Shown here: positions 1 through 27,438 of the stretch, piece after piece
Layout: every line of letters begins with the position of its first letter
How positions within the stretch are numbered: the first letter of the stretch is position 1
IMG/VR virus record: IMGVR_UViG_3300025138_000270
Coordinates: 1 to 27,438 of that record
DNA: 27,438 nucleotides
Direction: 5' to 3' (one strand)
Source of the DNA: a virus
The notes under the pieces: model-generated
Seen by the model: the letters and a program-made list of their open reading frames with translations, nothing else
Told to the model about the DNA's origin: nothing
Databases searched by the model: none
Position numbers and translations under genes: made by a program

Positions 1-208
1 CATGAATATCTTTTCTAAGCTTGGCATAACCACTAGGACTATCTAATTCAACATGAGTGCGTATATGTTTCCTTAGCTCATCTTCATGCTTTGGAAATCT
101 TTTTATAATAGGCTGCAGAAACTTAGTAGGACTATGCTTTTTATCATTGGATTCTTTTGCTTTTTTTACAGCAAGCCCGTCTGCAAATTTACTAAAACTT
201 TTAACCAT
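1..208 (-). CDS. Partial hypothetical protein, N-terminal 69 residues, MVKSF start
   Basis: The reading frame opens with ATG at 208 and runs off the left edge with no stop, so only the N-terminus is visible. I do not recognise the family. The visible part is strongly basic (many Lys, Arg and His), with no signal peptide or membrane segment. It starts MVKSFSKFADGLAVKK, which recalls the MKSF/MKTF starts of the upstream genes, but it has no (L/I)xE within the first dozen residues, so it may not be a cleaved capsid-targeting peptide. It begins 23 nt after the stop of the CCA-adding enzyme gene. A perfect TATAAATA late-promoter box lies 35 nt upstream (243-250), inside the 3' end of that gene, which supports both the gene being real and late expression. 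A weak AAAGG precedes the start. Confidence 0.6.
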   Translation of the reverse strand, partial: MVKSFSKFADGLAVKKAKESNDKKHSPTKFLQPIIKRFPKHEDELRKHIRTHVELDSPSGYAKLRKDIH

Positions 209-231
209 ATTAAGTCTGCCTTTGTATTGCG

Positions 232-1437
232 TTATTTTATACTATTTATATGTTTTATCAAATCATCTTTACTACTTTTGCCAGTTCTAATTGAATAGTC
301 TAGTGCAGATTGTAATGCATCTCCAATAGCTTTACCTTTAAATCCAGCTTGTGCTACATCTCTGCCAGATATTGGCATATCTTTTATAGCAGTATATTTG
401 ATGCCTTTGAGTCGAGCCGAAGCTGATATTTTTTGTCCTATAGCTTTCAAATACATATCAGTCATTTTAATATCTGCATTCTGAGACCATTTAACTAATT
501 CAACGTTATCCATATTTTTCCAAGTGGCTATACTGTTGACTGCATTTACGTCGGTGTTAGATAATCTAAGTGCAGATTTTGCAACAGAACCAGCTTTTTC
601 TCCATAACTTTTTAACATAAGTGCAATGAATACTGGAAATGCATTTTTATCTAATCTATCAATTGCTTTCTTATCAATGCTACTTTGTCTAGCGTCTTTG
701 AAAATATGCTTCATAATACCTGAAGAAAACAAGATTTCTACTCCGTGACTGGGAGATTTAGATTTCTTAAATAGCTTTTTAAATTCTTCATTAAATCTGT
801 CGGCAGATATTGTTTTGATTGTAGAAGCTTGTTTCTTCATTTCTTTGAAAGTTTCTCTTTCAATCTTAAATTCAAATCTAGCTGCAAACTGAATGGCACG
901 TAACATTCTCAAAGGATCATCTTCAAATGATGTAGGGCTAATCATACGAATCTGCTTATTCTTAATGTCTTTCATACCCTTGCCATCAGTATCGATAATC
1001 TCTCCAGTATCAATATCTTTAGCAAGTTGATTTATCCAGAAGTCTCTCCGTAGCTGATCTTGTTGAAGTGTAATACCTTTACCAAGCTGTACTTCAAAGT
1101 CTTTATGACCAGAGCCTGTACTTTTAGAGTCGATACGGGGTACAGAAATGTCTATATCTTCTTCTTCTGTAGAACCTGTGGGTACAAATTTTAGAATACC
1201 AAAGGATTTACCCACCATATTCACTTTACCGTGAGGCTTTAATATTCTTTCTAAATCATTGAGTTCCACACCTACAACGATAAGATCCAAGTCTTTTGAA
1301 ACTTTACCTAGTAATTCATCACGAACTACACCGCCGATTTGGTAGATTTTACCACCAGCAGACTTTATACTTTTTCTCACTTCCATTGAAAGTATATCAA
1401 GCATACTTTCATTCAAATGACTTATAAAAGATTTCAT
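232..1437 (-). CDS. CCA-adding enzyme (class II tRNA nucleotidyltransferase) with capsid-targeting-like N-terminus
   Basis: This enzyme adds or repairs the 3'-terminal CCA of tRNA using CTP and ATP. The class II signatures are present in order: GGVVRD (about residues 35-40) with the metal-binding DLD (about 49-51), DIDIS (about 94-98), RRDF (about 130-133), DDPLRMLRAIQFAAR (about 173-187) and SADRF (about 211-215), followed by an all-helical C-terminal half. At 401 residues it is a normal full length. I chose ATG at 1437 (MKSFISHLNES) over a GTG two codons upstream: it forms a TAATG overlap with the stop of the previous gene and has GGAAG about 5 nt upstream. The first ten residues are not part of the nucleotidyltransferase fold and match the T4 internal-protein targeting peptide, with a gp21-type site LNE at 8-10. 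It could instead be a poly(A) polymerase of the same family, but the motifs fit CCA addition well. Confidence 0.9.
   Translation of the reverse strand: MKSFISHLNESMLDILSMEVRKSIKSAGGKIYQIGGVVRDELLGKVSKDLDLIVVGVELNDLERILKPHGKVNMVGKSFGILKFVPTGSTEEEDIDISVPRIDSKSTGSGHKDFEVQLGKGITLQQDQLRRDFWINQLAKDIDTGEIIDTDGKGMKDIKNKQIRMISPTSFEDDPLRMLRAIQFAARFEFKIERETFKEMKKQASTIKTISADRFNEEFKKLFKKSKSPSHGVEILFSSGIMKHIFKDARQSSIDKKAIDRLDKNAFPVFIALMLKSYGEKAGSVAKSALRLSNTDVNAVNSIATWKNMDNVELVKWSQNADIKMTDMYLKAIGQKISASARLKGIKYTAIKDMPISGRDVAQAGFKGKAIGDALQSALDYSIRTGKSSKDDLIKHINSIK
243..250 (-). promoter_or_regulatory. Putative late promoter for the left-edge gene
   Basis: Exact TATAAATA on the minus strand, 35 nt upstream of the ATG at 208, within the last codons of the CCA-adding enzyme gene. 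The surrounding AACATATAAATA is the same as at 3073-3080. AT-rich coding sequence raises the chance of coincidence, but the spacing fits. Confidence 0.55.
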
Positions 1438-1715
1438 TAGCACTTCCAGCGTTTTCTAGCTTGCCTTAAACGACTATTCGGATCTTTCGCAGCTTTTGGC
1501 CACATTTTTAACTGACCTGCGGATCTAGCGCAGTATGATTTGCGACGACCAGCATCTTTTGATCCTGGTTTAGGATTACCAGTAACTGCAGTTTTTAAAT
1601 TTCCACCAGTTTTTCTATTTACAGCATCAACGCCCTTTTGCGTCATACCTGCACCACTTTTAGTTGGGCGATAATGCTTATCTTTTTCAGATAAAAATGC
1701 GATAAAACTTTTCAT
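1437..1715 (-). CDS. Small basic protein with C-terminal CAR...PNSR...W.C motif (DUF6321-like), capsid-targeting-like N-terminus
   Basis: A 92-residue, Lys/Arg-rich protein of unknown function. The C-terminal half carries a compact motif that I associate with small proteins of many marine phages: YCAR (about 61-64), a Lys/Trp-Pro stretch, DPNSR (about 78-82) and a terminal W-K-C. Two cysteines sit at about 62 and 92. The family name DUF6321 is from memory and not verified. The N-terminus MKSFIAFLSEKD has the (L/I)xE site LSE at residues 8-10, exactly where T4 IPIII has IAE. High positive charge would suit a DNA-associated internal head protein. A strong ribosome binding site (AGGAG, 6 nt spacing) precedes ATG 1715, and the stop overlaps the CCA-adding enzyme start (TAATG). 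No catalytic motif is visible. Confidence 0.75.
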   Translation of the reverse strand: MKSFIAFLSEKDKHYRPTKSGAGMTQKGVDAVNRKTGGNLKTAVTGNPKPGSKDAGRRKSYCARSAGQLKMWPKAAKDPNSRLRQARKRWKC

Positions 1716-1724
1716 TTATTTCTC

Positions 1725-2072
1725 CTACCAGTGCTGTACATCTGGATATCTAACAATTGCTCGGATTGCTCTCACTGCTAGTTTTGCAGTCGGATCACCT
1801 CTATCATATAATACAACTTCTGTACCATTTACAAAATCAGATACGTTTACACCTTTACCTATAAGAGTCATTGTTCTGTGTAGATAATCGTTTTCATCAT
1901 AATTGTTTTCAAATCCTGCTTTACCTCTAACCTCAACCCACTTACTGCCTGGCAATGGTCGAATTCTTAGAATGCCCATTTTACCTTGCCTAATATATGT
2001 TAGAGCATAAGACTCTTTCTTTTTACGTTGATTTTTGGTCAATTCAGTTATGAAAGAAAAAAAAGTTTTCAT
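1725..2072 (-). CDS. Hypothetical protein with capsid-targeting-like N-terminus
   Basis: A 115-residue protein of a family I do not recognise. It starts MKTFFSFITELTKNQRKKKE: the first ten residues match the T4 internal-protein targeting peptide, with an (L/I)xE site (ITE) at residues 8-10, followed by a very basic linker. The remainder looks like a small beta-rich domain (alternating hydrophobics such as MGILRIRPLP and WVEVRGKAGF), followed by VVLYDRGDPTAKLAVRAIRAIV. No known catalytic motif, membrane segment or cysteine pair is seen. The start overlaps the stop of the HD-hydrolase gene (TAATG), implying translational coupling, and the next gene begins 9 nt downstream. Confidence 0.7.
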   Translation of the reverse strand: MKTFFSFITELTKNQRKKKESYALTYIRQGKMGILRIRPLPGSKWVEVRGKAGFENNYDENDYLHRTMTLIGKGVNVSDFVNGTEVVLYDRGDPTAKLAVRAIRAIVRYPDVQHW

Positions 2073-2620
2073 TAAACGTATTCCTTAATTTTTTTCTCAA
2101 TTGCTGAAATAATTTTATTATGAGTTTTACTTAGATATCTATCTTTTCTTAATTTTTTTATAGCTAAAGTAGTTTGTGCGGCATATTTCTTTTGAAAATC
2201 TTCTGGTCTAGTGTCAATATCTTGTACATTAGCGAGTCTGTCTGCTAACTTAACAACTAATGACCAACTGGACATTTTAGCCATTTTGTTTGCGATATAT
2301 TCACCTTTACCAATAGCATCAGAAGCAGCCTTATCTGTAGTCAATTCTTGAACCATATCAGCCACAAGAGCACCAAACTGCTTTACCAAATCTTCATAGG
2401 TAGTGTCGGTATCCTCAAGTGTGTCATGAAGATATGCTGCCTGTATTAGGGCAGATAGATTATTAGATTTTTTGAATTGTTTTACAAAACGCGCAACTTC
2501 TTTGGGATGATTTATATACTCACCACCACTCTTCCGAGTTTGTCCTTTATGGGCTTTTGTTGCAACCCTTAATGCTTTTAAAGCATTTTCGTTTAAAGTA
2601 TATGCGCTAAAACTCTGCAT
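2072..2620 (-). CDS. HD-domain phosphohydrolase, SpoT/MESH1-type small alarmone hydrolase-like, capsid-targeting-like N-terminus
   Basis: A 182-residue single-domain HD hydrolase of the ppGpp-hydrolase (RelA/SpoT HD, MESH1) group. The hallmark segments are all present: AHKGQTRKSGGEYINHP (about 23-39; metal His 24, invariant GQxRK and HP), HDTLED (His65, Asp66, Glu69, Asp70) and KLADRLANV (Asp127). No synthetase or regulatory (TGS/ACT) domain is attached, so it should only hydrolyse. Known substrates of the family are (p)ppGpp and, for some members, pyrophosphorylated tRNA 3' ends made by toxSAS toxins. The N-terminus MQSFSAYTLNEN lies before the HD fold and resembles the capsid-targeting tags of the next three genes, with LNE at 9-11 (one residue longer than the others). 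The start directly follows the regA stop (TAAATG). The fold call is firm; the substrate is not known. Confidence 0.85.
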   Translation of the reverse strand: MQSFSAYTLNENALKALRVATKAHKGQTRKSGGEYINHPKEVARFVKQFKKSNNLSALIQAAYLHDTLEDTDTTYEDLVKQFGALVADMVQELTTDKAASDAIGKGEYIANKMAKMSSWSLVVKLADRLANVQDIDTRPEDFQKKYAAQTTLAIKKLRKDRYLSKTHNKIISAIEKKIKEYV

Positions 2621-3031
2621 TTATTTTCTTCCAATATTATACTTGGGACATAACTCCCACTTGTCTTTATCTTTGAAAGGAATAATCTTAATTTGTCGCA
2701 GAGGTGCTAAATTTTCAGCTACCTTACCATTTTCTATTGTGACAAGTCCCCAGTCCGACATTAGTGTTGCTATTGTATTTCTTCTAGCTAAATCACTTTC
2801 TTCTATGTTTGACTTCTTACCGTCTAATAAAAATAGTTCCTTAAAATGTACTATAAAGTATCTACCTTGCTTGTGAAGGATATGACACGATTGAAATAGT
2901 TTGTTTTCTTTTCTACTTGATACGCCTATTCTTGTTAGTGTTTCTCTTACCTTTAAAAAATCATCAGGTTCATTCAGTGTAACTTCTAACATAGAATCAG
3001 GAGTCCAAGATACTATATTTGATTCTTCCAT
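2621..3031 (-). CDS. regA: RegA translational repressor of early mRNAs
   Basis: Homologue of T4 RegA, the RNA-binding protein that blocks ribosome loading on early mRNAs, including the clamp-loader and clamp genes lying just upstream here. The body aligns over nearly its full length with T4 RegA: MLEVTLNEPDDFLKVRETLT, QSCHILHKQGRYFIVHFKE, RRNTIATLMSDWGL and a C-terminal WELCPKYNIG. I start at ATG 3031 (MEESNI); an upstream TTG at 3037 is unlikely. This leaves a 13-residue N-terminal extension relative to T4. An internal ATG at 2992 (MLEVTL) would align exactly with the T4 start, but it has a poorer ribosome binding site. A TATAAATA box at 3073-3080 lies upstream, unusual for a gene expected to act early. 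The next gene (HD hydrolase) is directly adjoining. Confidence 0.95.
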   Translation of the reverse strand: MEESNIVSWTPDSMLEVTLNEPDDFLKVRETLTRIGVSSRKENKLFQSCHILHKQGRYFIVHFKELFLLDGKKSNIEESDLARRNTIATLMSDWGLVTIENGKVAENLAPLRQIKIIPFKDKDKWELCPKYNIGRK

Positions 3032-3072
3032 TGTCAACTCACTTTTTTGTTATATTCATTTTATGACAATGT

Positions 3073-3080
3073 TATTTATA
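3073..3080 (-). promoter_or_regulatory. Putative T4-type late promoter upstream of regA
   Basis: Exact TATAAATA on the minus strand in the 47-nt gp62-regA gap, about 42 nt from the regA ATG. The box matches the gp55-dependent late promoter sequence. It is the only such box between gp55 and the capsid-tagged gene cluster, so it could give that cluster late expression. Confidence 0.6.
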
Positions 3081-3084
3081 TGTT

Positions 3085-3462
3085 TTAGTTTTTGCCGCCT
3101 TTACGCAACTTAAATCTAATGTGATCTAGTTGTTCTTTTGGTAATAAACTAAGTGCTTCACGCGCTCTTTGATTATTATATCCATAATATTCTTTTATTA
3201 ATTCAAGATCATTGATTTTTTCAGCTTTAAACCACTTTGAAAATCTTTTTCGCTTTCTTACCAAAGTTCTCAATAGATCATATTGCATTCTTGCTGGAAT
3301 ATTATGTCTATAATTCATTTCATTTGCTAAGAGAATAGTATCGTTGAAATATGATAAACCTCTATTTACCATATAACTAGAATATTTCTTTTCTGCAATA
3401 TCATCTACCATAATATCATCTTTAGTAGTATTAATTGAATTCAGATAATCAAAGTGATTCAT
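3085..3462 (-). CDS. 62: Clamp loader small subunit gp62
   Basis: Homologue of T4 gp62, which with the gp44 ATPase forms the complex that loads the gp45 sliding clamp at primer-template junctions. It is 125 residues, much shorter than T4 gp62 (187), as I recall for marine T4-like phages. It starts MNHFDYLNSINTTKDD and has the conserved aromatic-rich MVNRGLSYFNDTILLANEMN segment and a basic KRKRFSKWFK stretch. There is no ATPase motif, as expected. The start overlaps the exonuclease stop (TAATG). In T4, genes 44 and 62 adjoin and are coupled; here a DexA-type gene sits between them. Confidence 0.88.
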   Translation of the reverse strand: MNHFDYLNSINTTKDDIMVDDIAEKKYSSYMVNRGLSYFNDTILLANEMNYRHNIPARMQYDLLRTLVRKRKRFSKWFKAEKINDLELIKEYYGYNNQRAREALSLLPKEQLDHIRFKLRKGGKN

Positions 3463-4073
3463 TAAAGTGCCTGTATAATTGTTTGCATTCTCATTACGTC
3501 CATTACAACATCATGTCTTGCGTCATGTGCAACAAACTTTTCTTTACAGCCCTCAGGAATGTAACTATTTCTTTGACCGCTGCCGTATAGTAGACCATCA
3601 AGAAAAGAACGTGTATCACGAACCATCCAAAAAGGATAAGGAACTGAATAACCTGTTTGTTTCATTATACCTTCCATAATAGGAATATCAAAAGTGTTTC
3701 CTCTACAGAATACAGTCTTTAAGTTGTTCATATTAACATTCAATACAAAGAAATTATACAGTTGAGAAATAGATTCGTCAAGTTCTAAATTTGGTTTTAG
3801 TACACTTTTTGCCTCTTCGCCTTGTTTATTCCACCAATCAAGTGTACTTTTTGAAACTTTTCTATTGTAATTCTTTACTTGATCTTCAACATCAAATTTC
3901 ATATACTTTGAATTTTCTAATAATTCGTCATATGAATAAGGAATGTCACCTATAAATCTTGTATCTGAATAACTAAGTAAACCAAGAGATAAAACTACCC
4001 CTTGGTTTACATCAACTGAAAGAGTTTCAAAATCAAAGATAACACAATTATCTAAGCCTTCATATGCAGCCAT
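3462..4073 (-). CDS. dexA: DexA-like 3'-5' exonuclease (DEDD superfamily)
   Basis: Homologue of T4 exonuclease A (DexA). Motif ExoI is DFET (Asp14, Glu16); an ExoII-like RGNTFDIPIM and an ExoIII AHDARHD (His183, Asp188) follow. Other DexA-like stretches are STLDWWNKQGEEAK and KFVAHD. It is about 203 residues against 227 in T4. The frame is open to an ATG at 4112, but I choose ATG 4073 (MAAYEGLD) because it makes a TAATG overlap with the gp44 stop, has GGAATGG just upstream, and puts the ExoI motif near the N-terminus as in the family. It probably degrades single-stranded DNA 3'-5'; a role in host DNA turnover or replication proofreading is inferred. Confidence 0.85.
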   Translation of the reverse strand: MAAYEGLDNCVIFDFETLSVDVNQGVVLSLGLLSYSDTRFIGDIPYSYDELLENSKYMKFDVEDQVKNYNRKVSKSTLDWWNKQGEEAKSVLKPNLELDESISQLYNFFVLNVNMNNLKTVFCRGNTFDIPIMEGIMKQTGYSVPYPFWMVRDTRSFLDGLLYGSGQRNSYIPEGCKEKFVAHDARHDVVMDVMRMQTIIQAL

Positions 4074-5035
4074 TATAACCATTCCACTTCTGCCATAAGA
4101 GTTGTGAGACAAGCAACAGTATTTATTTCGATATCCGCAACAAATGCCGCCTTGTATTGATATTCAGCTAAAGTTAAAACAACTTGAGGAATACTACGAG
4201 GATTTACATTATCTTGCATAGTATCATATATCGATCTAAATATTGCTGAGGTGTCGGTATCAATATTATTTGCTACCCACTGTTTCATTTTTTTAAAGTC
4301 TTTTTCTTTTAAATGCTTTATGAGAGTGCTACTTTCACCCAAACTAGAATTAGTAATACCGTTAGTACTAAGTATACCACCCACAGATCGTCTTTGGATT
4401 TCATTGAGTACTCTTCTCCAATCTGGCGCATGTTTAGAAATAATTGTTGCAACATCTTTATCTGCCCATTTTACATTTTGATCTTCTAAGATACTTCTTA
4501 CATTCTGTAGCATTTGACCACATAGTTCTGCCATAACTTTCTTACTTGTATTAAATTCATATACACCACATCTAGAATGAAGTGGTTCAATAATACGATT
4601 CTTAAAATTACAAGTAAGAATGAAACGACAGTTATTACTAAATTCTTCTATAAATCCACGCAATGCAGGCTGCGTAGATTGTGCGTTTAGATAATCTGCT
4701 TCATCAAGAATAACTACCTTGTAGCCACCCTGTAAAGATACTGTAGATGCAAACTGTTTAATTTTACCACGCAAGGTGTCAATATTGCCTTCTTCAGAAC
4801 CATTTACAATTATGTAATCTAAATTCATTTCATTACATAATGCTTTGGCAACAGTAGTTTTGCCAAGACCAGCAGTGCCTGTAAATAACATATTAGGCAA
4901 CTCACCAGTCTTGACAATATCTTTAAAAGTTTTCTTCAGATCATTTGGTAGGATAGTTCTAGCGATAGTTTGTGGTCTATAACGTTCAACCCACAAAAAT
5001 TCATTGTCCAGCTTGCGCTGTTTTTCTACGTTCAT
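4073..5035 (-). CDS. 44: Clamp loader ATPase subunit gp44
   Basis: AAA+ ATPase of the sliding-clamp loader, homologous to T4 gp44 (319 aa; here 320). Visible motifs are the N-terminal LWVERYRPQTI typical of clamp loaders, Walker A GTAGLGKTT (about 53-61), Walker B VVILDEAD (about 107-114), sensor 1 around ILTCNF (about 139-144) and the SRC arginine-finger motif (about 154-156). It works with gp62 to open and load gp45. The 3' end overlaps the exonuclease start by one nucleotide, so translation is probably coupled. AAGGA lies about 11 nt before the start. Confidence 0.97.
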   Translation of the reverse strand: MNVEKQRKLDNEFLWVERYRPQTIARTILPNDLKKTFKDIVKTGELPNMLFTGTAGLGKTTVAKALCNEMNLDYIIVNGSEEGNIDTLRGKIKQFASTVSLQGGYKVVILDEADYLNAQSTQPALRGFIEEFSNNCRFILTCNFKNRIIEPLHSRCGVYEFNTSKKVMAELCGQMLQNVRSILEDQNVKWADKDVATIISKHAPDWRRVLNEIQRRSVGGILSTNGITNSSLGESSTLIKHLKEKDFKKMKQWVANNIDTDTSAIFRSIYDTMQDNVNPRSIPQVVLTLAEYQYKAAFVADIEINTVACLTTLMAEVEWL

Positions 5036-5061
5036 AATATAATTCTATCCTTGTTAAACGA

Positions 5062-5262
5062 TTACTCTGCTTCGGCTTGCTCTTGCTTCCAGTTTTCTAC
5101 AATCTGCACACCTTGAGTACATTGATCACGCAGTTGTCCAATCGTTGAAAGTTCTTCACCGCGAAAGCCACCTCTTTGTGTTACAGTGTCGATTACAGCA
5201 ATTGCACTACGAGAGATTTGATTCATAAGGTCGTATGCTTTTTTGTGTTGATCATCAGCCAT
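5062..5262 (-). CDS. Small hypothetical protein between clamp and clamp loader genes
   Basis: A 66-residue soluble protein with no family I can name. It reads as mostly helical: an acidic N-terminus, central SAIAVIDTVTQRGGFRGEEL, and a hydrophilic Gln/Glu-rich tail (WKQEQAEAE). There is no cysteine, signal or membrane segment. It starts 5 nt after the gp45 stop and has GGAGA about 9 nt upstream. T4 has the small RNA-polymerase-binding protein RpbA on the other side of gp45, but I see no similarity to it. The position inside the replisome operon suggests a replication or transcription accessory role; that is context only. Confidence 0.7.
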   Translation of the reverse strand: MADDQHKKAYDLMNQISRSAIAVIDTVTQRGGFRGEELSTIGQLRDQCTQGVQIVENWKQEQAEAE

Positions 5263-5267
5263 TAATA

Positions 5268-5957
5268 TTATTCTCCATAAGTTGATGTTTTTTCAAGTGC
5301 AATCCAATATTGCAGCCCGTTAGTCGAATTCGTTAGTTTTGAGATTTTTTGTGAAGAAATCTCGACTTCATAGTTACCAGTTAAAATCTTCAAATTGTTA
5401 ATGTTATATATGAACTTGTATGTAGCATTTGGAGAAGTCGCTGGAATTTCGATAGAAAAAGTATTTGCTGTTGCGTTTTCTGATGTAGTAACAGTAATCT
5501 TTGCCAACTTATCGGATACACCTTCAATAATTAATTCGGTGTGACCCAATGCAGATGCCGCAGCTTTTAACTTTTGTAGTACACCTTCATCTAAATCAAA
5601 TTTAACTTCACCTTCTGGCATTCTAACATCTTTACCAGCTTTTGTCAACATGTCTGTATCTGAAAAGAAATATTTAATATTAGCTAAACCAGATGCATCT
5701 GAAATAGTTACAAAATTCTCTTGAAAATTGAGTGTTGGTTTGTTCTCAGGGCTATCTACCAAATTGATAACTCCAAGAAATTCATTCAGGTCATAGATAC
5801 CAAATTCTTGATCAAAAGTTTCTTCAACATCAATTTTTGCTAGAATATTCTTAGCTTCTGAGATTGTCCTGATAGTGTTTCCAGTATCGATTACAATATT
5901 GCTATTAATCGATGCAAAGTTTTTCAATACAGAAATAGTATTATCTGATAGTTTCAT
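5268..5957 (-). CDS. 45: DNA polymerase sliding clamp gp45
   Basis: Homologue of T4 gp45, the trimeric processivity clamp that is also the mobile activator of late transcription through gp55 and gp33. The start MKLSDNTISVLKNFASIN aligns closely with T4 MKLSKDTTALLKNFATIN, YDLNEFLGVINLV matches T4 YDLNGFLGILSLV, and NINNLKILTGNYEV matches the C-terminal clamp fold. It is 229 residues against 228 in T4. I chose ATG 5957 over one four codons upstream because GGAGA lies about 6 nt before it and the alignment begins there. A sigma70-like promoter (5986-6014) lies immediately upstream, so clamp expression has its own entry point. Confidence 0.97.
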   Translation of the reverse strand: MKLSDNTISVLKNFASINSNIVIDTGNTIRTISEAKNILAKIDVEETFDQEFGIYDLNEFLGVINLVDSPENKPTLNFQENFVTISDASGLANIKYFFSDTDMLTKAGKDVRMPEGEVKFDLDEGVLQKLKAAASALGHTELIIEGVSDKLAKITVTTSENATANTFSIEIPATSPNATYKFIYNINNLKILTGNYEVEISSQKISKLTNSTNGLQYWIALEKTSTYGE

Positions 5958-5985
5958 TTTAGTCTCCATTATGTATATCTACTGC

Positions 5986-6014
5986 ATTATATCAAATATG
6001 CAGGAAAGAGTCAA
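5986..6014 (-). promoter_or_regulatory. Sigma70-like promoter upstream of gp45
   Basis: On the minus strand, TTGACT (6014-6009), a 17-nt spacer and TATAAT (5991-5986), lying in the 50-nt gap between gp46 and gp45. The predicted transcription start falls about 20 nt before the gp45 ribosome binding site. Eleven of twelve consensus positions match. It would boost clamp, clamp loader and regA transcription independently of gp55-47-46. Confidence 0.75.
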
Positions 6015-6019
6015 TAGGT

Positions 6020-7729
6020 TTATTTAATTTTACTGAAATTTTTATCTTTATAAAATTCTAACTTGTCTACAAATTTACCATCTAATATCTCACCTTTATG
6101 GGAAATGACAAAAACATTAGTATCATCATCCAGAGTATACAGTATTTTCATCAGATTGTCAACCCCTTCATGGTCAAGAGAAGAGTCAAAGGTTTCATCC
6201 AATATCAATAAATTTGTAGCTACGGAATTTTTCATCTTGGCAATCTGACGCCAAGTGAATAGAAGTGCTAAATCAATGCGTTGTTTTTCTCCTTCACTAA
6301 ACGAATCATATGAAAATGCATCACGGTGCCTTGACCGTATAGTTTCTTGAAAGCTTTCATCAAGATCAAAATGAACAAAAAAGTCTAGCGTTTGCAGATA
6401 CTGGTTTACTAGATGATTTATTACTGGTAGATACTGTTTTATTACTTTAGTTTTGATGCCCGTATCTTTTAACATTTCTGTCATTACCTGATTATATAAT
6501 AGATTTTCATTTAATCCATAACCAGATTCTTTTATAGAGCTTTGTTCATCGGAAAGTACTTGTAGTTCTTCATTAGCCTTTGTCAGATCCCCATCAGATT
6601 TTTTAGTCAGTTCGTCTTGATAAGATTGTATCTGTCTTTGGAGCCTGTTGATCGTATTATTGTTAGAAGATACAGCGGACAACTTCTGTCGGATGTTTTC
6701 TGCCAACTCAGTATACCGTCCAATAGTCTGTTCCACAATAACCGACTCTTTAAGTCCATGGTCCATTGCTTCTTTAAGCTCTTTTGCTTTCTTTTGTGCA
6801 GTATCAAGGTTGTTTGATCTGAGTACTGGATCAATACTCTGGGTACAAGTTGGGCACGTTTCGTTTTGCTCATAGAATTTCGCTTCTTTAACCAAGACTT
6901 TGATTTTGGTTTGAAACTGCGCTTGATATTGGAGTAATGCTTGTTTTTTATCATTTGCACGATCTAACTCCTCTTGCATTGTTTTTTGATTTTCATCTAT
7001 AAAATTTTGACATACTTCATTATCTTTTTCTAAGTCCATTATTTCAGAATTCAGATTAGATATATCGATTTTCTTTTTTTCTATAAAGCCTTCATTCAAT
7101 GTGGTTATATCACCAATATATTTCTTTTGCGTATCAATCTTATTAGATAATAAATCAAGATTATACTTAACATCTTTAATCTTTGCTTTTAATTCTGAAG
7201 TTTTTTCTTTCAATAATTGGTTCATCTTTGAAAAAATATTGATATCTAACAAATCTTCAATAACATCACGCCTATGTTGTGCTGGCAACTGCATAAATGG
7301 AATGAACGAACTACTACCTAATACAACAATCTGATGAAAAGATTTGTGGTTTAGCTTCAAAATATTCTGTTCTAATATTTTTTGATATTCTTTAGCGTGT
7401 GAAGATTGATCAAACATATTGCCGTTTTGATATATTTCAAATAGTGTAGGTTTGATTCCTCTTACAACTTTAAAATGATTAGAACCAACAGTAAATTCAA
7501 CTTCTACAATACAATCTCGATTATTGATAGAGTTTACTAGCTGAGGTTTGTTGATATTACGATGTGGTTTACCAAACAATGCAAATGATACTGCATCAAG
7601 CATTGTAGATTTACCTGCACCATTTGAGCCAACAATCAATGTGGACTTGGCTTTGTTTAAGTTAATATTAGTCCAATTATCACCAGTTGATAGGAAATTC
7701 TTGTACTTTAGAGATTTAAATAATATCAT
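6020..7729 (-). CDS. 46: Recombination exonuclease subunit gp46 (Rad50/SbcC-like ATPase)
   Basis: SMC-type ATPase homologous to T4 gp46, which with gp47 resects DNA ends for recombination-dependent replication and helps degrade host DNA. Domains in order: N-terminal Walker A GSNGAGKST (about 34-42), a long heptad-rich coiled coil (about 165-290), zinc hook CPTC (about 292-295), the returning coiled coil (about 305-400), ABC signature SFSEGEKQR (about 476-484) and Walker B LLILDE (about 507-512). It is 569 residues against 560 in T4, so full length. The start overlaps the gp47 stop (ATGA), giving coupled synthesis of the two subunits. Confidence 0.97.
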   Translation of the reverse strand: MILFKSLKYKNFLSTGDNWTNINLNKAKSTLIVGSNGAGKSTMLDAVSFALFGKPHRNINKPQLVNSINNRDCIVEVEFTVGSNHFKVVRGIKPTLFEIYQNGNMFDQSSHAKEYQKILEQNILKLNHKSFHQIVVLGSSSFIPFMQLPAQHRRDVIEDLLDINIFSKMNQLLKEKTSELKAKIKDVKYNLDLLSNKIDTQKKYIGDITTLNEGFIEKKKIDISNLNSEIMDLEKDNEVCQNFIDENQKTMQEELDRANDKKQALLQYQAQFQTKIKVLVKEAKFYEQNETCPTCTQSIDPVLRSNNLDTAQKKAKELKEAMDHGLKESVIVEQTIGRYTELAENIRQKLSAVSSNNNTINRLQRQIQSYQDELTKKSDGDLTKANEELQVLSDEQSSIKESGYGLNENLLYNQVMTEMLKDTGIKTKVIKQYLPVINHLVNQYLQTLDFFVHFDLDESFQETIRSRHRDAFSYDSFSEGEKQRIDLALLFTWRQIAKMKNSVATNLLILDETFDSSLDHEGVDNLMKILYTLDDDTNVFVISHKGEILDGKFVDKLEFYKDKNFSKIK

Positions 7730-8787
7730 GTAATTTCTAGTGCCTGTGCTTCAGTCAATAAATTTCTCATTTCAATTTTAATCCTGCTTTTATCCAACTC
7801 AGTATCTACAGATTCAACATAACTATCAAGTAATGTTGTAGTATCTTCTACAGATACTCCTTCATCACCCACGCGCTCACCCATAAATTCTTCAAAGTTT
7901 TCACTTATCTTTAATTCATGGATATTCTTAGCATGTATTCTATCACAAAATTTGTCAAATGTAAAGGGGTCTTGTTTATTAACTACTACTACCTTGACGA
8001 ATTTATGATCAATATGATTGAGAGAATAATTATTATAATCAGTTCTGGTATCGTCATATACTATCTTTTCAAATAATGTGAATGGATTAACAATAGCCTC
8101 GATTTCTCTTGTTTCAGTGTCTAGCACATGAAAGTGTTTAGGATCATGGGCATCAGACCAGAAAAATTCCATTTGAGTACCGAGATACATGATATTATCT
8201 TGTTGAGATTTGGTATGAAAGTGACCAGATAGAACTAACTCAAATCTAGAAAATTCTTCTTTCGACATGCCATGGGTATTTTTAATGCCACGCATCATAT
8301 CAAAACCATTTAGTTCTAAGTGTCCACCAAGTATAGATGCTTTACAATTTTTAACAAAGTTCATAGACTCTGAATGATTTTCACTTGTAATCCATGGTAG
8401 TAATGCAATGTCAAGACCGCCATAATTCATAACAGTAGGTTTCATAATTATATGAACTTCATTCATATAGTGACCTAGCAATTCTTTCAATGAATTTAAT
8501 TCATTTGTATTTTTAAAATATGTATCATGATTGCCAGGTATGATATCCATAGTCATGCCGCGTTCACGCATAGGATTTAAAAAACTCTTGCGATTGTGAG
8601 TTAGTGCTTTAAAATTAATAAATTTACGATGGTCATAATAATCGCCCAGATGTAATATCTGTTTTATACCGTGCGCGTCACAGTATGGAAACATTATCTC
8701 AGAATAAAATTTACTAGCGTTTTCTAAGAATATATCCGAGCTATTTCTGATACCTGTATGAGTATCATTTATGATTAGTAATTTCAT
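7726..8787 (-). CDS. 47: Recombination nuclease subunit gp47 (Mre11/SbcD-like)
   Basis: Metallophosphoesterase nuclease partner of gp46. The metal-binding motifs are present in order: NDTHTG (Asp8, His10), LGDYYD (about 47-52), PGNHD (about 84-88), GGHLE (about 154-158) and SGHFH (about 187-191). The total of 353 residues is close to T4 gp47 (339). The C-terminal part lacks these motifs and probably binds gp46. ATGA overlaps occur at both ends: with the gp55 stop at its start and with the gp46 start at its end, so gp55-47-46 is one coupled unit. Confidence 0.97.
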   Translation of the reverse strand: MKLLIINDTHTGIRNSSDIFLENASKFYSEIMFPYCDAHGIKQILHLGDYYDHRKFINFKALTHNRKSFLNPMRERGMTMDIIPGNHDTYFKNTNELNSLKELLGHYMNEVHIIMKPTVMNYGGLDIALLPWITSENHSESMNFVKNCKASILGGHLELNGFDMMRGIKNTHGMSKEEFSRFELVLSGHFHTKSQQDNIMYLGTQMEFFWSDAHDPKHFHVLDTETREIEAIVNPFTLFEKIVYDDTRTDYNNYSLNHIDHKFVKVVVVNKQDPFTFDKFCDRIHAKNIHELKISENFEEFMGERVGDEGVSVEDTTTLLDSYVESVDTELDKSRIKIEMRNLLTEAQALEIT

Positions 8788-9377
8788 ATTAAAAAGTCTT
8801 TCAAATCAGAATCAACATTGACAGTTCTTTTCTTTCGTTGTTTTTCCTTTTTAGCAAATTCTTTCATGGAAGTATCTGTCTCTTTTACCTTGTCTATTCT
8901 ATCTTTTAAAACATCAATGAAATGTGTGGCCACTGAGGCTCCAGCTTCTCCTTGTTCGGTTACAAGAAATGCTTCTATACCTGATTGTGATAAATATTTT
9001 TCTTTTATATCTTGTTGGCGTTTTTCTTTTGCAATTCTTCTTAAAAATGCATACCAAATTATCTGAGTGAAATAAGCAAATGCATTTGGATTACCTGAGC
9101 GTGTAGCTGCATTGATATTATAATTTTCAACAGCTTTTAAACAGTTTTCTACCGCGTCCATTACCATTTCTTCACGGTAAGTATATCTAATAAAATTAGA
9201 CTTATGCGATAGATTCTCTGCAATTTTCAAAAAACATGCTGCCAAATAGTTAGGAACTATAGGCAAAGATTCTTTATTTTCTCTAGCTGTATTAATTGTT
9301 TTTACATATTCCACTATATTGTGAGAAAATTCTTTATTATCCACATAATGGGTACTCTTAGATTTCTTCTTTGCCAT
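8784..9377 (-). CDS. 55: Late-transcription sigma factor gp55
   Basis: Homologue of T4 gp55, the minimal sigma factor that directs host RNA polymerase to TATAAATA late promoters. The N-terminal THYVDNKEFSHNIVEYVKTI resembles T4 NYVNNKELLQAIIDWKTEL, and the segment from NPNAFAYFTQIIWYAFLRRI through KEKR corresponds to the region-2-like core. The C-terminus SDLKDFLI matches the hydrophobic/acidic tail that binds the gp45 clamp in T4. I start at ATG 9377 (MAKKKSK, 197 aa) because AAGGAG sits about 6 nt upstream; a further in-frame ATG at 9398 has no such site. A perfect-consensus sigma70 promoter lies directly upstream. The six TATAAATA boxes listed here are its likely targets. Confidence 0.95.
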   Translation of the reverse strand: MAKKKSKSTHYVDNKEFSHNIVEYVKTINTARENKESLPIVPNYLAACFLKIAENLSHKSNFIRYTYREEMVMDAVENCLKAVENYNINAATRSGNPNAFAYFTQIIWYAFLRRIAKEKRQQDIKEKYLSQSGIEAFLVTEQGEAGASVATHFIDVLKDRIDKVKETDTSMKEFAKKEKQRKKRTVNVDSDLKDFLI

Positions 9378-9400
9378 AATCACTCCTTCATAATACATAC

Positions 9401-9429
9401 ATTATATCACATATTTTATTTCTTGTCAA
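9401..9429 (-). promoter_or_regulatory. Consensus sigma70 promoter for gp55
   Basis: Minus strand TTGACA (9429-9424), 17-nt spacer, TATAAT (9406-9401): all twelve hexamer positions and the spacing are consensus. The start of transcription would fall just before the gp55 ribosome binding site. The -35 hexamer is one arm of a 9-bp inverted repeat shared with a divergent promoter. Confidence 0.88.
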
Positions 9430-9450
9430 CCGTCTTTTATGGGTTGACAA
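9423..9450. repeat. 9-bp inverted repeat holding both divergent -35 boxes
   Basis: TTGTCAACC (9423-9431) and GGTTGACAA (9442-9450) are perfect inverted copies separated by 10 bp. Each arm contains a TTGACA -35 hexamer, one per strand. The symmetry could simply follow from two consensus boxes, or it could be an operator for a dimeric regulator. Confidence 0.8.
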
Positions 9451-9471
9451 ATCCTAAGAATCTGTTATAAT
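9444..9471 (+). promoter_or_regulatory. Plus-strand consensus sigma70 promoter, antisense to the 150-aa gene and uvsW
   Basis: TTGACA (9444-9449), 16-nt spacer, TATAAT (9466-9471). Both hexamers are perfect. No plus-strand gene with a ribosome binding site follows; the transcript would run antisense into the 150-aa gene and uvsW. The -10 box lies in the loop of an 8-bp inverted repeat (9456-9480). Confidence 0.65.
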
Positions 9472-9480
9472 AAGATTCTT
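9456..9480. repeat. 8-bp inverted repeat around the plus-strand -10 box
   Basis: AAGAATCT (9456-9463) and AGATTCTT (9473-9480) are perfect inverted copies with a 9-nt loop containing TATAAT. In the minus direction it forms an AT-rich hairpin just after the 150-aa gene, without a following T-run, so it is a poor intrinsic terminator. An operator overlapping the promoter is possible. Confidence 0.7.
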
Positions 9481-9500
9481 CTTAGTGAGTGGGGTAGTAA

Positions 9501-9953
9501 CTAGTGTTTAGTTCCAGATGGAAACGTTATCACATTTTGATCTGAATCATATATATCTACTAATTTCTCTTTTAAGCCCAATCTTTCCATCCAACTAGAT
9601 GCATCTAGATATCCAATGTCATCTTGACTAGTATCATCTGCAGCTATTGCATTTAGATACTGTTCCATAACCTCTTCACTTGGAATACATTTTACTATAA
9701 TATGTTGGGGATTTAAAGAAGCTATATTATTTTTATGAACATCTTGAAAAGAAACCCAAGGATCAAGTGTACAGAATAGTTTGTTTTCTGAAACTCTAAC
9801 TTTAGTTATACTAAGACAGTTTCTAACAATTACTTCAAATTCATCATCAATTTCTTCTTCCATTAAGTCTTTAGGAATATCAATCATCTCACAAAGAATT
9901 TCTTCACCGTTGGTAAGTTTTAACTGTAGAATATTGTTTTTTCTTATATTCAT
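9501..9953 (-). CDS. Conserved-looking unknown after uvsW, possible Sm-like fold
   Basis: A 150-residue acidic, cytosolic protein. I recognise its type of position (following uvsW in marine T4-like phages) but not its function. The N-terminus NILQLKLTNGEEILCEM resembles the first strands of LSm/Hfq-like folds (a hydrophobic strand, then NGEEI), and the middle continues with beta-type patterns such as VIVRNCLSI and HIIVKCIP. The C-terminal third is acidic and probably flexible (DDTSQDDIGYLDASSWMERLG). The start overlaps the uvsW stop (ATGA). No catalytic motif is visible. The Sm-like idea rests on pattern only and needs a profile or structure comparison. Confidence 0.65.
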   Translation of the reverse strand: MNIRKNNILQLKLTNGEEILCEMIDIPKDLMEEEIDDEFEVIVRNCLSITKVRVSENKLFCTLDPWVSFQDVHKNNIASLNPQHIIVKCIPSEEVMEQYLNAIAADDTSQDDIGYLDASSWMERLGLKEKLVDIYDSDQNVITFPSGTKH

Positions 9954-11455
9954 ATTTTTATCCTATACTCTTTATACTGAAATTGCTCTTTTTGGTATAT
10001 CTTCAATCTTTCCTCACCATGAAGTAATGTATAATTTTTTCTAGATTTGTGTTGTAGATTATCAACTAGATCGTATAGCTTACTTATACGACCATCATCA
10101 CTCTTCCTTAAGCTTCTACCAATACTTTGCAATACTCTAATTTGAGACTTACTAGGAGATGCAAATACTATATTGTGTAGATTCTTTATATTTATACCTG
10201 TACTAAAAGTACCAAGACTAGCAACAATGATAGAATCTTTTTGAGTTTCAACAATTTTTCTTATCGTTTCTCGGTCTGTAGCATCTGTTTGACCTGAGAC
10301 ATAAAATACCTTTCTGCTTTCTTCAGCTTTATTCAGAATTAGATCATACAACACTTTGCCGTGTTTGTCAACAAATTGAAATAATACCAGAGTGTTACCT
10401 TTCATATCAATTGAAAGATTTCTTATAAATTTATTTCTGCGTTCATTTGCTACAATCCAATTAATCTCTTGCTGATATGTTTTGCCTACATTTTCTTTTT
10501 TATCTGTTTCATTGTAATCTAAAGTTAGCATAAAAATATTAAGAGGTGCAAGTGTGTCATCATCTTGTAATTTTTTAGTGGTAGTAACTTTTCTTACTTT
10601 GCCAAAAAGACCTTCTAGTACAAGTTTATGTGTTTGAGTACCATCAAGTGTGCCTGTTGTGCCGTATCGATATGCAGTATTTACACATTTATTCATAATA
10701 GAAGTTAATGATTTTGATTTGAATCCATGACATTCATCTCCAAAAACACCGTAGAATTGTTGAAACCAAGCCGGCGGCAGTTTATATACAGACTGCCAAG
10801 TTGAAATGACAACATTTTCTTCCATATCTTTTGCTTTACCCGAAAATATTTTGTGGCATTCTTGTACGGCATTCCAAGAATCATGAGATGAATAATCAGC
10901 AAAGTCCGCATACATCTGTTCAACCAATGAAGTTGTCGGTACAATGATCAGAATTTTTTTATCATCACACCTTTCAAGTAACCAACGTAGTAACACATAA
11001 ATTATTAAAGATTTACCACTACCTGTAGGAGATAATAATATTGATCTTTTATTTGTAATTGCAGTACAGATAGCATCGAATTGATAATCTCTTACAGTAA
11101 TAGGATTACCATTACCTCTCAAATTAAGACTGGTAATAAACTTCATTATTTCTTCTGGATCAACAGCATTATATTGTTCTGGTGATCCATATTCACCATC
11201 TTCATATTCTAATTCATAACCGCGTTTTTTTGCAAATTCTTTAAGTTGATGTAAAAGACCAACAGGTAATTCTTGCACCAAAGCATTGAATATTCTTATC
11301 TTGCCATCCCAAACTTTGTTTCTGTAGAGTGGCATGTACTTATAGCCGTCAACAAAAAATGAGAAATATTCATTCAATTCCATTAAGATGCCACTATCAG
11401 CATCAACTAGCAATTGACTCTCATTCTTTTTACCTACTGTAATCTTTTCAATCAT
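9950..11455 (-). CDS. uvsW: UvsW helicase (superfamily 2)
   Basis: RNA/DNA and branch-migration helicase homologous to T4 UvsW. T4 UvsW unwinds R-loops to stop origin-dependent initiation and rescues stalled forks. Visible motifs are motif I PTGSGKS (about 143-149), Ia VPTTSLVEQ (about 172-180), motif II DECH (about 240-243), motif III TTGTLDG (about 266-272), and C-terminal motifs SLGTFSTGINIKN and QSIGRSLRK. The N-terminal 115 residues match the small UvsW accessory domain (FFVDGYKYMPLYRNKVWDGK). It has 501 residues, close to T4 (503). The start overlaps the uvsY stop (TAATG). Confidence 0.96.
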   Translation of the reverse strand: MIEKITVGKKNESQLLVDADSGILMELNEYFSFFVDGYKYMPLYRNKVWDGKIRIFNALVQELPVGLLHQLKEFAKKRGYELEYEDGEYGSPEQYNAVDPEEIMKFITSLNLRGNGNPITVRDYQFDAICTAITNKRSILLSPTGSGKSLIIYVLLRWLLERCDDKKILIIVPTTSLVEQMYADFADYSSHDSWNAVQECHKIFSGKAKDMEENVVISTWQSVYKLPPAWFQQFYGVFGDECHGFKSKSLTSIMNKCVNTAYRYGTTGTLDGTQTHKLVLEGLFGKVRKVTTTKKLQDDDTLAPLNIFMLTLDYNETDKKENVGKTYQQEINWIVANERRNKFIRNLSIDMKGNTLVLFQFVDKHGKVLYDLILNKAEESRKVFYVSGQTDATDRETIRKIVETQKDSIIVASLGTFSTGINIKNLHNIVFASPSKSQIRVLQSIGRSLRKSDDGRISKLYDLVDNLQHKSRKNYTLLHGEERLKIYQKEQFQYKEYRIKI

Positions 11456-11901
11456 TATCCACCAGCCTCAAACTGTTTCCATTTAATAATATTACCTATC
11501 GACTGGTGTTTCCATTTGAGGTTTTCAACAATCTCACTCAAAGTTTCTACAAAAGTTTTATAATATGCAATTTTTTCTTCACTTTTTTGTATATCTATAT
11601 CTGCATCATAATAGCGATTCATATCACCTTTTATTACTTTGATGCCATTAAAGGGGTCATATTCCCATCCATGAGCTTCAATTTCATCTTGTGATAGTTT
11701 GCCATTGTAATATTTCCACTTCTCCAAAAGAAGTGTTTGTTGTCTCATTTGAGATTTTTTTAATTGAAGTTTATTGATAGACAAAACTTGTAAATATTTT
11801 GCATGTAGTTTTGCAATTTCTACGGTTGATCTTACCAAGTTATTTTCATCAATTTTACAATCAGTTTGCCATTCTTCTAAAGTGCTTTCAAGTGTTAGCA
11901 A
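11455..11901 (-). CDS. uvsY: UvsY recombination mediator
   Basis: Homologue of T4 UvsY, which loads the UvsX recombinase onto gp32-covered single-stranded DNA. Evidence: 148 residues (T4 137), an N-terminal LESTLEEWQTDCKIDENNLV aligning with T4 LEDLQEELKKDVFIDSTKLQ, the central KWKYYNGK (T4 RLDYYSGR), and an identical ending, KQFEAG versus RAFEAG. Position before uvsW agrees. The start codon is TTG at 11901: it directly follows an in-frame TAA, the next in-frame ATG is some 50 codons further in and would remove the conserved N-terminus, and GGAG lies about 6 nt upstream. Confidence 0.92.
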   Translation of the reverse strand: MLTLESTLEEWQTDCKIDENNLVRSTVEIAKLHAKYLQVLSINKLQLKKSQMRQQTLLLEKWKYYNGKLSQDEIEAHGWEYDPFNGIKVIKGDMNRYYDADIDIQKSEEKIAYYKTFVETLSEIVENLKWKHQSIGNIIKWKQFEAGG

Positions 11902-11920
11902 TTAACTCTCCATAATATAA

Positions 11921-12418
11921 TTATCTTATTTCATAATATCCAATTTTAAAAGTCACTGGAAATGTGATTACAGGTGATGTTTCTGAAGTAGCTTCTAAAA
12001 GTATTGTTCCTATGTTTGTAGCTACACAATCTATATATCTAATTTGTTTGACTACATTATTAGCACTACTAGTTATCGTCAGTGTGATATCCATGGTTTG
12101 ATCATTAGTAGCATCTTTTCTTAATGCATCTTGTTGTGTAGTTTGAACCATACTATTGATTAGATTAAATACCTCAATATAAGTGTTCATTTGTTCATCT
12201 ACTAAAACATCCATAGACAAATCTTCAAATGCGAGAGTATCTCCAGGAACTGATATAGAAGCAATTCTTTTATATGGTACAAGAGGTGCTTGAACAGAAA
12301 CACCTGGGTGTATAACTCTTTGTGCAAAAAATTCTAGATTGCCAAACTTTGTATGATCTATAACGACCTTAAAGTTTGTCGGCTGTAAAAAATTTGATGT
12401 TTGTGTTAAATTTGCCAT
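11921..12418 (-). CDS. Tail-tube-like virion protein (gp19 superfamily; possibly tail completion)
   Basis: A 165-residue protein whose layout parallels the gp19 tail tube encoded at 23971-24501. Both share NFKVVI / LFKATI near the start, then a LEFFAQRV / LTSFMCRT strand, a Pro-containing loop, PGDTLAFEDLSMDVLVDEQMN / AGDRTFNPWTVTIINDTNFD, a helix, and a final GYYEIR / IQYWSS strand. This points to the tail-tube fold (tube, tube initiator or baseplate hub). Position between gp23 and uvsY is where I recall a tail completion protein (gp3) in cyanophages, so that is the alternative. I start at ATG 12418, not 12454, because AGGGGA lies about 6 nt upstream. A TATAAATA late promoter at 12439-12446 fits a structural role. 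Confidence 0.65.
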   Translation of the reverse strand: MANLTQTSNFLQPTNFKVVIDHTKFGNLEFFAQRVIHPGVSVQAPLVPYKRIASISVPGDTLAFEDLSMDVLVDEQMNTYIEVFNLINSMVQTTQQDALRKDATNDQTMDITLTITSSANNVVKQIRYIDCVATNIGTILLEATSETSPVITFPVTFKIGYYEIR

Positions 12419-12438
12419 ATAATTCCCCTTTATATCTG

Positions 12439-12446
12439 TATTTATA
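12439..12446 (-). promoter_or_regulatory. Late promoter for the tail-tube-like gene
   Basis: Exact TATAAATA on the minus strand, 20 nt upstream of the ATG at 12418. It ends 1 bp from the -35 box of the divergent plus-strand promoter, so the two polymerase footprints must overlap. Confidence 0.8.
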
Positions 12447-12447
12447 C

Positions 12448-12476
12448 TTGACAATACCTCTTTTTTATGCTAGATT
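12448..12476 (+). promoter_or_regulatory. Extended -10 sigma70 promoter for the plus-strand island
   Basis: TTGACA (12448-12453), 17-nt spacer, and TAGATT (12471-12476) preceded by TGC, giving an extended -10. The gene it serves starts at 12513 after a ribosome binding site AAAGGG. No TATAAATA is seen on this strand, so the island is probably expressed early by host-type polymerase. Confidence 0.7.
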
Positions 12477-12512
12477 ATTAGTATAGAAAGAATCACTTGA
12501 AAGGGTTCACAA

Positions 12513-12872
12513 ATGACTAAGTTCAACAAAAAAGACTTCACATACTTCGGTGGATACCTTCACTACACTGGAGATTATACAGATCGTCCAGTTTGGCCAG
12601 CAGTTTCAAAAAATGGCGTAAATGTTCATCCATCACGTGTTGGTAAACCAAAAGACCTCTTTATCGCTCGGTTCAAGTACGGCGGTCCATTCACAAAAGC
12701 AAAATTTGTTGCAGAACTGGTAAAGTCTTTTACTGTTGAAGAATATGTTGATGCAAGAAATGAAGAAGGTTTAGAAGTAAGCCACGCACCTCTTGATATT
12801 CTGCGTAATAAGAATGAAGAATGGTACAACAAAACAATCCAAAATTGGAAAATGAAAAGAGGAGTTTTATAA
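12513..12872 (+). CDS. Hypothetical protein, first gene of the plus-strand island
   Basis: A 119-residue soluble protein, rich in aromatics and Lys, and one of only two plus-strand genes in the window. It has FTYFGGYLHYTG near the N-terminus, FIARFKYGGPFTKAKFVAELV in the middle and FTVEEYVDARNEEG toward the C-terminus. I recall similar short hypotheticals in marine T4-like phages but cannot name a family or function. No catalytic, membrane or zinc motif is seen. AAAGGG precedes ATG. The stop overlaps the next start (TAATG), making a two-gene operon that ends at an intrinsic terminator. The early-type promoter and opposite orientation suggest a host-takeover or accessory role, which is inference only. 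Confidence 0.8.
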   Translation: MTKFNKKDFTYFGGYLHYTGDYTDRPVWPAVSKNGVNVHPSRVGKPKDLFIARFKYGGPFTKAKFVAELVKSFTVEEYVDARNEEGLEVSHAPLDILRNKNEEWYNKTIQNWKMKRGVL

Positions 12873-13081
12873 TGCAAGTCGTAACAGTTAGATTTACAGG
12901 TTCGATGGTTAAGCCATCACACCACGATTGTCAAATTGTAGAAGGTTCTATGAGTATGCGATATGATTTGCGGGAAGATGATGCTAATCCTCCAGTATGT
13001 AAAATTATCTCACCATTCGGTAAAGATAATACATTAGAAGCATTTTATATGAATGAACAATGGAACTGTTGGTTAGATTAA
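12872..13081 (+). CDS. Hypothetical protein, second gene of the plus-strand island
   Basis: A 69-residue protein of unknown family. Its start is fixed by ATG 12872 in a TAATG overlap with the previous stop and by GAGGAG about 7 nt upstream; a longer frame beginning at 12821 lies wholly within the upstream gene and has no such site. Visible features: a beta-like N-terminus (VVTVRFTGSMV), HH at about 16-17, two cysteines in the body (about 19 and 43), one near the end (NCWLD), and a net acidic composition. It is followed within 40 nt by the twin terminators. Confidence 0.7.
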   Translation: MQVVTVRFTGSMVKPSHHDCQIVEGSMSMRYDLREDDANPPVCKIISPFGKDNTLEAFYMNEQWNCWLD

Positions 13082-13109
13082 AAAAAGACAGTGCCGAAAC
13101 ACTGTCTTT
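13081..13109 (-). terminator. Intrinsic terminator of the gp23 transcript
   Basis: AAAGACAGTG (13084-13093) pairs perfectly with CACTGTCTTT (13100-13109) across a 6-nt loop. Read on the minus strand the hairpin is followed by a run of T (complement of the A-run at 13081-13086). It lies after the gp23 stop and would keep late head-gene transcripts out of the plus-strand island. Confidence 0.85.
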
Positions 13110-13119
13110 GAGTAGTAGT

Positions 13120-13151
13120 AAAGAGCGCCCTCTGTGTGGCGCTCTTTTTTT
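13120..13151 (+). terminator. Intrinsic terminator of the plus-strand island
   Basis: AAAGAGCGCC (13120-13129) pairs perfectly with GGCGCTCTTT (13138-13147) across an 8-nt loop, followed by a T-run to 13151. It is GC-rich in the stem and a strong rho-independent terminator. It is placed after the plus-strand genes and immediately before the converging gp23 gene end. Confidence 0.9.
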
Positions 13152-13152
13152 A

Positions 13153-14499
13153 TTATGAACTTACCAGAAGATCGTCTACACGGAAAATTCTGTAGTATTG
13201 GTTAGTTCTAGCGTTTGCGAGTCCATCAGATGCAGTTGCACCAACAAATGGGTTCGATACCATGCCATAACGAGTTTTGAAACCAATTTTTGGCTGGAAG
13301 CTATCCTCAGCAACGGCGCGAACCATTGTGAGAGGTACGTATGGGCAATAGAAGATACCAGCATCATATGCGTTAGTACCTTTATAACCTACGGTGATAT
13401 AGTCTACAACAGCATATGGATCAATATATACTTTTGTGCGACCATTAAGAACACCAGCAAATGTATTGCCAGTATCATCTACATTCAGGTTGTCTTTCAA
13501 CGCTGGTGCATAATCAAGCATACCAGTTGCAGACAATGCAGAAGCAACGTCCGAAGATGTAATGATAAAGTTACCACGACCTCTACGAGTTTCTTTTGCA
13601 ATTGTATTTGCTTCACGCTCGATTTGAACCATGAGACCTTTAAACTTCTCAACGCTCCAACGACCGTCTGCATCTGTGTTCAGGTTAAATGCACCATTCA
13701 GTGCAGTGTTTCCTGTAGAAGCACCAGTTTTAGCTTGGCTGTTGATCGAACGGATAACTTCGCGGTTAATCTCTGCAAGAATTTCAGTTGAAAGAATGTT
13801 AGCCAGTTCGCTTTCAGCGTCCAGACCATGAATTGCTTTCAAATCTTGTGCGAGTTCAAGCGAATATTCCGCTTTCAATGCGCGTGTTTTCGCAACAACT
13901 TGTGCTTTATCAATGGTGAAACCCATTTCATTAAACGCAGGCGAACCCCCGCCAGTGCCAAGTGCTTCGCCAGCTGCCAGAGACATACCAACACCAGTCA
14001 GAGGATCATTACGATCATCATCAAGGCCAGCTGCGCCAGCATTAGTAACGCCGTTGAAACCAGAACCGTCTGTGCTGTGAATGCCAGCGGATTCACCTGA
14101 GAATGCATGACCTGCTTCATTGAACAGGGCTTCTCCGCCATCAGTTTGACCGTTGGCTGTTGTACGATATGTGGACTTCATTGCAAAGATCAGGCCAGTT
14201 GGACCAGTCATTGGCTGAACACCACATACGTCATATGCCATCATGTTAGGCATAGCACGACGAACAAGCGAAATTAGAATTGGATCCCAATTTTGTACGT
14301 TTGCACCTGTTGAGTTGGTTGGTGCGGCTTCGCTCAATTCACCGAAACCGGTCATTTGTGCGCGTTGCTCCATGAGAGCTTTTTCTTGGTTTTCAAGCAC
14401 AACAGCGGTAACCGCTTTACGGTGCTTGTCTTGGATATTACCGGCTGATTCTTCATTCAGAACCGGTGCCCACTTTTCTACGAGTTGATTGTATTGCAT
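13153..14499 (-). CDS. 23: Major capsid protein gp23
   Basis: Forms the hexamers of the head shell. The 448-residue product aligns with T4 gp23 (521): N-terminal LVEKWAPVLNE, LENQEKAL (T4 FENQEKDF), VRRAMPNMMAYDVCGVQPM (T4 VRRAIPNLIAFDICGVQPM) and GPTGLIFAMKSTY. The N-terminal propeptide ends at GELSE before Ala58, matching the T4 gp21 cleavage site FLTE/A, so mature gp23 should begin AAPTNS. This site also calibrates the protease specificity of the phage. AAGGAG lies about 10 nt before ATG. The gene looks richer in GC than its neighbours, as expected for a highly expressed gene. No TATAAATA box directly precedes it; it is probably read from the gp67 late promoter. Confidence 0.97.
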   Translation of the reverse strand: MQYNQLVEKWAPVLNEESAGNIQDKHRKAVTAVVLENQEKALMEQRAQMTGFGELSEAAPTNSTGANVQNWDPILISLVRRAMPNMMAYDVCGVQPMTGPTGLIFAMKSTYRTTANGQTDGGEALFNEAGHAFSGESAGIHSTDGSGFNGVTNAGAAGLDDDRNDPLTGVGMSLAAGEALGTGGGSPAFNEMGFTIDKAQVVAKTRALKAEYSLELAQDLKAIHGLDAESELANILSTEILAEINREVIRSINSQAKTGASTGNTALNGAFNLNTDADGRWSVEKFKGLMVQIEREANTIAKETRRGRGNFIITSSDVASALSATGMLDYAPALKDNLNVDDTGNTFAGVLNGRTKVYIDPYAVVDYITVGYKGTNAYDAGIFYCPYVPLTMVRAVAEDSFQPKIGFKTRYGMVSNPFVGATASDGLANARTNQYYRIFRVDDLLVSS

Positions 14500-14513
14500 A
14501 ACTTTAATACTCC

Positions 14514-15605
14514 TTAGTTAGCTTTTAGGGCAGCAATATATTGCGCCATACTAGAAGAAACATCTACTTGATTAGTATCTTCATTAGTTTCTTCGGTAAG
14601 CGTTTCTTCAACAATTGCTGCTGGCGTTTCCGCTTCGCTTTTTGTTGAAAAATACGACTCTTTAATGGTTTCGATTTTGAACGCAAATGTTTCTTCGTTC
14701 TCAAAATCTACACCTTCAGCCAGTTTTAGTAATTTTGCAGCTTGTGTTTCAGCAAGATCCTTAGACGCTTCTGTAATAATCATACTACGCTTAAGGTTAT
14801 TTACTTTTTCATTCATTGCAACATTATTGGCGGTTTCTGCATTCAAAAGTCCTTCTAGGTCTTGGACTTCTTCAGCAAGTTGGTCAACTAGATCAACTTT
14901 GGATTCTGGTACTTCAATATAAGACTCAGTAAACAGGTCTTTCAACTTGCTCATGAAACCTTCTGCAATTTCAGTACGAATACCTTGCTCAACAGCAAGT
15001 CTATTCTCTTCCATCCAATTTTCGACTACATAGTTGAGATAAGAATCCATTTTGTCTACCAAATCAACTTTGGCTTCTTCAATCGATTCTTCTGTCTCGG
15101 TAGCAAACTGCTCCTCAAGACTCTCGATTTTTGCAGCAAATTCTTCGTCTAATTCTGAAACTTTAGTTGCAACACGATTGTTAATTGCAGCTTCAAAAAG
15201 TACGCTTGCCTTTGCTTTAAAATCTTCACTTAGAGACTCATCTTCAGAAATCATGACTTCCAATTCGTCTTTTGTGGTATCTTCCACAATAGCTTCCTCA
15301 TCATCCAATTCAACTTCTTCTTCCATTACACTTGCGTACAATGATTGTAGTTGAATTTTCGTCATTCCTTCTGCTTTTGCTGCCATAGCAGCTTTCATTC
15401 CCGCTTTAGTTTTAGGCGGAGATGCTTTTTTAGTTTTACCGGCAGCGGCTTTTACAGACGCGACCGAATCATCTTCACTTGGAGGCGTAGTCATGGTCGA
15501 TGGTTTATCGCCCATAGGTTCGCTTCTTTCGTTTAGATAATCTTCGTGAGATTCCACAATTTCGTTGTCATCATGGATCTCAAGTTCCTGGTTTTCATCA
15601 GTCAT
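14514..15605 (-). CDS. 22: Prohead core scaffold protein gp22
   Basis: Internal scaffold around which gp23 assembles and which gp21 later degrades. It is a 363-residue, highly acidic, almost entirely helical and coiled-coil protein with many gp21-type sites. The N-terminal 75 residues are low complexity (acidic, then an Ala/Lys-rich stretch SPPKTKAGMKAAMAAKAEG); long Glu-rich helices follow, with TEASKDLAETQAAKLLKLAEGV similar to the conserved C-terminal part of gp22 proteins. It is longer than T4 gp22 (269) because of the N-terminal extension and a Thr/Glu-rich region (about 325-350). Position between gp21 and gp23 is the standard one. AAAGGAG lies 6 nt before the start. Confidence 0.93.
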   Translation of the reverse strand: MTDENQELEIHDDNEIVESHEDYLNERSEPMGDKPSTMTTPPSEDDSVASVKAAAGKTKKASPPKTKAGMKAAMAAKAEGMTKIQLQSLYASVMEEEVELDDEEAIVEDTTKDELEVMISEDESLSEDFKAKASVLFEAAINNRVATKVSELDEEFAAKIESLEEQFATETEESIEEAKVDLVDKMDSYLNYVVENWMEENRLAVEQGIRTEIAEGFMSKLKDLFTESYIEVPESKVDLVDQLAEEVQDLEGLLNAETANNVAMNEKVNNLKRSMIITEASKDLAETQAAKLLKLAEGVDFENEETFAFKIETIKESYFSTKSEAETPAAIVEETLTEETNEDTNQVDVSSSMAQYIAALKAN

Positions 15606-15620
15606 ACTTGACTCCTTTTC

Positions 15621-16271
15621 TTATTTAAGCAACGAGAGGAAATTTTGAAACCCACGAACTTGTGCTTCCACAAGTGAGCGTGAAGATGTTTTCTTAATTT
15701 CAGTCTCTATTTTTTCAATGTCTTGTGATTCAATCAAACCATTATTCCATACCCATTCTACGCCTTCCATTATTCCATTAACAAAAGCTCCAGGCGCTGA
15801 CGGATCTTGAACAATGTCAACGGTGTTGAGTTGAAAATCATTCCCAACCTCCATTATTCCATTCTGTTTTACAAGACTTCCCATACCACGAGTCGAAACA
15901 CCTAGTTGAACACCACCATCAAGCAAGCCTTTTACAACTTTACCCATAGGAGTATCTAATATAAGTGCCTTACCCATCACATTACTTTCATCAAATTTCA
16001 TTTCCGTAATACGATGGGATACCTTATCCAAATTAACAGTGGGTCCTTCTGGATGATTTAACTCACCTACAGCACGACCAGTATTAACTTGTTCTGATAT
16101 ATATTTTTCAACGGCAGGCTTCATTACTTCCATTCTATAAATTCTGCCGTTTCTATTTGGTTGATCGGCTTGTGCAAATACACCTTCGATCTGATAAGAC
16201 TTTTCGCCATTTGCCTTTGCTTCGGTGACTAGATGTATATCATGATCACAATATTCTGCGATTAGTTTCAT
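15621..16271 (-). CDS. 21: Prohead core protease gp21
   Basis: Serine protease that matures the prohead by cutting after (L/I)xE in scaffold, internal proteins and gp23. The 216-residue product (T4 212) shows IEGVFAQADQPNRNGRIY (T4 IEGIFMQAEVVNRNKRLY), GELNHPEGPTVN with candidate catalytic His73, GVSTRGMGSL with candidate nucleophile Ser126, and DIVQDPSAPGAFV. Its presence, with a recognisable gp23 site, is what makes the capsid-targeting peptides at 232-2620 testable within one genome. AAGGG precedes ATG. It sits between the 66-aa core protein and gp22. Confidence 0.96.
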   Translation of the reverse strand: MKLIAEYCDHDIHLVTEAKANGEKSYQIEGVFAQADQPNRNGRIYRMEVMKPAVEKYISEQVNTGRAVGELNHPEGPTVNLDKVSHRITEMKFDESNVMGKALILDTPMGKVVKGLLDGGVQLGVSTRGMGSLVKQNGIMEVGNDFQLNTVDIVQDPSAPGAFVNGIMEGVEWVWNNGLIESQDIEKIETEIKKTSSRSLVEAQVRGFQNFLSLLK

Positions 16272-16274
16272 GTC

Positions 16275-16475
16275 TTATCCCTTATTCTTAAACTGTTTAA
16301 TAAATTCTTTTGCCATAGTAATTGCTTCTTTTTCAGATTCATAATCGTCCAAATGTTCTCCATCAATAGAAGCTTTAAATCTGTTACCAGATTTAGTTAC
16401 AACAATTTTGCTTTTGCCAACCATAACATTTTTTTCTACGACTAAATTTTTTATTAAATCTTTAAAAGTTTTCAT
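16275..16475 (-). CDS. Small prohead core protein, positional gp68 equivalent
   Basis: A 66-residue basic protein with an N-terminal segment MKTFKDLIKNLVVEKN of the MKTF type seen in the tagged proteins, then a small beta-alpha unit (KIVVTKSGNRFKASIDGEHL, EAITMAKEFIKQF). The Glu lies at position 14 in LVVE and so does not match the (L/I)xE at 8-10 of the others. T4 has gp67, gp68 and gp21 in this order, so by position it is a gp68-like prohead core component; direct sequence similarity to T4 gp68 (141 aa) is not evident. It starts 14 nt after the acidic gp67-like gene. Confidence 0.65.
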   Translation of the reverse strand: MKTFKDLIKNLVVEKNVMVGKSKIVVTKSGNRFKASIDGEHLDDYESEKEAITMAKEFIKQFKNKG

Positions 16476-16489
16476 TTAAATTCTCTATT

Positions 16490-16783
16490 TTATTCTTCTG
16501 CCATTTCAGAACCAAACATTTGAGTTCCTATATTAATTCTTTCAGCCTCTATAGCATCTTTAATCTTATCACCTAGCATAGACTGAAAAGAATTTCCAGC
16601 ATCTCTAAGTTCATCATTATGTACTGAATTAACAAAATCTAACATAGGTTGAGGTTCTTCAAAATCATAATCGTCATACCCATCTTCATCATCTTCATCA
16701 TCCTCAGAACCAAACTCATATTCTTCTAGTTCATCTTCATCATCGGATACTTCATAATCTATTTCAAAATCTTCATCTTCCAT
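16490..16783 (-). CDS. 67: Acidic prohead core protein, gp67-like
   Basis: A 97-residue protein. The first 44 residues are almost entirely Asp and Glu, with some Tyr and Gly. The C-terminal half, FQSMLGDKIKDAIEAERINIGTQMF, is an amphipathic helix with the KDAIE..R..I pattern I associate with the gp67 family of cyanophages. T4 gp67 is likewise a small acidic internal core protein (PIP) encoded between gp20 and gp68-gp21, although its acidic run is C-terminal. A strong AAGGAG lies 9 nt upstream and a TATAAATA late promoter a further 15-20 nt away. It is the first gene of the head-core operon after the inserted adhesin genes. Confidence 0.75.
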   Translation of the reverse strand: MEDEDFEIDYEVSDDEDELEEYEFGSEDDEDDEDGYDDYDFEEPQPMLDFVNSVHNDELRDAGNSFQSMLGDKIKDAIEAERINIGTQMFGSEMAEE

Positions 16784-16807
16784 ATCAATATCTCCTTGTA
16801 ATAGTAT

Positions 16808-16815
16808 TATTTATA
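16808..16815 (-). promoter_or_regulatory. Late promoter for gp67-68-21-22-23
   Basis: Exact TATAAATA on the minus strand, 25 nt upstream of the gp67-like start, in the gap after the 397-aa adhesin gene. No other late box is seen before gp23, so this probably drives the whole head-core operon down to the terminator at 13081-13109. Confidence 0.85.
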
Positions 16816-16835
16816 CAAAATAGAATTTACAAATA

Positions 16836-18029
16836 TTACGCTAATGAAGCAACAGTAAAAGTTAAATCATCTCCACTAGCATTACCACCTAACTGTTGAC
16901 CACCAACGGTTATAGTATCTCCTACTGCAAATCCTGAACCTTCTTCAATAACTCTAATTACGGCTTGAGTACCAACAGTTTGTATATTTAATACAGCATC
17001 TATTCCACTTCCACTTGTAGTGAATGTTACTGCAGAAGTTGTTGTATTTGATGTCCAGTTAGGATTATTACCAACACCACTAAAACCTCCTCCTGTAAGA
17101 TTACCACCCGACACAACTTCAATATCTGTCACATAAACGGTCGCTCCAGCAAGTCTACCTCCTGTAAAATCAAAAGTACCATTACAAAAAACAAATAAAT
17201 AATTACCCGATGTGGTTATTGTAGTTACACTTGATATCCAATCCGTTGCGCCACCACTAGAATTTTGAGTTGTATTTAATAGTATTTGTTGATTTCCATT
17301 GCTAGGATCAACAGCATAAGCAAATAAATCATAAGCATCTCCTCCTGATTCCGCTCTATATAGAAATTTAACTCTTTCGCCAGCCGCAACTGCCCTAGCA
17401 GTTGCAGAATATAAAATCGGACCTCTGACAACATCAAATCCCGTATCGGTCCACATGCTGCTACTTAATCTAATAGCATTATGTCCTGATGCTGATCCGT
17501 CTATAATATAGTCTGGCGTAATAAAAGATACAGTAAATGATGGATCACCAGTACGATTAAAATTTCCAGAATGGCTAATATTTGTATCTTTATGAGGACC
17601 ACTATTACCAGCTTGATTGTTTGCTGTTACATTTAAATTATTTGCAGGATATGTTGTATCGGTAAGACTGGTCACACTAGTTCCAGGGGTATTAGAAACT
17701 CCTGTAACCAATTGACCTAACATGACTTCCCATCCTGTAAAAGTCTTAACTACTACAGTATCTCCAGCGGCATCAGTAGTAGATCCATCAGTTCCAAACG
17801 TTTGAACAAGCATATTATGATTTGTATTAAACAATCCAGGACCGGAACTTGGGGCAGTTACTGTGTAAAAATCCCAAAGAGAAATATCTCCAGATGCTGG
17901 AACTAAAGGATGATCAACACGTTCTGCGGAAGTTAAATTACCATTATAATTTTGTGTTAGAGATGCGCCATTACCAAACTCCGAATTTATATCATTTAAT
18001 GTTATTGTTCCACTGAATGGTAAAGTCAT
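16836..18029 (-). CDS. Virion adhesin or fibre-associated protein, Gly/Thr/Ser-rich
   Basis: A 397-residue protein rich in Gly, Thr, Ser and Asn, without signal peptide. The N-terminus PFSGTITLNDINSEFGNGAS followed by GDISLWDFY is the small attachment-type module that many tail-fibre and virion proteins carry at their start. The middle (about 180-310) has an alternating beta pattern suggesting a jelly-roll or carbohydrate-binding domain. The C-terminus IRVIEEGSGFAVGDTITVGGQQLGG resembles beta-rich repeats found in phage structural proteins. Its start overlaps the stop of the giant fibre gene (ATGA), so the two are co-translated and probably form one receptor-binding assembly. The exact role is inferred. 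Confidence 0.75.
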   Translation of the reverse strand: MTLPFSGTITLNDINSEFGNGASLTQNYNGNLTSAERVDHPLVPASGDISLWDFYTVTAPSSGPGLFNTNHNMLVQTFGTDGSTTDAAGDTVVVKTFTGWEVMLGQLVTGVSNTPGTSVTSLTDTTYPANNLNVTANNQAGNSGPHKDTNISHSGNFNRTGDPSFTVSFITPDYIIDGSASGHNAIRLSSSMWTDTGFDVVRGPILYSATARAVAAGERVKFLYRAESGGDAYDLFAYAVDPSNGNQQILLNTTQNSSGGATDWISSVTTITTSGNYLFVFCNGTFDFTGGRLAGATVYVTDIEVVSGGNLTGGGFSGVGNNPNWTSNTTTSAVTFTTSGSGIDAVLNIQTVGTQAVIRVIEEGSGFAVGDTITVGGQQLGGNASGDDLTFTVASLA

Positions 18030-21000
18030 TTTTTACTTTCTAATTCTTCAATTCTTGCTTTTAATTCTTTAATAGATTCGATCAAGATAGGTACAAGTTT
18101 TTCGTAATAAACAGCTTTGTATCCATCAACTCTATCCACAACAACTTCTGGCATTACCTTTTCAACTTCCTGAGCAATAACTCCAGCTTCTCTTTTATTT
18201 CTAGGCGTAAAAATAAAGTCCGCTTTTTCATTCCAATTAAATGTATAACCATTTAAATTATCTACTTTTTCAAGAGCATTATCAATTTTTTCTAAGTTTT
18301 CTTTAAGTCTCAAGTCCGAAGAAAATGCTGCAGTCACATTTCCAGTCGCTGTAATTGCTCCAGTTACAGCAAGAGTTGAACCATCAAACGTCATATTAGC
18401 TTCACCATTTAAAGTGTTTGCAGTTCCACTACCTGTTATGACTCTATTATTAGCATTTGAATTAACTGTGGTTCCTGGAGATGAAGATATTTTAATTTTA
18501 TCACCATTTGATGATGCTGAAGAAGTTCCCAGAATTGTTATTCCTGTACCTGCTATAAAATCTAGTCTATCTGTTCCAGAATTGGCATTTGCGCTAGAAG
18601 CACTTGCAACAAATGATCCTGTACCACCATCTTCAGATATTGTAATACCAGTATATGCATTATCGCCAGATGTACCATCAGATGCCGCTGTTATTCTACC
18701 CTGTGCATCAACAGTAATATCTGCAGTAGTATATGATCCTGGCGTTACCGCAGTATTTGCCAAGTTAATAGTGCCTGTAGAAGTAATAGTTCCGCCAGAC
18801 AGTCCTGTTCCGGTAGCAACAGAAGTGACTCCAGATACGGGCGGAGTTATAAAAGTAAATCCACCAGAACCATCAGTTTTTAAAATTTGACCAGAAGTGC
18901 CGTCACTTATTCCTAGATCAGTTATTGATGTTGGTGTACCGCTAACTTCGGAGTATGTCATAATGGGAATTCTAGCTGAGTCCAAAATACCCGATGTTAT
19001 ATCCGAAGTAGCTAAAGTTGGTATTCTATCTGAGTCAAAAATACCCGATGTTATTTTTGAAGCGGCTAAATTAGGAATTCTAGCATCCGCAAAAGCACCA
19101 GATGTTATTTTTGAAGCGGCTAAACTAGGAATTCTAGCATCCGCAAAAGCACCAGATGTTATTTTTGAAGCGGCTAAACTAGGTATTTCAGAAGCATCTA
19201 AAGGATCTACATTTAAAGTATATACGCCACTACTATATGCTAATTGCGTATAGCTTGCAGTGCCTGTGGTTGCTGCTGAAAAATGTGCCCGTGTCTCAGC
19301 GGCACTTGGTCCTGTGTAAGATATAACTCCTGTTGATGTATTATAGCTAAATGAACCGTCACCGCCATTGTCAGATGATCCAATAGCTGCTCTTGCTCTT
19401 GCTGTAGTATGATAAAGATTTGTGCCCTCATTCAGATTATCTGTATTATATCCTGATATTAAATTTGTACCACCTGCAAGGGGACTAGCAAAGGCTTTAT
19501 TAAATGCAAAAGCATCACTGTCCGCGTTATATAATATTGTAGCACCCGCGCCATCTATTGTGATACCACCGCCATCAGCGGCGGCTGCATTTGCAGCACC
19601 TTTTGCAATTTCTATATTCTTATCAGCAATGCTGAGTTCGGTAGAATTGACAGTGGTAGTTGTTCCTTGAACTTCCAAATCACCTTTTATTTGAACCGTT
19701 CCACCAATACCACTTGCTGGTGCTGGATCAATTACAATAGGACCAGATACATTATTAATATCAAATCCGTTTAAATCTAGATTACCTCCAAGTTGTGGAG
19801 ATTTGTCCTCGAAAACTTCACGAAATATTGTTGCAAGTTCAAATGTAGTATAAGGATCTTTATACCAAGTTTTAGGCGGCACAGAATTTGGATTATGAAA
19901 TATTCTACCTAAACTAAATTCTTCTTTAAAAAAGTCTATAGGTGTACCGGTACCATCTAAATCACTATCAAGTTTTTGATAACCAACTGGTAAATTATAT
20001 GTTGATGTTGCTGCAGAATCTATATAAATGTAAACTTCTTCATTATTAATATCAACAATAGCATCATCCATATTAATATCGCTTAATCCACCACCTTTAA
20101 ATGTACCTTGAAATGTACCGGCTTTAACACCATTTGTTACATATCCATATTGCACTTGACCAGCAAAACTTTTAGCGCGTCCTTCAAAATTATTAATAAG
20201 GTCAAAGTCGAATATCATATTATCATTTGGAACAGAACTACCAAAATTAGATAGTGTAATCACTAGATGTTCTAAATCTTTTTTAATTCTTATCGCTGTT
20301 GAACCTGCATCTGCCCACGACGAATGTGTTGTACCACCAATCTCACTTGTACCATCAAAATCTAAAATATGCTGATCTTCTTGGAAAGCATTTAATACAA
20401 GTGCATAACTTGTATATACTTTTGTACTATGGTCCATAGGAGTATCACTGCCATCAAATCCTGCAGGATTAGGTGTTCTGAATAATGTTAAAGTTGATTT
20501 CTTTTCAAATACGCCATCGGCATCTTCTGCATTTTTTTTACCCTCATTTATAAAACCTATAACAAATCCCATAGATTTATTAGAACTATCTCCAGTAAAA
20601 ACTATATCAGCTTCATATTCCTCATAACTTTTGTCCGATACAAGACCAGTTATGCTTTGTTCATCATGATCAGAAGTCAAAGTTTTTACTATATGATTTG
20701 TTATATCATAAAATACAAACCCTAAATTACTATCATTAAAAGGATAATTTGAATATTCTTCTGTTGAGTTTGTCGTACTACCGTGATTGAAAGTATTCCA
20801 AGTAGAGTGAATTAAGTCTTGTTTATTGTTTTGTGCATTTACATTTGAGTTTGGCAAAGGTCTATTTGCCAGTTCTATAGCAAGTTCTGCATCAGTAGAA
20901 ACAATTTTGCCAGATTTTACAATATAATCCCATTCATATTGATTTAATATGGCATTATAAGATAAAAATTGTCCGTGGGCGCCACTACCTAGTTGTGATA

Positions 21001-22351
21001 AGTTATTAGATACTGCATCTTCATCTGGTATTCCATCACTGTCTAAATCGGAAACTCTTATGTTAGGATGAAAATGCCATTTATCATCTTGTTCATTAAA
21101 TTTTAGTGATGCATATTTGACTGTATTTTTTTTGTAATAAATTCCGCCATAATTTTCATCAAGTAGAACAAGTTCATCATCTGGATTACCAGCGTCGATT
21201 CCATATCTGCCCACTTCTAATTCACTTACTATTTTAGCACTATCCGCTTCAAGACTTTTAGTATCGACCGATGGAGAGGTAATAGCATCAGACTTAATCG
21301 ATGTAAGATCGGATAAATTGCCTAAACCATCACTGTCACTAGTACTACCTAATTCTATTACAGCATCTTTAGAAAGATTTAATTTCCCTAAAGTAGCACT
21401 ATCAAATTCCATAGAATTACCAGATAAGTTTGTTATAGATGCACTATCTGAAGTAATTTTTGATATAGATCCACCATCTGCAGTAATTTTATCTATTGTG
21501 GCGCTATCGGCTTGTAGATTTTTTATTTCTGCACTATCTACATCTATACCTTCAACTTTTGGAATAGGTCTATTTCCAGAACTATCTAAAAGAATTGAAG
21601 GTCCAGGAACTATAGATGAAATAGTTTTTAAATCTACTCCAGCTACTATTCCAGAACTATCTGGTGCTATACCTGAAGCTATTGCAGAATCTAGTAATAA
21701 TTTTTGTGTGGCTGCTACATCTGCATCTGAATCTAAATTTGACTCTAATGATGTGGTTACAACAGAACCAGCACCTTCTGAGGTAGCACTATCTGCACCA
21801 GTGCCTGGAGAAATTGACAACGTATCTGTATCTGCAACAGGCTGCTTTACTTTAAATCCTATTATAAAATTTTGTAAAAGTGTATTTGTTGATCCTCCCC
21901 GCCTTCTTCTTCGGCGAAAACTACCAACTCGGACTGTAGTTTTTTCAATCTTTTCTATTCCGATGTATAGAACTGTAGATGTTGAAATTGCAGGTGTTCT
22001 CTGACGTATCGATTGACGAAATTGATTAATTTCTATGCCTTCATCAAATTCTATTATATTATCTAAATCTTCACCATCTAGAATAAAACTAATTCTATAT
22101 ACTATACTACCGGGTGCTTCACCACCTTCTTCTTTAAGTTCATATAAAATTGTCTCATGATTCGTTGATGTGGCACCATCCGTTCTAACAGGATATTCTA
22201 ATTCTACTATACTAGCAAGTGCGAGAAAATTATCTTCGGTGATATCTTCTGCAGTACCAGTTAGATATGATATTTCTCCAGCATTAACTCTAGCTGTGCT
22301 TGTATTATCTCCATGAAGAAATCGCCAGCTTAATTTCGTACTACTAGCCAT
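18026..22351 (-). CDS. Giant tail-fibre/adhesin with C-terminal peptidase S74 intramolecular chaperone
   Basis: A 1441-residue fibrous protein. The final 97 residues are a peptidase S74 (endosialidase-type) chaperone: SSDLRLKENLEKIDNALEKV opens the domain, with the probable auto-cleavage Ser at about 1345, then GYTFNWN, AGVIAQEVEKVMPEVV, YEKLVPILIESIKEL and a terminal coiled coil that trimerises. Upstream are quasi-repeats rich in DSA (about 270-320), a mixed beta region, TVNSTELSIADKNIEIAKG (a motif of phage fibre shafts) and four 18-residue repeats of the type SLAASKITSGAFADARIP. The N-terminus (SWRFLHGDN, then a basic RRRRRRGG at about 148) probably attaches to the virion. It begins 2 nt after the portal stop, between genes that are neighbours in T4. 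The receptor is unknown. Confidence 0.9.
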   Translation of the reverse strand: MASSTKLSWRFLHGDNTSTARVNAGEISYLTGTAEDITEDNFLALASIVELEYPVRTDGATSTNHETILYELKEEGGEAPGSIVYRISFILDGEDLDNIIEFDEGIEINQFRQSIRQRTPAISTSTVLYIGIEKIEKTTVRVGSFRRRRRRGGSTNTLLQNFIIGFKVKQPVADTDTLSISPGTGADSATSEGAGSVVTTSLESNLDSDADVAATQKLLLDSAIASGIAPDSSGIVAGVDLKTISSIVPGPSILLDSSGNRPIPKVEGIDVDSAEIKNLQADSATIDKITADGGSISKITSDSASITNLSGNSMEFDSATLGKLNLSKDAVIELGSTSDSDGLGNLSDLTSIKSDAITSPSVDTKSLEADSAKIVSELEVGRYGIDAGNPDDELVLLDENYGGIYYKKNTVKYASLKFNEQDDKWHFHPNIRVSDLDSDGIPDEDAVSNNLSQLGSGAHGQFLSYNAILNQYEWDYIVKSGKIVSTDAELAIELANRPLPNSNVNAQNNKQDLIHSTWNTFNHGSTTNSTEEYSNYPFNDSNLGFVFYDITNHIVKTLTSDHDEQSITGLVSDKSYEEYEADIVFTGDSSNKSMGFVIGFINEGKKNAEDADGVFEKKSTLTLFRTPNPAGFDGSDTPMDHSTKVYTSYALVLNAFQEDQHILDFDGTSEIGGTTHSSWADAGSTAIRIKKDLEHLVITLSNFGSSVPNDNMIFDFDLINNFEGRAKSFAGQVQYGYVTNGVKAGTFQGTFKGGGLSDINMDDAIVDINNEEVYIYIDSAATSTYNLPVGYQKLDSDLDGTGTPIDFFKEEFSLGRIFHNPNSVPPKTWYKDPYTTFELATIFREVFEDKSPQLGGNLDLNGFDINNVSGPIVIDPAPASGIGGTVQIKGDLEVQGTTTTVNSTELSIADKNIEIAKGAANAAAADGGGITIDGAGATILYNADSDAFAFNKAFASPLAGGTNLISGYNTDNLNEGTNLYHTTARARAAIGSSDNGGDGSFSYNTSTGVISYTGPSAAETRAHFSAATTGTASYTQLAYSSGVYTLNVDPLDASEIPSLAASKITSGAFADARIPSLAASKITSGAFADARIPNLAASKITSGIFDSDRIPTLATSDITSGILDSARIPIMTYSEVSGTPTSITDLGISDGTSGQILKTDGSGGFTFITPPVSGVTSVATGTGLSGGTITSTGTINLANTAVTPGSYTTADITVDAQGRITAASDGTSGDNAYTGITISEDGGTGSFVASASSANANSGTDRLDFIAGTGITILGTSSASSNGDKIKISSSPGTTVNSNANNRVITGSGTANTLNGEANMTFDGSTLAVTGAITATGNVTAAFSSDLRLKENLEKIDNALEKVDNLNGYTFNWNEKADFIFTPRNKREAGVIAQEVEKVMPEVVVDRVDGYKAVYYEKLVPILIESIKELKARIEELESKK
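18957..19200. repeat. 54-bp tandem repeats in the fibre gene
   Basis: Period of 54 bp (18 codons): the same phase point (attc) recurs at 18969, 19023, 19077 and 19131, with a degenerate fifth at 19185. The two central copies are nearly identical. They encode SLAASKITSGAFADARIP variants and are in frame, so copy number could vary without breaking the gene. Confidence 0.9.
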
Positions 22352-22353
22352 AA

Positions 22354-23901
22354 TTAACGCCTATCGTCTTGATCTTCTTCTTCTGCCGGATCAGGAAGAT
22401 CGCCATCTTTTATTTCAGTCTCAATTTCTTTTTTGAGGTCTTTTACATCATCTTCTGTATATTTAAGAACATTTTTAAGAATAAATCCTTTAGAGAAATA
22501 ATCACCAACATAGTTTGTCATCAATTCTAGAGTCTGCAATCTTTCTCTCAATATTTCAGCATCTTTTAATTCTGCAAAATAGTTATCTCTTGCGTAGTCA
22601 ATTCTAATATCGGTCTTCCATTCATCCCAATCTGCATCTGTAATAATTCTTTTTAAGATAAGTTGTTTTTTCAAAACTTGTAAGAATACCATAGAAAACT
22701 TTTTTCGCAGTCTATCAATAAACTTTGAAAACTTTATTTCTTCTCTAGTAACTTCATTGCCTCTACCGAGTGAGAATTGTGATTCTTGCTCTAGTCTGTT
22801 GAGAGGAACATTCAATGCACGATAAAGACGTTTTTGAAAATAAATAATATCATCGATCTGACCTAAATTATCACCACCGGGAAGTGTGGAAACTTCTGTA
22901 CCTCTACCACCTTCACGCCTAGGTAGCCAAAAATCTTCTAGCATTGACATATGTTTACGATCATCGCGTAACTCACCAGTACCAGCATCATAAACTAGTT
23001 TGTTACGATATTTGGTCATGATATTTTTCATATATTCTTCTGCTTTACCTTTAGGTAAGTTACCAACATCAACATAGAAAATTCTACGTTCTGGTGCACG
23101 ACTCAATCTGTAAATGACCAGAGAGTCTTCCATCATTCTTAATTGATTGACAGGCTTAATACACTTATGTAAATGAGAGACAACTTTTTTTCTTGTTTCA
23201 TCTAAAAGACCGCTTGTTACATAATTGATAGCGTCTGTACTAAATCTTATACCTTTGTTAGACATTGTTCCAGGTGCAGCTTTTCCTGGTTTATCTTGAT
23301 AAATATAGTACTCTTTAATTTCATCGATTATGTCAGCATTTGTTACTGCATCTTTTTTAGTTTTAATTTCTTTTACTTTACGAATTTTTATAGCATCAAC
23401 AAATCTTAATTCTTGAATACCTGCCTTCTGATTATTTTCATCTACAAGAATGTGATGATAAATTCTTCCATCGATATACCATCTTTTAAATAAATCGTGT
23501 GCGTGTTCTGTGGCATCAAACAACGACAGTACATATTCAAATTCTTCTTGGATTTGTTCTTTGATATTATCTTGAGTTTCAATTTCGTCTAAATTTAATT
23601 TTAAAGTGGTATCATCTTCATTGTTTACAATAGCTTCATTTACGATATCTTCAATAGCCATATCAACTTCTGGATGAGTTGCAATACCTCTATATTTTTG
23701 AATGAGACTTATATTATCTTTAGTGTTGTCACCATCAATATCAACATATTGACCAAAGTGACTACCTGAGGCTGTAACATAACCAGCACCATCATCATTT
23801 TGTGGTGCAATGACGGATTTTAGTTTTTGTTTATCATTATCTTTTTTACCAGAGCGTCTAAACTCAAAGCCAAAAAGTTTTGTAAATTCATTGTCAGCCA
23901 T
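22354..23901 (-). CDS. 20: Portal vertex protein gp20
   Basis: Forms the dodecameric portal at the unique head vertex, the site of prohead initiation, DNA packaging by gp17 and tail attachment. The 515-residue product (T4 524) carries conserved T4-type segments: IQKYRGIATHPEVDMAIEDI near the N-terminus, KRWYIDGRIYHHILVDE, VVSHLHKCIKPVNQLRMMED, LSRAPERRIFYVDVGNLPKG, FWLPRREGGRGTEVSTLPGG and RALNVPLNRLEQES. The C-terminus is acidic. AGGA lies about 6 nt before ATG; a hairpin and a TATAAATA box lie in the 69-nt leader. Confidence 0.97.
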   Translation of the reverse strand: MADNEFTKLFGFEFRRSGKKDNDKQKLKSVIAPQNDDGAGYVTASGSHFGQYVDIDGDNTKDNISLIQKYRGIATHPEVDMAIEDIVNEAIVNNEDDTTLKLNLDEIETQDNIKEQIQEEFEYVLSLFDATEHAHDLFKRWYIDGRIYHHILVDENNQKAGIQELRFVDAIKIRKVKEIKTKKDAVTNADIIDEIKEYYIYQDKPGKAAPGTMSNKGIRFSTDAINYVTSGLLDETRKKVVSHLHKCIKPVNQLRMMEDSLVIYRLSRAPERRIFYVDVGNLPKGKAEEYMKNIMTKYRNKLVYDAGTGELRDDRKHMSMLEDFWLPRREGGRGTEVSTLPGGDNLGQIDDIIYFQKRLYRALNVPLNRLEQESQFSLGRGNEVTREEIKFSKFIDRLRKKFSMVFLQVLKKQLILKRIITDADWDEWKTDIRIDYARDNYFAELKDAEILRERLQTLELMTNYVGDYFSKGFILKNVLKYTEDDVKDLKKEIETEIKDGDLPDPAEEEDQDDRR

Positions 23902-23929
23902 ATTTTTTCCTAATATTATAATGCAGAGG

Positions 23930-23953
23930 AGGTGAGGAGCTAACCCCTCACCT
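23930..23953. other. 8-bp hairpin in the gp20 leader
   Basis: AGGTGAGG (23930-23937) and CCTCACCT (23946-23953) are perfect inverted copies with an 8-nt loop. It lies between the late promoter at 23961-23968 and the gp20 ribosome binding site, so it would be within the first nucleotides of the gp20 late mRNA. No T-run follows on the minus strand, arguing against a terminator there. Confidence 0.7.
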
Positions 23954-23960
23954 TTTCAAG

Positions 23961-23968
23961 TATTTATA
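23961..23968 (-). promoter_or_regulatory. Late promoter for gp20
   Basis: Exact TATAAATA on the minus strand in the gp19-gp20 gap, 59 nt upstream of the portal ATG. Transcription from here would also read the fibre and 397-aa adhesin genes. Confidence 0.8.
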
Positions 23969-23970
23969 TC

Positions 23971-24501
23971 TTAACTAGTAGTGCCTAAAGACGACCAATA
24001 TTGAATTTGGAATTCAACTGTGAATTCTTCAATCTGATCATTAGTTGCATAATCAACTGTAATTTCACTAACACTACTTGGAAAAGCGCCTTTAAATTCA
24101 TAACGCTTTAATATAGTTTCGTCTTTATCAAGTTGATCTACAAGTAAATCTGCTTGATACTCTTGTGGATTTGTAAGACCGGTATTTGCAGAGTGTGCAT
24201 TAATACCGTTCATCCAACGTTCCATCGCATTTCTTACATCAAAGTTAGTATCGTTAATAATAGTAACGGTCCATGGGTTGAATGTACGGTCGCCTGCCAT
24301 GTTCAAAATTCTACCTCTAAAGTTTACAGGTATAACTCCTACTTGTGAAGCGGGCAACTGTGCAGTTCTACACATGAATGATGTAAGTTCAACATCCCCA
24401 GCCGCGTAGCCAGGGAAGTTGATAGTAGCTTTGAAAAGATTAGGTCTTGCACCACCGCCTCTTAACTTAGCTTTAAAATCATCTACGCCTAAAATAGCCA
24501 T
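23971..24501 (-). CDS. 19: Tail tube protein gp19
   Basis: Polymerises into the inner tube through which DNA passes during ejection. The 176-residue product (T4 163) starts MAILGVDDFKAKLRGGGARP, with NLFKATINFPG, LTSFMCRTAQLPASQVGVIPV, FRGRILNMAGDRTFNPWTVT and INDTNFDVRNAMERWMNGIN, all characteristic of gp19. The final strand EEFTVEFQIQYWSSLG is also conserved. It is separated by 10 nt from gp18, with AAGGAGAG before the start, and belongs to the gp18 late operon. Confidence 0.95.
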   Translation of the reverse strand: MAILGVDDFKAKLRGGGARPNLFKATINFPGYAAGDVELTSFMCRTAQLPASQVGVIPVNFRGRILNMAGDRTFNPWTVTIINDTNFDVRNAMERWMNGINAHSANTGLTNPQEYQADLLVDQLDKDETILKRYEFKGAFPSSVSEITVDYATNDQIEEFTVEFQIQYWSSLGTTS

Positions 24502-24511
24502 TTTTCTCTCC

Positions 24512-26311
24512 TTAGCTTACTGTGCCAACAACTTCTTCAAACGCCACGCCGGTACGAACCGCAGTAAAGTTTAAAGTAATGAAGTTGATTGATCTTGCGG
24601 GTTTAATGAATAGTGTAGCAATAAACTGATTAGTGTCAATGACTAATGGTGTATTGTTAGTTTCATCACATACGAGTTTAAAGTCTGTGATACCTCTACG
24701 ACCCTGTACATCTCTCAACAGAGGTTCAACCACATTCACAAATTCTGCCCTTGTAAATTCATCATTAAATTCAAAGAGAATATTTTGTGCTGCGTTTGAA
24801 ATTGCTCTTTCGAGGACAAGGAACAATCTGCGAACATTGATTCTATCAAATGCAGACGGTCTTGCAAGGTGCGTTTTATCACCAAAGAGCAATATTCCTT
24901 GTCCAGGTATATTTGCAATTGGATTGATGCCAGCTTGATATAACACATCCCTTTCAGATTTAGTTGGGCTATATGCTAGATTTGTAACTCCAAAATATTG
25001 TCCTCTACGGGTACCCGCAGGTGAGAACCAAGGTGCAAAGTTATTATCTGTTGCTGCCATGAGTCCAGCAGTTGATGAAGCCGCAGGAATATTAATGAAT
25101 TCATCATTATACTTATCGTAAACTTTCAGAAAATTGTTATCTACTGCTAGGTAAGAACTTCTAGTAAAGTTTTTTACTCCTGCAACAATTGATGTATTCG
25201 GAGTAGAAGAAATAACAGCATTCCTATTTGGAGAAGTTACTACAATACAATCTTTGCGAATACTTGCGGCAGTTGTAACAAGATCATTTACAACTGTTAC
25301 TTGATCCGTAGCTGAAAGCATAGAAGGTGCTATTAAAAAGTCTATAAGATGGGCATTAGGATCTTCAAAATTATCAAATCCATCTTGAATATGACTCTTG
25401 TCTAGTGTGCCAGAGTTTACTCCTCCATTAAATTTAATTGCAATGATATCATTATTACCACCAATATTATTACCACCTGCACTATCAAATGTATAATTTA
25501 TTGTTGCTGCATTAGCTGCGGTTAATGTTTCGCCCGCGTTTTCAGAAAATTTTGCAGGAAGTCCAACTTGCGGAAAATTACCAAATCTTAAATAAGAAGA
25601 TTGATTGTTAATTACATTTTTAATAAAATTGCTTGTACCATCTGATCTTTTGGCACCTTTAGCCAAAGATACAAAAGGGAAAGTTTCTAGAATTTGATTT
25701 TTTGATCCTGTAAGTTCTCCGTCTGCGTCAAGAACCACGATATGACATTCATCTTTAATAGTACTGACTCTTCGATCAGAATCTGTGGTTGCAGTAATAC
25801 CGCCAACCTTTAAAGCATAATCAGAAGTCATTGGTGCGCTTGTGAAGCTACTTTTGTAAGCCCAGCCATCGAATGCTGAGTCACTATGTGCTGTACATAG
25901 ATGTACTTCAATAGAGTTTCCAAGTTCTCCAGGATGTTTAGAAATAAATGATACTGAACTATCTAAAGCTAATGTATCAAAGTGAGTGTCATTTCTTATT
26001 AAAATTGCTGTGGCATCTGAGTCTACTGCATTTTTTGCAGAGTCGCCAGCGCTACGGACGACCATTAGATCGTCAGAATATCTTAAATAGTATGATGCTG
26101 AGTGAAAGTCTACAGTGTTCGATACATCGGGTGCGCCGAATGTACTAACAAGTGTAGCTTCATTGTTGATTCGAGTCGGTTCGTTGCATGGACCCCAATT
26201 AAAGTTACCAACGAATGCCCCTGTTGAAGTAGGCACGTTGGCAACGCCATTAGTAAGGTCAACTTCTTTTACAACGACAGCAGGAGACTCTGATGGTGAG
26301 AATAACGCCAT
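24512..26311 (-). CDS. 18: Contractile tail sheath protein gp18
   Basis: Forms the contractile sheath around the gp19 tube. The 599-residue product is somewhat shorter than T4 gp18 (659). It has the N-terminal SPSESPAVVVKEVDLT and FVGNFNWGPCNEPTRI, the central GNSIEVHLC and MAATDNNFAPWFSPAGTRRG, and the conserved C-terminal domain (GINPIANIPGQGILLFGDKT, INVRRLFLVLERAI, FEFNDEFTRAEFVN, FIKPARSINFITLNF) that joins subunits in contractile machines. I start at ATG 26311 (MALFSPS), with AAGGAAA about 5 nt upstream, instead of an in-frame ATG six codons earlier. A late promoter lies at 26377-26384. Confidence 0.96.
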   Translation of the reverse strand: MALFSPSESPAVVVKEVDLTNGVANVPTSTGAFVGNFNWGPCNEPTRINNEATLVSTFGAPDVSNTVDFHSASYYLRYSDDLMVVRSAGDSAKNAVDSDATAILIRNDTHFDTLALDSSVSFISKHPGELGNSIEVHLCTAHSDSAFDGWAYKSSFTSAPMTSDYALKVGGITATTDSDRRVSTIKDECHIVVLDADGELTGSKNQILETFPFVSLAKGAKRSDGTSNFIKNVINNQSSYLRFGNFPQVGLPAKFSENAGETLTAANAATINYTFDSAGGNNIGGNNDIIAIKFNGGVNSGTLDKSHIQDGFDNFEDPNAHLIDFLIAPSMLSATDQVTVVNDLVTTAASIRKDCIVVTSPNRNAVISSTPNTSIVAGVKNFTRSSYLAVDNNFLKVYDKYNDEFINIPAASSTAGLMAATDNNFAPWFSPAGTRRGQYFGVTNLAYSPTKSERDVLYQAGINPIANIPGQGILLFGDKTHLARPSAFDRINVRRLFLVLERAISNAAQNILFEFNDEFTRAEFVNVVEPLLRDVQGRRGITDFKLVCDETNNTPLVIDTNQFIATLFIKPARSINFITLNFTAVRTGVAFEEVVGTVS

Positions 26312-26376
26312 GTTTCTTTCCTTTTCCAAGTAATAGAATTATAAGTTGTCATAATACGGTTATGTTCAATTACTGT

Positions 26377-26384
26377 TATTTATA
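26377..26384 (-). promoter_or_regulatory. Late promoter for gp18-gp19
   Basis: Exact TATAAATA on the minus strand in the 85-nt gap between gp17 and gp18, 66 nt upstream of the gp18 ATG. Confidence 0.82.
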
Positions 26385-26396
26385 TAATATCTATTT

Positions 26397-27438
26397 TCAC
26401 CATTCATTCCAAGATGCGGCTTTCTGCACTTGCCAAGGATTAGGAGTTTCTACTGGCTCATATCTACCATCATCTATAAATCCAAAAGGTAATACATCAT
26501 CTTCAATTTCACGCATTCTTTGTGAAAACATTAAATCTTTAATATTAATATCTGTCATTTCATTAAAGTATGTTGTACCCACAAAATATCCCAATAATAC
26601 TAAATTCATTACTAAATCATCATGATTGCCATCTGTAGCTTCCCAAGAATTTCCTCTTGCTGTAAAGGTTGAAATCTCTGAAATAGTTTCTCTGTCATAT
26701 ATTTCAAGTTTGTTCGTTTCTATTAAATCTTTGAATGAAGAACAGCCTATTCTTTTTACTTTACGGTTCATTCTAATACCTAAAGAATCTGCTTTAATAA
26801 CGGATTCTACAAACATATTTTCATATTCTAGATCATGATAAAGACCATTACATACGACTTGACCAGCATCGTTTGACTCAACAACTACCATAGCATCATT
26901 GTATACTTTTGCATACTTATATATGATATTAGGATATAGTAATGGAGATATAGTATTATTTTGATATACTGCGACTTGTTTAAAAATACGATCACTTACA
27001 TCAATTATATTGAATGTTGAATAATCTCTTCCTCTACCCTGTGCAACATCAACTAAACATGTGTAAGTATTGCCCTCTTTAGGTCGCTCATACAATCTAA
27101 CACCATCACTAGTGATTTCTATAGGATCTTTCATTTTTAGTCCCAATAAAGTTTCAACATTTATAAGAGTATCTCCTGTACCTATAAATGTATTACCAAA
27201 TTCTTGATCAAATTGTAGTTGTGAAGTGTTAGATATAGTAGAATTTTTCCAATTTTCATCTCTACCAGGAACATCCCACCAATCAACACGAAAAGATTTA
27301 AATTCGTTTGTACCCTGTACTGAACCTTCCCATATCTTATGAAAAATATTGCCAATACCATTAGCTGTTGATGTAATGATAATTTTAGTATCTTTACCAG
27401 ATGATACAACAGGATATGTAGAGGTATAAAAATTATCA
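26397..27438 (-). CDS. 17: Terminase large subunit gp17, partial (C-terminal 346 residues)
   Basis: DNA-packaging motor and headful nuclease. The 5' part lies beyond the right edge: the frame stays open to 27438. The visible part begins near the end of the ATPase domain, with the coupling motif ITSTANG (T4 ISSTPNG), then NEFKSFRVDWWDVPGRDENW. It continues into the RNase H-like nuclease domain: CLVDVAQGRGRDYSTFNIID (first catalytic Asp), VVVESNDAG (acidic motif) and DGNHDDLVMNLVLLGY (last catalytic Asp pair). The segment GCSSFKDLIETNKLEIYD matches T4 GCSTLKDLIEKDKLIIHH. It stops with TGA at 26397-26399. Walker A and B motifs are not in the window. Confidence 0.96.
   Translation of the reverse strand, partial: DNFYTSTYPVVSSGKDTKIIITSTANGIGNIFHKIWEGSVQGTNEFKSFRVDWWDVPGRDENWKNSTISNTSQLQFDQEFGNTFIGTGDTLINVETLLGLKMKDPIEITSDGVRLYERPKEGNTYTCLVDVAQGRGRDYSTFNIIDVSDRIFKQVAVYQNNTISPLLYPNIIYKYAKVYNDAMVVVESNDAGQVVCNGLYHDLEYENMFVESVIKADSLGIRMNRKVKRIGCSSFKDLIETNKLEIYDRETISEISTFTARGNSWEATDGNHDDLVMNLVLLGYFVGTTYFNEMTDINIKDLMFSQRMREIEDDVLPFGFIDDGRYEPVETPNPWQVQKAASWNEW

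Follow-up and report, generated by a model that had tools for sequence, protein, structure and literature searches.

Phage T4 loads internal proteins into its head by means of a short N-terminal capsid-targeting sequence (CTS). In the T4 record, IPII and IPIII begin MKTYQEFIAE and IPI begins MKTFKEF; in the CTS of IPIII, residues 4 and 7 control targeting and residues 8 and 10 control processing (PMC9026906). Finding genes of this type by their signal sequence is already established for the T-even phages (PMC12373910). T4 also packages an enzyme, the ADP-ribosyltransferase Alt, which travels in the head and is ejected. Enzymes have likewise been reported in the virions of cyanophages S-CREM2, S-SCSM1 and S-SM1 (SAM hydrolase, an APH/ChoK-like kinase, NMNAT/cytidylyltransferase), and the sections of those papers that bear on these enzymes mention no loading signal. 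In the open-licence literature that we searched, capsid targeting combined with cyanophage returned just a T4 review naming cyanophage once, and combined with T4-like and marine phage it returned the term merely in a reference list; the use of such signals by marine phages to load enzymes appears to be undescribed there. Here we describe leaders that probably act as capsid-targeting sequences like those of the T4 internal proteins and serve one marine phage and many of its relatives as an exchangeable tag for loading.

A run of genes encoding proteins with a common N-terminal leader

The window, by which we mean the whole stretch of 27,438 nucleotides analysed (IMG/VR record IMGVR_UViG_3300025138_000270), derives from an uncultured marine T4-type, Kyanoviridae-like phage. 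Four adjoining minus-strand genes at 232-2620 each encode a product with a short N-terminal leader (Table 1). A preliminary description had claimed four consecutive tagged products, and this held, all four ORFs lying on the minus strand at the places it gave; the span it reported, 1437-2620, held in part, as it left out the body of the CCA-adding enzyme gene (232-1437). The [LI]xE site falls at residues 8-10 in three leaders and at 9-11 in the HD protein. Pfam body matches start at residue 32 (PolyA_pol head domain), 22 (DUF6321) and 16 (HD_4), with none for the 115-aa protein. In the run's next gene the leader is degenerate, F-x-x-F being present and [LI]xE absent. A similar frame is open at the counterpart of that gene in the relative L298. 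The run extends beyond the window edge in the relative G008/L298 (96-98% identical to window 1-16,311), where three further tagged genes were found.

Table 1. Tagged genes, leaders and head genes of the window, with the additional tagged genes of the relative G008/L298.
Feature	Position	Strand	Evidence or remark
CCA-adding enzyme / tRNA nucleotidyltransferase, 401 aa	232..1437	-	PF01743 1.1e-18, PF12627 1.8e-13
Leader MKSFISHLNE, CCA-adding enzyme residues 1-10	1408..1437	-	cut predicted after E10
DUF6321 protein, 92 aa	1437..1715	-	PF19846 3.3e-11
Leader MKSFIAFLSE of DUF6321 protein	1686..1715	-	
115-aa protein, unknown function	1725..2072	-	
Leader MKTFFSFITE of 115-aa protein	2043..2072	-	
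HD_4 protein, 182 aa, resembling MESH1 / small alarmone hydrolases	2072..2620	-	PF13328 5.2e-17
Leader MQSFSAYTLNE of HD protein	2588..2620	-	LNE common to body
Next gene of the run, MVKSFSKFADG	2..208	-	truncated at window edge
gp23 major capsid protein	13153..14499	-	PF07068 4.7e-146
gp22 scaffold	14514..15605	-	PF25623 1.1e-60
gp21 prohead protease	15621..16271	-	PF03420 1.5e-36
66-aa protein, gene-68 position, just before gp21	16275..16475	-	
Leader-like start MKTFKDLIKNLVVE of 66-aa protein	16434..16475	-	
G008/L298, tagged protein, 87 aa, MKSFVEFIGE			HNH_3 protein, judged by homologue in L133
G008/L298, tagged protein, 281 aa, MKRFNSYLDE			
G008/L298, tagged protein, 314 aa, MQNFKSYLSE			

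As with T4 IPI-III, a 10-residue N-terminal leader precedes unrelated bodies, and a gp21-type protease is encoded in the same genome. The likeness to IPII and IPIII extends to an aromatic residue at 4 and 7, I/L at 8 and E at 10; the leaders differ from these two in having F rather than Y at 4, as does IPI, and often H or Y at 7. Unlike the T4 internal proteins, the cargo includes enzymes of known fold and is found outside the T-even phages. A related locus (L198) encodes a tagged ADP-ribosyltransferase-like protein, which recalls Alt, whose leader and C-terminal cut lay outside our comparison.

The leader motif is confined to N-termini

The N-terminal enrichment check proposed in the preliminary description was run with a fixed motif, M[KQRELI]xF, two non-Pro residues and [FYHILMW][ILVTM]xE, which was set before S-CREM2 and S-SCSM1 were looked at. 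ORFs were called by us, any ATG, GTG or TTG within 40 codons of the first counting as a possible start. In the window, 3 of 32 ORFs matched against 0.01 expected from shuffled N-termini, the HD protein being the sole one of the four tagged proteins missed. Across 18 T4-type records, the motif was found at the N-termini of 44 of 3,337 ORFs (9,101 candidate starts) and at none of 12,793 internal methionines. These records are not independent: the window is nearly identical to G008 along 16 kb, G001 has tagged genes in common with G005, seven records were reached via homologues of tagged proteins and one is the window itself. The figure of 44 therefore does not count independent events. The ten named genomes alone, eight taken from the gp23 match list and two (T4 and P-SSM2) chosen by hand, gave 16 matches in 2,382 ORFs.

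gp21 was detected in 17 of the 18 records, the exception being G005, a fragment. No fixed-motif match was found in HTVC008M, Mosig, DLP6 or G003, despite the presence of gp21 in all four. The motif also misses T4 IPI-III, which have Y at 4 or T/S at 8-10, and gp61.1 was its single match in T4. Around gp23, 3 of 1,007 ORFs matched, as rare as in the HTVC010P-type control loci described below. The tagged proteins fell into 35 sequence clusters (328 sequences), of which cluster 0 merges families by chaining; many members come from loci that overlap on the same contig. Some clusters are chance or merged, such as a tagged-looking glycosyltransferase with a Pfam match from residue 2.

Coincidence or start-site bias (M-K-[ST]-F being, on this view, a frequent start of phage proteins), together with duplication of neighbouring genes, could be invoked instead. 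A few matches are evidently due to chance and single matches remain open. Against this explanation, shuffled N-termini gave 0.01-0.10 matches per record, with up to 6 observed, and the HTVC010P-type loci gave 0 in 1,026 ORFs; this control comprised the top 80 loci from a list of at least 598, deemed unrelated to T4 from the head gene used, with gp21 assumed absent. Moreover, the bodies are unrelated, and homologues of one body carry leaders differing in sequence and spacing. We regard coincidence as practically ruled out.

Conserved leader positions match the T4 capsid-targeting sequence

We compared 102 distinct leaders from 10 families, collected by homology with no motif filter. The DUF6321 family was set aside as mostly untagged, 35 of 427 homologue hits were dropped because no ATG stood 8-22 codons ahead of the body, and alignments starting late in the body were also left out. 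The least variable of columns 2-10 were 4, 7, 8 and 10. Free variation of the tag residues in homologues had been named beforehand as refuting the proposal; these columns were the ones that varied least. With DUF6321 included, the four lowest columns became 3, 4, 8 and 10, and when families were taken singly the lowest set departed from 4, 7, 8 and 10 by at least one column in all six reported. In the pool without DUF6321 the leader conservation matches the four functionally mapped CTS positions, which supports capsid targeting of the T4 type. Columns 2, 3, 5, 6 and 9 varied more and the bodies are unrelated; the earlier claim of a common leader rather than common ancestry is therefore supported. 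The residue following the predicted cut was varied. The hydrophobic moment of leaders pre-selected by the motif was 0.54, versus 0.32 after shuffling.

Leaders occur on virion proteins of relatives

In cyanophage S-CREM2, the fixed motif was found in 3 of 219 CDS, and all three belong to the 52 virion proteins identified by mass spectrometry (Fisher p 0.013). They are ORFs 6, 14 and 154, whose predicted cleavage sites read LEE, LTE and LTE. In a 50-kb stretch of S-SCSM1 with 9 labelled virion proteins, the sole match among 75 CDS (the truncated gp23 CDS excluded) was a virion protein, MKSFLQFLKE (p 0.12 alone). Pooled, 4 of 4 motif matches are virion proteins, compared with 61 of 294 CDS overall. 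GC190 of S-SM1, the one protein of that phage compared, begins MKKFSAFLNE and has been detected in virions (PMC3037559). A looser motif gave 5 of 7 in S-CREM2 (p 0.009), a value that is not independent because this motif was written after 34 detected S-CREM2 N-termini had been seen. The cyanophage virion enzymes listed above carry the same leader. Loading of tagged proteins into virions is supported by these proteins of other families in relatives; there are no virion data for the four proteins studied here, for this phage or for near relatives.

Another possibility is that the leader is a helix targeting a membrane, the host polymerase or a replication complex, presence in virions being carry-over. 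The amphipathic character of the leader would fit, and both the S-CREM2 and the S-SCSM1 paper allow for enzymes of this kind having been carried over despite CsCl purification. Against this stand the pooled overlap of motif and virion set in the two proteomes, and the conserved columns, which fit the mapped CTS and include E10, a residue that a membrane helix would not need. We consider this possibility highly improbable. Capsid targeting would provide a rule, readable from sequence, for telling which proteins are packed into the head of a T4-type marine phage. It would explain the puzzle of whether the SAM hydrolase, kinases and NMNAT-like enzymes of cyanophages are virion components or contaminants, and it predicts many more cargo families, including a CCA-adding enzyme and an alarmone-type hydrolase.

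Head genes and a model for loading

The window encodes gp21, gp22 and gp23 (Table 1). In the model that we propose, residues 1-10 would form a short amphipathic stretch whose conserved hydrophobic side (F4, I/L at 8 and, at 7, His or an aromatic residue) attaches to the scaffold core of the prohead, so that tagged enzymes and small proteins are built into the prohead; gp21 would then cut behind [LI]-x-E, releasing the cargo, which would be ejected with the DNA and act ahead of phage gene expression. The leaders, their N-terminal restriction, the conserved columns and the leaders on published virion proteins of relatives are observed; we infer that the leaders bind gp22 and are cut in this phage, and that the cargo is ejected and active in the host.

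The preliminary description had proposed packaging in the prohead, trimming by gp21 and ejection, and had noted LSE before Ala58 of gp23. The last point held (residues 55-57), and packaging is supported by the CTS-position match and the proteomes of relatives. Trimming is merely consistent with the sequence, as the three head proteins are encoded and [LI]xE is kept; no cleaved N-terminus has been seen. Ejection into the host rests on analogy with T4.

A leader-like start was also found on the 66-aa protein in the gene-68 position. Its counterparts begin MKTFNELKESLLTE (L296) and MKTFKELKENLLIE (L305), and that of C48C1 is leader-like when read from a GTG that lies upstream of its annotated start. 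Besides T4, the small gene before gp21 had such a start in 4 of 8 T4-type neighbourhoods; it was not seen in Melnitz-3, HTVC008M, Mosig, G002 or T4 (gp68).

Alternatively, the leader might target the forming head without delivery, the proteins being retained as scaffold-associated assembly enzymes or simply trapped. The similar leader on the gene-68-position protein in the window and three relatives favours this reading, and detection in virions does not demonstrate delivery. On the other hand, T4 proteins bearing such a leader are injected (PMC12373910, PMC9026906), and we infer that head assembly has no evident need of an alarmone-type hydrolase or a CCA-adding enzyme. We consider retention improbable.

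Properties of the four tagged proteins

The largest protein is a class II CCA-adding enzyme, with PolyA_pol head and RNA-binding neck domains, a match to PDB 4wby (1.2e-21), and GGVVRD and DLD, which we take to be motifs supporting this identity; CCA rather than poly(A) activity is inferred. F4, H7, L8, N9 and E10 are invariant in 7 of 7 distinct leaders of its homologues. Residues 1-12 are among several stretches of its structure model with low confidence, their pLDDT being below 50.

Among viral DUF6321 homologues, another leader-like start was found in 4 of the 67 read (80 fetched) and none in the remaining 63. The top 80 DUF6321 loci, from a list of at least 595, were screened for T4 core genes; none matched any of 16 core proteins taken from the window (E <= 1e-8), which leaves undecided whether tagged copies occur in T4-type phages only.

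For the 115-aa protein, neither Pfam and PHROG searches nor the phages collection gave a match, and its structure model (pLDDT 72.7) had no PDB fold match at E <= 0.001. In 8 distinct leaders of its homologues, F4, T9 and E10 are fixed, position 7 is F/Y, position 8 is I/L, and 3, 5 and 6 are variable.

The HD protein matches PDB 3nr1 (1e-17) and MESH1 (5vxa, 1e-16). It has the HD_4 fold with HDxxED and KxADRxxN, which we take to be motifs of the MESH1 / small alarmone hydrolase class. Its LNE had been described as lying one residue later in the tag; the position held, with T at 8 and E at 11, and we assign LNE to the enzyme body instead. In homologues it sits in the conserved body sequence LNE[NS]AL and is kept even behind a complete leader, e.g. 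MKSFKRYIAEDTLNENAL; LNE is therefore not the tag's own. Of the four predicted cuts, the one before Asn12 has the weakest support.

A possible tRNA repair kit

A bolder reading, which we regard as no more than possible, is that the phage packs a kit for repair of tRNA 3' ends, the HD protein and the CCA-adding enzyme both arriving with the DNA. Where toxSAS/CapRel-type defences add pyrophosphate to tRNA CCA ends or make alarmones, the tagged HD protein would strip off the pyrophosphate or degrade the alarmones, and the CCA-adding enzyme, also tagged, would restore damaged CCA ends; delivery would precede the shutdown of translation by the defence. PaSpo of phage SSU5, likewise a phage-borne small alarmone hydrolase, is reported to remove the toxSAS tRNA modification (PMC11559606). 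We claim no sequence similarity between it and the HD protein, and a difference is that the parts of that paper bearing on PaSpo mention neither a packaging tag nor its presence in virions. In C48C1, the named phage closest in gp23, different genes occupy the HD position. Among 20 contigs with the CCA gene, one of which begins inside it, the HD gene was present in 16 and the 115-aa gene in 19; the HD protein, the 115-aa protein and the CCA-adding enzyme form one conserved tagged module.

Tagged genes of the window

The T4-type genes of the 27,438-base window lie on the minus strand in the order terminase, sheath, tube, portal, gp21 (the prohead protease), gp22, gp23, UvsW, gp55, gp47, gp46, clamp and loaders, followed by a run of genes whose products start with a leader of about ten residues likened to the T4 capsid targeting sequence (CTS). 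gp21, gp22 and gp23 were named from Pfam, the remaining T4-type genes from their order and by comparison with the annotated C48C1, a relative whose gp23 is the closest match in the phages collection (66% identity). The four N-termini of the preliminary description were read from the sequence and held exactly as stated. They precede a CCA-adding enzyme body (PF01743; PDB 4wby, 1.2e-21), DUF6321, a 115-aa protein assigned to no family, and an HD_4 protein; among solved structures, the latter comes closest to the MESH1 type (3nr1, 1e-17). In G008, a related record matching window positions 1-16,311 at 96-98% identity, the tagged run extends beyond the CCA enzyme and is hence longer than the window shows: first comes a small gene whose leader is degenerate, then proteins of 87 aa (MKSFVEFIGE; HNH_3 via a homologue), 281 aa (MKRFNSYLDE) and 314 aa (MQNFKSYLSE).

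Coordinates of tagged, leader-like and insert genes (module A, LGL..DGHG.WYD.. and like forms; module B, SLSR...DKGG.A.MSA.R.DKS)
Feature	Record	Position (strand)	Start; module
CCA-adding enzyme	Window	232-1437 (-)	
DUF6321 protein	Window	1437-1715 (-)	
115-aa protein	Window	1725-2072 (-)	
HD protein	Window	2072-2620 (-)	
Insert, 397 aa	Window	16836-18029 (-)	
Insert, 1441 aa	Window	18026-22351 (-)	
ADP-ribosyltransferase match	Phage locus L198	983-1924 (+)	MLRFKSFITE
gp61.1, 54 aa, function unknown	T4 (L330)	1467-1631 (-)	MKTFKEFIKE
ORF91, NMNAT	S-SCSM1 (L499)	32819-34048	MKSFLQFLKE; A
GC190	P-SSM2 (L315)	18143-19417	A
ORF6, SAM hydrolase	S-CREM2 (L334)	3837-5081	MKDFDSFLEE; B
ORF12, annotated Cas9	S-CREM2 (L334)		LRFASFMAE at residues 17-25; A
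ORF14, APH/ChoK-like kinase	S-CREM2 (L334)		MKRFDAFLTE; A
ORF154, cytidylyltransferase	S-CREM2		MKNFSSFLTE
ORF136	S-CREM2 (L336)	7301-8014	MQTFSMFFSE
177	S-CREM1 (L500)	32282-32611	MKSYKQFLSE
Short protein, function unknown	AG-345-L05 (L321)	12221-12739	B

The leader motif at N-termini

A fixed motif (M[KQRELI]xF, two non-proline residues, [FYHILMW][ILVTM]xE) was run on the ORFs of 18 T4-type records, seven of them found via homologues of tagged proteins. It was N-terminal in 44 of 3,337 ORFs and occurred at none of 12,793 internal methionines; shuffled N-terminal residues gave 0.01 to 0.10 matches per record, compared with up to 6 observed. Four of the 18 records (HTVC008M, Mosig, DLP6 and the related record G003) had no match. 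The motif was present in 16 of 2,382 ORFs of the ten named genomes among the 18 records, in none of 1,026 from 80 HTVC010P-type loci, and in 3 of 1,007 from 80 gp23-centred loci, where it is scarce because tagged runs mostly lie elsewhere.

Across the window and 327 loci (328 sequences), the tagged proteins formed 35 body clusters, some being chance matches (a glycosyltransferase) or merged families; the named ones include the CCA enzyme, HD, DUF6321, DUF6267, an HNH_3 protein, an ADP-ribosyltransferase-like protein and a cytidylyltransferase. The ADP-ribosyltransferase-like protein of L198 is perhaps a counterpart of packaged T4 Alt. T4 gp61.1 matches the full motif and could be an unrecognised internal protein. 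CTS-tagged internal proteins were already known in T4 and T-even phages, where genes have also been identified by the signal sequence. Within the open-licence literature searched, the same tag rule in marine Kyanoviridae-like phages, its use on enzymes, and the tag as an explanation for enzymes in cyanophage virions, appear to be new.

Conservation of the leader

Homologues of 11 tagged families were collected by body alone, and ten residues were read from the nearest suitable ATG without a motif filter; 35 of 427 hits had no such ATG and were left out. Ten families contributed 102 distinct leaders, in which variation across columns 2-10 was lowest at 4 (F in 86), 10 (E in 76), 8 (I/L in 74) and 7 (Y/F/H in 87). 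In the T4 IPIII leader, residues 4 and 7 reportedly control targeting and 8 and 10 processing, gp21 cleaving after L/I-x-E (review of T4 head assembly, PMC9026906). When DUF6321, whose homologues mostly lack a leader, was included (148 leaders), the four lowest columns were 3, 4, 8 and 10. They also differed by family (115-aa: 4, 7, 9, 10; HD: 4, 5, 7, 10).

Tagged members of the 115-aa family have bodies 86-100% identical, yet leader positions 3, 5 and 6 vary almost freely, and on the HD body both leader sequence and spacing change (MKSFKRYIAEDTLNENAL, MESFKQYISEETETLNESAL, MKSFKSHMLNESAL, MQSFSAYTLNENAL). Such change is the evolution expected of a detachable tag. These HD variants place LNE, previously assigned to the tag of the window HD protein, in the body, and that assignment failed.

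Tagged proteins in virions of relatives

The available virion data concern tagged proteins of other families in cyanophages. The S-CREM2 virion proteome was published with coordinates (52 proteins detected; PMC10665884). The fixed motif occurs in 3 of 219 annotated S-CREM2 CDS (ORF6, ORF14 and ORF154), and all three were detected (Fisher p 0.013). Leaving two endolysins aside, the authors list four detected proteins as non-structural: these three and ORF12, which has LRFASFMAE at residues 17-25. Near-motif starts occur on two more detected proteins, ORF13 (MKDLHSFLTE) and ORF136. A looser motif gave 7 matches, 5 of them detected, but was composed after those two starts were known.

In a 50-kb stretch of S-SCSM1, the motif was found in 1 of 75 CDS, that of ORF91, which carries a virion protein label in its record and was reported from virions (PMC9602691). 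S-SM1 GC190, detected in purified virions (PMC3037559), starts MKKFSAFLNE (the sole S-SM1 protein checked), and P-SSM2 GC190 and its S-SM2 homologue are also tagged. The motif was absent from the remaining eight proteins with a virion label in the S-SCSM1 stretch and from 49 of the 52 S-CREM2 virion proteins. The tag marks a subset of virion proteins, as cargo should.

Several virion enzymes carry module A right after the leader; it may be a head-related domain common to otherwise different enzymes. Module B likewise follows the leader in two proteins. The leader-like starts of S-CREM1 177 and S-CREM2 ORF136 lie one or two genes after the terminase small subunit gene.

Proposed route and function of the cargo

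We propose that the hydrophobic side of the leader would bind the gp22 core, an inferred partner; the cargo would then be enclosed in the head, gp21 would cleave after [LI]xE, and the cargo would exit with the DNA and act in the host. The cut, ejection and action are inferred; the leader, its conservation and the virion presence of relatives' tagged proteins are in evidence. The hydrophobic moment of the leader was 0.54 vs 0.32 in shuffles (135 distinct leaders, motif-selected). Residues 1-12 of the CCA enzyme were modelled with low confidence, a prediction compatible with a free leader but weak evidence, since other stretches of the model are equally low.

Among 20 contigs with the CCA gene, counted by name (one a fragment starting inside it), HD was present in 16 and the 115-aa gene in 19, forming a module. 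ToxSAS defences pyrophosphorylate tRNA CCA ends, a mark removed by a phage small alarmone hydrolase (PMC11559606), and CapRel SJ46 pyrophosphorylates tRNAs upon binding a major capsid protein (PMC9712102). A bolder hypothesis, which we consider unlikely, is that an alarmone-type hydrolase and a CCA-adding enzyme are delivered at the start of infection and counter toxSAS-type defence. Plain alarmone control or tRNA maintenance would be compatible with the cargo as well.

Head gene cluster

The small gene immediately before gp21 (T4 gene 68 position) starts MKTFKDLIKNLVVE in the window, and MKTFNELKESLLTE and MKTFKELKENLLIE in the related records G007 and G010; C48C1 has a like start there, at a GTG upstream of the annotated one. 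No such leader was found at this position in Melnitz-3, HTVC008M, Mosig or the related record G002, nor in T4 gp68. Some members of this group therefore carry a leader of this kind on a head-operon protein.

Two long insert genes lie between the window portal and gp21. Both appear fibre-like by eye, and their placement inside the head gene cluster is unusual. Near its end, the 1441-aa protein has a DLRLKENL stretch, as in chaperone-type fibre ends.

Follow-up and report, generated by a model that had tools for sequence, protein, structure and literature searches.

A gene-free promoter in helical phase with the gp55 promoter may form part of late sigma factor control in marine T4-like phages

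Upstream of gp55, whose product activates the late genes of T4-like phages, a second predicted promoter that has no evident product points away from gp55 and tends to be phase-locked to the gp55 promoter. We tentatively propose, at somewhat less than an even chance of being right, that this promoter is a conserved part of late sigma factor control in marine T4-like phages and that their early-to-late switch consists of two back-to-back polymerase sites, probably with a phage-specific regulator at the antisense start, rather than of a repressor gene and its promoter. From the comparisons below, there is a nearly even chance that both promoters act together as a single cis-regulatory unit setting gp55 expression. 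Marine T4-like phages lack MotA (PMC2984593), and the gene-free promoter would provide a concrete and easily mutated handle on how they time the late switch. The element is not mentioned in the literature that we found on these phages.

The window, meaning the whole 27,438-nt stretch of DNA that was analysed (27.4 kb), is a T4-like phage fragment in which the minus strand holds nearly all genes, with the local order uvsY - uvsW - 150-aa gene - gp55 - 47 - 46. The genes and promoters at the gp55 locus are:

8784..9377 (-), gp55, late-transcription sigma factor (phrog_234, E 2e-51 for the 8784-9398 ORF)
9401..9429 (-), gp55 promoter: -35 TTGACA 9429-9424, spacer 17, -10 TATAAT 9406-9401, extended -10
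9430..9443, gap of 14 bp separating the -35 boxes, whose centres lie 20 bp (about two helical turns) apart
9444..9471 (+), antisense, gene-free promoter: -35 TTGACA 9444-9449, spacer 16, -10 TATAAT 9466-9471, extended -10
9501..9953 (-), 150-aa gene upstream of gp55, phrog_471 family, predicted Sm/LSm-like fold
9950..11455 (-), uvsW helicase

The gp55 start codon is most likely the ATG at 9377, which is preceded by GGAG, rather than 9398. The 150-aa gene is the first that the predicted antisense transcript would enter, with the start of uvsW lying past it, about 470 nt away in the antisense direction. The PHROGs label of the 150-aa protein, 'methylamine utilization', is probably wrong, because its predicted fold is Sm/LSm (best PDB match, 3by7). 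On the plus strand, two overlapping ORFs at 12513-13147 form a small island of opposite orientation beside the major capsid gene, with a promoter-like site at 12448 and facing terminators at 13084-13109 and 13120-13147.

The original prediction of divergent, perfect sigma70 promoters with spacers of 17 (minus strand) and 16 (plus strand) is confirmed. Both are 12/12 matches, each has a TG one base ahead of the -10 box, and they are the only perfect sigma70 sites in the window, for which the expectation is 0.03 per strand. Based on the positions of the -10 boxes, which span 71 bp between their outer edges, transcription is predicted to start at ~9394 (-) and ~9478 (+), ~84 bp apart.

Regions upstream of gp55 were compared across viral-contig loci, cyanophage-like loci and the records of annotated cyanophages, Melnitz, C48C1 and phiM7, with a promoter called at a best score of at least 10/12 and shuffled sequence as the control. 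The antisense promoter reaches this threshold in 88% of the 113 distinct regions from the window clade (marine T4-like phages; shuffled, 6.5%) and in 99% of the 134 cyanophage intergenic regions (shuffled, 4.6%), and gp55's own promoter does so in 71% and 93%, respectively. By these calls the two promoters are about equally well conserved, and for the antisense promoter the pattern that had been named as counting against it, loss of the plus-strand hexamers with the gp55 promoter kept, is not what the relatives display. The antisense promoter falls below threshold in 12% of the window-clade regions and in 21 of 105 newly fetched regions, and the element is absent from the Vibrio Straboviridae because gp55 has almost no intergenic gap upstream in these phages. 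Conservation across the relatives extends to the hexamers but not to the spacer. In S-RIM8 and S-RIM2 the non-coding strand of the whole genome has just two or three strong promoters, of which the gp55 site is one.

No plus-strand gene follows the antisense promoter, as had been predicted; the longest ORF starting within 100 nt encodes 26 aa and has no evident Shine-Dalgarno sequence. An antisense ORF was likewise rejected for the relatives, amongst which the reading frames are short and unrelated with none conserved, several loci read GTG followed by an immediate stop, and the apparent antisense start codon is the reverse complement of the conserved His-stop that ends the upstream gene. Behind the corresponding antisense promoter, Sinorhizobium phage phiM7 has an annotated ORF of 50 aa, gp36 (locus L177, 2111-2263, minus strand), and other copies of the element drive small ORFs (see below), as would be expected if the promoter were the relic of a lost small gene of the gp36 kind, but conservation of about 90% in two large groups without any conserved ORF makes such a relic very improbable.

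There is also little to define an RNA product. The antisense strand has no conserved intrinsic terminator (5 of 218 loci have one within 500 nt), and neither the window nor 11 relatives match an Rfam family. A short regulatory RNA starting from ~9478 and handled by the adjacent Sm/LSm-like protein would fit the conservation of the start block and the predicted fold of the neighbour; yet conservation spans only ~30 nt, terminator and Rfam match are both lacking, and the phasing of the promoters is left unexplained. We consider this RNA-based reading quite improbable because there is no conserved RNA body.

From a promoter this well conserved, one would expect an RNA antisense to the 150-aa gene. 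It had been suggested that such an RNA keeps UvsW low, a suggestion that the comparison does not support; uvsW lies some distance off, and neither a terminator nor a conserved sequence points to an RNA extending that far. More than 10 loci have another gene, of about 200-228 aa and from one of several families, between the 150-aa gene and gp55, and in most of these the element still abuts gp55, indicating that the antisense promoter is usually linked to gp55 and not to the upstream gene. A dedicated uvsW antisense RNA is unsupported because the element usually stays by gp55 when another gene takes the place of the 150-aa gene, and for uvsW neither a constant overlap with the target nor an RNA end defined by a terminator (intrinsic terminators only) was found. 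In parts of the clade two gene families, ~210-218 aa and unrelated to each other, lie between the Sm-like gene and gp55 (L066, L052, L021, L059, L079 and L074; L010, L012, L014 and L019).

In a broader form, antisense transcription may act on the upstream operon, either as an asRNA against the 150-aa/uvsW message or, whatever the target gene, through collisions with polymerases travelling from uvsW to gp55, which would insulate gp55 from read-through. The orientation and deep conservation of the promoter are consistent with such a role, as is the position of the antisense -10, which, whatever the upstream gene, lies about 25-42 nt from its stop codon in every case, and an antisense RNA, CfrI, is known from S-PM2 (PMC2984593). 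However, the target gene changes while the element stays, there is no terminator, and an action on the upstream operon does not explain the phasing with the gp55 promoter; we regard it as unlikely, if still worth keeping in view. CfrI resembles the present case as antisense transcription in a T4-like cyanophage, but it is ~225 nt long, lies at psbA and was seen experimentally (PMC2984593), whereas the element described here lies at gp55, is near-universal in the group and is predicted from sequence.

Gaps between the -35 hexamers of the two promoters are unevenly distributed and cluster at 14, 24, 34, 44 and 55 bp, with singletons at 4 and -7, and for 72 window-clade loci dereplicated by gp55 a scan from 7 to 15 bp returns a best period of 10.25 bp (R 0.79). 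The phasing prediction was fixed beforehand and then tried on newly fetched loci sharing little sequence, of which 72 of 84 were in phase, compared with 41 expected. Pooling 161 non-redundant regions gives a best period of 10.3 bp (R 0.742), and R is 0.81 when both promoters score at least 11; when antisense and sense promoters from different loci are re-paired, the mean R is 0.07 and the maximum 0.231 in 5000 trials. The -35 centre-to-centre distances are near-integral helical turns with an offset of -0.85 bp (exactly 20 bp in the window), and two control distances, one separating the sense -10 and the gp55 ATG and the other the antisense -10 and the stop codon of the upstream gene, have no 10-bp periodicity.

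The promoters of the cyanophages often overlap (gaps of -16, -7 and 1 to 9), and phasing in this group taken alone is only suggestive, with p of 0.07-0.44 after strict dereplication. The phasing p values treat loci as independent and, as the loci are related, overstate that independence; the stronger argument is that several in-phase classes are well filled and the classes between them nearly empty. The spacing rule points to an interaction between the two promoters, and whole-turn spacing kept across natural genomes is unusually direct sequence evidence for one. Phasing could also arise from DNA bending or from shared UP elements, without regulation.

Two inverted repeats named in the original prediction are present in the window:

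9423..9450, 9-bp inverted repeat (arms 9423-9431/9442-9450), 9/9 bp paired, not conserved as a unit
9456..9480, 8-bp inverted repeat flanking the plus-strand -10 (arms 9456-9463/9473-9480), 8/8 bp paired

Six of the nine pairs in the first repeat are the two divergent -35 hexamers themselves. Neither repeat is conserved among the relatives, where the -35 spacing varies and the 8-bp repeat is broken even in the close relatives L082, L083 and L089, and the two palindromes were rejected as operators. The idea of an operator for a dimeric repressor, which had been raised for this site, loses the palindromes on which it was based; the shared helical face of the promoters and an imperfect dyad at the antisense start speak for it, and it comes closer to the mark than an antisense RNA on uvsW.

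The dyad belongs to a block that follows the antisense -10, which was delimited in the window from the match of 9442-9505 to model R2 and from alignment A2:

9472..9505 (+), conserved stretch downstream of the antisense -10, comprising the discriminator, the predicted start (~9478), the G-rich strip GAGTGGGG and the beginning of TAGTA-CTA

In the window clade the antisense -10 is often followed by an AAAGAG...CTCTTT-like dyad and then by a G-rich strip and TATAC, and the conserved stretch directly after the -10 in the cyanophages is AACNNTGTNAGGGTTCA. Block models were built from gp55 sites alone and then used to scan genomes, most of which contain one or two extra full-length copies, with the element at only 2-3 sites per genome. 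Some of these other copies are ordinary promoters of small ORFs or of a gp25-like or protease-like gene (gene names read from sequence, without database search), and others are gene-free. The recurrences (L344, L345 and L349, from the records of L092 and L064; L338-L343, from S-RIM2, S-RIM8, S-H38, S-RIM44 and Syn30) precede the gp25-like gene and a conserved ORF of 67-75 aa, lie in some cases at gene-free divergent sites, and have a genome-specific start sequence.

Copies of the block resemble one another more closely when they come from one genome than when they come from different genomes (permutation p 0.008 and 0.0025). The -35/-10 spacers have no such within-genome likeness in the cyanophages and do have it in the window clade (p 0.001), and because of this the likeness of the window-clade blocks may come from duplication. 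The cyanophage dyad displays modest covariation, at one inner position. A phage-specific factor acting at the dyad of the antisense start is a reasonable inference from these patterns. An RNA hairpin was rejected, as the dyad straddles the predicted start and its first arm should not be transcribed, and a G-T/C-A asymmetry in the dyad was set aside, as it rests mostly on one related group.

The start block also bears on a possible role in replication, in which the antisense transcript, with its G-rich purine start, would stay hybridised as an R-loop and prime DNA synthesis until unwound later by the neighbouring uvsW helicase. A gene-free promoter close to uvsY/uvsW and a G/purine-rich predicted transcript start would be consistent with such an origin, and oriF and oriG of T4 are R-loop origins that depend on a promoter and that UvsW silences (PMC3016281). 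As at those origins, a promoter would here be used other than for a protein and near uvsW/uvsY, but oriF and oriG consist of MotA-dependent middle promoters and an A+T-rich unwinding element (PMC3016281). A MotA-type middle promoter is absent, its position being occupied by the consensus -35 TTGACA, although T4 origins with early promoters, such as oriE, also exist (PMC3016281). GC skew has no turn at this site in any of the four genomes analysed, ORFs lie behind other copies of the element, and the phasing is again unexplained; an R-loop origin appears improbable.

If the two promoters instead form a unit that sets gp55 expression, the plus-strand promoter, of host-sigma70 type and with a transcript that would code for nothing, would likely serve for binding and initiation by RNA polymerase, or for binding of a phage regulator. 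The polymerase or regulator would sit in register with the gp55 promoter, on the same face of the helix, and occupancy of one site would help or hinder the other. At the antisense start, the imperfect dyad that is common to only 2-3 promoters in each genome and differs between phages would be the likely site of the phage factor, and a unit coupled in this manner may time the switch to late transcription.

In lambda PR/PRM and pLS20 Pr/Pc (PMC4207663), two back-to-back sigma70-type promoters likewise share one short stretch, from which they govern a developmental switch. Spacing in whole helical turns is a further similarity, and one that cooperative contacts between proteins would need. Two features of a cooperative divergent switch are found here, the back-to-back promoters and, in the window clade and weakly in the cyanophages alone, the integral turns; the dyad at the antisense start is a candidate for the operator of a dedicated regulator. 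Unlike those systems, one of the promoters is gene-free, the phages are T4-like and presumably lytic with no repressor known, and relatives differ from one another in spacing by whole turns. Bacterial bidirectional promoters, with start sites 10-23 bp apart and a shared -10 sequence (PMC12825309), have in common with the gp55 site the divergent initiation from one intergenic region and a possible competition for polymerase; the distance between the predicted starts and the separate -35/-10 pairs place the site outside that definition.

A further candidate sign of coupling was the -35 variant (TTGACA, TTTACA or TGTACA), which agrees between the paired promoters in 68 of 91 cases, compared with 30 by shuffling. 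This was rejected as evidence, the covariation being largely explained by a promoter flavour common to each genome. Over whole loci (L002-L164), the -35 flavour differs by phage lineage and is largely uniform within a genome, which suggests host- or phage-specific sigma preferences.
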